This document shows, piece after piece, positions 1 to 64,000 of a DNA stretch of 64,000 nt. This DNA comes from Echinarachnius parma. Its lineage: Eukaryota > Echinodermata > Echinoidea > Clypeasteroida > Echinarachniidae. The notes under the pieces were generated by a model. That model was not told where the DNA came from, made no database searches, and saw nothing but the letters and a program-made list of their open reading frames with translations. How positions within the stretch are numbered: position 1 is the stretch's first letter; each line of letters begins with the position of its first letter. The translations under genes were made by a program, and so were the position numbers. The DNA lies in the NCBI GenBank assembly GCA_037951105.1, contig JBAMJV010005526.1, positions 52,501 to 116,500 of the forward strand, given 5' to 3'.

Positions 1-135
1 TGTTCAAAACTGTTGGAAAGACTAATATATGATAGATTGTATAATTTCTTGTCAAAACATAATATTCTAATTCCAGAACAATTTGGATTTCGCAAAAATC
101 ACTCTACATCACTAAGTATAACTAGATTTTGAATT
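1..135 (+). pseudogene. LINE A reverse transcriptase fragment, piece 1
   Basis: The + frame reads a non-LTR RT segment with the motifs SKLLERLIYDRL and EQFGFRKNHST, which matches the fingers region of CR1/L2/Jockey-type RTs. The reading stops around 130 where a TIR element begins. The same RT resumes near 1866 and again at 4563. The 5' part, with the endonuclease, lies outside the window. Confidence 0.8.
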
Positions 136-846
136 CGTCAATTTGACGAATTAAGGTTATACGTACTGAAAATACTATATGGTATTACATGTACATTGCC
201 GTTTCAACAGGAAATATGATGATTTAAGTACATTTATTGATATAAATGAATTACACAAAAAGGGTAAAAATATTAATTCATAACATTCAATTGTAATCCA
301 AAGGGGAGTGGGAATCTCTTAAATTTACCAAAATGACTGTAAAATGGCTCTGTACCTGACGTTTTATTTCGACCATTTCGACCTTTCCTTTGGGCGATTT
401 TGGCCCGGATTCGAGTATGTTAAAGCTGAGTTTCCGCTACACAATCATTTTTTTCGATTGAAGGTTGAACTTTTGTTTTATTTTATCGTGCACAATGATG
501 ACTTTAGGAAATCTGATTGGCCAATGTTAGGTATGTAAAAGTATATGCAACTCATACTCTTTCAGAATATAACAAAAATATTTGGATATATCCATGTATC
601 AAAGAGGTTGTGACCGATAAGAAAAATGCATGTTTGACCAGATTTAGCCAATTTTCACACTCTTGCGCGATTTCAACTTTAACCGTCAATATGATGACTT
701 TATAACATTTACTTGGCATAAATGAGGTATCAGTTCATATCTACAACTCATAATCTTTCCGGATATTAAAAGAAAATTGGGTGTTTGTGGACTTTTAAAA
801 AGTTATGGCCGAAATAAAAAAGATGTTTTTACCATATTTTGCCATT

Positions 847-1135
847 TTGCGTGCGCGCGTAATTTGACTTTGACGCGCGCGTACTCCGTCATTATGAGTC
901 AACAATGACTAAACTTGATAGGGTGTGTTAAGTAATGTATAAGAATTTCAAAATTTATCAAACAAATAAATTGTTCCTATTCATTTGCATTACGCGCGCA
1001 AATACGCGCGCGCCGACGCGCACGCGCGGAAATTTTTGAAACGCTTAAAATTGTCTGAAACATATAGGTTCCTTAGGTTTGGGTTTTGAGCATTTTTTGA
1101 AATTTGTTTTCATTGAACGGACGCGTACGTGCGCA
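847..1135. repeat. CpG-rich alternating purine-pyrimidine clusters
   Basis: Several runs of CGCGCG/ACGCGC words (around 849-885, 992-1028 and 1120-1133) stand out from AT-rich surroundings. No ORF or known element is recognised. Such alternation favours Z-DNA in principle; that is inference only. Confidence 0.5.
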
Positions 1136-1187
1136 TCTCTAAGTGTATGTGCATAAATAAAGTCTAAACAGTTGACCGTTGACTTGA

Positions 1188-1583
1188 TTAAAGGGACTTA
1201 GTAACATTGTCCAAATCCTCAAAATAAAATTTTAATTCTAGTGGTTCCTTTATACCTTGTTGTATTCGTATTAACAATAAAATCATGGGACAGCTTTCGG
1301 TTTTTCAAATTTCCCTTTCATTACAAAGATATGTATGATTGAAGTATTCAGATAAGAAAATCTCCGGGCGAGATTTTCATCCCTGTACAAAGTGAATGCA
1401 GTGAGTTGGTGAATATCACCCAATATCACTTTGCATTTTCGCTCATTACTTGGCCATACATTGTCCATTTGACTTGAAATTTTCACACAATACCCTGTGG
1501 ACATATGAGATAACAACAATATACATTGCATCAACCATTCATCAGTTTTTGCACATCTCAACAAAGTTACTAGATCCCTTTAA
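1188..1583. mobile_element. MITE family B, copy 1
   Basis: The element is 396 bp long, flanked by TTAA on both sides, with imperfect terminal inverted repeats of the form AGGGACTTAGTAAC / GTTACTAGATCCCT. It is homologous in opposite orientation to 19943-20328: the shared interior includes the GTATTCGTATTAACAA and CCCATGATTTT regions. There is no coding capacity. Confidence 0.75.
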
Positions 1584-1859
1584 TATTGATGCCAAATTTG
1601 GATTGAAACTGATGATGCATGACTAAGATATGATGATTATTGATATTTTACAAAATGGCGTCCTGATGACGTCACACTGATGTGACGCCACTGAAAAAGT
1701 TCGCAGTTCTAAGTTAGAGCATGATCTATCATCATGTGAAGATTATGACAATTGATTCATCTGATCTTGAGATATGCGACGAACAAAATTGGGAAGAATA
1801 ATAATACAAATCCTGACGAAATCAATAAGGTTATACGTATGATATACGCATAACCTTAA

Positions 1860-2046
1860 TTAATTTCACGGACCATAATTATTCTATATAACATTGATGA
1901 AGGCTATTTTGTACGTGGTGTTTTTATGGATCTATCCAAGGCATTTGACACCATCGACATTTGACACCATAATTATTTACTTGATAGAAAACATTATGTG
2001 GTTGTAGATGGTGTCGAATCAGAATATTTAAATGTAGACATTGGTG
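1860..2046 (+). pseudogene. LINE A reverse transcriptase fragment, piece 2
   Basis: The + frame gives the RT motif A region (VFMDLSKAFDTID) followed after a small disruption by LDRKHYVVVDGVESEYLNVD. It ends exactly at the 8-bp target duplication of the hAT-like element at 2047. This is continuous with pieces 1 and 3 of the same LINE. Confidence 0.8.
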
Positions 2047-2157
2047 CAGGGGCGTAGACAGGGGGGGGGGGATGAGGGGGATGCATCCCCCCAACTCACA
2101 AGGTGGGGGGGGGGGGATGACGTGTACAATCATCCCCCCCAGGTTTTAGGAAAATAC

Positions 2158-2158
<1 letters not shown>

Positions 2159-2191
<33 letters not shown>

Positions 2192-2265
2192 AATGGTGTA
2201 GGTGCGTGTGTTTGTGTGTGTGTGTGTTTGAATGGTGTAGGTGCGTGTGTTTGTGTGTGTGAGTG
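2159..2265. repeat. (GT)n microsatellite
   Basis: A perfect (GT)n block at about 2160-2188 is followed by two interrupted copies separated by a GTGTAGGTGCGTGTG spacer. It lies inside the hAT-like element. Confidence 0.9.
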
Positions 2266-2787
2266 GTATACACTGTATGAGCTAAGACTTGTTAATTATA
2301 ACATTCAAAATCTAATTTATACATCCAAGTTTTCGCTGCGCGCTTCGCGCGCGAACAGATTCTCTCAGTTTGTTATGTAACTTGTGTATGATCTGGGGTG
2401 AGTACTTTATCTCTACCGGGCATGTAGTTCCCGTGTGCCTACATCGGCATTGCTCTGGCTGATTGTGTGACGTACGTTGCACCATTTCAAGTATATAAAT
2501 GCAACATCTTAACCATTATCCCCCTCCCAAAACCTCCCATGGCTCTGCACCAGCCCTCGGTCGCTTCGCTCCATCGGCACTCATTCGTGGATGTAGGCTA
2601 TGTTGTTGGATAATAGTTGATGTGGCATATGGTTTATGTTGGACATGTGTATGAAAATAAATATAATGTAATATGTGTGTGTGTGTTGAAGTACATATTT
2701 ATTAGTGTGTCAATTATTTGTTTTCTTCGTGAAAAATATATTGAAGATTTCTGGTCGATCAAGTCATATCATGCTTACACAGATGCA

Positions 2788-3474
2788 CTAGATTGCACAA
2801 TTTCAAGTCCAAAAATGAAAAAGCTCCCTACCCTGGAAGGGGGGACACTCCCTCCCACACCCTCCCCCCAAATCATAACACGCTTTCCTAGATACAGTCA
2901 ATCTTACTCCCGAATTTCCTATCTAGGTATGCACCAGATTGCACAATTTCAAGTCCAAAAATGCAAAAGCCTCCTACCGTGGGAGGGGGGACACCCCTCC
3001 CACACCCTCCCCCCAAATCATAACACGCTTTCCTAGATACAGTCAATCTTACTCCCGAATTTCCTATCTAGGTATGCACCAGATTGCACAATTTCAAGTC
3101 CAAAAATGCAAAAGCTTCCTACCGTGGGAGGGGGGACACCCCCTCCCACACCCTCCCCCCAAATCATAACACGCTTTCCTAGATACAGTCAATCTTACTC
3201 CCGAATTTCCTATCTAGGTATGCACCAGATTGCACAATTTCAAGTCCAAAAATGCAAAAGCTCCCTACCGTGGGAGGGAGGACACCCCCTCCCACACCCT
3301 CCCCCAAAACATAACACGCTTTCCTAGATACAGTCAATCTTACTCCCGAATTTCCTATCTAGGTATGCACCAGATTGCACAATTTCAAGTCCAAAAATGC
3401 AAAAGCTCCCTACCGTGGGAGGGGGGACACCCCCTCCCACACCCTCCCCCCAAATCATAACACGCTTTCCTATA
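2788..3474. repeat. 145-bp minisatellite, five units
   Basis: There are about five head-to-tail copies of a 145-bp unit beginning near 2793, 2938, 3084, 3229 and 3374. Each contains TTGCACAATTTCAAGTCC, a GGGAGGGGGGACACC segment, CACCCTCCCCCC and CACGCTTTCCTAGATACAG. Unit-to-unit differences are few. The several short ORFs across it are repeat artefacts. Confidence 0.92.
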
Positions 3475-4562
3475 CCATTTTCCTGCTCGCCTTACCGATG
3501 AAAATACCGATGAAAATTACCGATGGAATTTCTTATGTAAACAACGGCGAACTCGCCACTTCCCCTCTGTAGCGTTCATAGTGCAGGGGAATTTAATCGC
3601 CTTTTGCATTCACCGGCCGGAAGTGAAGAATTGTTGCGCAATCGCTTGCTGGCAGATCATATCGACGATCGTGATAAAAACAAATCCACTATACTTTCAA
3701 TAAATTTGTAAGTGATCCGTTTTACATATTGTTCTGTTCATCGTTTGGTTTTATAAATATATGTTTTATAATAAATATATTATTATAACGATGTACATGA
3801 ATTTAAAATTTGTTTTTAACCTTTATATATTCATGCAACATCGAATCAATTTATACATAAACAAAACGTCAACAAAAAAACACGTGCACGATACTCGAGG
3901 TTCACCTTACTACACGAGCTAGCTATGCTGGCGCAGCATAATATTATCGCATGCCGTGTTCCGAAAAAGCGCGTGTTACACTGCTTTAGCCGGAACAAGA
4001 TAACGACCTTTGACCATTTTCATCGGTATTTTTCACCCGAACCATTTCACGCTGACGGTTTCATTGGACTGACACCGATAGAAAGTGAATTTCTCCTACT
4101 CTAAAGTAGGAGAATTTAATCGCCTTTTTCTCTTCTTTTCATCGCCTATTCTATCGGCCTTTTCTCCTCTGAAAGCAACATATATACTACACAAAAGCAT
4201 TAGTTTGTGTCGTTGATTGTCCCTATGAGGCCGCCATCGATTTCAAGCTTACAGCTCATGATGGCGGTCTCCTGCGTTTATGTGCTTTATTTATTACTTC
4301 AAATTGATAATTATTTGTTGTACTTTTCTTTATGTATAATTATCACTTGTAATTATATTGTTAATATTTGAAATACATTTTGTACAATTATGATTATGTA
4401 TTGTTTTGAAAAAATGCAGAAATAAAACAAACAAACAAACAAACAAACACTAGATACAGTCAATTTAGCCCCAATTCCCTCGGTCTCGAAACATTTTGGC
4501 ACGTGGTCTCGGCCAGGGAAAATTTTCATCCCCCCAGGTGTAAGAACCTGTCTACGCCACTG

Positions 4563-5758
4563 CATTGGTGTACCACAAGGTTCTGTTCTAGGTCCACTTT
4601 TATTTTTGATTTATGTAAATGATATGATTAAAACTTTTTGCCGATGACACTGTTGTATTGTATTCCCATAAAAATGTAAATTTACTTATATCAACAATGA
4701 ATCAAGAGTTAGAAAAGCTCAATGAGTGGTTTAAATGTAACAAGCTGTTTTTAAACTTTAAGAAGACTAAATACATTATTTTGCGTTCTAAAAAATTGCA
4801 TATGATATTGATCCTATCATAATTGAGAATAGTGTTATTGAAAGAACTGAGATGATAAACTTTTTAGGTATTATTATTCATGAATCGTTAGATTTGAAAC
4901 ATCATATTGTTAATATTTCCTCTAAGCTATCAAGAAGTATAGGTGTGTTGTATGAATTAAAAAGTTGTTTACCTCTCAAGGTATTGTTTTATATTAATAA
5001 CGCTATTACATTACCACATTTAAATTATTGTAATGAAATATGGGGAAATACATATGAAGCTCATACTAATAAGTTATTTTTGCTCCAGAAACGTGCCATA
5101 CGTATAATAACAAACAGTAAATTCGATACCCACTCACTTCCACTTTTTGTAAATTTAAAAACTCTTCCATTGTTTCATCTTGTAAAATTGAATATATTAA
5201 TTTTTATGTTCAAATTTCATAGAGGTATCCTCCCTGAAGTATTTGATGATATGTTTAAGACTAATATTTTTTTCATACGTATCCCACTCGTAGCTGTCAT
5301 AACCTCCGCAAACCTATTGTACGTTTAACAACAGGAGCCCATTCTATTCGTTTTACCGGCGTCCAGAATGGAATTCCATTAGCAACGATGTTAAATCAAG
5401 CTCCACTCTTACTCGATCTAAAGCTCTATACAAACGCTATGCATTCAATAACACGTCATCCATGACTGACTAGATCTCCTTCGATCCTCTTCTCTCTCTC
5501 ACCTTTCCTATCCTATGTGAATGTGTGTATGAGTGTGATGTGTCTGTGTCTAGTAAATCACTGCTATACATAAACTTGTAATGTTTCTATATATATATTT
5601 TTAATTATTATTCATTTAGTCGTAATGTGTAATTGTTTAATTTTCTGTAATGGGGCCTCACATACAAGCACATGCTGCTTCTCCGAGGTCCCGGCTATTA
5701 TTTATAAAATGTAAATTTGATTGTTGATTTTGTAAACTGAATCTGAATCTGAATCTGA
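4563..5758 (+). pseudogene. LINE A reverse transcriptase fragment, piece 3, and 3' tail
   Basis: The + frames encode [19 protein letters not shown], an [10 protein letters not shown] catalytic motif (the preceding residues are lost in a small deletion near 4635) and the thumb region LGIIIHESLDLKHH. The longest open piece is at 4852-5328 (158 aa), with frameshifts on either side. The element ends in a (TCTGAA)n tail at about 5737-5758, typical of CR1/L2-like LINEs that end in short tandem repeats rather than poly-A. It is a dead copy. Confidence 0.85.
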
Positions 5759-6544
5759 TGTGTGAATTCCTTGATATGATAAATGCATGTCATATGGCCG
5801 ATCAAGTAATTAGTTTAAATGGAAAGTGTTAAAATGCTCCATAGGATTTTGTTGTTGTTTTTGTAATACATAATCAATATCTCAATCACAAGGAGGACAA
5901 TTTGAAAAGCCCAAGCTGGTTTCATATGACTATTATTTACGAAAAGCTCCCATGCATGAGAGTATTGTCGATTCAGACACATATACTAGATACCTTTAAA
6001 TTATTATGCGCGATAAGGTATGTTACCCGATATCAGTATCTAGTAAATAACGAGCACAAGATTATGTTTAACAATCGGTCAATTCCTATATTCCCTCTTC
6101 TGTTACCAAAATAAATAAAAATAATTATACAAAAGTATAATTTTTGTATTGAAGTAAAAAGCGCTTCCATGTAAGTTATCTCTACTTAACTTGATGGAGG
6201 GATTAGTATAATAACATAACATGACTCGTACTCTAGGTTTCTTTTTTTCGAGGGAACATGACACCATAAACCATCCGCAGTTTAATTTTGCGTTTAACTC
6301 GATTCGTGTGCGTATGCAGTACGTGTAATAGATTTATATGCATACGTAATGTAAAATTATTTATCCGAATTCTTTTTCTGTAAAGCCATTTTTATTATTT
6401 TTCTGATTGTATTATCACTTCATTGCACATATAAAACCATGAACTTTACCTTGAATAGCCCTATTCGCTGTCATATATAACGTTGTTGTTTTTTTCCTAA
6501 ATACGCTGAATGCATTTTTTCAAAAACATTTTCATGTTTGTAAG
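5759..6544. other. AT-rich noncoding DNA upstream of gene 1 exon
   Basis: No exon similar to the zinc-knuckle or TRK exons of genes 2 and 3 was found here, so the preceding exons of gene 1 must lie left of the window, upstream of LINE A, or be lost. The 70-aa ORF at 5902 shows no recognisable motif. Confidence 0.5.
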
Positions 6545-7878
6545 GAAAGAACCAGTCACGGCTTTGATGGCTTCCTGAGGTTTCGGAGTGTGCGATGCAC
6601 TAACCCCAAGTGTAAGGAAGTTATCGGATGGTAAGCAATTTGTTTTAATCGTCTGAACCCTTTTTTTTCTTCTTCTGACAGTTACAAATCATCATTGTTG
6701 TTGTTATGTTGGTGTAATAATACATGTATAAGGTCTAATAGTTGTGATTAATGTTCCTATATACTGACTTAACTAAACGGAGTTAATTTATGTTTAATAA
6801 TGTGTTTTCTAAATATAAACAAGTTTTACTTCGATTTGTAGTTAGCACAAGACAAAGGAAAAGGCAAAGGCAACCGTCAATAGGGCAATGTGGTTGAATG
6901 GTGGCTAGAGCAACCGGTCTAGCAATCCTGAGGTCTCGGGTTCGAATTTTATTCAAATTTTATTTCAGTAACTTAAACATGTAGAATGATTTAAAAAAAT
7001 ATCTCTCATCTATGCTTGATTTTATAGAAATATATCTAAAATTTGTTAAAAACGGCCAGAAAATTTGCGCAATTATTAGTCTTCGTGTGAATATTCTATA
7101 CAAGTTTTAAAGAATACATAATTACCAACGTTGCTCCATTATGTTTACATTGTTCATACAGATTATAGTTATCTATTTTACGTACGCTAAAATCCTAAAA
7201 TAGATAATGTGAGATGCATACAACCAAAATCCATCAACATTTTACTATCTCCAGGTACCATTTTCCGGATGCTGGGAACAAATCGCCTCCTTTCTACCTC
7301 TTAATTGTACAGAAGATGATAACGGATACTTACTGTAAGTTTGAGATTCTGCCTGTATAATCAGACACATTATTGTGTTCTGATATCAGATATACAGGGG
7401 CGGAATTGTTATCTTTTATACTTCTGTATACATTGTATTCTGAGGTATTTGTTTGTATACAGAGTTTCTTTTTTCAAATAATCGACGTTTTAGTTCAAAA
7501 TGCTTAAATTTCTACTTGTGTAAGAAATGTGTAGAATTTGTCGTATGTTGACTGAGAGTGGTACTATCATTCACTTCAAGTTTACATTTTGTAACATGCT
7601 GTTAAAAATATCAAATCTTATATCAAGCTACTCATAACGCGAATACTAGGTAACGTGGTTTCATATCTAACAAGTATGAATTATGATTATAAAATGTGAT
7701 GAAATACATTTAAATTCATGTTAGCCTGAAATTATATTAATTTTTAAAATTTTGAATACGAGTCTAATGGTAATTTTTGTATGTGTTTCAACTTTTATGT
7801 GTTCTAACAGGTGATTCGGATGACGAGGTCAAGAGGATTATGTCAACTTTCCAGGACTTGAAGTCATACATGGGCTAG
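6545..7878 (+). CDS. Gene 1: 3' end of Death/Mis18-like zinc protein (three exons)
   Basis: Three + strand exons, 6545-6630, 7255-7334 and 7811-7878 (TAG stop), join in frame with phases 0/2, 2/1 and 1. All introns have AG acceptors and GTAAG donors. They align with exons 6, 7 and 8 of gene 2. The first carries the second zinc knuckle, VRCTNPKCKEVIGW, with a C-x4-C spacing where gene 2 has C-x2-C. The second ends in LLIVQKMITDTY, against WLQAMITDTY in gene 2. The last encodes a short charged tail. Upstream exons (Death domain, first knuckle) are not in the window. The likely role is that of the family: a Death-domain adaptor or sensor with a beta-tent zinc module. An AATAAA at 8654 could be the polyadenylation signal. 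Exon structure was inferred by eye; the paralogue match makes chance unlikely. Confidence 0.75.
6883..6950 (+). repeat. tRNA-like sequence (SINE head or tRNA pseudogene)
   Basis: GTGGCTAGAGC resembles an A box and GGGTTCGAAT matches a B box at the right spacing. The 5' GGGCAAT has no complementary 3' acceptor strand, so it is not a functional tRNA. It lies in the first visible intron of gene 1. A tRNA-derived SINE head is the likeliest reading. Confidence 0.45.
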
Positions 7879-10150
7879 GTTTCCCCATGGGGAAAGTGAA
7901 TAACGGAAAGTGAATAACGGTTGAGAGTTAGTGACTCTCAAATGTATGTAATTACTGCAATTGATAACTAGTATATCAAACGATAGATATATTTCAATGG
8001 AATTGGCTTCATTTGGCGTCATTGCTAATGTTGAAATAATCAGGAACTCACACCAAAGTGTTTATTGTAATGTATCTACAAGTAAGGCTCTTCATACCTT
8101 TGCTAGAGCTAACAGTGAATATTCACACCGATTTTCACGAACATTTTTTTTGCTTATCTATATTTACCATGGAAGAACACTCTAAATGCATGAATCGGAA
8201 TAAGTCAGCTTTTATAATATGTGGGTTAACACAATATCTTGCTAATTCACGGGCCAGAAAGTTAATTAAAAATGTACCTTCAACATGTGTTCCAGTAGTC
8301 ATGGAGGCATTGGCAACACTTATTATGTTATTCTTTAGTGATGTAACTACAGGGTGGGGCAAGTGCAAGAAATAATTTGACGATAAGAACAGTAACACAC
8401 ATACATGCTTATACAGGAAGGAAATGTAAAAAGTGTCTCAAAACAAGTGGCGTGGTCCCAATCCGTCATATTCACGCAGCGCCACTGGCTGCCCATTGAA
8501 AAGTTCACAGGGTTTAGACAAAATTAATGGTAACAAATGGTCAGTTAATGATTATTTCAATTTTGGGATTGTTTTTCCTTTAACTGAAAGAGAGCTACAC
8601 TTGGTCTCTAAATGGCTCTAAAACGTTGACAGTATCATCTCGGAAATACAAACAATAAAAACCGAGGAATGGAGGATATTTATATGTATTTGAGATTTGT
8701 TGTTAATGTTTTTATTTTGTTTTGTTTAGAGAGAATATCAAACATTGTTTTGAAGATCTATTTATTCAATGACACCCTCAACTTGTGTTACTTGTTCTTT
8801 TCGCATTGCAAGCTAATTCAATACTTGATTCTACAGATTATTGTATTGTGTTACTTTGTAATATATATATATAGCAAGCTACAATACCAAAGCTATCATT
8901 ATAACTCTTGACATATATATTGCATAAGTCCCTGAAGTCACTGAATTCGGGACCCCGTTGTTAAAAGTCAAGTGCATATCTAATCGTGCCACAACACTTC
9001 AATAATGCTCTCTGAGCTTACTGTGCTTCCCTTCTATCTTGATATTATGTAGTTTTAAATGTGTATACATGTATGCATTATATGTATTCTCGATAGCGTT
9101 CTATGATTACAATTTTGTATTGAAACATGAGCGACATGCTTTGTATTTGAAATGGAATGTTGATATATAAACAAGATATTAACATTTGATCAAAAATTAA
9201 ATCAAAGAAAAATATCGTTAATAATTAAAAATGAAGTACACGTAGTATGTATGCAATTATACAATGATTAGTATTTATGTTAAGAATTGTTAAGCATATT
9301 ATTATTTAGTATGCAATGCTGTAGAGAAGCTGCGATATAAAACCAAGAATTTTCATTTAGTTGCTCTGTTTAAAATTATCTTAATTTGTTAGTGTTATTT
9401 TGAAGATATCTTGCAGATAATATGAGTATACATCGACTGAATGTAAATATACGCGTTATATAAACCATCTGATATTGTATGTACTTGTTAATAGCTCAAC
9501 ACGTCATGCATCGATTCTAATCATATTGAAGCAAAGGACAGATGTATTAGTGAATATGTTGTCGAATTCACATTGAATTGTTCTTCGATATTTTCACAAG
9601 GAGATCGCAAATTTGGTCCCTAAAAATCCTTTACAAAACTTACAAGCTGTACATTATGCAGTGAGTATATTAGCGCATTTGCCTAAATTATTCAGGATCG
9701 AGTATTATCAGCTCAATAGTTGTCTAGACTTCACAAGGCCAAGTGACATTAGACAATAGCCATTGTGTGATACACACTGACACAAAATCATTGAATTGTG
9801 TTTTCGTCTCAGTTAGGTAGCGCAAGAATTGTTTGGTCCAAATTTTACAATCTAGTTTTGAAAATTGATTATTGACGTAAAATTGTAATTATGTGAATTG
9901 TGCAGCACAGCATTACCCAACAAAATGTTGCCCTTTCATCTCCCTCCTGCTTCAATGTGTAAATATTCGATACAACATTACTTGTAAACAAAGTGACGAT
10001 ACCCAGTATGTATAGATTTTAGATTCTAGTTTGCTTTCGCTGATCTTTACTTTGAAATGTTATTGCTCACTTAGATTTCAACTGCGCTTGTAAATATGTT
10101 TATATATATTGTATTGTGTTTTGTTATGCATTTGAGAACAAAAGGTGATC
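7879..10150. other. Noncoding AT-rich DNA downstream of gene 1
   Basis: Short ORFs on both strands (8058-8398, 8433-8621, 8669-8911) lack motifs, splice context or paralogue support. No tRNA or rRNA was seen. A (TA)n run is near 8862. The gene 1 3' UTR probably occupies the first several hundred bases. Confidence 0.5.
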
Positions 10151-10345
10151 CATTAAAAAAGTGATAAGTGAGACTTCAATCATACACGAATATCATTCTA
10201 AGATTCTCCTCAATACCAATACGTTGTAATGTGATGTATTTTTGTTTTAATAGCAATAATGACAGAGTTTATCACCTTTGCACACCTTTGCTGATCTTTA
10301 CTCTGAACATTTGATTGCTCAGTAGTCTTCTATCTTCTGCACATA
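10030..10345. repeat. Diverged tandem duplication with MITE C remnant
   Basis: GCTGATCTTTACTTTGAAATG near 10040 recurs as GCTGATCTTTACTCTGAACAT near 10289, each followed by ATTGCTCA and an ATACGTTTA/ATATGTTTA end. Between them, about 10155-10210, GTGAGACTTCAATCATACAC matches the interior of MITE family C (23387-23765). Confidence 0.5.
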
Positions 10346-10692
10346 CGTTTATGTTACTGAACTTTGCTGAGAATTTTGATGGTTGATGATTCGAAAAATT
10401 TGTATGTGTATTTGGTATGTTAAGGTAAGAGATATCTGAAAATGTAAAGTCTTGTTGGTTTAGGTTGCTTTGATAAACTACGCTGTTTTGTATATTGTAG
10501 AATACATTTCTTTACGGGGGTTAAACAAATTACCCCTCTGTACAATCTATGGAAGTAAAACAAAATAAAGTTATGTAGTGTTATAAATGTGTCAAATGTT
10601 CTGCTTATCACTTAACACTACTACTTGAGTTACATTATAAATATAAATTGTTGATCATTAACTAATAGATGTATGCCTATTTCATTTAAAAG

Positions 10693-11255
10693 TTAAAGGG
10701 ATAGTTGAGTTCTGGTAAGGAGAGTACAGTTTTAGTGAAACTGAATTTTAGTAACCCAAACCTGCATCATTACATTACAAACTAATAGTTATAACTAGAA
10801 AGGAACACAAAATTACAAATGACGTAGTAAAGATCATGTTATCATTCAAAAAGAGCCGTTAAAACGTAAGAGGGCGCTCTCTAAACACTCATCGGTTTCA
10901 ACCATTTTGAATAAAATATTGTGCATGTGATGCTTTGTTGAAATAGTGATTAGATAGAGAAATAACCAACAACTATTTAAATACCTATTTTGTAACTTTT
11001 TGAAAAGAGGAAGCATTTTAAAAAATTTTTAACGGCTGGTTCAAAATTCTCTAATAAACCCGGGGCCCCGGGTTTATTACAAATTGTTATATTTATGGAT
11101 ATTTCAGCCGTTTCTGAATCGATTTTGATCAAACAAAGATGATTTTATTGTTTAAATATTATGCTCTTTCAAATTTTACACTCAGTTTTTCATTACCTCA
11201 CAAACCAATTAAGTAGTCTAGCGCCCTCTGTACCAAAACTCAACTTTCCCTTTAA
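10693..11255. mobile_element. MITE family D, copy 1
   Basis: A 563-bp element with TTAA at both ends and about 25-bp inverted termini (AGGGATAGTTGAGTTCTGG / CCAAAACTCAACTTTCCCT). It is nearly the same sequence as 61194-61756, and a diverged inverted copy lies at 26559-27080. It has an internal palindrome CCCGGGGCCCCGGG near 11058. No ORF. Confidence 0.88.
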
Positions 11256-11404
11256 GGTAGGGTCATTAGTATAAATGATGTATATTTACTCAATAAATTA
11301 ATTCACGCTATAAATAAATGATGTGTACTTTGTGGTTTCACTTTGCACTTGTCAATAATTGTGTTACAATGTTCACCTAAACCAAACACTTAGCAAATAT
11401 CTTG

Positions 11405-11607
11405 TACAGTCGAACCTCGTTATGAAGAGCGCTGATCTAACAAAAACCTCTTATAGCAATGTACTTTGGCTGGTTTTAGCTCTGTATAGTCCCCTTTTGA
11501 CCCTGTTAAGAGATACCTAATACTATGGCATTTCATATTAGTATACATGTATACTAATATGAAATGCCATAGTCCCAATTACCTTGTTATAAAGAGGTTC
11601 CACTGTA
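11405..11607. mobile_element. Mariner-like MITE, copy 1
   Basis: TA-flanked inverted termini CAGTCGAACCTCGTTAT / ATAAAGAGGTTCCACTG. A near-perfect palindrome centred near 11555 (CATTTCATATTAGTATAC and its complement) fills the middle. The termini match the CAGTGGAACCTC pattern common in Tc1/mariner MITEs. Confidence 0.8.
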
Positions 11608-11697
11608 CAAGTTCGTGCAGAATTATACACCAACGTGATGGGTTCACAACGTTGGTTTATGTAGGTTTATAATGATGCAATCTATACACAAAGATAC

Positions 11698-11877
11698 TAC
11701 AGTGGAACCTCGTTATAGAGAGCTCTCATATCACAAAACCCTCTTTCAACAGGGTAAATTTGCTGGTCCCAGTCGTGTTATATTCTTTTGTGTTTTACCC
11801 TGATATAAAGGGATACCTTATACAACAAGGTAATGTTCATGGTCCGAAGGACCTTGTAATAAAGAGGTTCCACTGTA
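11698..11877. mobile_element. Mariner-like MITE, copy 2
   Basis: Same termini as the copy 90 bp upstream (CAGTGGAACCTCGTTATA / AATAAAGAGGTTCCACTG), flanked by TA. It is 180 bp long with no ORF. The segments following the two copies are also similar (GTTCGTGCAGAATTA and GTCGAGCAGAATTA), so the pair may derive from a local duplication. Confidence 0.8.
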
Positions 11878-12781
11878 CAATGTCGAGCAGAATTACACCA
11901 ATATGATGGGGTTAACAAAGACCAGACAGCTCGTTTTTAAATCAAAGAAGTGTCTATATGCAAAAACGGATAAAGACATTTCTACCAATATAATATAACT
12001 GCTGTAAAACAATATGAACTCTGCCATATAGTTGATAATCTACATTCCCCTATATGGGCCACCCCCTGAAAAGGGTAAAGCAAAAATAACAACAAACACA
12101 AAAGGAGAGAAAAAGGGGGGGGGGGGATAAAAAAAGAGTACTGGACATTTAAATAAAGGGAACATTATTGAAAGGCGAATAGAAAGCAAAAGCAAAGAAA
12201 GAGGAATGAGGAAAGAAATGGGGAAAATATAAACATGAAAGCAAGAAAAGAAGTCACTTGAGGTCTCAAAATATCAATTATGAAAAATATACTTTCCATC
12301 ATTGAAAATGCCAATGTGATGACTAAATTTAGTCCAAACTGAGTTGTAAATGGTTATGAATAGATACAGAAATGTATACTGAAGATGTCAAACAATGTCA
12401 ACGGTAAATTACAGTTACATATCTATACCTATACACAATACATGTAATATATAATTGTGAAGAGGTTTATGAATATAACATCATAGTTTGATTCAACATT
12501 ATTGCAAAGTAAACAACATAACCTAGACAAGAAAATATGAATTTCACTTAAATAATACGATCAGATAAACATATCACTGATTTTAACCATCGCGAACAGT
12601 ATTGAAAATACAAACATTTGTATACCCGATTCCACATAAATGTCCAATACATTATAGACAACCATTGGAACGTAACAAAAGCAAAAAATTAATTTAATTC
12701 AAATCAGTACAGTGAAATAGACATTCCTTTCCCCCACACACATCCGGCGGAGTGGTACTGCCTCGGCCTCGCCAACCCTAA
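11878..12781. other. Noncoding DNA with purine-rich stretch
   Basis: A poly-G run (12115-12126) lies in a purine-rich segment up to about 12250. The segment just before 12781 (CAGTACAGTGAAATAGACATTCC) recurs in similar form at about 13874 and 17858, so it is a dispersed repeat edge. Nothing coding was recognised. Confidence 0.5.
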
Positions 12782-13814
12782 TGCCTCGGTCACACGTTTG
12801 CGTATTGGGCTTGCGTATTGCTGCGTATTGCTCGAACGCAGACATACGCAGACACACCCAATAAAGCGCAATGATGCGAGCTCACTACGTACTCAATACG
12901 CAGACTAGCGCAGGGGCCTGCGTATGTCGCTCGCTAGTTTTAAAATTTTCTAAACTCTCGCAAGCAAACGCAAGGTCAAATTGCATACGAGCGGGAGCGA
13001 GTGACAACCAGTGAATGCGAGCAACAGCGAGCGACCGCGAGTGACCTAGCGCAGGTATACGCAATCATTCGCACCTCATTTTTTTTTAGAGCGCGTGTCA
13101 CTGCGTATAGCTGCGTTTCCCATACGATTTACCTCGCTGTAGCTTATTGTCGTTCGCATGATTGCGCGTATTGCTGCGCTGTTGCTCGCACACCGCTCCT
13201 AGCAACACGAATCACTGCGATGGCCACTCGCTTTGCTGCGAGTCTCGCTCGTGTGCCACTCGCTGTGCTGCGAGTCTAGCTCGTGCGCCATTCGATTTAG
13301 CTCGCTCTCGCTGGTTCCCGCTCGCTTTAGCTCGCTAGCACTACGATTGGCTGCCTAGCAGGACGATTTGCAAAGAAAGACGGGCCGCAAAATGACCAGT
13401 TTTTATCTACCGCCGCAGCCCGAGCGAGCTGGTACGCTTCAGAGCGGGTTGGCACGCAACAGTACGAACGGCAGTCGAGCTAAAGCGAGCGAATACGCAG
13501 TGAGACGCAACGATACCAACTGGTGCGAGCGGCTAGCGAGCGGCAAGCGAGCAAAGAACGAGTTCCATACGCAATGTGGCGAGCACACTGCGTATTGAAT
13601 CGTACTGCTTCGAGCAACAGCGAGCTAAAGCGGGACCATAGACAACCATAGGCAACCGTACGCAGTCTCTATACGAGCGGCATACGAGCTACATACGCAA
13701 TAGTGTGACTGCTAACTTCAAAATCGCTGCGTATTGCTGGGTAAGGTTGCGTATTGATATACCCCGCCTAGCGCAGCAATACGCAGCAACATACGCAAAA
13801 GTGTGACCGAGGCA
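12782..13814. mobile_element. Harbinger-like TIR element with repeated short words
   Basis: Inverted termini TGCCTCGGTCACACGTTT / AAAGTGTGACCGAGGCA. The left flank is TAA and the right flank TCA, an imperfect 3-bp duplication. The interior, about 1 kb, is GC-rich relative to its surroundings and built of reiterated words such as GCGTATTGCT, TACGCAG, GCGAGC and TCGCTCG. Open frames at 13001 and 13368 are by-products of this composition. No transposase. The family assignment rests mainly on the termini and on similarity of style to 54776-55340, which has a clean TTA duplication. Confidence 0.65.
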
Positions 13815-14231
13815 TCATGCCCAAGCAGCAGCAACACCAACAACAATATGATATAATACAAACAAATCAAAAAGCAGTATAGTAATGAGGGCATTCCTTC
13901 CCACACACACCCGGCTGGGCCATACTCACATCAACACCTCGCAACAACAGCAGCAATAATTATTTATGTTATTGATTTGTTTATAATAATTGTGTAAATA
14001 CATTTTGGATAATTACGGATTTTGTTTGTTTTTGTTTAGATATACATTGTAATTCATTCTTTGATTATCTTGTTTTCCTTTCTGTAATAATGATAGGGCT
14101 ACTCACACTCTTCCTTTATGTGGGCTCAGTTTGTTCTGCATCATATAACTTGTATACATTGTATAGACATACTACACGCAACTGTTTACGTATAGTACTG
14201 GCAATACCAAACGACCCTTTCTCAAGACCCT
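13815..14231. other. Repeat edge and probable LINE C 5' region
   Basis: A CAA-rich segment is followed by GGGCATTCCTTCCCACACAC, a dispersed repeat edge. The 5' border of LINE C could not be located and lies somewhere between about 13930 and the ORF start. Confidence 0.4.
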
Positions 14232-17200
14232 ATGAATCGAAACAACAATAATGACATAGACGGTTTAACTCAATTCACTGACTGCCACTATTATTTACCA
14301 ACTGAGTTCAATGAAACGTTTATTGATTGTAACCCCTCTTTAAGTTTATTGCATTTGAATGCACGTAGTCTAAATAAAAACTTTGATTCTATTGATGCTC
14401 TTTTATCCTCTTTGAATCGGTCATTCTCTATTATTGGTATTAGTGAATCTTGGCTAAATGCGAATTCCCCTCCACTTTTTGATATTGATGGCTATCAAAT
14501 GCTCCGTGCTGATCGTCCTCATTGTCGAGGCGGTGGTGTAGTCCTGTATGTTAAGAGTGGTATTTCATTTAGAGCATTGAATAGGGTGGACTTCGCTTCT
14601 TCTGAGAGTGACACACTTTTTATTGAAATTGAGGTACCAAAAAGTAAAAATGTAATAATAGGTGTGATTTATCGCCCTCCGAATACGTCTATTGATAATT
14701 TTATTACTCAATTAGACACTTGTATTGGAAACGTATTAAGAGGTGGTAAACAGATTTATTTACTCGGAGACTTTAATATCAATGTACTACAGGACACTGA
14801 ATTAACTAATAGATTCTTGTCATCGCTTCAATCACATGCCATCTATCCCCTTATTTTACAACCAACTCGAATTTCACCTACGTCTGCAACCCTAATTGAT
14901 AATATCTTTACTAATGTACTCTGTGATAAACTTAAGAGTGGACTTATATATTCCGACGTATCTGACCATCTCCCAATTTTTGCCTTTGCTAACAAAATTA
15001 TTTGCGATAATCATAATAATGTACATCAATATCGAAAATATTCTAGAGAGAATTTGTCTCGATTTATAAGTGATTTGAAAAATGAAAACTGGCTCAATGT
15101 TTTACAAGAATGTAATGATGTTAATAAAGCCTATAACTTGTTTTTTATTAAAATTCAAAGATATTATGATAGAAGTTTTCCTTTAATAAATGCGTCATTT
15201 AACAAATCAAAAATACGCAAGCCATGGATTACAAGAGGTATATTAAAATCAATTGGTAAAAAGAACAAATTGTATAAACTACACTTACGTAACCCAAATA
15301 ATGAGTCATATTTTTGTAAATTTAAGAAGTATAGAAATAAATTGAACTCTGTAATAAAATGTTCGCGTAAATGTTATTATGCTGACAAATTTAACGAAGT
15401 CAAAGGTAATATTTCTGCTATTTGGAAAATCATTAAGGAAGTCCTGGGCAAAAAAATTACTAAACAAACCCCAAATCATTTGTGTACTGGGAATAAAATT
15501 GCACACTCGAACATAGAAAAGGTGAATTTATTAAATGAATATTTTGTTAATATGGCACCAGACTTGTTGAAATCACTTAACAAAGAAAATGAAACTTTTG
15601 TAAAGTATCTGAATAATTCATGTGAACATTCTTTGTTTTTTAAGCCAATTACGGAAAGTGATATAATACGTGTTACAAAAGGTATGAAGAATAGTAAATC
15701 ATGTGGTCATGATAATATTGATTCATTTTTGTTAAAGAAAATTATTCATTATATTGCTTCTCCATTATGTTATATATTTAATTTATCCCTTTCTACTGGT
15801 CGATACCCTGAATTATTTAAGCTTGCTAAAGTTGTTCCCATCTTCAAAAAAGACGACCCTTCGTTATGTAGTAATTATCGCCCGATTTCTCTTTTACCCT
15901 GTATTTCTAAAATATTAGAAAAATTAGTATATGATCAGACTTATGCATTCTTGGATAAACATTCATTATTATGTAGTAATCAATATGGTTTTAGAAGACA
16001 ACACTCTACTGACTTAGCTGTTCTTGAACTATATGACAAAATAAGTACTAAACTAGCTAACAAAGAATATGTAATAGGGGTTTTTTGTGACCTTTCAAAA
16101 GCCTTTGACACTCTCGATCACGATATACTCTTGTACAAACTCAATAATATAGGCATTAGAGGCATACCTTTATTATGGTTTAAGGATTATCTTGTTAATA
16201 GGAAGCAATTTATTGAATTGGATTCAACGCAGTCCGAAACTCTAAATGTAAGCCACGGGGTACCCCAGGGTTCGATTCTCGGACCACTGCTTTTTCTTAT
16301 CTATATTAATGACATTGTTCATGCGTCACCTATTTTATCTTTAACTCTCTTTGCCGATGATATCACTGTCATACTCTCTCATTGTAATTTAGATTGTCTT
16401 ATACGTACACTTAATAATGAATTACCAGCATTATTTAAATGGCTTAATTGTAATAAATTAATACTTAACCAACTAAAAACGAATTATGTCATATTCACAA
16501 ACCCTAGAGTAACAGTGGATTATCAACAATGTGCATTACTTATAAATGGATACTCTATACAAAGAAAAGATAGTACAATGTTTCTAGGTGTCACTTTAGA
16601 CAATCATTTAAATTGGAATGTCCACTTTCAGAACACTGTATCCGTAATTTCTAGACTTGTAGGACTATTACGGAAACTTAAAGAAACATTACCATTATCA
16701 TCTCTCACCTTATTGTATAATTCTTTGATTCACTCAAGACTGTCATATTGTAATATAGCTTGGGGTAGAAGTAGTAAAAAGAATATCGATTCCTTGTTAA
16801 TTTTGCAAAAGAAAGCAATGCGTATATGTACTAATTCTTTGTACTTTGCTCATTCAAATCCACTATTTTATAAGCTTGGTGTTTTGAAAATTGAAGATAT
16901 TACTTTCGTACAAACTGCAACATTTATGTATAAATTTAACGCAAACTTACTTCCTTTATATTTTAAATGTATGTTCTTATGTAATGATCAAGTGCATAAA
17001 TACAACACTAGAAATTCAGCGGACTTTCACTTGGTCAATCCTAAATCCCAAATAGCCGAACGATCAATTAGGCATAGTGGTCCAGATACATGGCACTCCA
17101 TTGATAAATGTATTAGACAGTCAGTTTCATTATCAACCTTTAAAACTAAGTTAAAAAGGACATTGTTAACAGTATACACGCTCCCAAATGAATAGCCACA

Positions 17201-17554
17201 ACAGCCGGTATTGTGTCACTAAATGGTCTTTTATGATGCGCTTTTTTAGATTGACATGTTATAAAGAGTGTGGGATCGGGAGGGGGTGGGGGGAGGGGGT
17301 TGAGGGTGCTCTTTGTAATTGTAAATTCGTTGTATTTAAATTTACAGTATTTAGTTTACGGTAACTACTTTCATAAATAAATAGAATATTTTTGCGTTTT
17401 GTATAATGTAACAGGGTCCTTACTGACAAGCTTATATGCTTTTAAAGGGCCCTAACCATTATCGACTTTATTTATATCATTTTGTAATGCATGTATCATT
17501 GCTGTATATATTTGTGTGTTTTTAATGGTTGAATAAATTCAAATCAAATCAAAT
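13930..17554 (+). mobile_element. LINE C, probably full coding length
   Basis: It holds the intact 987-aa ORF, a 3' UTR with a G-rich tract near 17277-17305 and GAATAAATTC, and ends in a (CAAAT)n tail at about 17537-17554. The 5' border is approximate. The tail resembles the (CAAAT)n tail, on the opposite strand, at 30123-30168. Confidence 0.7.
14232..17195 (+). CDS. LINE C endonuclease-reverse transcriptase, intact 987-aa ORF
   Basis: A single uninterrupted frame encodes an N-terminal APE-type endonuclease and a C-terminal reverse transcriptase, the enzymes for target-primed reverse transcription of a CR1/L2/Jockey-group LINE. Visible motifs: LHLNARSLNKN (about residue 40), SESWLN, GVIYRPPN, GDFNIN (about 178) and SDHLPIF (about 243) in the endonuclease; PISLLPCISKILEKLV, GFRRQHSTDL, CDLSKAFDTLDHD (about 620), GVPQGSILGPLLF (about 675), FADD (about 706, catalytic aspartates intact) and LGVTLDNHLNW in the RT. 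No stop or frameshift interrupts it, unlike LINEs A, B and D in the window. The start is the first ATG; a longer N-terminus cannot be excluded. There is no separate ORF1 nearby. It is probably a recent insertion. Confidence 0.93.
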   Translation: MNRNNNNDIDGLTQFTDCHYYLPTEFNETFIDCNPSLSLLHLNARSLNKNFDSIDALLSSLNRSFSIIGISESWLNANSPPLFDIDGYQMLRADRPHCRGGGVVLYVKSGISFRALNRVDFASSESDTLFIEIEVPKSKNVIIGVIYRPPNTSIDNFITQLDTCIGNVLRGGKQIYLLGDFNINVLQDTELTNRFLSSLQSHAIYPLILQPTRISPTSATLIDNIFTNVLCDKLKSGLIYSDVSDHLPIFAFANKIICDNHNNVHQYRKYSRENLSRFISDLKNENWLNVLQECNDVNKAYNLFFIKIQRYYDRSFPLINASFNKSKIRKPWITRGILKSIGKKNKLYKLHLRNPNNESYFCKFKKYRNKLNSVIKCSRKCYYADKFNEVKGNISAIWKIIKEVLGKKITKQTPNHLCTGNKIAHSNIEKVNLLNEYFVNMAPDLLKSLNKENETFVKYLNNSCEHSLFFKPITESDIIRVTKGMKNSKSCGHDNIDSFLLKKIIHYIASPLCYIFNLSLSTGRYPELFKLAKVVPIFKKDDPSLCSNYRPISLLPCISKILEKLVYDQTYAFLDKHSLLCSNQYGFRRQHSTDLAVLELYDKISTKLANKEYVIGVFCDLSKAFDTLDHDILLYKLNNIGIRGIPLLWFKDYLVNRKQFIELDSTQSETLNVSHGVPQGSILGPLLFLIYINDIVHASPILSLTLFADDITVILSHCNLDCLIRTLNNELPALFKWLNCNKLILNQLKTNYVIFTNPRVTVDYQQCALLINGYSIQRKDSTMFLGVTLDNHLNWNVHFQNTVSVISRLVGLLRKLKETLPLSSLTLLYNSLIHSRLSYCNIAWGRSSKKNIDSLLILQKKAMRICTNSLYFAHSNPLFYKLGVLKIEDITFVQTATFMYKFNANLLPLYFKCMFLCNDQVHKYNTRNSADFHLVNPKSQIAERSIRHSGPDTWHSIDKCIRQSVSLSTFKTKLKRTLLTVYTLPNE

Positions 17555-18840
17555 GTGTTATAAGTATTTTATACTGCAGGGTAAGCCTGTTTAGTTGTGC
17601 AAAACTGCTTTACAAAGGCGCCCTGCAGTTTGACTTGCATGTTGACAAACAAAATATATATATAAACATATATTATAGGTTCAATACATTAGAAAAAAAT
17701 CTAAACAATATAAATGTATAAATATATACAACACGCATAACGATATAGCATGTTATTAAAGTATACATATACTTATGAAATAGAATGCATCATCACCATC
17801 ATCATCAACATCAACAAAAAATAACATTATTTAAATAATCAAAACGAAACACAAAGCAGTACATTGATAGGGACATTCACTCCAGCTGGGTCGCTCTGCT
17901 TCCTTGCAAGCCCTTACACCCCCTAACCACATGTATATATTAAAATTTTAAAAAAATAGCAGCGTGTTTTGATAATTGCGCCACTGGACCTGTTCATCAT
18001 TGTGGTAGACATGCAGAGCCCAATGCAAACACGTTATACAGTCTTGATAGGAATTTTGTTATTGTTTTACTCAAAATTACATTTAATAATTGTAAATAAT
18101 CATAATCATCTATAGATTATAATACTACGGTCATGAATTGCATACATGTAATGGTTACATTATACATAGGTCTCAAATTGATGACTGGTTACATACGTTG
18201 GTCTTAATGTGATGAATAGTTACATTTAATAATTGTAAAGAATCATAGTCATCTAATTTTACCGTTATGAATTTTAAACATGTACTGGCTACATAGGCCT
18301 CAATTTGATGACTGGTTACATGTTAGACAGTTGTAGTCCAGTAGATTTTCCACATTATTACAAAGGATCCCTCATAAAAAGACCGTTACATGTATAACTG
18401 ATAAGGAATCCATCAAAGTACCAAGATACTAGCCATTACAATGGACTACAACTGTTTGATAAGGTCACCTAAAATAAACCAGTATTATGTTTGTCTATAA
18501 ATACAAACATTCTGACGTTGTTTTATTATTGGTCAAACCCTGCAGCCAGCATTGTTATGATACAGTCAATGGTTACTACCTAGGACACCTTATGTTTTTT
18601 TCAACAGATTTCCCCCTTATGTATTGTTTTTTTTTTTCTCTTTCAAATTACGCCACTGGTGTGTGTGTGCAAAATAACTTAAACCATTTTATTAAGCAAG
18701 TTAGGAAGAGCGTTGACAGATTTAAGCATAATATAGCCTCGCATATTATTTGCTTTAATTATAATGACATTGCACTTCCATACAAAATAATTTTTGAAAA
18801 ACATGTCAAAAGCAAATGTTTCTTTTTTCACAGAGACCAT
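17555..18840. other. Noncoding DNA between LINE C and gene 2
   Basis: It contains a short inverted repeat CTGCAGGG...CCCTGCAG (17574-17629), whose right part shares CTTTACAAAGGCGCCCTGCA with 55976-55995. There are (CAT)n-like triplets near 17788, reiterated GATGACTGGTTACAT units (18180-18320), and 14-bp perfect inverted arms ACAGTTGTAGTCCA (18327-18340 and 18442-18455). The 137-aa ORF at 18487 has no motif and overlaps the gene 2 5' flank. Confidence 0.5.
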
Positions 18841-19050
18841 GCACTCCATGACCAAACATATCCCATTAGAACGAACGAGCCTGGTGCGTGTGGTACATAA
18901 GGTATACAAGCTTTGGAACACGTAAATATGATAGGGCGCACTCTATATGTAATTACACGCCATCTATATTATGATCTATGGTGTACGATACGTGGGGAAT
19001 CCATCGATATTGAAATAGGGGAATCCCCACGGATGACGAATGAGGAGGCC
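18840..19050 (+). promoter_or_regulatory. Gene 2 promoter region with kappaB-like sites
   Basis: This block is similar to 53440-53530 upstream of gene 3: shared CTGGTGCGT, GGGGAATCC and TGACGAATGAGG. It contains GGGGAATCCCC (19018-19028), which fits the NF-kappaB consensus GGGRNWYYCC, and a weaker GGGGAATCCA (18994-19003). The aligned gene 3 position carries GGGGAATCCC, also a consensus match. No clear TATA box. That this is a promoter is inferred from its conservation next to the shared first exon. Confidence 0.55.
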
Positions 19051-19130
19051 ATTTTAACAACATAGGAATAACAATAATTTGTCCTGATCTAGTTGAACGA
19101 TGTATAACTTTCTGAGGAACCCATGAAAAG
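19034..19130 (+). other. Gene 2 exon 1 (5' UTR), approximate start
   Basis: The 3' end is set by the donor AAAAG|GTGAG at 19130, which matches the gene 3 donor at 53615. Conserved words are GACGAATGAGGAGGCCATTTT and GAACCCATGAAAAG. The ATG at 19123 would open a 10-codon upstream ORF after splicing and cannot be the main start, because it reaches TAG at 20542-20544 out of frame with the Death domain. The transcription start is unknown. Confidence 0.6.
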
Positions 19131-19942
19131 GTGAGAATTGTAGCATATAACTTATATACCCACGGTGATTTTGATTTTGGGTTTAGATTTAATGCTTAAT
19201 TCATCAATCTGCACGTATATAAAGGATATGTTTTACTTAGCAATACGTCGTAGGCACTAGGTGTTTTATTTGTATAATATGAGTAGAAGTGCAGCTGCTG
19301 TGGTAGTGTGGTATAAAGCTTTTACTAGCTGAGAATATGCTGATCAATATTGATTACAATGTCAATGATTGGAGATGTTATACTTGTTGTCACAGTAAAC
19401 CACAGTAAAACAAAAACCATTACTAATTTTACAAGTAATAAGAATAATAAGTTATATAAATATAGCTCATAATAATGAATAGGCCTATACATATCTTAAT
19501 ACAAACTCGTTTAGTTTAATATCGGGGTGTCAGGTCGGTGGCGTAACGTCGGGGTGGGGCGGGGGGGGGGGGGGCGTGCTCCCTAATAATTAGCCTCAAA
19601 CAATACAATACATCAAGTGAAAAACTGTATAATAATAGAGAATAAAGTTGTGCCCCCCCCCCCCCCCCCTCAAAGAAAAGAGAATAATAATAATTCGCGT
19701 TACCTCTTCCCCTAATTCAGTCTGACCACGCCGCTCTACTGTATTGGATCATTAGGACACAATTGGAAGGAACATCTGATCATTAAAGAGCAGTGGAACC
19801 CAACCAAAAAGGTTATTTAATAGACTCTAGAATCAAGAGATCAGGAGGAAGTTATTATACATTTTAAGCCATTTTATGCCAAATAAACATCCGTAAATTG
19901 ACAGGTTGTTAAATGGCTCCAATATAACATCTATGTTTAATA

Positions 19943-20328
19943 TTAAAGTGATCTAGTAACTTTGTTTACATGTGCAAAAAGTGATGAGTGGTTGATACAA
20001 TGTATATTGTTGTTATCTGTTATGTCCACTGGGTGTTGTGTGACAATTTCAAGTTAAATGGACGTTATATGGCCGAGTAATGAGCAAAAATGCAAAGTGA
20101 TATTCACTAACTCATTGCACCTCACGTTGTACATGGTTTTCGCGGTACATTGGATAAATTAACATCTGAACACTCAATCGTAAATATCTTTTTAACGAAA
20201 GGGAAATTTGAAATATCGAAAACTGTCCCATGATTTTGTTGTTAATACGAATACAACAAGGTATGAGGGATCCTCTATAATTCCAATTGGATTTTGAGGA
20301 TTTGGACAATTTTACTAAGTCCCTTTAA
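19943..20328. mobile_element. MITE family B, copy 2
   Basis: It is 386 bp long, TTAA-flanked, in the opposite orientation to 1188-1583, and lies in intron 1 of gene 2 about 190 bp before the Death-domain exon. Termini AGTGATCTAGTAACTTTG / CAATTTTACTAAGTCCCT. The 65-aa ORF on the minus strand within it is an artefact. Confidence 0.75.
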
Positions 20329-20519
20329 GCATTACATTACATTACAATACTTGGGTGAACCCAATACAATAAAAAAAAAAAACTGTTAATGAGAATGTGA
20401 TTCAGGAACCAACAAATGGTTTTACACCGGTACCACTTAAAAATATTATCCATAGCCATTGTTTGTAATCAGTGATATAATCATGTTTCAATGTATATTC
20501 TATGTTTCCCTGTATACAG

Positions 20520-20802
20520 GTTTAAACCACCATGCGCGGTATAGCCGAAAAGACGCTAGGTAAACTGGCTGAACGTATTGGTTGCGAAGAGCACACCGTC
20601 ACAAAGCTTGGCTTAGAACTTGATTTATCATATATTTCCCTCAAAGTATATCATAAGAAGAACCAGGGATCAACTGCAGGGACATTGGCAATGCTCATAG
20701 AGTGGAAGCGAGATGTGTCACCATGGGAACAGGTGATGAAACTGAAGAGAGCGCTGACAGGGGCGAAACTGACAGAACTAGCGGAGATCTTCTTCCCCTC
20801 AG
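20520..20802 (+). CDS. Gene 2 exon 2, Death-domain exon
   Basis: The acceptor is TATACAG|G at 20519/20520, the ATG at 20532, and the donor CTCAG|GTGGTT at 20802/20803, leaving phase 1. It encodes 90 residues that align without gaps to the gene 3 Death exon, with about 45 of 86 residues identical by eye. Shared features: TVTKLG, VYH, GST-x-GTL-x-MLI-x-WK and LTE-x-AE. The whole domain sits on one exon. Confidence 0.85.
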
Positions 20803-23800
20803 GTGGTTTATATTTTGTTACTTTAGTTAATTCAAGGGAATTCATTCCATCAAATGAAATCATAACAAAATGTTAATTATTTGTTTCGTCAATTTTAATA
20901 GTGCGTTATTTTATTGGTTTAGTAATACAAATAAATGCTCCCGATGCTATACATGTTTAGCCATTCCGGAAGCCTCGTATTTGAATCCCGGAGAAATAAT
21001 ACTTTATTTGCACATTTGTATTTACATTATATATTATGGTCAGTTTTCCTATGGTGTGTTTGAAATAATTCCAAACATAGTTATAAATCTAAGTAGACAG
21101 GCAAATCATCAATTCACGGTCACGGGTAGACAGACGGCCACGGCAAAAGATGAAAATAACATTTAAAAAAGATAAATGGAAGGAGGCATCATCAACACAA
21201 TAAACAGACGAACATGGATCAAACAACACAGCCATGTAGTTAACTGTTAATGCACCACGTGTCCAAACAATCCAGTGTGTAAATGGAGAATCATGATTAG
21301 TACGGTCCTAAGCCTAGACTTGGGCATGATGAATATTTTACTAACATGGTTTGTTTGTTAGTTTGGTCATTGCTTTTAAATGAAATACATACATTTATCA
21401 ATTTTACCTATGCAATATTTATTTAATGGAAACACTTAGTCTATGGACAGGCGGTTCACATCTTAATCGTGCACTGAATATTTTATAAATTTATATTGTT
21501 GTTGTTCTGTTTGTTCACTTGAAAACATTTATATTCTGATCACATTAATACAGATAATGTATCATTGACATCATTGGACTCTAATGACTCTGGTGTGTGT
21601 TTGGATGATGCAGTGGAGATGTCTGGTCAAAGTAAGTCATACGCCAAATTAAGATGCATATCGATTGTTTATCGATTCCCCAAGTAATGAAAACTCTTAT
21701 TACAACCTATAAATTGAATCCCAGTGCATATTTGTATTTTCATTATAATTCACTCATAATAAGGGAAATAGTTGAACACCAGTACTTGTGTTCATTATCG
21801 TCCCGATAAGAACATTTTTAATGGGTAGTGTGGCATGGGACTTATAACCTTCAATAACAATCGCAATTTTTACCAGTTATACCTGAAGATAACATCCCTA
21901 CACATCTTTAAGTTATCACCTTATTTTATTTAAATTTGATATAAAACATTACAAATACCCACCCCATCAAGTTAAGCCTGTGAAATGCAAATATGACATA
22001 GTACTACACTCATTGCTAACTGTTAGTTTTGTTTGCATATTATTATCACATTATCTATTATCAATGTTTATGTTTCCAACATTTATAAAACCAATGTATT
22101 TCTTACACTATGCACTTGACTTCTAGATGACCATAAAAGTACAGTTCTCCGTTGTCGCAAGTGCGACAGGCCAGTAGGCAACATGCGTGACGTCATAAAC
22201 TGCAAGATATCCAGTGGGGCGCTCGGCTTTCGGATTGACACCATTTTCGGGATAGTTTGTCTTGTCCAGCTTCTTGATAGTGTTTTTTGTAAGTTTCGGA
22301 ACACTCATTAATGTTTGTTTTTATTTCTACTATAATCGATTATAAAACAAGTCATAATCTTACAGAAGCCCTCCCCCCCCCCCCCCCACCCCCACCCCTG
22401 TTTATTGACATGGTTAACGTTATGTTATTTGAATAATATGAAGGAAATATTTATCGGACGTTTTAGCTCATTTCTCATCCAAGGTAATAACCAAGTCAAA
22501 ATGGTCCCTTCGATAATTTATGAAACATACTATCTAGAACCATGGGTTATATCGGTCCTCTCCCATCACAGTCCAAATTATTCAGCGCTTGTCTCCTCAA
22601 ACTAATCACTACTTAGCAATTTCCATGCGAAGTATGATCAAATTAGGCAGATCGGGTTTGAGTGGGACATGAAAAGTAGTTTATATTTCACATGATCCTG
22701 TCTGAACCTTCTTGTATTTCCGATGAATAATTGCACAACTGATAACGTGGCATTACTCAAGGCCCGAACAAGTCTTTATTTTTGTTAACATTTATCATTA
22801 ACACTTTCCAGACAGTTATGATTAAGTATAGGTAACAGACATGGCAGATAAAGTCATTTTATATACACAACTTGTATTGCCTACATGCAATATATAAATA
22901 CAAACATATATTACTGTTTTGGGGGCAATTGAAGGATGAACCCTCACCCCTGTACCTTTATACTGCTGGAGTTGCCCATATATAACAGTAGTGGCTATGA
23001 ATTAATGGATAACTTATATTACCAATATGTTGAAAGACAAGATAACAATCAGTATATCAGTACAAACAAATTGGTAAAAGGACCCTACGGGAAAAGCAAC
23101 TATTGCTACATTGGGGCCGTAGGACGCTTTGTACATGGCTCTCTATGATGAGCTCATCTCTACACAGTCAAAACCTATACTATGCATGTTGTAAGCATTC
23201 AATCCTGTACATCTTCTTTTCTCTGTTAGACGTACCCAGGGTTTGTGATGTCACTATACAGAAGAATGTGTTTTCCTTTTCCTTTTCAGTTGATACACGT
23301 AAACCAGCTGGCAGATTTGATGCCATATCACTTTCTACGGCCGATTTGCGGGAATGCTCCAAAGTAAGTAAAGTCCTATATTTGTATTAAAGTGATCCAT
23401 ACAATTTATATTTATCCCCAGATATAATATTTGAGACTTCAATCATATACCAATATCATTGGAAGATTTTCGAAAATTACATGTGAGATTTTCACAGAAA
23501 AAAATTATGTTTACCTAGTGAAAAGAGAGTAAATCGATGTCGGATTTTATCCCGATCTTTTGCGTGAAGTATCCGAACTCGTATTCTATTGACTATGGTC
23601 GAAAGTGTCTACAGAAGCTTGAAACTTCAATATTAAATATTTCAATAATTACGAACACATTTGAAAAAGCAAAACCCATTTCATTCTTCTGTTAAACGAA
23701 AAAAAAAGTGTGAATGTTCCAAGTGATTTTGGTGGAATTTTCACAAAGTTAATGGATCACTTTAAGTTCTGATTAAAACTAACAAAGATGATAATAATTG

Positions 23801-26078
23801 CTAAATGGAAGTTATAAGTGTTCTATAAAAAATAGTACTTTTACAGACAACAAAAACAACAACAAACAAACAAACAAACAACTACTACTACTAAATGATG
23901 CTTGAATAATCATGTTCATAATGTGTAGGGGTTTTGTTTGTTTGTTTTGTTTTAATTTCTGAAATCCATATATATATATACAAGGTTAAAAACATAAATA
24001 ATTAAGCACATTTCAAATGATAAGAAAGTAAGTAAATATGTTAAGTATAGGCCTATAGACAAACGATTGGAAAGCCCATTTCAGGACTATTTTCAAAATA
24101 TTTCTGTTCTTCCATGGGGTCCAAATATAATAATGTACCTTAGCATGGCAATCTCTAGCACCGTCCCACTTCTAATCAATTGCTGTATATGAATACAAAT
24201 TGGTTTGTCATGATATACAGTACACTCTAATTTTCTCAGTAATTTTTAAAAACTATTTTATAAACAAATACTATAACATATATCGTATAATGTTGTTAGT
24301 GTAGTACACATATCAGGAATGATATTAACTACCGTAATGTAACATCCAGAAGATGTTCTTTTCAAAATGGCTCCTGCAACTATATCCTAAATTATACATG
24401 AAAAATACGTTTACATGTACCAATCAAAGTGTATTATATAAGTAATTTACGGGTGAATTAATGGCATTTTCTAAAATATAACTGCATAGAAAATACAAGT
24501 AAGTGAGAACAACTATAAAATTGAACAAATAACCTTGGTAACATCCTAGAGGTGGGACGTATCCGAAGAACATGATAGTGACAACGTTACAACATCCTAT
24601 ATCCTGTTGTATATACGATAATGTAGTAAGCCCTTTTATATGTAATTATCAATGTGAGTTTGATTTAAATATAATAATATCAAGCGTGTGTGTAATTATT
24701 TTACTTGCGATTTATTAGAATGATTTACCCCCTTCCTGCTTCCTGAATGAGTATATCATGCGATGCAAAGGCTGCTCGGAACAGATTGGATGGTAATAAA
24801 TTGCTCCTCTTGAAATGATTTTAATTCATCTGCATTGTACTGAACCAATAACAAGGTTGAAGCAAGTGGTTAATTTGCTAATGCAATGGATGTGGTTTTG
24901 AATGCGGTTAAGATATACATTATTTTGGCTTGCATTTCTAATACCATATTACGTGTAAGAAAATACTATATTTTCAATTGAGATTGTTAAACTATTTGTA
25001 TTACTTTTCGCTAAGAAAATTTAAATATAAAGTTGCATATACGAGGTTATTTAATACCACAATGTAAAGTAAACGAATAGTGGTAACCATAATGGGTTAA
25101 GTGTAAATAACTTTATATTTATTCTTTCAAAATATATCATGTAGCCTACTTTGATTATTTCTTTTTTGTGTCTTGACAATGATAACCTTCCACAGATAAT
25201 CTGTATTAATTATTAATCATGTCATTTATAAGAATATATTTTACAAAGGTTCGCATACTACATGTTTGATTTCACGTTGTTTTTAGACAAATCGAATTTA
25301 TCCACTTACTACATTAGCGGACGCTAAAGAACATTGATATCGAATACACATAATCTTCCTTACAATCTATGCATTTATTTCGCACAGGTGCTACAAACCA
25401 CGCATAGGTAGCAATGTGAAGCCTGTTTACGTCCTGTGGCTTCAGGCAATGATTACAGACACTTACATTAAGGATGGTAAGTTTGAATGCATCAGTCTGT
25501 CTCTTTCCATCACTTCTTTTAAAATGGGTTAACATGCTTTTGTAGTGGTTTGGCCTTTGTTATTTAAGCCATCATCTTTTGTTTGAAAATGTTTCATTAT
25601 TAGTATCATGATCAATTAATTCACCCGTATCAAATATTATTACATAGTACGCATGAACAGCATGACTAAATCAAAAAATAACAAATGTCGATAATTGTTT
25701 CCACACGGTTATTATTATGCAAGAAGAAGGCAGTTTAGAATTATGATGCGAAGGTGTGCATTCATTACTAAAATAGCGTGTTTAAAATACAAACTAGACT
25801 TGTTTTCAAACAGCATGCGTCTATATTTGTGATAAATAACTATGTCCGACGTGCCGTAAGACAACCAGTATATATTATTCTCCTTGCGCCCGTCTTTTAT
25901 TTGCACAAGTATATGAAATCAATACAAAGTATTTTTTAAATGGCTAGACTACTACTAGTCATGCTAGTCTGCTAGTTGTGTTATTTAATATTATTTTGTA
26001 CATTGTTTGCTTTCAGTCACCTATGAAAACGTAATAAACGAGATCACGAAGAAGATGTCCAAACTGCCAATCAAATGA
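20532..26078 (+). CDS. Gene 2: Death domain plus Mis18/Yippee-like zinc protein, 269 aa
   Basis: Seven coding exons: 20532-20802, 21554-21631, 22127-22288, 23290-23363, 24719-24792, 25388-25476 and 26017-26078 (TGA). They total 810 nt with consistent phases and GT-AG introns throughout. Residues 1-88 form a Death domain (six-helix adaptor fold of apoptosis and innate-immune signalling; conserved W58 in LIEWK and an LTELAE helix 6). Residues 91-122 are an acidic/serine linker. Residues 123-269 carry two zinc knuckles, C126-x2-C129 (LRCRKC) and C211-x2-C214 (MRCKGCSEQIGW), then WLQAMITDTY. The pattern C-x2-C-x3-[IL]-G-[WY]-x-Y followed by a hydrophobic strand and I-x2-Y recalls the Mis18 domain; Yippee and RIG-I-like CTDs share the beta-tent fold. 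The knuckle gap is longer than usual. The start has a good Kozak context (ACCACCATGC). No signal peptide or membrane segment. Function is inferred: a cytosolic adaptor or sensor. AATAAA occurs at 26558. Confidence 0.82.
22362..22400. repeat. Poly-C tract in gene 2 intron 4
   Basis: CCCTCCCCCC followed by C-runs and ACCCCCACCCC lies about 75 bp downstream of the exon 4 donor. Confidence 0.85.
23387..23765. mobile_element. MITE family C, copy 1
   Basis: It is 379 bp long, TTAA-flanked, with inverted termini AGTGATCCAT / ATGGATCACT. It begins only 23 bp downstream of the exon 5 donor of gene 2. The interior ATTTGAGACTTCAATCATA and CCAATATCATTGGAAGA matches 34316-34682, whose termini are longer. 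Confidence 0.8.
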
Positions 26079-26558
26079 AGCTTCTGCACGGTCGCAGCTT
26101 ACTTGGGCCTATTAGCATACGTCTGGATCACCCTCTCCGTTGACACAGCAGTCAATGTGTATCTTGATAATTTCCGGGAAGGCATAATGCAACCAGAGGA
26201 AGAGAAACTATACTGAAAGTGTAATGTTTTTATATTTGAACATAAACTGGAATAAGGATACTATGATATACTGTTTAATCATAGTATAGATGTTGTCCCG
26301 TTTTATAAACTTATCCATATACCAGGCTCCGATAGGCAATATAATAATACAGGCAGCATCTTATTTATCTATACGTAAACCAGAAGTTACTTAATATTCG
26401 AGTTATCAATCTGCAAGTCAACATGCTTCCAATCGTACGTGCACGTTTGAAATAACTATGTGCCTTGCTTTCTTTGTCACTTCTGATTGTGAACCGTTCA
26501 AAAGCTATGTCATTAATTCCATTCTAGCTCAGATAAAGTTAGGTTTGTAATAATAGTA
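26079..26558. other. Gene 2 3' UTR and downstream DNA
   Basis: No second gene was seen. A candidate AATAAA at 26558-26563 coincides with the left edge of a MITE D copy. If it is used, the transposon helps to set the 3' end. Transcript data would be needed to confirm. Confidence 0.4.
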
Positions 26559-27080
26559 ATAAAGGGATAGTTGAGTTTTGGTATAGAGGGCGCTGCACAA
26601 AATAATTTGTTTGTGAGATAATGAAAAACTGAGTGTCAAATTTGAAAGAGCATAATATTTTAATGACAGAATAAACTTTATTTGATCAAAATCGGTTCAG
26701 AAATGGCTGAAATATCCATATACATAACCATTTGTAATAAATGTGGGGCCCAACAATTATTAGAGAATTTTGAACCAGCCGTTAACATTTTGTTTTAAAT
26801 GCTTCCTCTTTTCAAAAATGTACAAAAGAGGTTTTTAAATAGTTGTTGATTATGTCTCTATCGAATCACTATTTCAACAAAACATCACATGCACAATATT
26901 TTATTTAAAATGGATGAAACCAATGAGTTTTGATAGAGTGCCCTCTTGCGTTTTAACGGCTCTTTTTGAATGATAACAGGCTTTTTATTTAGTCATTTGT
27001 AATTTTGTATTCCTTCCTTTACTAACATTCAGTTTGACAAAAACTGTACTCTCTTTACCAAAACTCAACTATCCCTTTAA
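26559..27080. mobile_element. MITE family D, copy 2 (inverted, diverged)
   Basis: Termini AAAGGGATAGTTGAGTTT / AAACTCAACTATCCCTTT, with TTAA on the right and ATAA on the left. The interior is the reverse complement of copy 1: its left end carries GAGGGCGCT and TGAGATAATGAAAAACTGAG, which are the right end of copy 1. Confidence 0.85.
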
Positions 27081-27928
27081 TATACAACAGGATAATTCAA
27101 GGTATAACCGAAAATTCACCGCTTTTCCATTTGAATCCTGTCAATATATATGGCTACTGCAAGCATTTTAGTACTTATGATAATGAAAACAACAATATTT
27201 TAAGGATGTCAAAGTCAAAATGGTGATTTTGTGGTAACACCGTGATATTTTGTCTAATTTTGTCTACAAACAGCCAAGTTGAACGTGGATATCATGGAAA
27301 ATGCGGTTTAGAAATTAATTAATATTGCTTAGTGTAACAGTAGTAATACGTTCCATACGGGCATGGCGGGTGAAAATCGAGTTCCAAGTAAGTTTCTAGG
27401 ATTTTAACAATGTTAGTATGTCATTTAAATCATTGATATATATTTGCACGAAGTGACACATGCTAAAACTCTCCTAAACCTGTTTTTAATTCCTAGAGTT
27501 CTTAAAGTTCGTACCTGTGGGAGCCACCCCCCCCCCCCCCCCCCCCCCCCTCCCCCACGATGTTTATTCATTCTCTTCATAACCACTGGATTGATAAATT
27601 ACATAAATATACTTGCAGGGCATGTAATTTTTGTACATGTATTGGTATTTGCCTTATGATAATATATAGAGATTTTTAAAAGATAATTAATCGGGCAAAT
27701 TTGTTATGCTCATATTGATTGGCAGATCATATGAACTGTCGTCATCTGTAAATAACATAAATATATTTACTTAATATTCTAACTTTTTTTTTTGTAGAGC
27801 TATCTTAAACATAGTTCTACGGAAATTTTTTTATGCTAAAAATGATTGATACAGATATAAACTATCTTCATTTGTTAATAACAAAAATATACATGCTGGA
27901 AGTGTAATGTTAGTCTTGGTACTGTAAC
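27081..27928. other. Noncoding DNA with long poly-C
   Basis: A C-run of about 30 bases (27527-27556) is interrupted once or twice by T. The short proline ORF across it is an artefact. No gene recognised. Confidence 0.6.
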
Positions 27929-28792
27929 TAAACCCCTCAAAAAAAGTTCGGAAACTCAAGTTTGATCGATTATATCTATTTTCTTATGAAATCATAATGG
28001 TTATATTTGGTATCACTTGAAAGAGTGTGTATACCTATTTACAATTATACCAAATTCGTAAGCATCACGAGCACGAGGTATGCGCAGTATATCTGAGAAT
28101 GGGGGAATGTCAGAAGTGAAATGTCACAAAATGCGCCAACAAACTTCAGTTGGAAGGTCTGCCACAGTCTTAAATTCATAGCATTAATAGACCCCCATAT
28201 CCGGTTTTATTGCACACACCCCAATAGCATAATTATTACAGGTGAGACATAATTTTAAGGACAAATAAACATGCTTTCACATGATGCTAAATTTACTGAT
28301 GATTATGCAATGTAAAACCCCAAAACATCTCCTCCAATAGTCGTTTTTCGATGCAACGCCTTCAATTTCACAAAATGAAATGCATTTTGCAACATTTCAC
28401 TTTCGGCCCTCCCCCATATTCAGCTGTTCCATACTTAACCTGTTAATAAAAATTGTTTCGGACCTAACCGTATTGAAAAGATAGACACATAGGCGTTAAA
28501 ATGATACCAAATTTGATAAGTTTAAATCATTTGAACACGCTACAATCTTCGATACAACTTGAACATAAAAAAATACGACACAAGAGTCAAATTTCCCAAC
28601 TGAATACTTTCGGCCCATTTTGCGATATTTGACTTCTTACCGTCCTCCATTCTGAAACGCACTGCGTATTCCCCGATTTGAAATAAATGACAAATAATGT
28701 ACCATTTTAAAGTGAAATCATCATGCATTGCAATGACTCTAAAAGTAAAAAATACAGTTTGACAATAAGAGTGACTTTTTTTGAGGGGTTTA
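27929..28792. mobile_element. Tc1/mariner-like non-autonomous element
   Basis: TA-flanked inverted termini AACCCCTCAAAAAAAGT / ACTTTTTTTGAGGGGTT, 864 bp. The interior has inverted TCATTTCACTT/AAGTGAAATGT-like words but no transposase ORF. Confidence 0.75.
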
Positions 28793-29693
28793 TATAACGC
28801 CTCATTTTCTTTCTTTTTTTAATGTATAAATGCTTAACAATTCTGCGGAAAGTGTTTGTTATGCTCATGTTGCCTGAAACAGATATGAACTATTATGTTT
28901 TAAAGTTTGAATTAAAATATCAGTAGAAACAATCTTATGAAGAGAAATGTATCTCCTATAGTTTTGCTTCGCCTGTCGCAAAGCGATCTTTTTAAGACTT
29001 GTTGAACCATACAGATCATGTATCATGTTGACATTTTAAAGCTCACAAAGTTGCCTCATACTCATGTTCAATTCCCATATAAAATCCTTGCGTTATATGT
29101 ATAATTAATTAATGTAGGATGCTGGGGAGCTACACTACTCAGATGTTCAAAAATGTATGTTACACACCAGTTTAGAATATCAAGAGCATTGTTTTATTTT
29201 CGTTTCATTAAATAAGATAATTCTTCAACTCTGCTATGCACTTATGTAAATAATATGTTGAATGATTATATTGTCTTCATATCGTACATACAATCAAAAT
29301 CTATAGCCTTCCCAGCTTCGAAGGAATAGAAACGTACATGCCTGGAATAATGAGTTAATTAATAAATAATTAAAAGATTAAATTGGGATTATTATTAGAG
29401 ACTTTTATAATGTTTTCTATAACAAATTCCATTGCAATTGTAAATAAGCTGATAATCTACATTTACTTTTTGTTATAATTAACAATATTATAAAGTGATG
29501 TTTTGTACATATTGATATATCTAAAAAATGTTTAAAGAAATGTATATATATGTATATATATCGTTTTAGAGATTATTTTTTAGAAAGCTGTTTGTTAATA
29601 CATTTATATAGTTATGCTCTATACCAAATATAGAACAACGCGCTGAAGACGCTGGTTTGCATATAACAGGCTCCATGTGCACTAAGTGATAAC
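28793..29693. other. Noncoding AT-rich DNA
   Basis: No motif-bearing ORF. A GGATGCTGGGGAGCTACAC segment near 29117 is related to the GAGAGCTACA units at 31208-31600. There is a (TA)n-like run near 29543-29562. Confidence 0.45.
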
Positions 29694-29882
29694 TTAAAGG
29701 GATAGTTGAGTATTGGTCAAACTTAACTTTAGTAACCAAAACCTGCACCATTACGGTGCAAACTAATAGTTATAACTCCACCATGCTCGAAAAGTATACA
29801 CAATTACAAACGACAAAGTAAAGCCCCTGTTATCATTCAAAAAGAGCCGTTACAACTCAAGAGTCAAATTAAGTCTACAGTA

Positions 29883-30474
29883 CGCTAGCGCTAAGGGGCT
29901 AGCGTTCTAGGTCCTCTTAATACGGGACTGAAACTGAATATTTTTTTTGCACGCTAATTGTACTTAAAATTATACATATGATACGGTACTTACCACCGAT
30001 TCATTCTCCAATATGTGATCCAACTATCGGTTGTATTAAAATTATGGTTTTTCCCTCCATTCCGCTAAAAATCAGTGATTTATGCGCCTCCTCGACTTCT
30101 CTCCGTGTGTTAGCGCGACTCCGAACAGATTTTGATTTGATTTGATTTGATTTGATTTGATTTGGTTCATTTTATTTTCAACATAATCACATAATACAAA
30201 ATTATACAAAAAATACAGAAAGAAATACGTTAATTGAATACTGTAAATAAACATGTATAACTTATAGACTGATTTACATAATAATACAGTTTATAATATT
30301 GATGGATATAACAAGCATCTTTCAAAACAGTAAAATCGAAAATTATTTTGAACGAAAGATGATCGCGATGCATGGCCGCCGATGCGAACGGCGAAAGGCG
30401 CTTGTAATACACATTGTTGTACATGCGCGGTAAGCATAGGAGGACCTAGAACGCTAGCGCTTCGCGCCAGCATT
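29883..30474. mobile_element. Inverted-repeat insertion with LINE tail inside MITE D copy 3
   Basis: Arms AGCGTTCTAGGTCCTC (left, near 29900) and GAGGACCTAGAACGCTAGCG (right, near 30440) are inverted. Between them, 30123-30168 is a (TTTGA)n run, the reverse complement of a (CAAAT)n LINE tail, followed by TTCATTTTATTTTCAACATA, consistent with a short minus-strand LINE 3' end. Confidence 0.55.
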
Positions 30475-30635
30475 CTCTAAAAGTGATGTCCGGACGTCAA
30501 TCACTTTTATATTATATTTTGAAAGCAAATTTCCCAACAATGAGAGCATTTTAATGGGAATTATTATTATTTCCCATGTTTCTTTCAATGATCTTTCACA
30601 TGGAATTGAAATCAACCAAATCAGTTACAATTAAT

Positions 30636-30658
30636 TTGGGGGGGGGGGGGGGGGGCAC
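30636..30658. repeat. Poly-G tract
   Basis: An uninterrupted G-run of about 18 bases lies near the right end of MITE D copy 3. Confidence 0.85.
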
Positions 30659-30692
30659 TTCGGAAAATACCAATACTCAACGCTCCCTTTAA

Positions 30693-31207
30693 GGCTCATT
30701 GAAAATAAAGCTATTAGCCCGAATTCTTATCAATGACACATCTTGACATTCCAGTAAAAGGATGACAGCTCGCTAGTAAGATGTCCTTTTTTCAGTCTGG
30801 GAGTTGTTCAAAAATATCATAAGTCGAACTTAACACTAAATTGGACTTAACAATTATGGAAAGCCATTTGTAGCTTCGGAATAACACATATTCCAGAGCC
30901 AAATTGCAAATATTTTTGAAAATTTCCACACAATTTCTTATCAATAAGTTGAAGTTTCTTTTTAAAAGAAAATGGTAATGATTTGTATCAAAATTCTAGG
31001 CCAGTTAAAAGAACTTGTTTATGAATTTTACAAAGAAACGAATGGCTTTCCTTAATTTTTAAGTCTATTCGATCTTTGTGAAACACCCCCTGGACATTAT
31101 AAGTGCCACTGATGAGGATTCGGAATAATTTGTGTTTTGAAGCTCATGCAAGTGCATCTGCTTCAAATGTCTTCAATCCCCATTTACCCCATAGTACAAA
31201 CTTTACG
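30693..31207. other. Noncoding DNA
   Basis: No ORF with recognisable motifs, no terminal repeats and no RNA gene were seen. Confidence 0.4.
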
Positions 31208-31615
31208 TTATGATATTTAGATTTACTAATATAGACCCAACTGATTGTGGGCGACACAATTCTCAAACACGCAAAATGTAATCACATTACTATAACTTTG
31301 TATAAGTATTGCATTGTATTTTCAACAACACATACGTTATGATATTTGATTTACTAATGCAGGACAACTGCATGTTTGAGAGCTACACAATGCTCAGTCA
31401 AATTGTATAAATTCGTAAATTTGTTAAATCATTATTGCATGTTTTCTATCTAAACAACTCGTTCGTTATAATAAGTTTATAGATATCTAAATATTATTTA
31501 TATTTACCTAAGTAGGCCCACTGCATGCTTGAGAGCTACATAAATACTCAAACAATCAAAATGGATTATCTTCCCCATTTGTTAAACTATCACATTGTTG
31601 CAATTCCTATAATAT
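31208..31615. repeat. Degenerate ~150-bp tandem units
   Basis: Three diverged units share TGATATTTAGATTTACTAAT, a GCATG-like word, GAGAGCTACA and CTCA-x-AATCAAAATG. Starts are near 31210, 31335 and 31490. A related segment lies at 29110. Confidence 0.4.
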
Positions 31616-31617
31616 AC

Positions 31618-31767
31618 AACTAACGAATGGGCTTCTTGTGATAGTCAAATCTATTACCGAGGTGGGCTCAAAATGATTATTACCCGAAGCGTAGCTGAGG
31701 GTAATAGTCATTTTGAGCCCACCGAGGTAATAGATTGCCTATCACAATCAAGCACATTCGTTAGTTG
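31618..31767. repeat. Long hairpin, ~68-bp arms
   Basis: The left arm is 31618-31685 and the right arm 31699-31767, with a loop of about 13 bases (GAAGCGTAGCTGA). The arms pair with only a few mismatches; both contain GTGGGCTCAAAATGA or its complement. It could be a foldback MITE or a source of hairpin RNA. The sequence alone does not separate these. Confidence 0.8.
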
Positions 31768-32111
31768 TTTTATATCACTCATCAATATCAGTGATTGTGT
31801 TCAGCTTATAGCAAAATAAGTGATAATCTCTGAATATTTCATAAAATCGCTTGTAAATTTTGATATAAAAATCAATCGACATTAATGAAGCCAGTATGAG
31901 CCTCCAGAACCACGGCGCATCTAATACGCTTAAAGTCATTGTTATTTTGCGCACACAATCACAAAGACGCAAAACTGAGTGCGCACCAACGCGCTGGCAG
32001 TTGCGCACATACGCGATGAATGCGTGCTAGCGCTCCCACGGATGTGCTTATTGGCTGTCTTGGCGTTCTTCTTCCCAGGGTGTTAGTTTTTACCAGGGGG
32101 GTGTCACTGCT

Positions 32112-32434
32112 GCCAGAGTGCCGCGATTTTTGGTCATCGAAAGGAATACCACTGCAGGTTGCATTATGGGATACTTGGGAATTACATAAACCAATCACAG
32201 AGCAGTTCATACGCGTCGTCACCAGATCGAGGTCAATAAAACAAGTTAATATGCATACGTCACCATAGATCCCATTGTTCTCAAGCGTGATACAATCTAG
32301 GACAGTGCGCAGGAAAATAGGCGCGATAGTCTACGCGCACTTCATAGCATGATGATTGGTCAAGTCTTTCTAGGTCACGACGCGATGACGTCTAGTGGTA
32401 TTCCTTTTGTGCTTCAAAAATCGGTTCACTCCGC
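32112..32434. repeat. Diverged inverted repeat, possible MITE
   Basis: Left arm (32112-32157) and right arm (32390-32434) share, inverted, GAGTG, CGATTTTT and AAGGAATACCACT. The surroundings up to 32600 are unusually GC-rich, with many GCGC words. No flanking duplication was found, so the borders are unknown. Confidence 0.4.
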
Positions 32435-32931
32435 CATGTTGCCCATGTACAAAGTCTATTGGACACGTGACTTGCGCGCGTTAAGTGAGCCTTCTAGTTA
32501 TAAACGGGTTGGTTTGTTTATTCATACTTCTATGGTTTTTACCAGTAATGTCAATCACGTGACTAGAACGTGTGCGCCATAGAGTACTACACAAATTTGA
32601 TCGCGTGTGCATTTTGCTTAAACACATGATCTATGGGACGAACGCGTAACGAACTTTTAGTGTTAATTTTTTGCTAACAGCCCGGTCACATGATTGCGCG
32701 GGGATTGCGCGTGTTGTCCAAAAGTATCATTTGTCAAATACAATGGTAAAACGATCTTATGAGGGATATAATCATAATTAAACCATGTTAAGTTATGTAA
32801 TTCACCAAAGTTATCAGTAACGTATGTCCTTTTCTATCGCCATATATAGGCATACTATTCGTTTGTCTTTTCTACAAGTATAAATGAAATTTTCCACGAT
32901 GATGGAATTAAACAACATAAATTGATGAATG

Positions 32932-33020
32932 GACGGATAGATGGATGGATAGATGGATGGATGGATGGATGGATGGATGGATGGATGGATGGATGGATGG
33001 ATGGATGGATGGATGGATGG
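32932..33020. repeat. (GGAT)n microsatellite
   Basis: About 20 copies of GGAT with a few GATA variants. The repetitive IHPS ORF on the minus strand is an artefact. Confidence 0.95.
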
Positions 33021-34315
33021 ACAAATAATGACTTATTGAATTGTATCCAAGAAACGATCAGGTATAGGGGAAGAAATATTGATATCAAATGACAAACGTA
33101 GTTATAGGGTTTGCTGCTCTGTTAACACTCATTTTTGAATATATAATATCATGTCATTGGCATTTTAAGAGGGCTTAAACTAGACATATATATTAAAAGG
33201 GAGCATTTTATTACTGAAGTGACGCATATGTTTCTACAATTTTCTGAAATTGTATACTCATTTGAAAACGACTCAGAGTGTACCATCTTGGTATGTATAT
33301 AGATGTCTCGACCAGTGAATTTAAATCACATTTGTGTAAATATTGTTTTTCTCAAAAACCATCCTCATCCATGGAAGTTCAAAGAGAAGTCAATATCAGA
33401 TGTATACTCGAGCAATAAAGTATCACTTCAAAGTAAAGAATCAAATTTGTTGTTGTTTAATTTTTCATGTATGAGTCCGTAATTATTATATGGTTTTAGT
33501 ATTTTCACCTCAAACCAACATTTCACAAACACTTTGACATGATTGGTTTCACAAAGCCACGGGGGTTTCACAATATTAATGTTAAGTTAGACTGGAATAG
33601 AAAGCCATTAGTTCCTGTGGTAAATACCGAACATGTAGCTGAAATGTTTTGGAACAAATTAACACAAGTTCGATTGTCAAGGAAATTTAATGTTTTGGGA
33701 GTAACATTTCTCATTAACTTGCATTATTGCATTACAAAATGTGTTATTCTAATGTTACAAGTGGCCTTCCGTAATTTTAAGTCGGACTTAGGATTTAAAT
33801 TCAACTTATAACTGTTGAGAAACTCCCCAAGGACATAAACGCGATCATTGAACATTTGAGTGTAATTATCTTTGGTGTAACATGTATTTTATTAAACATT
33901 TATCATATTGCAAACTTGATTATCTCCATCTCCCACGGACTCAACCCCTCAAAAGAAAGGAGGAGAAAAAAAGAGGCCAGACAAAAGCTGTAGAACATTA
34001 AATGAAGGATAAAGTATAGATAGGTGGGTCGAAGGAAAGATCAAAGAAGAATAAGAGGAATTATGAAAGAAAAGGGGGAAATGACAGACTGAAACAGTGG
34101 TATGATTTATACCAAAATGTGTATATGCGTCTGAATGCTTGTTCTTTTTTTAATTCAAATTAATTCTATTAAACGTGTAAAAGCGGATTTGTCCGAGTAC
34201 CTATTTTATGATGTTTACAGCAATTAATCACAATTTAGAATTAAAAAGGATTGGAATTGATAACATTGTTAATTTAATATTTGGGAATAATCATAATCAG
34301 TACAAAACCTTTATA
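33021..34315. other. Noncoding AT-rich DNA
   Basis: No recognisable gene. The 90-aa ORF at 33539 shows no motif. The purine-rich stretch at 33950-34090 resembles that near 12070-12240. Confidence 0.45.
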
Positions 34316-34682
34316 TTAAAGTGAGGCCTGTAAAGTGTCAGATATTGCCCAAAATAACATTTGAGACTTGAATTCTGTACCAAAATCATTGTAAGGTATG
34401 TCCGAATGATGTGTAAAAGTTTCATTGAAAAAGAACACTGCTTTCCTGGTTAAAAAAACGAAAATATGCGTCAGCTTTTACAACGGACGTTTATGAGGTT
34501 CATGACCGTTTGTTAACGCTTTTGAGCTGAATGATAGATATCGTCATACTAAAGGGGCATTTGAAAAAAATCTAACCCTATTTTATTCTTCTCTTACCAC
34601 AAGCTAAACAACACATTAGAAGAGAAACGAGGAAGCTCCAAGTAATTTCGTGGAGTTAGACACTTTACAGGCCTCACCTTAA
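34316..34682. mobile_element. MITE family C, copy 2
   Basis: It is 367 bp long, TTAA-flanked, with inverted termini of about 20 bp (AGTGAGGCCTGTAAAGTG / CACTTTACAGGCCTCACC). The interior ACATTTGAGACTTGAATTC relates it to 23387-23765. Confidence 0.85.
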
Positions 34683-34736
34683 TGCTTTGTAAAAGTCTGG
34701 ATGAGTATATAATTAGACAAAATATACAAATAACAT

Positions 34737-34991
34737 ATGAAGTATAATTTGAATTATATTAGTAATAGTGAAATACAAGTCGATGAGGGTAACAATACAG
34801 CAGAGAAAATACCGCTCATCAATGTGCACCGCCTGCCAACCCCACAACACGACAAACAGAGAGCCGGCCCGCGCCCGATTATCACACGATTTGTGAAAAT
34901 GGCAGACCGTGACAGGATACTCTCTGCCTTCGAACGACCCGCCCGCCTCCGTGGTGCCCCCCTTGGGCAAATCCATGTTCAGCAGCAGCCG

Positions 34992-35022
<31 letters not shown>

Positions 35023-35351
35023 CCCAGCCCGATAGTCGAGCCGGACTTGCCAGTGACCACCCTCAACCCGACGTTCATCGACCCGTCAACGAATTGCCCG
35101 GGAGCCAGCAGGCCGCTGGTCTTCAGTTCCAGCCCCTCGGTCGCAGCAAGTTCACACGTGTGTCTGTTCGTTCAGATTTGCCGCCAATTATGAAGCGTGA
35201 GCGCGGCTGTATTGCCTCGCTCGCTTACAAGCTACGACAAGAAAAAAAAGCATCAACCAGAATCAGAATTAACGGAACCAGAGTATATCTACAAATTCGG
35301 AAACCAGTACGAAATGGAGCCCAAGAACCATGGAAAACCTGGGATGAGTAA
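34737..35351 (+). CDS. LINE ORF1-like RRM fragment with polyQ insert
   Basis: The 204-aa frame contains INVHRLPTP, RPIITRFVKMADRDRIL, SDLPPIMKRERG and RINGTRVYL, in the order expected for the RRM and C-terminal parts of an L1/Tx1-type ORF1 RNA-binding protein. Between the V of LGQIHV and RSDLPP lies a 189-bp in-frame block (34980-35168) rich in CAG, encoding a Q tract and a proline/histidine-rich stretch, flanked by GTT on both sides. No reverse transcriptase follows. It is either a retrotransposon relic or a domesticated frame. The start codon is uncertain: the family-like part begins around 34825. Confidence 0.55.
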
Positions 35352-35752
35352 CTTAAATACTTTCTTAATCTTCTCACATTTTAAATAACTATTTCAAGTC
35401 AGCTATACTCCAGAACTAAGTGTTAACTTTTAAACACTGACTCAAACTGTCTGGAATTTCAGATATACAGGAACTTTTTTTTGCCAGAACTGAATTATAT
35501 TTTAAATATATAATGTTATTAACGGAACCAGAGTATATCTACAAATTCGGAAACCAGTGCAAAATGGAGCCCAAGAACAATGGAAAACCTGGGATGAGTA
35601 ACTTATATACTTTCTTAATCTTCTCACATTTTGAATAACTATTTCAAGTCAGCTATACTCCAGAACTACACTGACTCAAACTGTCTGGAATTTCAGATAT
35701 ACAGGAACTTTTTTTTGCCAGAACTGAATTATATTTAAAATATATAATGTTA
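35268..35752. repeat. ~250-bp tandem duplication
   Basis: Unit 1 (35268-35518) and unit 2 (35519-35752) both start with TTAACGGAACCAGAGTATAT and end in GAATTATATTTTAAATATA-like sequence. Unit 2 lacks about 15 bp. The duplicated segment includes the end of the ORF1-like frame. Confidence 0.85.
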
Positions 35753-37240
35753 TCATACCTTATTCTGTGTTTTCTGTGTTTACACTTCAACGTTGTTATA
35801 ACTTTGTATGGAAACCTGATATATATATAATTATCTTTGAGCAAATTCTTTTTTCTTTTTTTCTGCTTTGTTGTAGATCTCATTCATTGAAATTTGGAAT
35901 ATGTAAATGCCATATTTCCTCTTGATATACTTTGTGACGAATTTAAATGAACTTGCCCTACAGAAAGTAATATATGTTTTGATGAAGAGGAGTACATTTG
36001 TTGATGAGTACACGTGCGTAAGTTACGTAATATACGTGTATACTGCATGCATACATTGTATTCATGTCGATTTGTTTGAATAAATTGTCTCTTCTTTTTC
36101 TTCTTTTTTTTAAACCTTACAATGCAGGCCAGCCACTTGACGTCATTAAGCTCACTCAGCATGTGTACCACTTTATTTATTATTCTTGTTTATAAATTGA
36201 CATTCTAACATTATTTATAAAAAGCCATTGGCCTGGTGATATTTGTATTCTGGCCCTCAAATAAGAAATAGTCACTGCTTATATTATTTAATCTCACCCT
36301 AACCGTTTATTTAGAATTCATTGAGACCCCCATCGCCTGATCGCTAAAGTCTGCATCACATCTTCTGTTAAACCCTGAACTTTCTTTTCTTTAAAATCTT
36401 CCTGTAATGTATGCCTACCGCATTCTTGTTTTAGATAGCTTCTCTAACATCCAACTGTTAGACCGTAAGCCCTACCCTAGTTGCGTGGAATGTAAATGCA
36501 ACCCGGCTTGCCTCGTGTACTGACCTCGTTCCACAATTATTTGTATTTATGTTCAGGTCCGTCTCTCATCCCCTTACAATTTTGTTATTTATACCGTAAT
36601 ACTTACATATAAATGGATACAGGTCATGCCATGCAACCTTTCTGCTTGTAGATTATAAGCTTTCCATTCATTAATTTGTTTTTGTTTTTTTCTTGCCATT
36701 AATTCTTGAATTACGACGTTCCTTTATATACTATTCACTTTGTATTAATGTTGATTGTATTTTGGTAAATATCAGTATAATACAAAAAGACTTATTTGAG
36801 CACGTAACTTTCATAGTTAACTTATAATTAGTCAATCCGATTTGGTCCGATTTACAGCTCGCATTTTCTGACATGAACCGACCTGGCGCCATGACCCTTT
36901 ATACAATACATTGGTCATACTACGGTAATCTTTTCTCCCCCTCCACACATTACCCCTTTTCTTCTTCTTTCCTAAAACCGCTATAGTGTTGGATCCAGGT
37001 CGGGTCTTACCAGTGTTCTGCCTTGAATTTGCTGAAAAAAGTGTGTGTTTTAAGTTGCAAAGAGGATTAATAATTTGTTATACGTATGTTTTACACACCA
37101 GCGATCTACACACATATTATATTGATAAAATGCTTGCATATTTGTATATATTTTGTATATACTAGATTGTATTTTGTGGAACACTTTACATTATTGCATA
37201 AGTATTTTGTCTTTCTGTATAGTTTAAATATAAAATGTTG
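35753..37240. repeat. Segmental duplication unit A (about 1.5 kb)
   Basis: From the TTCTGTGTTTACACTTCAACG region to CATAAGTATTTTGTCTTTC, this unit is repeated, diverged, as unit B starting at 37241. Shared words include CACGTGCGTAAGTTA, GCCATTGGCCTGGTG, GATCCAGGTCGGGTC and GACCTGGCGCCATGACCC. No coding frame. Unit A supplies the empty sites for the two insertions in unit B. Confidence 0.8.
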
Positions 37241-37951
37241 TCATTCAATATTCTGTGTTTACACTTTAACGTTTGCTACGTTATAACTTTGTATGACAAC
37301 TTGATATATTAATATTACAGTATTCTTTATCTTTGAGCAAATTCTTTTTGTTGCTGTAGATTTCATTCATTGAAATTTGAAATATGTAAATGCCATATTT
37401 CCTCGTGATATATTTTGTGATGAATTTTAATTAACTTGCTCTACAGAAAGTAGTATATGTTTTGTTTTGTTTTGATGAGGAAGAGTACAAATTGAATATG
37501 CGTGCACGTGCGTAAGTTATGTAATATACGCGTTATAATGCATGCGTACATTGTATTCATGTCGATTTGTTTGAACGAACTGTCTTTTTTTCCTTTCACC
37601 TTAAAATGTAGGTCAGCCACTTGACGTCATTTAGCTCACTCAGCACGTGTAACACTTTATTTACTATTGCCGTTCATAAGTTGACATCCCACAATTATTT
37701 ATAAATAAGCCATTGGCCTGGTGGTATTTGTATTCTGCCCCTCAAATAAGAAATAGCCACTGCTTATATTATTTAATCTCACCCTCACCGTTTCTTTAGA
37801 ATTCATTGAGACCCTCATTGCCTGATCGCTATAGCCTGCATCACATCTTCTTTTAAACCCTGAACTTTCTTTTATTTAAAATCTTCCTGCAATGTATGCT
37901 TACCGCATTCTTTTTTTATATGCTTCTTTTCTATTTATTTTTAGATAGCTT

Positions 37952-39242
37952 TAGACTGGCAGCCCAGAGGTCTTTTGTGCATCGAAAAGCGTACTGATTG
38001 TTGAACATATGAATATTTAGAGGAGAATGTAACAAATCCAAAAATATGAGTCTCCCTGGGTGTATCCGTGGATAAAGGGGTCCTTTGCGCCTCCAAAAGT
38101 TGGCCCCTGGGGATTGTCCGATGCTTCTATTTTGTGCGATTGTATCGTGTTAATTGTCGCTAACGACTCATCACGGCGGGGTAAGCGCATCGTAGACAAT
38201 GGGGAAATCACTCATGCATGTTACCTTTTTCGAACATTTTACGTTGGCTGTTTTGAAAGGCGAAATACACGTTGATTCATTGGGGATTATATCCGAAACC
38301 TCTTGCAACAAATATGTCTTACAGATTACAGAATACATATTGATAGCACGTTTGCAGATGCAAAGGCCATATAAATACATTTTAATGAACCCCATCACCA
38401 AAACAAGATCAAACAGGGCTTCCACTTACAAATTAATTTTACGACATTACATAAACACCCGTCTCGAAAATAGCCGAATGCAGAGGAACCAATATGAGCG
38501 CATGGCATAGCGACAGGGCACACACAAACACACACACACACATTCACCTATGGTCATGCGTCAAGAGGAACAGGTCGCCTCATTTTGCGTTACAAGCCGA
38601 TTTGAGATCCTGCGAGAGAATGTCTATTGTCCTCTACATGCAGCTATGGCGCCAATACACACATAAAACTTACCTTTACGTCATAGGTGTGCAGCGATCG
38701 TGTCGTATGGGTTCATTTATAACATTTACGTACGGAAATACAATTTCTGAAAGTGGAAGGTCATTTTTGTTAAAACAACTTTGACGAGTCGATCTTCAAC
38801 ATTCAGAGGCAACTGTAGGGTAATTTAACGGATGACATTTGTATCCAATATGTATTCTGTAATCTGTAAGACATTATGTGTTAAGTTGCAAGAGGTTTTT
38901 GATATAATCCCCAATGCATCAACGTGTATTTCGTCTTTTAAAACAGGCAACGTAAAATGTTCGAAAAAGGTAACATGCATGAGTGATTTCTCCATTGTCT
39001 ACGATGCGCTTACCCCGCCGTGATGTGTCGTGAGCGACGATTAACACGGTACAATCGCACAAAATAGAAGCATCGTACAATCCCCAGGGGCCAACTTTTG
39101 GAGGCGCAAAGGACCCCTTTATCCACGGATACACCCAGGGAGACTCATATTTTTGGATTTGTTACATTCTCCTCTAAATATTCATATGTTCAACAATCGG
39201 TACGCTTTTCGATGCACAAAAGACCTCTGGGCTGCCGGTCTA
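37952..39242. mobile_element. Long-TIR (foldback-like) element
   Basis: Ends TAGACTGGCAGCCCAGAG / CTCTGGGCTGCCGGTCTA. The inverted arms are about 390 bp (37952-38342 and 38848-39242) and nearly identical. Flanking CTT direct repeats are at 37949-37951 and 39243-39245, and unit A near 36438 shows a single CTT at the empty site. The centre (38343-38847) has a (CA)n tract and no transposase. The superfamily is not recognised; the 3-bp duplication limits the options. Confidence 0.85.
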
Positions 39243-39572
39243 CTTCACTGATACCCAATTGTTAGACCTTAATTTTTTACTCGTAAGCCCTACTCTAGTT
39301 ACGTCGGAATGTAAATACAACCCGGCTTGTCTCATGTACTGACCTGTTCAGGTCCGTCTCACATTGTCTTTTTTTCACATCCCCTTTCTTTGTTTGTTAT
39401 TTGTACCGTAATACTTACATATCAATGGATGCAGGTCATGCCATGCAACCTTTCTGCTTGTAGATTATAAGCCTTCCATTCATTAATTTGTTTCTCTCTC
39501 GCTCTTAACTCTCGAATTAAGCCGTTACTTTATATACCACTATTGTTCACTTTTTATTAATGTTGATTGTAT

Positions 39573-40584
39573 TGTTACGAATTTTCATGATCGTATTTGC
39601 AAAGTATTGAACAATTATACCTGACCTGTAGTAAATGAATGTATAAATGTGTTTCGTCGTTGATTCATGTTTAGTCATACCTCCACTATCTCTTTTTCTT
39701 TTGATTCACATTCCTCAGTTCCTCGCCCTCCCGCGTGGGTCGTATTACTCTCGCCTTATCGTCTTGTTTTGGAATCAGAACAAGTGGCCCTCTCTCTCCT
39801 ATACCAAATACCACTTTCCTTTTCTAAAATTCCTTGCTATAAGTAGAACATGTTGACATTCTCTTGCTCATACTCTGAATTCCAGAAATTCCCCCATTCC
39901 ATAACTTTGGTGTTTTATCTTATTCCTTGTTTTAGAAAGAATGCTATGTTTTATATGATGTCGAAATATGTGAGAAACTATGCAATGTTTCTTATGATCT
40001 CGAGATATTTGAAATGCCTTACATATTTGTTGAAGACTTCAATACTTTTCTGCTTTCTGGTAAAGTGTATAAATGCTCATGTTTTCCGAAATGCTAGGGA
40101 GTCCAGAGTTAGGATTTGTACCACGGAGTCTAGAGTTCGAAGTTGTACCGGAGTTGTACCAGGGGGTTCGGAGTTGTTATAGTGACTGCTGAGTCAGTGT
40201 GAATCGGAGTTAGCTAGCTATGGGTTAGGTTGGAGTTAGTGTTTGAGTTAGTTCTGATCGAGTCAGCTGTGGTCTAGTCTTATTTATGCTAGTTCTGATC
40301 TGCGTTCTCCACAGGCTACAGTTATTAATCACGTATATATGTCAACCATTACGTGGTATCTACTTGTGAATAAACTCAAGCAATTATATTTCAGGACTTG
40401 AATCCTTACTTATTATTATCTCCTTGTGTTGGATTATCTGAGGCACGCTACCATGATTGATTGCAAATTGAACCTGTGTGATTGCTGAGTGAAATGAACG
40501 AATTAATTTAAAGACAAACACTACCTCATCATTATCGTCATCACCTTCATCCCAAACATTTGTCATCACCCGACATTTGTAACA
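39573..40584 (+). repeat. Left LTR
   Basis: 1012 bp, TG...CA ends, with AATAAA near 40370. Same length and offset (3770) as the right LTR. Confidence 0.93.
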
Positions 40585-43342
40585 CTGGTGTGCAGCGGTG
40601 GGATGATGGACTTTAACACGTGCCTCGGACATGACGCCGAAAAGAGATAATATGGACCCCGACGATCTCGAACATGGTGCTGAAGTGACGATGATGCTCC
40701 AGAAAGAAACCATAGTTTGTCTTCAACCATGGTCATGAGTTCCAGCATGGCTAATTACGGCGTGTGGTGGCTCTTAGTGGTCATCGATATGTTGGCGAAT
40801 TCGAGGAGAAACTTCTGGCCTGGTGTGTATGGAGATGGAGCGGCCCTCTCGAAGACCCCTTGTCATCGCCGTCCGCATGCCGTAGTTCATCGTCAGCGGC
40901 CGCGGGAATCATCACACAGGACGTCATGTGCGGCGTCGTTCATTCTTGTATGCTGGAACGGCTGGGAGTTCGAGTGGTACACGGACGGAATTACCTAAAA
41001 CCTGACCTATCGGCATGTAAAATATTCTGTAATTCGACGGCATCGAGGGAAGCGTTTAGACGTCATTAATCAGCTAGCACATATCTTGGAAAATAATATT
41101 TTAGATTTATGGATATATGGATCGTAAATTATGCAGAGCTGTTTAGCTGTATGGTAATGAAACGTGAACAAAGAGGTTTGTTTGCGACACAGCTTTAATT
41201 GATATTTGTGAGAAAAGAGTTATTTAGTTTTTATTAGTGTGATAATTAATCGTCTTTGATATGGAGCCTTGGGGTCATCGTTGCTGTTGTGGATTATGAA
41301 GCGAGGTGCGATATATTGTAGTTTAGGTTTAAGTTGTATTGTAGAAGTCGCGTTGTGATACAGCCAGTATGTGTTGGAACATACTGGGTATCTGTAAAAG
41401 TGGTCGCGCCGAAATCGGAGCTCAGGGGCCGTTGCCATGGTTCCGTTGGAACGAGCCCGGTAATTTATATAGTGTAGATTTAGATATCGCGACCATCACG
41501 CGGTCGAAGTACGAAACGACAACCTGCCCTGCGTCTCCAACACAGACGCCTTAGCCGGAATCTCCGGGCCGTAGGAAGCCGTCTTTCAACAAATCGTCCG
41601 CGAACGTTTTATAAACCAAGAAGCAGAAGATGATTACAACAGCGACATGGAAGCGATTACATCGGAATTTACTATCCCTATATCCAGATAGTATGTGCAT
41701 GACGAACACGACCGTGGGCATCGATCACGGCGGGTCTAGGCCAGACTCGGGTTGTGCAGTGGTGAAGATCGTCAGTATTTCGATAATTTATAAATTAATA
41801 CAATTATGATAATTAAACCTGGAAGCTGAGACAATAGACTAAAGACCTTCACTTGGTGTTGGCGAAGAAAGGGAACTTTATTCATTGCATGTCGACATAA
41901 ACTTATTAACTCTTGGACAATAATGGACTCAGTATGACCAAGGTTACGTTTTGACTTTTATCCTTTTATTTTCGTTTGATAAAATTGTGACATGTTTATA
42001 ATGTTTGTTCTGTATGCCCTGTGGACATTAATACAAATTCCACTAAGTTATTTTGATTGATTCAAAGAAAACGAGAAACGTAAACAAATTGAAGACAAAA
42101 AGAAAGAGAATGAACATAAAGTAAACATAAGAGTTGTGGTAAACAAACGTGTGTTGGTAGTTAATGTTCCTTGTAAGTTGTATACAGGAATTTGATGTGT
42201 CGGTTATTGTGCAGCGTTCAATTTTATGTTTGGATGTTCTCTTTCTATAAGTACTTGAATTTCGATCGTTTCTTGTTTCTCCTTTTCATGCATGTTAATA
42301 GTTTATTCCGTATTTTTGGTTCGCATATATTTTATACAGGGGTTGTATAGGGCGAGCGTATATTTTGTTGATGCTTGTTGTGTTCCGAGCAGTTAGAGTC
42401 TGCATACTCATGTCTTCAGTTCTTCTTTCTACCCTCTCTCTCCCTCTCTCTTTATTACTCACTCTGTCATTCCTGTACTGAGATGTGTTTGTTAATCATG
42501 TTCATGCACATTATGCAACCTGTTTTTTTTGTATTGTGCTGATGTCAATTTTTAAATATTGTATGGCAGTTGAATTGGTTCCGATTTATGTGTGCATACG
42601 TATATTTTATCATAACATGCTGGGATTTCTTGCTGATTGTCGTTGAAATTATATGTGGCAAAATGTGTTGATCGAAGTTAGGAACGGTGTTAAATGACAG
42701 CACTTACAAGTACATGACATACAGTATTGGTTGTGATTCATATGTTATGTTGCAATGTCGACAAGTTTCGTTTCGTTGGTGTTCTAACTTTGCCATTTTA
42801 TTTGGTTTTGCAGGAAATCACGATATGCGTGTTATCTCTTTTAGACCAATCACTTTTTTCTCTTCTCCCTCTCAACCCATATTTCTCTCCTCCTCTAACT
42901 ATCCACTATAACTCGTCCCTATCGCATTGACTCTCTCCCCTTTCGATTTTTCTCACCTGTTACGCCTGAATCTGTTCTCACTCTTGTATTTGTTTTGACA
43001 CCTATTGCGCGTGTTTATGTTGTACGTTGTAAATACACGTGATGTGTTATGATAATACATGTACCACATTTTTTGTGGCCAGACATAGTTTCGCAAGAAA
43101 GGAACTATTGGTCGACTTTGTTTTTATTATGTACTTGTTTAAACTTGATTTAACCATGAACTTTGATTGAATTGAGAACGCTGTTACTTTGCATCAGCTC
43201 ATAGTCTGTATATGATTTGTTTTCGTTTTACATTATTGTAATGTTATTATAATGAGTTATTGAAAATTGTTGATGAGCATTTGAATGTCCTCTTACTTTA
43301 ATCATGTCGATGAGGGCATCGACTTATGAGGAGGGGGGATAG

Positions 43343-44354
43343 TGTTACGAATTTTCATGATCGTATTTGCAAAGTATTGAACAATTATACCTGACCTGTA
43401 GTAAATGAATGTATAAATGTGTTTCGTCGTTGATTCATGTTTAGTCATACCTCCACTATCTCTTTTTCTTTTGATTCACATTCCTCAGTTCCTCGCCCTC
43501 CCGCGTGGGTCGTATTACTCTCGCCTTATCGTCTTGTTTTGGAATCAGAACAAGTGGCCCTCTCTCTCCTATACCAAATACCACTTTCCTTTTCTAAAAT
43601 TCCTTGCTATAAGTAGAACATGTTGACATTCTCTTGCTCATACTCTGAATTCCAGAAATTCCCCCATTCCATAACTTTGGTGTTTTATCTTATTCCTTGT
43701 TTTAGAAAGAATGCTATGTTTTATATGATGTCGAAATATGTGAGAAACTATGCAATGTTTCTTATGATCTCGAGATATTTGAAATGCCTTACATATTTGT
43801 TGAAGACTTCAATACTTTTCTGCTTTCTGGTAAAGTGTATAAATGCTCATGTTTTCCGAAATGCTAGGGAGTCCAGAGTTAGGATTTGTACCACGGAGTC
43901 TAGAGTTCGAAGTTGTACCGGAGTTGTACCAGGGGGTTCGGAGTTGTTATAGTGACTGCTGAGTCAGTGTGAATCGGAGTTAGCTAGCTATGGGTTAGGT
44001 TGGAGTTAGTGTTTGAGTTAGTTCTGATCGAGTCAGCTGTGGTCTAGTCTTATTTATGCTAGTTCTGATCTGCGTTCTCCACAGGCTACAGTTATTAATC
44101 ACGTATATATGTCAACCATTACGTGGTATCTACTTGTGAATAAACTCAAGCAATTATATTTCAGGACTTGAATCCTTACTTATTATTATCTCCTTGTGTT
44201 GGATTATCTGAGGCACGCTACCATGATTGATTGCAAATTGAACCTGTGTGATTGCTGAGTGAAATGAACGAATTAATTTAAAGACAAACACTACCTCATC
44301 ATTATCGTCATCATCTTCATCCCAAACATTTGTCATCACCCGACATTTGTAACA
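43343..44354 (+). repeat. Right LTR
   Basis: 1012 bp, essentially identical to the left LTR, preceded by a polypurine tract. Confidence 0.93.
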
Positions 44355-44800
44355 GTATTTTGGTAAACATCAGTATATTATACACAAAGACCTTTTTAAG
44401 TACATAACATTCATAGTTAACTTATGAATAGTCAATCCGATTTACTGCTCGCATTTTCTGACATGGACCGACCTGGCGCCATGACCCTTTGGTCACACTA
44501 CGGTAATCTTTTCTCCCCCTCCACACATTACCCTTTTCTTCTCCATTCCTAAAATCACTATAGTGTTGGATCCAGGTCGGGTCATACCAGTGCTCTGCTT
44601 TGAATTTTCTGGTAAAATTGTGCGTTTGAAATTACAAAGTGAATTAATCATTAATCATTTGTTATACATATGTTTTACATACTATCGATCTACACAAATA
44701 CTATATTGATAAGATGCTTGCATATTTATATTTATTTGTTATATACTTGATTGTATGTCATTGAACACTTTACATTATTGCATAAGTATTTTGTTCTTCT

Positions 44801-45278
44801 GTAAAGTATTAGTATGCAATTTTATTTTCAATCCTTTACTTTTTGTGTGTTTGTTTGGATCTTACTTTTATGAACGGTAATCAAATGTGCAACCATTGAT
44901 TTATATTGTTGTATTCTTTAAAAACAAGGTATTATTCCCATTAATAACTGTTTTTACAAGGCATCTCGCTATTTAGTCTTGACACATGTATTTGTGTAAT
45001 ATGTTACTTTATAGTCACTGTCAATCAGTGTACAATCTTTTATTTGCCCTACTTACATAGACTTCTGATGTGTTCTTGTCCAGTTTTGTTCGTGTTTTGT
45101 TTCATCTTCTCTCCTGTTTGTATCTTGATGTCATATGTTTTCTTATCATACGCTCATACGATTTACTATATACTGTTTCATTTGCATTGCTTTCACTTCA
45201 TTTTAATGACGCCAATACTTACCTTATCTGTATTACTCTTTCGCTTTTATACTTTCAGATCCTGCTCTTTAGCATATT
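44801..45278. other. Spacer, probable LINE B 5' UTR
   Basis: AT-rich. Overlapping hydrophobic ORFs at 45044-45295 have no motif. The 5' edge of LINE B is not defined. Confidence 0.4.
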
Positions 45279-46204
45279 ATGTCGACTTTGAATGACCAAA
45301 TGGCCTTTAATACACGCAATGATGATGACCTTTTTGATTTATTTAGATCCTCGTCAACTTTCATTGACAAATTTTGATGAAAGTGTTGTGAATCATATTA
45401 ATTCCTCTGCGGAAGAATTAGAACTTGATTTAAATTTTGATGATCCAGCAAGCTATAATTTTACTAAATATTTAACTAATCATCAATTTCATGATATTGT
45501 TAAGGATTTTGAATATGATACGTTTTCTTTACTACATGTGAATATAAGAAGTTTGAATAAGCACTTTGATGATTTAAAATTATTTGTGGATAACCCTACT
45601 GAAAATCCCTTTTCTGTAATTGGTCTTACAGAAACTTGGGTAAATCAAGATTTAAATCAACCATATTCTCTTTCTGATTATGATTTTGTGGTAAAAAATA
45701 GGCAAAATAGAATTGGTGGTGGTGTGGCCTTATATGTTCATACAAAATATAATTATATTGTTCGAGATGAAATTTCGCTAAGTAATGATTTCATAGAATC
45801 TCTTTTTATTGAAATAATTATTCCTAATAATAAAAATATATTAATTGGCGTTATATATAGACCACCAAATTCTAATGTGAAAGATTTTTTTAACGCACTC
45901 ATCGGATTTATTGCGCTGTCAAATATTTAATAATAAGGACTCCTTTATAATGGGAGACTTTAATATTAATTTATTGAAACGAGAACATGATTATAATAAT
46001 GTGTCCCAGGATTTTCTTGAGATCCTCTTAAGTGCTTCTTTTTTACCTCTCATTTCTAAGCCAACTCGTGTTGTAAACCCCTCTTCTACTTTAATTGATA
46101 CTATTTTTTCTAATGTTATACCTCATCCTGAATCTTACCCTTTCTGATATGACAGATCATTATCCTATTATGACGTATTATACTTTATCACAATCTGTCA
46201 AAAG
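45279..46204 (+). pseudogene. LINE B endonuclease half
   Basis: It starts at ATG 45279 (MSTLNDQMAFNTRNDD). The frame shifts near 45375, then encodes LLHVNIRSLNKHFDDL, GLTETWVNQD and GVIYRPPNSN, shifts again near 45905 (then MGDFNINLL and PTRVVNPSSTLIDTIFSN) and near 46125 (then SDMTDHYPIM). The catalytic-type motifs are recognisable, but at least three frameshifts make it a pseudogene. Confidence 0.85.
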
Positions 46205-46372
46205 TGGTCTTTTGTGTATGTAAAGTATACCGACTCAGGAGCGAGAAAGAGACATGACTGCTTGGTTTGGGAGTCAGAATGCAAGTACTTTATTCTTCAT
46301 ATCTCACACTAATTCTAAATAACATTTCATACACTATACAAGGGATTTCACGGAGAGGAACTGTTTACAAAA

Positions 46373-47389
46373 CATATCAATCAATCGGGTGTACCGGAAA
46401 GGGTTGAGGAAAGGGTTATAGGGTGAATGGCTTCGGATGAAGGATACAATTGTTTAAGGACATTATTTTAAAGGAGCATTATATACATTGGCATGGCGAA
46501 TAATATAATACACAATATTCATATTTACAAACACAATATCCCTCCCCTTCTTGATAAAAGACAAAAGTGATAGCTGGAGAGATAGAGAGAGAAAGATTGT
46601 GGAACAATTTGAGTAATCAATGGATGCAGAAAAACAGTTGGAAAGAAAGGCTAGAAGAATTGGGAGAGCAAAATAAACAATCATAGCAACTGCTTCAACA
46701 ACAGTACAAATACTTATTTACAATGGATATTGCACATCAAAATCTAACGCAACTAAAAACATGGACTGCAGTAGCGATAACAAGGAAAAGATAAAACGGG
46801 AGAGTGAGAGAGAGAAAATCTGAAAGCATGAGAATCGTAACTTCTAAACAATGACTGGCAAACTGCAGTGTATGGGCAGAGTACATTCAAACTAATATAT
46901 AACACGGCTGGAATCGAGTATACAAAATAATCAACTGAATGAGATTGAGAGCATTATTGAAAACATCTCATAAACTCTTTTAAAAACAATTATTAAAACA
47001 ACATCGTAACGCAAGCTTTGCATGTGAGGACATACAAAATATAAAGGTGAATGTGAACATTTAAGATGGCAAACAATAATGTAGCACGGAAATCTGAAAG
47101 CTTCTGGAATATTACAAAACAAAGTGAAAACAAGAAATCAAATGTCTGAGCAACTATTGGCTAGCACTGAAGTAAATGTAAAACAAAGTCCATAATCTCA
47201 TTCGTTCAAACTGTTCACAAATTAATGTCTTTCTAAGTACCAATCTAACTTCGACAAGTCCATGTGCACGAATCAATTTATTTCTAACTACAAATGTCTT
47301 ACTTCGACAAGTCCATTATCATTCCTCTCTCCTTTTTCTTTCTTAAGAGTCCATTTTTTTTTTTTACCCTAAAGTTCAATGTTCACATT
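46373..47389. other. Noncoding 3' part of the gag-only LTR element
   Basis: AT-rich, no ORF with motifs. Purine-rich blocks (GAGAGATAGAGAGAGAAAG near 46577) do not sit where a minus-strand polypurine tract should be. Confidence 0.5.
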
Positions 47390-48979
47390 CTATAATCGCG
47401 ATCGCGCACCTTTACCGGGATCATGCGGCCTGTGTCGCGAAGGCGATGATATGATCGTGCGCGTGGCGATGCGGTCATCTGTCGTTCTATGGTGTCGATG
47501 TGGTCGTCGCTGCGGACGTCGTTGTCGCGATAGATGGATTCGTCTACGCGGTCGGTCGGCGGAATCCTCGCGGACGCGGAAGTCTTCATCGCGCTTAGGT
47601 GGCTGTCTTTTGATGTCGGCATCGTCGTGGCTCATCGGGGCTTGGCTTAGCGGCAAACGCTCGAATATCGCGCGAGGTCTGTCTGATCGCGGCATGGTCA
47701 TCGTCTGTGAGGTCGGCTTCCTCGGCTTTTCGTGGCGAGCTGTCTCATCGCTCGCACTGCTACTGCTAGTCATCATCGCGGTGATCGTCACGGAGTGTGG
47801 ATACGCGTCATCGTCATCGGGTATCGCGGTTGGCTGGCACGCTTCGTCGGCGCTGGCAGCGTTGTCGTCGGTTACGTGGATCGGGGGACGTTCAGGCTCA
47901 TTGTCATGTTCAGGCTCTGCATCGTGGTCGTGTTCATGGTAGCTAGAGTTTGTGCCGTTGTCTGGATCACCATCGTGGTCGATCTCATTGTCTGGGCATG
48001 TCACATCGTTGTTGCAACTCTGCGCATCGTCGTCATGGTCATCGGGTGGATTACCATGGTCGTTGTCGCTGACCATAGCATCATCAGCTTTGGTGGGAAG
48101 GTCGGGATCATCATGATCATAGCATTGTTCATTGTCGTGATCGTCATCGGGCTTCATCGTGGCATCTGCTGGCGCTTTCTCGTTCTCTACGTCGTGGTCG
48201 GGGTCATGTTCGTACTGTTCTACTTCGTGGTCGAGATCATCGTCGTCTTCGACAGCGGGTGTGGCGAACGGGGATACTTCTTCGACATCTCGTGTCGGTC
48301 TCTCTGCGTCGATAGCACGTGTCACGGACGGGACTAGTTCGTCGACAGCTCGTGTCGGGGGATCTGCGTCGTCTGCATCGTCGACAGCTCGTGCCAGGGG
48401 ATCTGCGTCGTCTGCAATATCTTCTGGCTCTGCGTCGTCGACAGCTCGTGTCGCGGACGGGACTCTTTCATCGACAGCTCGTGTCGGGGGATCAGCTGCG
48501 TCGTCAGCAGTGATGTGGCATACGGCCTTCTCCTCGGCGTCGTCGACACTGCGTTTCGGGTACGGCCGCCGGATCTCTCCACCGACAGCTCGTGTCGGGA
48601 ACGTTGACTTGCTTGCAGTGTCATCCTCCTCCTGGTCATCGACAGCTCGTGTCGTCAGTGTCGACCTCCTGCAGTCGTACCACGCTGGTAGATAATGCAC
48701 CTCGTAATCACAAACTTCCCTGGCAGCTCGTGCCGTGTTGAAATAGTCTGTGAGGGCACTCAGTGTACGGTGGTACACAGTTCGATCACCCTCCGGATCG
48801 GAAACGACCAGGGTATCGAAAATATCCTGCACATCGGGACCAGCCACATATAGCAATATGGCTTCTTTTTTAACTGGATCCACCACGTGGGCTGCAGAGG
48901 CAATAAACTTCTCCAGGCTCTTCACCCATCTCCCCCAGGTTTGCGGAGAACGGGTATTGAATTGATCTGGGCACGCCAT
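47390..48979 (-). CDS. Gag-like protein with RAVDD repeats, 529 aa
   Basis: The first ~105 residues resemble a Gypsy-type Gag matrix/capsid N-terminus (TWGRWVKSLEKFI, KKEAILLYVAGPDVQDIFDTL, LTDYFNTARAAREVCDYEV), which would assemble particles around element RNA. Residues about 115-240 hold at least eight copies of a TRAVDD/ARAVDD motif in an acidic setting. Residues about 240-430 are extremely D/H/E-rich, and the last ~100 are rich in R and S. There is no zinc knuckle. The opposite-strand ORFs at 47379-48695 are shadows. The ORF begins 23 bases inside the element after the LTR. The intact frame suggests recent selection or youth. Confidence 0.8.
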   Translation of the reverse strand: MACPDQFNTRSPQTWGRWVKSLEKFIASAAHVVDPVKKEAILLYVAGPDVQDIFDTLVVSDPEGDRTVYHRTLSALTDYFNTARAAREVCDYEVHYLPAWYDCRRSTLTTRAVDDQEEDDTASKSTFPTRAVGGEIRRPYPKRSVDDAEEKAVCHITADDAADPPTRAVDERVPSATRAVDDAEPEDIADDADPLARAVDDADDADPPTRAVDELVPSVTRAIDAERPTRDVEEVSPFATPAVEDDDDLDHEVEQYEHDPDHDVENEKAPADATMKPDDDHDNEQCYDHDDPDLPTKADDAMVSDNDHGNPPDDHDDDAQSCNNDVTCPDNEIDHDGDPDNGTNSSYHEHDHDAEPEHDNEPERPPIHVTDDNAASADEACQPTAIPDDDDAYPHSVTITAMMTSSSSASDETARHEKPRKPTSQTMTMPRSDRPRAIFERLPLSQAPMSHDDADIKRQPPKRDEDFRVREDSADRPRRRIHLSRQRRPQRRPHRHHRTTDDRIATRTIISSPSRHRPHDPGKGARSRL

Positions 48980-49164
48980 GTGCTTAATCCTCAGTCGCCA
49001 ATTTTGTGTATGTAAAGTATACCGACTCAGGAGCGAGAAAGAGACATGACTGCTTGGTTTGGGAGTCAGAATGCAAGTACTTTATTCTTCATATCTCACA
49101 CTAATTCTAAATAACATTTCATACACTATACAAGGGATTTCACGGAGAGAAACACAATATGGTC

Positions 49165-51340
49165 CTCGTCCATTAAGACGTAAAGTTAATTGTGAGAATA
49201 TAGCACGACTTGGTGCTAACCTTGAAAATATAGATTGGTCTTGTGTTTATGATATTGATGAAGTAAATTGTTCATATGATATGTTTTGTGAAATTTTAAA
49301 TGGTCAATTAGATATTTGTATGCCAATCCAAAGAGATAAGGGTACTAATTATAAAAAAAATCCTAGACTACCTTGGATTTCCAAGTCTGTATTGCGATCG
49401 ATAAATAGAAAGAATAACCTTTATTATAAATATAAGTTAGTTGGAACTGAACAATCTAAAATAAAATATACATCGTATAAAAATACTCTGACTAAAATAA
49501 TTCGTTTGGAAAAGAGAAAATATTTTGTGGATCGCTTAGAATTATATAAGCATGATATGCAAAATACGTGGAAAATTATTAAACAAGCAATGAATATAGT
49601 AAAAAATAAATGTGACATAACTAAAATTAATGTTGATAATGAGATTGTGGAAGATCCTAATGTTATACCTAATATTTTTAATAAATACTTTTCTTCTGTT
49701 GGGGACAATTTAGCTAGAGATATTCCGCCGACTGATAAACACTTTGTTGATTTTTTAGGCCCCACAAATCCAAATTCAATTTTTTTTTACTCCTATACAT
49801 AAATTTGAGATATTAGATATTGTTTCTAATTTAAATAATAAGAAAAGTTCTGGTTGTGATGGTATAAATAATTGTATTTTAAAAGGCATTATTCCTTACA
49901 TAGTAGATCCATTAGTTCATATTTTTAATTTGTCCTTCTTAAATGGTGAAGTCCCTGACACAATGAAAATAGCTAAAGTTATTCCCTTATTCAAAAAGGG
50001 TGATAAGTTAGACATTACAAATTATCGTCCAATTTCTTTATTACCTTCTATTTCTAAGATACTAGAAAAAATTATATCCATTCGATTAGTTTCCTTTTTA
50101 AAAAATGAAAATATTCTTTCGAACTTTCAGTTTGGTTTTAGAGAAAAATATAGTACTACCCATGCTTTATTATCTTTTATTGAGAAAGTAGCACATGCTA
50201 TTGACAAATCTTCCCACATGGTGGGTATTTTTCTAGATTTCTCCAAGGCCTTCGACACAGTTAACCATGATATTTTACTTTATAAACTTTCCCATTACGG
50301 TGTGCGTGGTAAGGCCTTGGAGTGGTTCAGTGGTTTCAAATGGAGTGGTTTCAAATAGACAGCAATATGTATTTGTAAATAATCATACTTCAGAGTTACG
50401 TAATATATCTTGTGGCGTCCCACAAGGAAGCATCTTAGGCCCACTCTTATTTATTTTATATATTAATGATTTTAGTAGGTCATCTGATGTTTTATCGTTT
50501 GTTCTTTTTGCCGATGACACTAACTTATTTTTTTCTCACGATAATCCACACACTCTTGCAGAAACAATCAATGTTGAATTAGTTAAGGTATTAAAGTGGA
50601 TTAGAGCAAATAAATTATCATTAAATTTGCAGAAAACTAAATATATGCTTTTTAGTAAGTCTATACATTCCTTACCCATAGATATTGCTTTTGAAGATTT
50701 TGTATTGGAAAATGTTTCTAACATTAAATTTTTAGGGGTTACTGTAGATAATCAACTTTCATGGAAATTTCATATAAATAATATTTGTAAAGATATTTCT
50801 CGCAATATTGGTATTATTAATAGATTAAAATTTCACCTCCCCTTAGCATCCTTACTTATGTTGTATTCATCTCTGATATTACCATACTTAAATTATGGTA
50901 TTTAAACTTGGGGTAACACCCACGTTACGTTATTAGATAAATTGTTATTATTGCAAAAGAAAGCACTGCGTATTATTTGTAATATGGCCCCACGCTCTCA
51001 CACAGACTCGCTATTTTTAGATAATGATATATTAAAAATTAAGGACTTATATTTATTTCAACTCGGTCAGTTTATGTATAATTATAATAACAATACTTTA
51101 CCCGCAATTTTTAATGAAATGTTTTTAAAAAATCAATTAGTTCATAAGTACCCAACACGACATTCGGGAGAATTCCATTTGCCCTTATTAAGAACGTTGT
51201 TAGCTCAAAATACATTTATTTATACTGCTCCCAAATTTTGGAATACTCTCAATGATTATATTAAAAATGCAACTTCATTTAATTTGTTCAAGAAAAGGAT
51301 TAAATTATTATTATTACAATCTTATAAAACTCCTAGTTAG
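49165..51340 (+). pseudogene. LINE B reverse transcriptase half
   Basis: Frames 49165-49799, 49800-50358, 50267-50905 and 50942-51340 together give a full RT order: PWISKSVLRSINRKN, SGCDGINNCILKG, YRPISLLPSISKILEKI, FGFREKYSTTHALL, DFSKAFDTVNHDI, GVPQGSILGPLLF, FADDTNLFF and LGVTVDNQLSW, then the C-terminal domain. Disruptions: a slip at a T-run near 49780, a 15-bp tandem duplication (AGTGGTTTCAAATGG near 50325-50355), and a stop at about 50903. The catalytic FADD is intact, but the copy is inactive. Confidence 0.88.
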
Positions 51341-52109
51341 TCAATAAAAGGTCATCATTTATATGCTTGTGTTATTGTTCACTAAAAACTTGCCTTCCAT
51401 ATTCTTTGATTTTTTTTGTATTGAGCGCTATTATATCACTTATACTCGTATGCGTGAACAGTTCTGTCTATCCATATCCAACCATCCTTTCTCTTCATGT
51501 TACCTCTATACATATTACTTTCACATCTTTTCATTCACTCTTAATCTTATCTATTTGGCATCCTGTGCTATCTTGTGCTATGCACGTTGTGCAGTACTGA
51601 CGTTGTGTTGTGTTGTGTCGTATTGTTTTGTTCTGCTCGTCGAAGTCTCTGTCGGCCCACATCTTTATTTGTTTTTAGTAATCTTTACTGGAAGCAATTT
51701 TCAACTAAAATGTACAATTTATTGTTAATTACAAACAAAATACGTTTTAAAGTATAATTTGATTTTATTATGAATTATGATTTAATTGCTTTATTATTAC
51801 CCGAGGGGTCCACAATCTACAAGCATTGCTTTTTAGTAGATCCCTCCATTTCCAAATATATTATTTACCATAATTATATGATTGTAGTTTTCATTGTACA
51901 GCTATTTCAATTTATTTCACACATGTAAACCTTGTATTTTTTGTACATTGCTACGTATTTAAATTTTGTTTGGAAATGAAATAAACTAAACTGAACTGAA
52001 CTGAAACGAGTAATTCATCAGCCTATTTCCTGATTTTGGGTGATTTTGAGACCCTAAACGAGATACTCGAGTATCTCGCCTGATCGTGAAAAACCACCCT
52101 AATTACTCG

Positions 52110-52492
52110 GGCATTTGTCTGCGGAGCATTTGGCGGCGGAGCAAATGTCAGCGGAGCAATTGTCGCGGAGCAATTGTCGGCGGAGCAAATGTCGCGGAGC
52201 AATTGTCGCAGCTTCGGAGCATTTGTCGGCGGAGCAAATGTCGGCGGAGCAAATGTCGGCGGAGCAAATGTCGGTGGAGCATTTGTCGGCGGAGCAATTG
52301 TCAGCGGAGCAAATGTCGGCGGAGCATTTGTCGGCGGAGCAAATGTCGGCGGAGCATTTGTCGGCGGAGCAATTGTCGGCGGAGCATTTGTCGGCGGAGT
52401 AAATATCGCGGAGCATTTGTCGCGGAGCATTTGTCGCATTTTTCGGAGCAAATGTCGGCGGAGCATATGTCGGCGGAGCATATGTCATGGAA
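52110..52492. repeat. 15-bp minisatellite (CGGAGCAAATGTCGG)
   Basis: About 25 head-to-tail copies of GGCGGAGCAAATGTC with AATTGTC and ATTTGTC variants. All three + frames and several - frames stay open because the 15-bp unit keeps phase. This explains the long repetitive ORFs on both strands. Confidence 0.93.
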
Positions 52493-53211
52493 CCTTCGCT
52501 GGGCACCACAATTCTTTGTAGTTCGCCGGGAAGTACCCCCGAACGCCGGATGTTCTGGTTGCACACATTTGTTATTCCTTTTTCCCTCATTTTTGTGTGT
52601 CCTCATTATTATTGCATAAGTCTGCCCTTGTATGTTTTTATTATGGCACAAATCTGCCTTCGTATTTTATAATTGTAATGGCATAGGTCTGCCTTTTGTA
52701 TTCATATATGACATATAAGGTAGTTGAATTGGTTCATTCCTACTCTCACATAGTTGGTGTTCTGTCAGACATGTGGGTAGTTACTGTGGGCTTGATCACC
52801 CCATCGTGCTGCCTCCAGTTTGGCGGAACTTGCCTTCTCCAGGGTTCAGTGCGCGCAGTTTCCTTGGAGATTGGCTTGGGTATCATACAAGCCGTATGTT
52901 TTTTTTATATTTTTTTTATTCTCCCACTTCTGCAATATATAGTTTTATGTATACAGTTCTCGTGATACTATCCATTGTTAGTATTTTTCGCATTGCCTTA
53001 CTTGTTCAAATTCTTCCGTGGTTATAGATATATCGTATGTTTAGGTTTACATGATTCACGTGTACCCTTTATTAACTGTCCAGTGTCGTTTGCACTGCCG
53101 TTACACTCGGTGCCTGATGGATGTTACTGTTATATTAATTTCATGTTCTTTTGTTCGCCTTTATTTGGTTGTCATTGACTCGCGGGACCTCGTCTGGGGC
53201 CCGGGGGGATA
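52493..53211 (+). other. Possible 3' internal part of an LTR element
   Basis: More GC-balanced than its surroundings, ending in a polypurine-like CTGGGGCCCGGGGGGATA immediately before a TGTGACGG LTR-type start. Short ORFs (52773-53027, 53051-53269) have no clear pol motif. Confidence 0.4.
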
Positions 53212-53359
53212 TGTGACGGTGTTGGAAAAAACAATAAACGCCCTCTACGAGAGAGAGCAGCAACAATAATGGCTGAAAATGGAAGATGTTGTTCGCAGTC
53301 TCGGTTATTCGAATGTTGATGTCTCCTAAGTCTTAGATCCTGTACCCTAACCCGCAACA
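53212..53359 (+). repeat. Probable solo/3' LTR
   Basis: It starts TGTGACGGTG after a polypurine tract, contains AATAAA near 53231, and ends CGCAACA. 148 bp. No second copy exists in the window, so the call rests on context. Confidence 0.45.
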
Positions 53360-53439
53360 ATTTTAACGACGTTGCATTTCCATGAAAATTATTTTAGAAA
53401 AAAATGTCAACAAAATAAATGCATGATCTCCATTAGCAG

Positions 53440-53530
53440 GCATATCACATGAGAACGCACCAGTCTGGTGCGTAGCACACGCGGGGAATCCCTGGCTGGC
53501 CGTGTATATGACGAATGAGGAAGCCATTTT
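53440..53530 (+). promoter_or_regulatory. Gene 3 promoter region with kappaB-like site
   Basis: GGGGAATCCC at 53483-53492 matches GGGRNWYYCC and aligns with the first GGGGAATCC of the gene 2 upstream region. Conserved flanks are CTGGTGCGT upstream and TGACGAATGAGG downstream. The probable LTR at 53212-53359 ends about 120 bp upstream. Confidence 0.5.
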
Positions 53531-53615
53531 TTAAACATAGATATAATAATAATTTTCGCTATTCTGGATTAATGATTTTGAGTCATGTATATCGTTCCGA
53601 AGAACCCATGAAAAG
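53505..53615 (+). other. Gene 3 exon 1 (5' UTR), approximate start
   Basis: Similar to 19034-19130 of gene 2, ending in the same GAACCCATGAAAAG|GTGAG. The ATG at 53608 would give a 16-codon upstream ORF after splicing, ending at TAG 54163-54165, overlapping the main ATG out of frame. Confidence 0.6.
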
Positions 53616-54122
53616 GTGAGTACACCACCGGTATTCTAGTTGGATATTATGTATAATTCATCAATCTGCACAGCATTTGACTAATTTTCATGTAATAAGT
53701 TTATATAGAACATACACTGACATATAGATGTACATGTATGTTTTGTATATTTTTATATAAAGAACTTATATCCAAAAGGCGCTAAATCTACTTGTTCAAC
53801 TTTGGAGAAAAGCAGTTTTCTTTGTCTAACTTTGTACACATGCTTATTGCCTTTTAAAAATTTTGATTGGGTAATTCGTCCTAAAATTTGTTGATCTTGG
53901 GATAATTGTTCGTAGTAAAAGATTCTCCATCTAGTGAATCCAGTCTCATTATTATCCCTATTAAATTGCAGTACACAATACACAACTGTAAATGGGAATT
54001 AAGTGCTTCATGAGCTAAAATAGTTGTTTAACCGGTATGAACCATGACATAGATTATCCATATGTTATGTCAATGATTATTCAAACATGTTTATTGAAAA
54101 TGTTATCTATCTCTGTATACAG

Positions 54123-54405
54123 GGTTAAATCAACATGCAAGGTATACCTGATCGGAAACTACTAGACTTGGTTGCAAGTATTGGATGTAGGCATGATACT
54201 GTCACAAAGCTTGGCGTAGCTCTAGGTATTCCATTTCCTACCCTCGATGTCTATCATGGAATGAACAAAGGATCTACTCAGGGAACGTTAACAATGCTCA
54301 TAGCCTGGAAGGAAGGCATCTCACTCGGTGAACAGGTGACGAAATTGAGGGCAGCGTTGATAGAAGCGAGACTGACAGAAATAGCAGAGAGATTGCTCCC
54401 AGCAG
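54123..54405 (+). CDS. Gene 3 exon 2, Death-domain exon
   Basis: Acceptor TATACAG|G at 54122/54123, ATG at 54135, donor AGCAG|GTGGTT at 54405/54406. The coding length (271 nt) and end phase equal those of gene 2. It aligns without gaps to gene 2, with W58 kept in LIAWK and LTEIAE near the end. Differences cluster in residues 5-21 and 60-65. Confidence 0.85.
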
Positions 54406-57400
54406 GTGGTTTATATTATATATTGAATAAAATCAAATTATTTTTGTGTCAATTTGTTGCTTATTTAGTTGTAACATGACTACATGATTATAAATAGAAA
54501 CAAAGTTACAAAACAACGTATACAGACATTCTCAAATTAATAATCATTATACGGTGAAGACAACGAATTAGTCTTTTTACTTGCGGTGTTACTTTGATAT
54601 CCAGGCGATCTTAAAGAGCATTACTGTAAGGTGGCTAAAGCCGGGTGCCCATTTCGCGATCTGCGCTTGCGAACTAGCCCGAGTTGCTAGCGATCTCTGT
54701 TCGGTGTGAATCGCATCAGTTCGCCGCGAGTCAGCCCGATCTTATTGCGTACGCGATCTTTTCGGTGCCCACTTATGCTACAGTCACAAATGGTCTGATT
54801 TGGGTTACGGCGCCCGTACGATGCCACTTTTAGGTGAAATTTTGGGGGAATCTTGCGGCGCTCGCACGGGTGCCGTGGCTATCGTACGGTCGCCGTTGCA
54901 TTTTTCCTCGCCGTACGATGTCAACAATTTGTTTAACGCGGAGTTAAAAAAAAAAGAAGCATCGTAGACACATAGTAGAGAGCATCGGACGGGCACCACA
55001 AGGGCATCGCACGGGCACAGCACGGACATCTCAGCCTTTTTTTTTCGAATATCGTACGATTTTGAGACTGAATATTTGGCCACTCAAATCGTACGGGTAC
55101 CGTGGAGTCACCGTAAGAGTACCTTAAGGCACCCGTACGGGCACTTAGTTTGTGTTCACGGGGGCCGTGCGATTTATGTTTTATTTTAAGACAAAGGTCA
55201 TCGTACGGGGCCCGGAGAATATGTGACTGCTACTCTAAAATACCACAGACATCGTACGATATCACGATTTCCCCAAATCGTAGAAAATCCGCAGTAGGGA
55301 GAAAAATCGTACGGTGCCCGGACCATTTGTGACTGTAGCATTAGCGATCTCACGGCGACTTCCCCTGAGAAATGCATTGTCCCGATTTCCACGCATGCGT
55401 GCATGGTCGAGGATTACAGCCAGGCATTGTTCGCTCTTGCTCGTTTTGACATCATAATCCGCTTTGCGAGTTTTTTTATAAACCCAGTGCCCACTTTGCG
55501 ATCTGCGCCTAGCGATCTAGAGCGATCTTGCCCGAATAGGAGCGATCTAGAGCGATCTTGCCCGAATAGGAGCGATCCCCTGAGATCTGTGGTTAAGTCG
55601 CAAGGTGGGCACCAATGGCCGCACCAGATCGCTGTAAATCGCGTCCGCAAGGGTGGTGTTGGTTGCGGTCGCCAGGTTTTGGACATGTTAAAAAATGTCG
55701 TTCTCCATCGCATGTCGGGCGGGATCGCAAAAATGGCAAGCCGTTTGAACAATTATTCATATTTCCTGATAACAAGAATTCAATCCTTGATATCAAGAAT
55801 TCTGTTTTTATATATCAATAATTAAATTCTTGATATCAGAATTGGATTTCTTGATATCAAGAATTCCATTTCTTGATATAAAGAATTTAATTCCTGAAAT
55901 CATGAATTACCATTGGTTAACAACAGAAAATGATTTCTTTATATCAAGAATTCGATGCTCAGTAATGCGAAACTACTTTACAAAGGCGCCCTGCAAGAAT
56001 CAAGAATTCTTTTCTGAATATCAAGTAATAAATTCTTGATATCACGAAATGATTTGTTGTTGCTAAGCAATGGTAATTCTTGATATCAAGAAAAGGAAAT
56101 AAATGTTAAAACGACTAGCCATGACTGGCCATGCACACACATTCAACAAATTCAATAAATTCCAAATCAAACAAGCGTGAATTCCTAGAAATTGTATTCC
56201 TTGACAATGCGTGGAAATGGGGTCAAGGCATGACCCAGAAGAGGTCACACTGAAAGGATCGCGTGCACAATGAAATCGGGCTGACTCACCAATCCTCACG
56301 GCGAACTGGTGCGATCTAGCCCAATGCCCACTGTGCGATCTGCGTTTGCGAACTAGCCCGAGTTGAAAGTGACCTCGCATCTATGCAAATCGCACCAGTT
56401 CGCCGCGAATGCGATCGAGACCGATCTGGTCGCCAGATGTTTGAACGTGTCAAAACCCCGGCGACCGCAAGTGACACCACCCTTGCGGACGCGAGTTACA
56501 GCGATCTGATGCGGCCACTGGTGCCCACTTTGCGACTTAACCACAGATCTCAGGGGATCGCTCCTATTCGGGCAAGATCGCTCGAGATCGCTAGGCGCAG
56601 ATCGCCAAGTGGGCACCCGGCTTTAGTCTTAAAATCCATGCGTGGTCCAGTGATCAGGTAGGTCTATGCAGTGATGGATGGATAAATAGAAGAAAATTCA
56701 CTGATTCCAAATGATGTGAAATGGTGGGATTGTATGATATCCATAAATGGGACAGGTTGTCGAGGTTTTTGCTTCTGTCGTCCTCAGTTGTTTTTAAAGG
56801 GATCGTATATTTTGTTTTCGAGGGCGTTTCAAGAAATAATTAATTTGAGAGGTAATGAAAAACAAAATGTAATACTTGGAAGAGCACGTGATTGTAAATA
56901 TAAAACAAACTTTATTTGATCAAAATCAATTGAGAATCAGCTGAAATATCAATTATACAGGGTGGCCCCAAAAAATGGAACGGGGCACTTCCCAAAATAA
57001 AATAATAAAATGATTATGTCCATCGGATAGGATGTCTTTTCCAAAGAAAACGATACCAAGAACAACCAATTCGGTCGTGTACTTTTTGTTTTAGGGCGCT
57101 GTGAGTGACACCATGTCAGATTTCCTTTTTTGGCAATTTTTACCCAGTCAGTGCTAGATAAATCGCTATTACTGCCCGCCATACTGCATTGAAGAGCGAG
57201 CAATACGCGTGCCATTGTTAGTGTACATTCAGTTGTGTCCGATCGAGAGAATGGGCATAGTTGTCTAATGCTATGAGGGGCATGAAGTGCAATTTATCAG
57301 GCAGTGACTCGGTAAAAAATGACAAAAATGGGAACCTGACATGGTCTCACTTAAGACGTCCTACAACAAAAACTGCTCGTCCAAACTTACCGTTCTTGGT

Positions 57401-60400
57401 ATCGTGTTTCATTGGAAAAGACACTCTACCTGATGGACATAATCGTTGTGTTACTATATTTTGGGAAGTGCCCCGTTCCATTTGTTGGGCAACCCTGTAT
57501 TATCCAATTGGAATAAATGTGGGACCCACATTTGTTCGATGATTTCAGAAGAAAACAAATATATGGGGGGGGGGGGGGGTGAATGAATAGATCACCCCCC
57601 CCCCCCCCCCTCCCCAGTTGAATGGGTATCAATGACATGTCTACGCCCGTGGTAACCACAATTTTGCACCAAATAAAAGGTAACTTTGAGGAGCAAACTA
57701 CTTCCACAATTTTCGAGCAATTTTAATGAAACTTGGTACACTTGATGTTCTTGGAGTAAGGGTGTGTAAGACATACTTGCTATGTATGTTGGATAAGGCT
57801 CTCCTGTGGTAACCTCAATGTTGCACCAACAATAAGGTAACTTTGAGAAGCGACCTAATTCCACAATTTTCATGCAATTTAAAGAAACTTGGTACACTTA
57901 ATGTTCTTGGAGTAAGGGTGTGTAAGACATATTTGTTGTGTATGTTGGATAAGGCGCTACTGTGGTAACCACAATTTTGCACCAAATAAAAGGTAACTTT
58001 GAGGAGCAAACTACTTCCACAATTTTCGAGCAATTTTAATGAAACCTGGTACACTTGATGTTCTTGGAGTAAGGGTGTGCAATACATATTTGTTGTGTAT
58101 GTTGGATATTTAAGGCGCTGCCGATGGTAACTACAATTTTGCACCAAAAATAAGGTAACTTAGAGAAGCGACCTAATTCCACAATTGTCATGCAATTTTA
58201 ATGAAACTTGGTTCACTTGACAGCTTGATGTTCTTGAAGTAAGGGTGTGCAAGACATATTTTACGTGTATGTTGGATGAGGCGTTGACATGGTAACCACA
58301 AGTTTGCACCAAATAAAAGGTAACTTTGAGGAGCGAAATTTTTGAGCAATTTTAATCAAATTTATGGTACACTTGCTGTCTCGTGGTAAGGGTCACACAC
58401 CAGTAGGGGTATTAATCACTTTCAGTGATATTTCTAGGTCACAATTATCTTTGTCGATGTTAGTCTGTTTTAAGAACACCTTCCAACCCACCAAACATGT
58501 TTTTTTTTTCCTCCAAAAGCGAGCTGTCACTTGAAGTGCCGGAGGTGTGACTCCATTGTAGCCAATACATCGAACATCATCAACAATAAAATATCTGACA
58601 AGAAGCTGGAATCCAGGACTGGTAACATACTAGGTACTACGTGTATAGTCCAGCTTATGGGAACCTTCTATGGTGAGTATCGCACAATAAGTGTGCTGTT
58701 TTGTTAATGAAAGTTCAAACATATTTTTGAAAATAATACAAAGAAAATTATGAACGTAAACTATTTGAAAATGTGCATGTAGTCAAACATCGGGTTGTGA
58801 TGCAACTCCTCGCAGTGTACTCTTTTCGACCCAACTCCAATCCGATGCCATTGCCACTTTTCATAATTTCAAATCGGGTCAAATTTGGTTTGAACTATAG
58901 AGTGATAAAATAATACAGTAATGTTGTACATCCCTGTCATCGCCATCCAATTTAGTTTGATAGTAATGGTAATACCCATATATTGTACTGAGTTTTTATT
59001 ATTCGTTTTTATTATTTGTCCTGACTAGTTTAGAAAGAGGTGCAGAATTCAGAAATGTAAGTTTACTTTAAATAATAATAATAATAATTAATAATTTATA
59101 TAGCGCAGAACCTATGTATATATATTCGATTGCGCTTCAAGAGCTCCTATAAATACCATTCTACTACACAATGCTATATAATATATAGCATAATCATAAA
59201 TAAAAATTAAGTATGTTTTTAAAACAAATAAGTTTTTACTTTTAATTTAAAGCTTTCTAATGCTTGAGATTTCCTAATATCCACAGGTAGCTTATTCCAT
59301 AATCTAGGAGCTGCACAAAGAAATGATCGATCACCTATGGTTACTTTTGTTCTAAGTTTGGGGATCTGCAATGCTAGTGTGTCTTGTGTACTACGAAGAT
59401 TATGACCATGAGTTTGAAACTTAAGAGTCAATAATTCAGTAATATAACTAGGAGCTTGGATATTTAGCGCTTTATAAACTATCATTAACATCTTAAATTC
59501 TATTCTTTGACGTATGGGTAACCAATGTAGTTCTCTTAACAGTAGTGTTACATGAGCAAATTTAGTAAGATTACAAATCAATCTTGCACATGTGTTTTGA
59601 ACCCGCTGCAATTTTCCTATCTGTGAGTTTGGTAATCCATACAATAAACTATTACAATAATCTAACTTACTCGTAATACATGCGTGGACGACAATTTTCA
59701 TGCTATCTTGATCAAAATATTTACGGATGCGCCTCAAATTATAAATCATATAATATGCTGATTAACATACACTAGTAATTTGTGATTCCATATTCAACTG
59801 AGTATCAAAAAACACTCCTAAGTTTCTCACATTATGGGATGGTATTATAGCAGTATCACCTACTGATATACCATTTGACTTGAACTTAGATACCTGCTGT
59901 GGAGTACCAATGACTAATAGTTCCGTTTTCGTATCATTCAACATCAATTTATTTTGTAACATCCAAGTTCTAATGTACTCGATGCATGTTTCTAATACAC
60001 TAATACAATATTCTTCATTTAGTGTGTTAGGACAAAATGACAAATATACTTGTGTGTCATCTGCGTAGCAATGACAGGTAATAGTAGGGAACTCCTTTTG
60101 AATATTTGTGAGGAGTCTGCTTGTATACAACGTAACTACAGGGGGCCTAAACGTGACCCTTGAGGGACACCGGAAGGTACCTGGAACACATCTGATTCAA
60201 TATCATCCATTTCAACTGTCTGTTTTCGGTTACAGTCCGTTATTCCGAAGGTTCGTTATTCCGAAGGTTCAGTTATTCCGAAGGTTCGTTATTCCGAAGG
60301 TTCGTTATTCCGAAGGTTCGTTATTCCGAAGTTTCGTTATTCCGAAGGTTCGTTATTCCGAAGGTTCGTTATTCCGAAGGTTCGTTGATCCGAAAATAAA

Positions 60401-63400
60401 ATCGGGTTCGTTATTCCGAAGGTTCGTTATTCCGAAGGTTCGTTATTCCGAAGGTTCGTTATTCCGACGGTTCGTTATTCCGAAGGTTCGTTGATCCGAA
60501 AATAAAATCGGGTTCGTTATTCCGAAGGTTTGTTAGTCCTAAAATGAAATAGGGTTCGTTAATCCGAAAATTAAATAAATACGACGTAGAAAAGAATTGA
60601 GTTGATTTGATGTTGAGCAGTGTGGACTTGGGAAAGGGGATCAATCTTAGTCTAATTGCCGTGGCTGCATGGGGGGTGGGGGAGAAGGGGAGGGGGCAAA
60701 GAGTGGCTTTACAATTTCATTTCATTTTAGGAATAGCGAACCTTCGGAATAACGAACCTTCGGAATAACGATTCTTCGGAATAAAGAACCTTCGGAATAA
60801 CGAACCTTCGGAATAACGAACCGTCGGAATAACGAACCTTCGGAATAACGAACCTTCGGAATAACGAACCTTCGGAATAATGCAACAAATGTTCGGATTA
60901 ACGAACCCTATTTCATTTTCGGATTAACGAACACTCACTGGGTATAAGAAATTTGCGTGTTCGGAATAACGAACCTTCGGTATAACGAACCTTCGGAATA
61001 ACGAACCTTCGGAATAACGAACCGCACCCCTGTTTTCTATCAGCCAAGTATGATTCAATCCATGCAAGAACTTTACCATTAATCCAAAAGTGGGTTTTCA
61101 AAGTTTGTAACAGACGCAAATGGTCAATAGTATCAAAAGCGCCGCTGAAATCAAGTAAGAGCAATAGGCTAATCTTCTGGTCATTCATTGACATTAAAGG
61201 GATAGTTGAGTTCTGGTAAGGAGAGTACAGTTTTAGTGAAACTGAATTTTAGTAACCAAAACCTGCATCATTACATTACAAACTAATAGTTATAACTAGA
61301 AAGGAACACAAAATTACAAATGACGTAGTAAAGATCATGTTATCATTAAAAAAGAGCCGTTAAAACGTAAGAGGGCGCTCTCTAAACACTCCTCGGTTTC
61401 AACCATTTTGAATAAAATATTGTGCATGTGATGCTTTGTTGAAATAGTGATTAGATAGAGAAATAACCAACAACAATTTAAATACCTATTTTGTAACTTT
61501 TTGAAAAGAGGAAGCATTTTTTTGAATTTTTAACGGCTGGTTCAAAATTCTCTAATAAACCCGGGGCCCCGGGTTTATTACAAATTGTTATATTTATGGA
61601 TATTTCAGCCGTTTCTGAACCGATTTTGATCAAACAAAGATGATTTTATTGTTTAAATATTATGCTCTTTCAAATTTTACACTCAGTTTTTCATTACCTC
61701 ACAAACCAATTAAGTAGTCTAGCGCCCTCTCTACCAAAACTCAACTTTCCCTTTAAGAGATCACTTTTGATTCTAAGGAGTGCTATCTCAGTACTATAAC
61801 ATTTTCGATAAGCTGATTGGTTGAATGGCAAGAGTGAGTGAGAATCGAGGTGTTCGAGGATTTGTTGGGTAGCAGCGCCTTCTACCAACTTTGAAATAAT
61901 TTGAAAATTTCTAATATACCTCAAATTACTGAATTCTGTTCCAGTACCAGACTTTTTAAACAGAGGTTTTACAAGTGCAACCTTCCACAGAGCAGGGAAC
62001 TCCCCTGTTGACAAAGATACATTAATCATAGACTGAGGTTATGACAGGTAATAGTGCATCTAAACATTGCATCAGTAATTTTGTGGGCATTGGGTCCAAT
62101 GGACAAGATTTCTTACTAATGAGTTTCATAATCAAATTTTCAACATCTTGTTCAGATAATTCTTTAAAATCTCTCAGGACTACAATTTGTTTATCAAGTG
62201 GAATTTCATCAATAATGAAGTTATTTACATTACTAAGTTTTGATTCAATGTCATCATGAATTTTCTGAACTTTACCTCAAAAAGTAATTGCCTAAGTTAT
62301 TAACAAAAGTTTTTCTATCAACGTTACATGGCATAACTGGTTGTTTGTTTGACATATTCAACAAACCTTTCACAATATTAAACAGTTCTGTTGGATTTTC
62401 TTTATTTTCAGACACCAAAACTTTATGATGGGCTGTGCGTGCCTCATACAACAAGACAGAATAAGAGTTTCGAGCTGTATTATAGGCTTTCCAATCTTGA
62501 TCAGTTCTTTACTTCAACCAACGCTTCTCAATTGCAGCTTTCCTCTTTTTTCGTTTCTCTTCCAATATACTATCATTTAACCAGGGCACCTTAGGTCGCA
62601 AGACCACAGTCTTTACTGCTTTTGATGCATGCTTATCTAGCATTTCTTTGAGTGTTATGTCATACAATGTCGTTAGTTCAGAAACATCATTGGGCTTTTC
62701 TTTACAAAGACGACTTTCAACAATATCTTCTTTTAACGAATCGATATTGATTGCAGATAGCCTTCGAAATGAAATTTTCTTAATCGGAAAGTGAACTTTA
62801 CCTGAATTAAGGTAGCACATTACAGGAAAATGATCAGAGATAAGTGTTGAATGGGCCCAAGGTTTTCCCATTATAATGGAATCATCAGACTGCCGTCTGA
62901 TTAACAAATCAAGGGTGTGACCATGTATATGGGTACAAAAATCAACTAATTGTGTACAACACATAGACTCTAGAACATCTAGGAAAGACTTAGAGTCTCC
63001 ACTTACATCAACGTGTATATTAATGTTGGACAAGAGATGACTTTGAATATAATCGTTGAATTCCGATACAAAGCTGGACACAGATACAGGATTTGACTCC
63101 GAGTACGGAGGCCTGTAGATATTAATAAGACACAACTGATAAGATTTACTTGCAAAGTGATACTCTGCGTACTCAAAAGAGTTATTCTGACCAGCAGCAG
63201 TTTGTGAAGCATTGATTGTTTCTTTGAAGATAAGTCCTGTTCCCCCTCCACGCCGGTTCTTTCGTGGTTGATGCACGAACTTGTAACCGAGAGGTACAAA
63301 TTCATGTAGGACAGCTCTGTCCTTTATGAAATACAGTATATGTTGCTGTAGGCAATTGGACGTTCATAAATGTGTTACACATACTTGTAAAACCCCTCAT

Positions 63401-63660
63401 GTAAAGTTAGCATGACAATATTCTATTTATAACATGTATAATGTTTCAGCTCACTTTCTCAGTCCCTCTAACCACTTTTGAAAACGGTTCTATTCTTATT
63501 ACAAATATGAATGCATGTTATCCGTACTTGTTTTGTTTTTCTAATTTCTTATTTATAATGCAGCATGTAATTCTTTTAATTTTCAGGGTTCCTCCTGACA
63601 TACAGTACCAGAAAAGAAATCATCACACTGACTGATGCTGATGTGAAGATCGATGGGAAG
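54135..63660 (+). CDS. Gene 3: Death/Mis18-like zinc protein, 5' part (runs off window)
   Basis: Coding exons seen: 54135-54405 (Death domain), 58520-58672 (first zinc knuckle, LKCRRC, then [12 protein letters not shown] against IVCLVQLLDSVF in gene 2) and 63587-63660 ([19 protein letters not shown]; the same 74-nt length as gene 2 exon 5). Phases agree. The final donor AAG|GTTGAT is weak. The second knuckle and C-terminus should lie right of the window. No equivalent of the 78-nt linker exon was found in 54406-58519; that exon is phase-symmetric, so its loss keeps the frame. Introns are swollen by nested TIR elements, a minisatellite and a minus-strand LINE. The role is the same as inferred for gene 2. 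Alternatively the gene may be decaying, though no stop codon is seen in the three exons. Confidence 0.75.
54776..55340. mobile_element. PIF/Harbinger-like MITE nested in the complex
   Basis: Inverted termini TGCTACAGTCACAAATGGTC / GACCATTTGTGACTGTAGCA are perfect over 20 bp. A TTA direct repeat is on each side (54773-54775, 55341-55343), typical of PIF/Harbinger. The interior is built from CGTACGG, CGTACGAT and GGGCAC words. 565 bp, no transposase. Confidence 0.85.
55750..56095. repeat. Cluster of TTCTTGATATCAAGAA palindromes
   Basis: About ten variants of the palindrome TTCTTGATATCAAGAATT occur within 350 bp. Outer inverted segments GAATTACCATTGGTTAAC (near 55905) and AGCAATGGTAATTC (near 56068) suggest a smaller foldback unit. 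It also carries CTTTACAAAGGCGCCCTGCA, shared with 17611-17630. Confidence 0.75.
56627..56955. other. Intronic DNA of gene 3
   Basis: No linker exon equivalent was found. GGGATCGTATATTTTGTTTTCGAG and TTGATCAAAATC recall MITE D-like interior words, but no termini were found. Confidence 0.4.
56956..57499. mobile_element. Mariner-like MITE with long termini
   Basis: TA-flanked inverted ends CAGGGTGGCCCCAAAAAA / TTGTTGGGCAACCCTG, continuing with the shared GGAACGGGGCACTTCCCAAA. The arms continue as diverged similarity for more than 200 bp (for example TGTCTTTTCCAAAGAAA and its counterpart). 544 bp. The ORFs inside are artefacts. Confidence 0.8.
57565..57614. repeat. Poly-G / poly-C pair
   Basis: A G-run (57566-57580) and a C-run (57594-57610) are separated by about 14 bases and could form a G/C hairpin. 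Confidence 0.85.
57645..58390. repeat. ~160-bp minisatellite, about five units
   Basis: Units begin near 57650, 57812, 57966, 58125 and 58287. They share TTTTGCACCAAATAAAAGG, AGGTAACTTTGAGGAGC, CCACAATTTTCGAGCAATT and TTGATGTTCTTGGAGTAAGG. The third unit is closest to the first, suggesting unequal exchange. The repeated LKLLENCG ORFs on the minus strand are artefacts. Confidence 0.9.
58391..58519. other. Intron 3' end before gene 3 zinc-knuckle exon
   Basis: Ends in a T-rich tract (TTTTTTTTTTCCTCC) and AAAAG acceptor. Confidence 0.6.
60228..61029. mobile_element. TIR element made of 16-bp tandem repeats
   Basis: The 8-bp direct repeat CTGTTTTC flanks it (60220-60227 and 61030-61037). Left end GGTTACAGTCCGTTATTCCG; right end inverted GGGTGCGGTTCGTTATTCCG. 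Both arms consist of head-to-tail GTTCGTTATTCCGAAG units (left about 60237-60560, right about 60729-61021, inverted), with a 170-bp non-repetitive centre. It interrupts the LINE D RT just after DRKQ. 802 bp, no ORF. The superfamily is uncertain; the 8-bp duplication suggests hAT-like. Confidence 0.85.
61194..61756. mobile_element. MITE family D, copy 4
   Basis: 563 bp, nearly identical to 10693-11255. TTAA is at both ends (61194-61197 and 61753-61756). The LINE D frame continues across the site with a single TTAA, which proves a 4-bp TTAA target duplication for this family. Confidence 0.93.
62509..63363 (-). pseudogene. LINE D endonuclease
   Basis: A 255-aa open frame from 63276 plus an upstream extension ([11 protein letters not shown]). 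Motifs: [28 protein letters not shown] and [11 protein letters not shown]. The usual GDFN-type motif appears as [10 protein letters not shown], a divergent form. It is truncated at the N-terminus, so it is inactive. Confidence 0.85.
63364..63586. other. Intron DNA before gene 3 exon 5
   Basis: Ends in TTCTTTTAATTTTCAG, a normal acceptor. The short ORF at 63441 is not supported. Confidence 0.5.
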
Positions 63661-64000
63661 GTTGATATTTCATTTGTACTAACTGTAATAAATACATGTA
63701 GGCATATAATCAGTCGTGTATTACCGGGAAGGAGGGAGGGGCCCGTGTCCACAATAATTTTGAGGAAAGGAATAACAAAAAAGAATAACTAAAATAACTC
63801 ATCGATCTTGCCCTCCCCCCCCCCCCCCCCCCCCGCTAAAAATACAAATAATAAGTAAATAAAAATACAATCAGCCAAACCACGCAATGCTAGAATGTGA
63901 TAATATAGACCCAAACCATTGTATTATTTTATGAACCAGCATAGGAGTACCCAGGGGGGGGGGGGGGGGGTTCCCCCCCCCCCCTTGGGCCAAAAATGGC
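63661..64000. other. Start of gene 3 next intron with G/C tracts
   Basis: A C-run (about 63813-63833) and a G-run followed by a C-run (63954-63984) that are mutually complementary. No exon resembling the second knuckle (R-C-K-G-C type) occurs before the window edge. Confidence 0.6.

Follow-up and report, generated by a model that had tools for sequence, protein, structure and literature searches.

A predicted fusion of a divergent Death domain and a Yippee/Mis18-class zinc module, encoded by a tandemly duplicated gene in Echinarachnius parma

Gene B, a complete seven-exon gene on the forward strand of the window (the whole 64-kb stretch of Echinarachnius parma DNA that was analysed), is predicted to join a divergent Death domain to a C-terminal module of the Yippee/Mis18 class, and lies between two partial paralogues on the same strand, gene A upstream and gene C downstream (Table 1). 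The exons of gene B have AG/GT borders and start in phases 0, 1, 1, 1, 0, 2 and 1, and splicing and translation of 20532–26078 yields an intact 269-amino-acid frame that opens with ATG, ends in TGA and contains no stop or frameshift, in agreement with the seven phase-consistent exons of the first-pass annotation. The protein likewise holds both C-x2-C knuckles claimed there (C126/C129 and C211/C214) and the I-G-W-x-Y motif, as I218-G219-W220-C221-Y222. In the Death exons of both gene B and gene C an in-frame stop lies 5′ of the ATG. Because a conserved acceptor-like site and this stop precede the ATG in both genes, the Death domain forms the N-terminus, with no helicase ahead of it in the protein; for the present ATG, the in-frame TAA that precedes each Death exon excludes an upstream helicase or extra N-terminal domain. 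As a sequence feature gene B is confirmed to be real and beyond chance, with paralogous exons at matching order, strand and phase. Its C-terminal tail is, by inference, probably helical.

Table 1 Exons and flanking features of gene B and its partial paralogues in the window.
Feature	Position	Strand	Remarks
5′ untranslated stretch, gene B	20520..20531	+	after acceptor-like ctgtatacag; in-frame TAA 20523-20525
Gene B exon 1, Death domain	20532..20802	+	Pfam Death and profile comparison
Gene B exon 2, Ser/Asp-rich linker	21554..21631	+	frame and splice borders only
Gene B exon 3, first knuckle C126-x2-C129	22127..22288	+	paralogous exon 58520-58672
Gene B exon 4, between knuckles	23290..23363	+	frame and splice borders
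Gene B exon 5, second knuckle C211-x2-C214 and I-G-W	24719..24792	+	paralogous exon 6545-6630
Gene B exon 6, Y222 and strand VYVLWLQAMITDTY	25388..25476	+	MITDTY shared with paralogous exon 7255-7334
Gene B exon 7, C-terminal tail and TGA stop	26017..26078	+	gene A counterpart 7811-7878: equal phase, little similarity
Gene C pre-ATG site, with in-frame TAA	54123-54134	+	matches gene B acceptor-like site
Gene C exon 1, Death domain	54135..54405	+	51% identity to gene B exon 1; Pfam Death E 0.13
Gene C exon 3, first knuckle, donor GTGAGT	58520..58672	+	phase 1 in, 1 out, like gene B
Candidate gene C exon 4, unconfirmed	63587..63660	+	74 nt, the length of gene B exon 4
Gene A exon 5, second knuckle C-x4-C, then KEVIGW	6545..6630	+	end phase 2, like gene B
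Gene A exon 6	7255..7334	+	phase 2 in, 1 out, like gene B
Gene A exon 7, stop TAG	7811..7878	+	placed by frame and position; tail with little similarity

Gene C, 33.6 kb downstream of gene B, is represented in the window by a Death exon followed by a first-knuckle exon; the former is identical to gene B exon 1 at 46 of 90 columns, and the latter shares 41–43% amino acid identity with gene B exon 3. Gene A holds copies of the last three exons, 5–7. Splice phases match gene B in all five comparable exons (A 5–7; C 1 and 3), with the provisos that exon 7 of gene A was placed by frame and position and that the phase-0 start of its exon 5 depends on an acceptor picked among neighbouring AGs to fit. 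A C-x(2-4)-C...I-G-W core is common to genes A and B; gene A has C-x4-C as its second knuckle and then GWYH, with His in place of Y222. Exon enumeration across the window gave no confirmed counterpart of gene B exons 2 and 4, and nothing convincing for gene C exons 2, 4, 5 and 6 or gene A exons 3 and 4; the candidate for gene C exon 4 scores 26, which 31 of 200 shuffled queries equalled, and has a poor donor (GTTGAT). Exons 1 and 2 of gene A and exon 7 of gene C were not located by tblastn of the window. Between genes B and C, pN/pS is below 1 in exon 1 (0.46–0.93) and exon 3 (0.31–0.66), while between A and B it is 0.63–1.24 over exons 5–7, a range that includes 1. Three diverging copies in tandem are consistent with a sensor or adaptor family that evolves fast.

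Death was the sole Pfam family matched, at E up to 10, by exon 1 of either gene B or gene C. Gene B exon 1 alone matches Pfam Death (PF00531) with 17.5 bits (E 0.0047) and gene C exon 1 with 12.9 bits, both below the gathering score of 22.6; the whole gene B protein reaches only E 0.049, also below the cutoff. The match spans positions 16–81 of 86, near full-length, and the similarity is above chance. When a profile of eight hand-entered human Death domain sequences was searched against 251 window ORFs of at least 60 amino acids and 2000 shuffles, exon 1 of gene B (12.5 bits) and of gene C (11.6 bits) ranked as the top 2 of 2253, the best shuffle reaching 9.1, and hhalign against the same profile gave 82.7% over 78 columns. 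By these comparisons the N-terminal half of gene B is a divergent Death domain, which would fold as a six-helix bundle.

The C-terminal half resembles Yippee-Mis18 in Pfam (PF03226), which the whole protein matches with 23.2 bits (E 7.9e-5) against a gathering score of 26.6, and the zinc half alone with a lower 18.2 bits (E 0.0029). Weaker matches are to a further beta-tent family, At4g08330 (E 0.073), and to generic zinc families (E 0.08–1.5). Gene C exon 3 and a composite of paralogue parts matched no Pfam family, and the gene A tail matched only an unrelated one (E 0.068). In profile comparison the zinc half scores 29.8 (50.7%) against Yippee, 29.2 (44.9%) against Mis18 and 41.7 (91.6%) against Yippee, Mis18 and CULT jointly, where the best of 60 shuffles reached 16.2, 20.5 and 18.1, respectively; CULT alone, at 21.6 (6.0%), is barely over its shuffle maximum of 19.6. 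The joint match covers 17 columns round the second knuckle, and the single-family matches 22–30 columns. Smith–Waterman comparison of the same half gives z 5.0 to human Mis18-alpha, 3.0 to fission yeast Mis18 and 4.0 to cereblon (a hand-entered sequence, with 284 bits to PDB entries), and that of the gene A tail z −0.8 to Mis18-alpha. As a member of the Yippee/Mis18 class, this half would have a beta-tent fold and bind zinc. We regard the interpretation in the first-pass annotation as partly supported: the architecture that it proposed, a Death domain followed by a Mis18/Yippee zinc module, finds support in Pfam, pairwise and profile comparisons and in the tandem paralogues, with both domains remaining below the Pfam curated cutoffs.

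Yippee is a stand-alone domain, whereas the module of gene B is fused to Death and falls below the Pfam cutoff. Common to both are a pair of C-x2-C knuckles and the core C-x2-C-x3-[LI]-G-W-x-Y (Yippee-like 5, PDB 8qbn), with 53 residues between knuckles in Yippee against 82 in gene B; five references span 51–65. Mis18, a protein with a centromere role, is not known to include a Death domain. Mis18 (PDB 7sfz, 5hj0, 5j6p) has a Yippee-like domain and then a C-terminal part, as does gene B. Gene B carries the two Cys knuckles of the Yippee-Mis18 family and, as GWCY, its G-[WYK]-x-Y strand. The motif had been likened to that of Mis18, which is correct only in part: it reads G-Y-V-Y in Mis18-alpha, G-K-V-Y in fission yeast Mis18 and G-W-I-Y in Yippee-like 5, and the signature of gene B is nearer Yippee and cereblon than Mis18. 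Cereblon has a LON domain, which gene B is without. Its CULT domain has C-x2-C-x3-I-G-W-x-[FY], reading I-G-W-K-F in the hand-entered sequence against I-G-W-C-Y in gene B, and, at 65 residues between knuckles, is the longest reference. The available text of PMC4287342 describes the CULT cage as three Trp and one Tyr/Phe, with pocket positions W99/Y101 in CULT and W82/Y84 in Yippee. Gene B has only the W220/Y222 pair: the two cage Trp ahead of the second knuckle are replaced by Pro and Glu, and by Phe and Phe in gene A.

With middling confidence, we take gene B to encode an adaptor or sensor, duplicated in tandem, whose beta-tent pocket or dimer would control Death-domain assembly. Its product would be small and probably cytosolic, with a Death domain, a short Ser/Asp linker, a beta-tent of the Yippee/Mis18/cereblon class with a longer insert and a probably helical tail. 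The four cysteines would hold one zinc ion, and a pocket lined by W220/Y222, equivalent to the Trp and Tyr/Phe of Yippee and cereblon, may bind a ligand or protein segment. Such binding, possibly together with Mis18-like dimerisation of the beta-tent, would bring Death domains together, and the clustered domains may in turn draw in Death-domain proteins of apoptotic or innate-immune signalling. We infer that ligand sensing may in this way be coupled to apoptosis or NF-kappaB. A more specific and tentative suggestion is a class of cytosolic cell-death receptors, expanded within the lineage and devoid of helicase, NACHT and LRR, whose Yippee/cereblon-type beta-tent pocket would directly read a small molecule or modified protein end and gate Death-domain assembly.

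Somewhat unlikely, in our estimate, is that the beta-tent is instead a constitutive dimer or oligomer module and the protein a scaffold, not a sensor, that pre-clusters Death domains. In the available text of PMC4818781, the Mis18 Yippee-like domain dimerises, with pocket mutants reported, and the full-length protein, which includes a helical C-terminal part, forms a tetramer; gene B likewise has a tail behind the domain, and its zinc half is similar to Mis18-alpha, but its W-x-Y pair matches the Yippee/cereblon type, with the Trp kept in gene A. It is improbable that the C-terminal half serves as a substrate-recognition module linking Death complexes to ubiquitin ligases, as might be suggested by a resemblance that extends beyond Mis18 to Yippee-like 5 and cereblon. 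Yippee-like 5 is a component of the CTLH ligase. Cereblon is described as part of a ubiquitin ligase in the available text of PMC4287342. No ligase-binding part was recognised in gene B, in whose 269 amino acids Pfam finds just two domains.

The first-pass annotation had also raised a RIG-I-like C-terminal domain, and an RNA-sensing domain of this kind fused to Death without a helicase we judge very unlikely. In its favour are the C-x4-C of gene A, as in RIG-I, the basic zinc half of gene B (net +6.8), a z of 3.9 between gene C exon 3 and RIG-I, and the Death-bearing RLRs that molluscs have, according to the available text of PMC8998645. The last resemble gene B in combining Death and a C-terminal beta-tent-fold domain in one protein and in lineage expansion, but carry a DEAD/DEAH helicase between the two domains, of which there is none in the gene B frame from its ATG, with an in-frame stop upstream, to the TGA. 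Gene B reaches only 12 bits (E 0.25) against RIG-I_C-RD (PF11648; gathering score 25.6), its zinc-half profile scores 16.3, less than the 18.5 reached among 60 column shuffles, and pairwise z is 0.7 for the gene B half and −0.2 for that of gene A. With gene C exon 3 as the exception, a RIG-I-like domain is mostly left unsupported, and it was rejected on these scores.

An equally slight probability attaches to a false join, with Death exon and zinc exons in separate transcripts: the chain was read from genomic sequence and no paralogue of exon 2 or exon 4 was confirmed, but gene C repeats the order, strand and phases (exon 1, then exon 3), and the chain is complete from an ATG behind an in-frame stop to a terminal stop codon. 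Least probable are pseudogenes decaying among transposons. In favour of this reading, the window shows only parts of genes A and C, amid reverse-transcriptase ORFs and repeats, and A/B pN/pS includes 1; against it, the gene B frame is uninterrupted, B/C pN/pS is below 1 in exons 1 and 3, and genes A and C run off the window, so their truncation may be apparent.

A prokaryotic or viral origin was rejected, with no confirmed relative among viral or genome contigs: none of 20 pattern matches to gene B in viral contigs, and none of 205 to the Death pair in genome contigs, was confirmed, in searches from which the window's own genome was possibly left out. Neither NCBIfam, searched to E 10, nor PADLOC, to E 1, gave a match. 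When the whole protein, its zinc half or the Death pair was compared with PDB sequences, the outcome was either no hit or hits at chance level (a neurotrophic factor at E 0.72 and 0.35 and a SAM-domain protein at E 1.8). The window has 0 Rfam matches and 0 ARAGORN tRNAs. Fusion of Death to Yippee or Mis18 was not found in the titles and abstract openings of the papers listed. The survey of innate-immunity domain combinations in amphioxus (PMC2575513) describes comparable lineage-specific shuffling of signalling domains, Death included, but Yippee and Mis18 have 0 occurrences in its available text.

If the protein is a scaffold only, gene B would be one more invertebrate Death-domain shuffle. 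Yippee-class beta-tents are ancient. For most of them the ligands are unknown, according to the available text of PMC4287342. A natural Death fusion kept across tandem duplicates would tie the beta-tent fold to cell-death or immune signalling, and would provide a small construct with which binding partners of the pocket could be sought.

The seven exons proposed for gene B, the Death-domain gene at 20532-26078 (+), are all present with AG/GT borders and consistent start phases, and they translate into 269 residues free of internal stops. Both knuckles claimed in the first-pass annotation, C126/C129 and C211/C214, lie in this protein, as does its I-G-W-x-Y signature (I-G-W-C-Y, residues 218-222). 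The strongest evidence that these exons would form one gene comes from outside their own coordinates, in paralogous exons of gene C, a partial copy downstream, and gene A, a partial copy upstream. In gene C, a first-knuckle exon lies 4.1 kb behind a Death exon on the same strand. All five paralogous exons share their splice phases with gene B, although for exon 5 of gene A the acceptor was selected from neighbouring AGs so that its phase fits. A conserved, acceptor-like ctgtatacag precedes the Death exons of genes B and C, and the 12 bases that separate it from the ATG contain an in-frame TAA; because of this stop, the Death domain is the predicted N-terminus of the protein, and a further, non-coding exon probably lies upstream.

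Exons of the tandem genes and surrounding elements (window positions)
Feature	Position	Strand	Start phase	Remarks
Gene A exon 5	6545-6630			reads as exon 5 of a third gene
Gene A exon 6	7255-7334			reads as exon 6 of a third gene
Gene A exon 7	7811-7878			placed by frame and position; tail hardly similar to gene B
Gene B exon 1	20532-20802	+	0	Death exon
Gene B exon 2	21554-21631	+	1	basis: frame and borders alone
Gene B exon 3	22127-22288	+	1	first-knuckle exon
Gene B exon 4	23290-23363	+	1	basis: frame and borders alone
Gene B exon 5	24719-24792	+	0	
Gene B exon 6	25388-25476	+	2	
Gene B exon 7	26017-26078	+	1	
Gene C exon 1	54135-54405	+		second Death exon; 46/90 columns identical (51%) to gene B exon 1
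Gene C exon 3	58520-58672	+		second first-knuckle exon; 41-43% identity to gene B over aligned part
Open frame	14196-17192	+		999 codons, single frame
Open frame	47393-49081	-		563 codons, acidic, repeated TRAVDD-like units
Direct duplication	39570-40584 / 43340-44354			1015 bp, 99.8% identity, 3.77 kb apart
Dispersed repeat	10693-11256 / 61194-61757			98.2% identity between both
Third repeat copy	26560-27036			inverted, 85-87% identity; directly behind gene B
Tandem array	2783-3472			145-bp units
Tandem array	52111-52480			15-bp units
Tandem array	57649-58337			156-bp units; in presumed intron ahead of gene C exon 3
Tandem array	60238-60500			16-bp units
Tandem array	60730-61023			16-bp units

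Nei-Gojobori counts with bootstrap ranges gave pN/pS of 0.46-0.93 for genes B and C in exon 1 (pS 0.44, pN 0.29) and 0.31-0.66 in exon 3 (pS 0.84, pN 0.39; synonymous sites saturated). For genes B and A, exons 5-7 gave 0.63-1.24, which includes neutrality and counts the divergent tails (pS 0.59, pN 0.51). Synonymous divergence between genes B and C is lower in exon 1 than in exon 3, a difference that gene conversion of the Death exon might have produced. Among the surrounding elements, the 999-codon frame matches reverse transcriptase (E 4.1e-33) and, with a score under the Pfam cutoff, endonuclease (E 2.7e-5), and so appears to be a non-LTR retrotransposon ORF, the 563-codon frame has no Pfam match at E 0.001, and the 1015-bp duplication is either recent or an assembly artefact.

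With Pfam at E up to 10, Death is the sole family for exon 1 of gene B (E 0.0047; 0.049 in the whole protein) and of gene C (E 0.13), both matches covering most of the model at scores below the curated cutoff. A profile built from eight human Death domains ranked the two exons at the top of 2253 sequences (251 window ORFs of at least 60 aa, 2000 shuffles and the two exons) at 12.5 and 11.6 bits, followed by the same exons as ORFs and then one shuffle at 9.1 bits. Compared as a pair with this profile, they gave 82.7% over 78 columns; a PDB search with the pair returned no match.

The zinc half (exons 3-7) matches Pfam Yippee-Mis18 below the cutoff of 26.6, scoring 23.2 bits (E 7.9e-5) when the complete protein is the query and 18.2 bits (E 0.0029) by itself. 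Weaker matches of the protein include At4g08330, another beta-tent family (E 0.073), and generic zinc families. The gene A tail and gene C exon 3 had no Yippee-Mis18 match, and a composite of paralogue parts had none in Pfam. The reference families compared with each other reach z-scores of -0.3 to 5.1, except the two Mis18 proteins (21.4).

Pairwise z-scores (500 shuffles each)
Query	Yippee-like 5	Mis18-alpha	Fission yeast Mis18	Cereblon	RIG-I
Gene B half	5.2	5.0	3.0	4.0	0.7
Gene B exons 5-7	6.9	5.2	4.4	4.2	-0.1
Gene B exon 3	3.2	2.1	3.0	2.5	1.8
Gene A exons 5-7	4.1	-0.8	5.6	5.3	-0.2
Gene C exon 3	5.2	1.6	3.0	1.6	3.9

In profile comparisons, the zinc half scored 41.7 (91.6%) with Yippee, Mis18 and CULT jointly (best of 60 column shuffles 18.1), 29.8 (50.7%) with Yippee (16.2), 29.2 (44.9%) with Mis18 (20.5) and 21.6 (6.0%) with CULT (19.6). 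Six comparisons between known families scored 12.6-23.7. The alternative of a RIG-I-like C-terminal domain was for the most part not borne out and is rejected: the RLR profile reached 16.3 (1.0%), below its best shuffle (18.5), RIG-I_C-RD 12 bits and the gene B half z 0.7, with gene C exon 3 (z 3.9) standing apart. Given these scores, the short matched core (17 columns jointly, 22-30 for single families) and the inter-knuckle distance of 82 residues (51-65 in five references), the zinc half looks like a separate divergent branch close to Yippee, Mis18 and CULT. Of the proposed Death and Mis18/Yippee-like fusion, the joining of the two halves in one predicted chain stands at the sequence level, with both domains below their Pfam cutoffs.

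The fusion is undescribed in the titles and abstract openings of the papers retrieved that pair the Death domain with Mis18, Yippee or both; none was found pairing it with CULT, and neither Yippee nor Mis18 occurs in two papers on Death-domain evolution (PMC8195603, PMC2575513). The nearest architecture met is that of mollusc Death-bearing RLRs (PMC8998645), whose helicase sets them apart from gene B. An unnamed animal entry in protein databases may share this architecture.

Yippee W82/Y84 and CULT W99/Y101 lie in one pocket according to PMC4287342; at the equivalent place gene B has W and Y, and gene A W and H. The two other cage Trp of cereblon lie 11 and 5 residues ahead of the second knuckle, where gene A has Phe and Phe (6545-6598, exon 5) and gene B Pro and Glu; this likeness of gene A to cereblon may be due to chance. 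The second knuckle itself varies in spacing within the tandem family, being C-x4-C in gene A (6596-6631, exon 5) and C-x2-C in gene B. According to PMC4818781, the Yippee-like domain of Mis18 dimerises, mutating its pocket causes loss of function that differs in degree between mutants, and the full-length protein, which includes a helical C-terminal part, forms a tetramer. Since the gene B zinc half is basic (net +6.8), it may bind nucleic acid. For the gene B protein we infer zinc, pocket, ligand, oligomerisation and pathway; the parsimonious model would be a small sensor or adaptor whose Death domains would be brought together by binding at the pocket, by dimerisation of the beta-tent, or by both.
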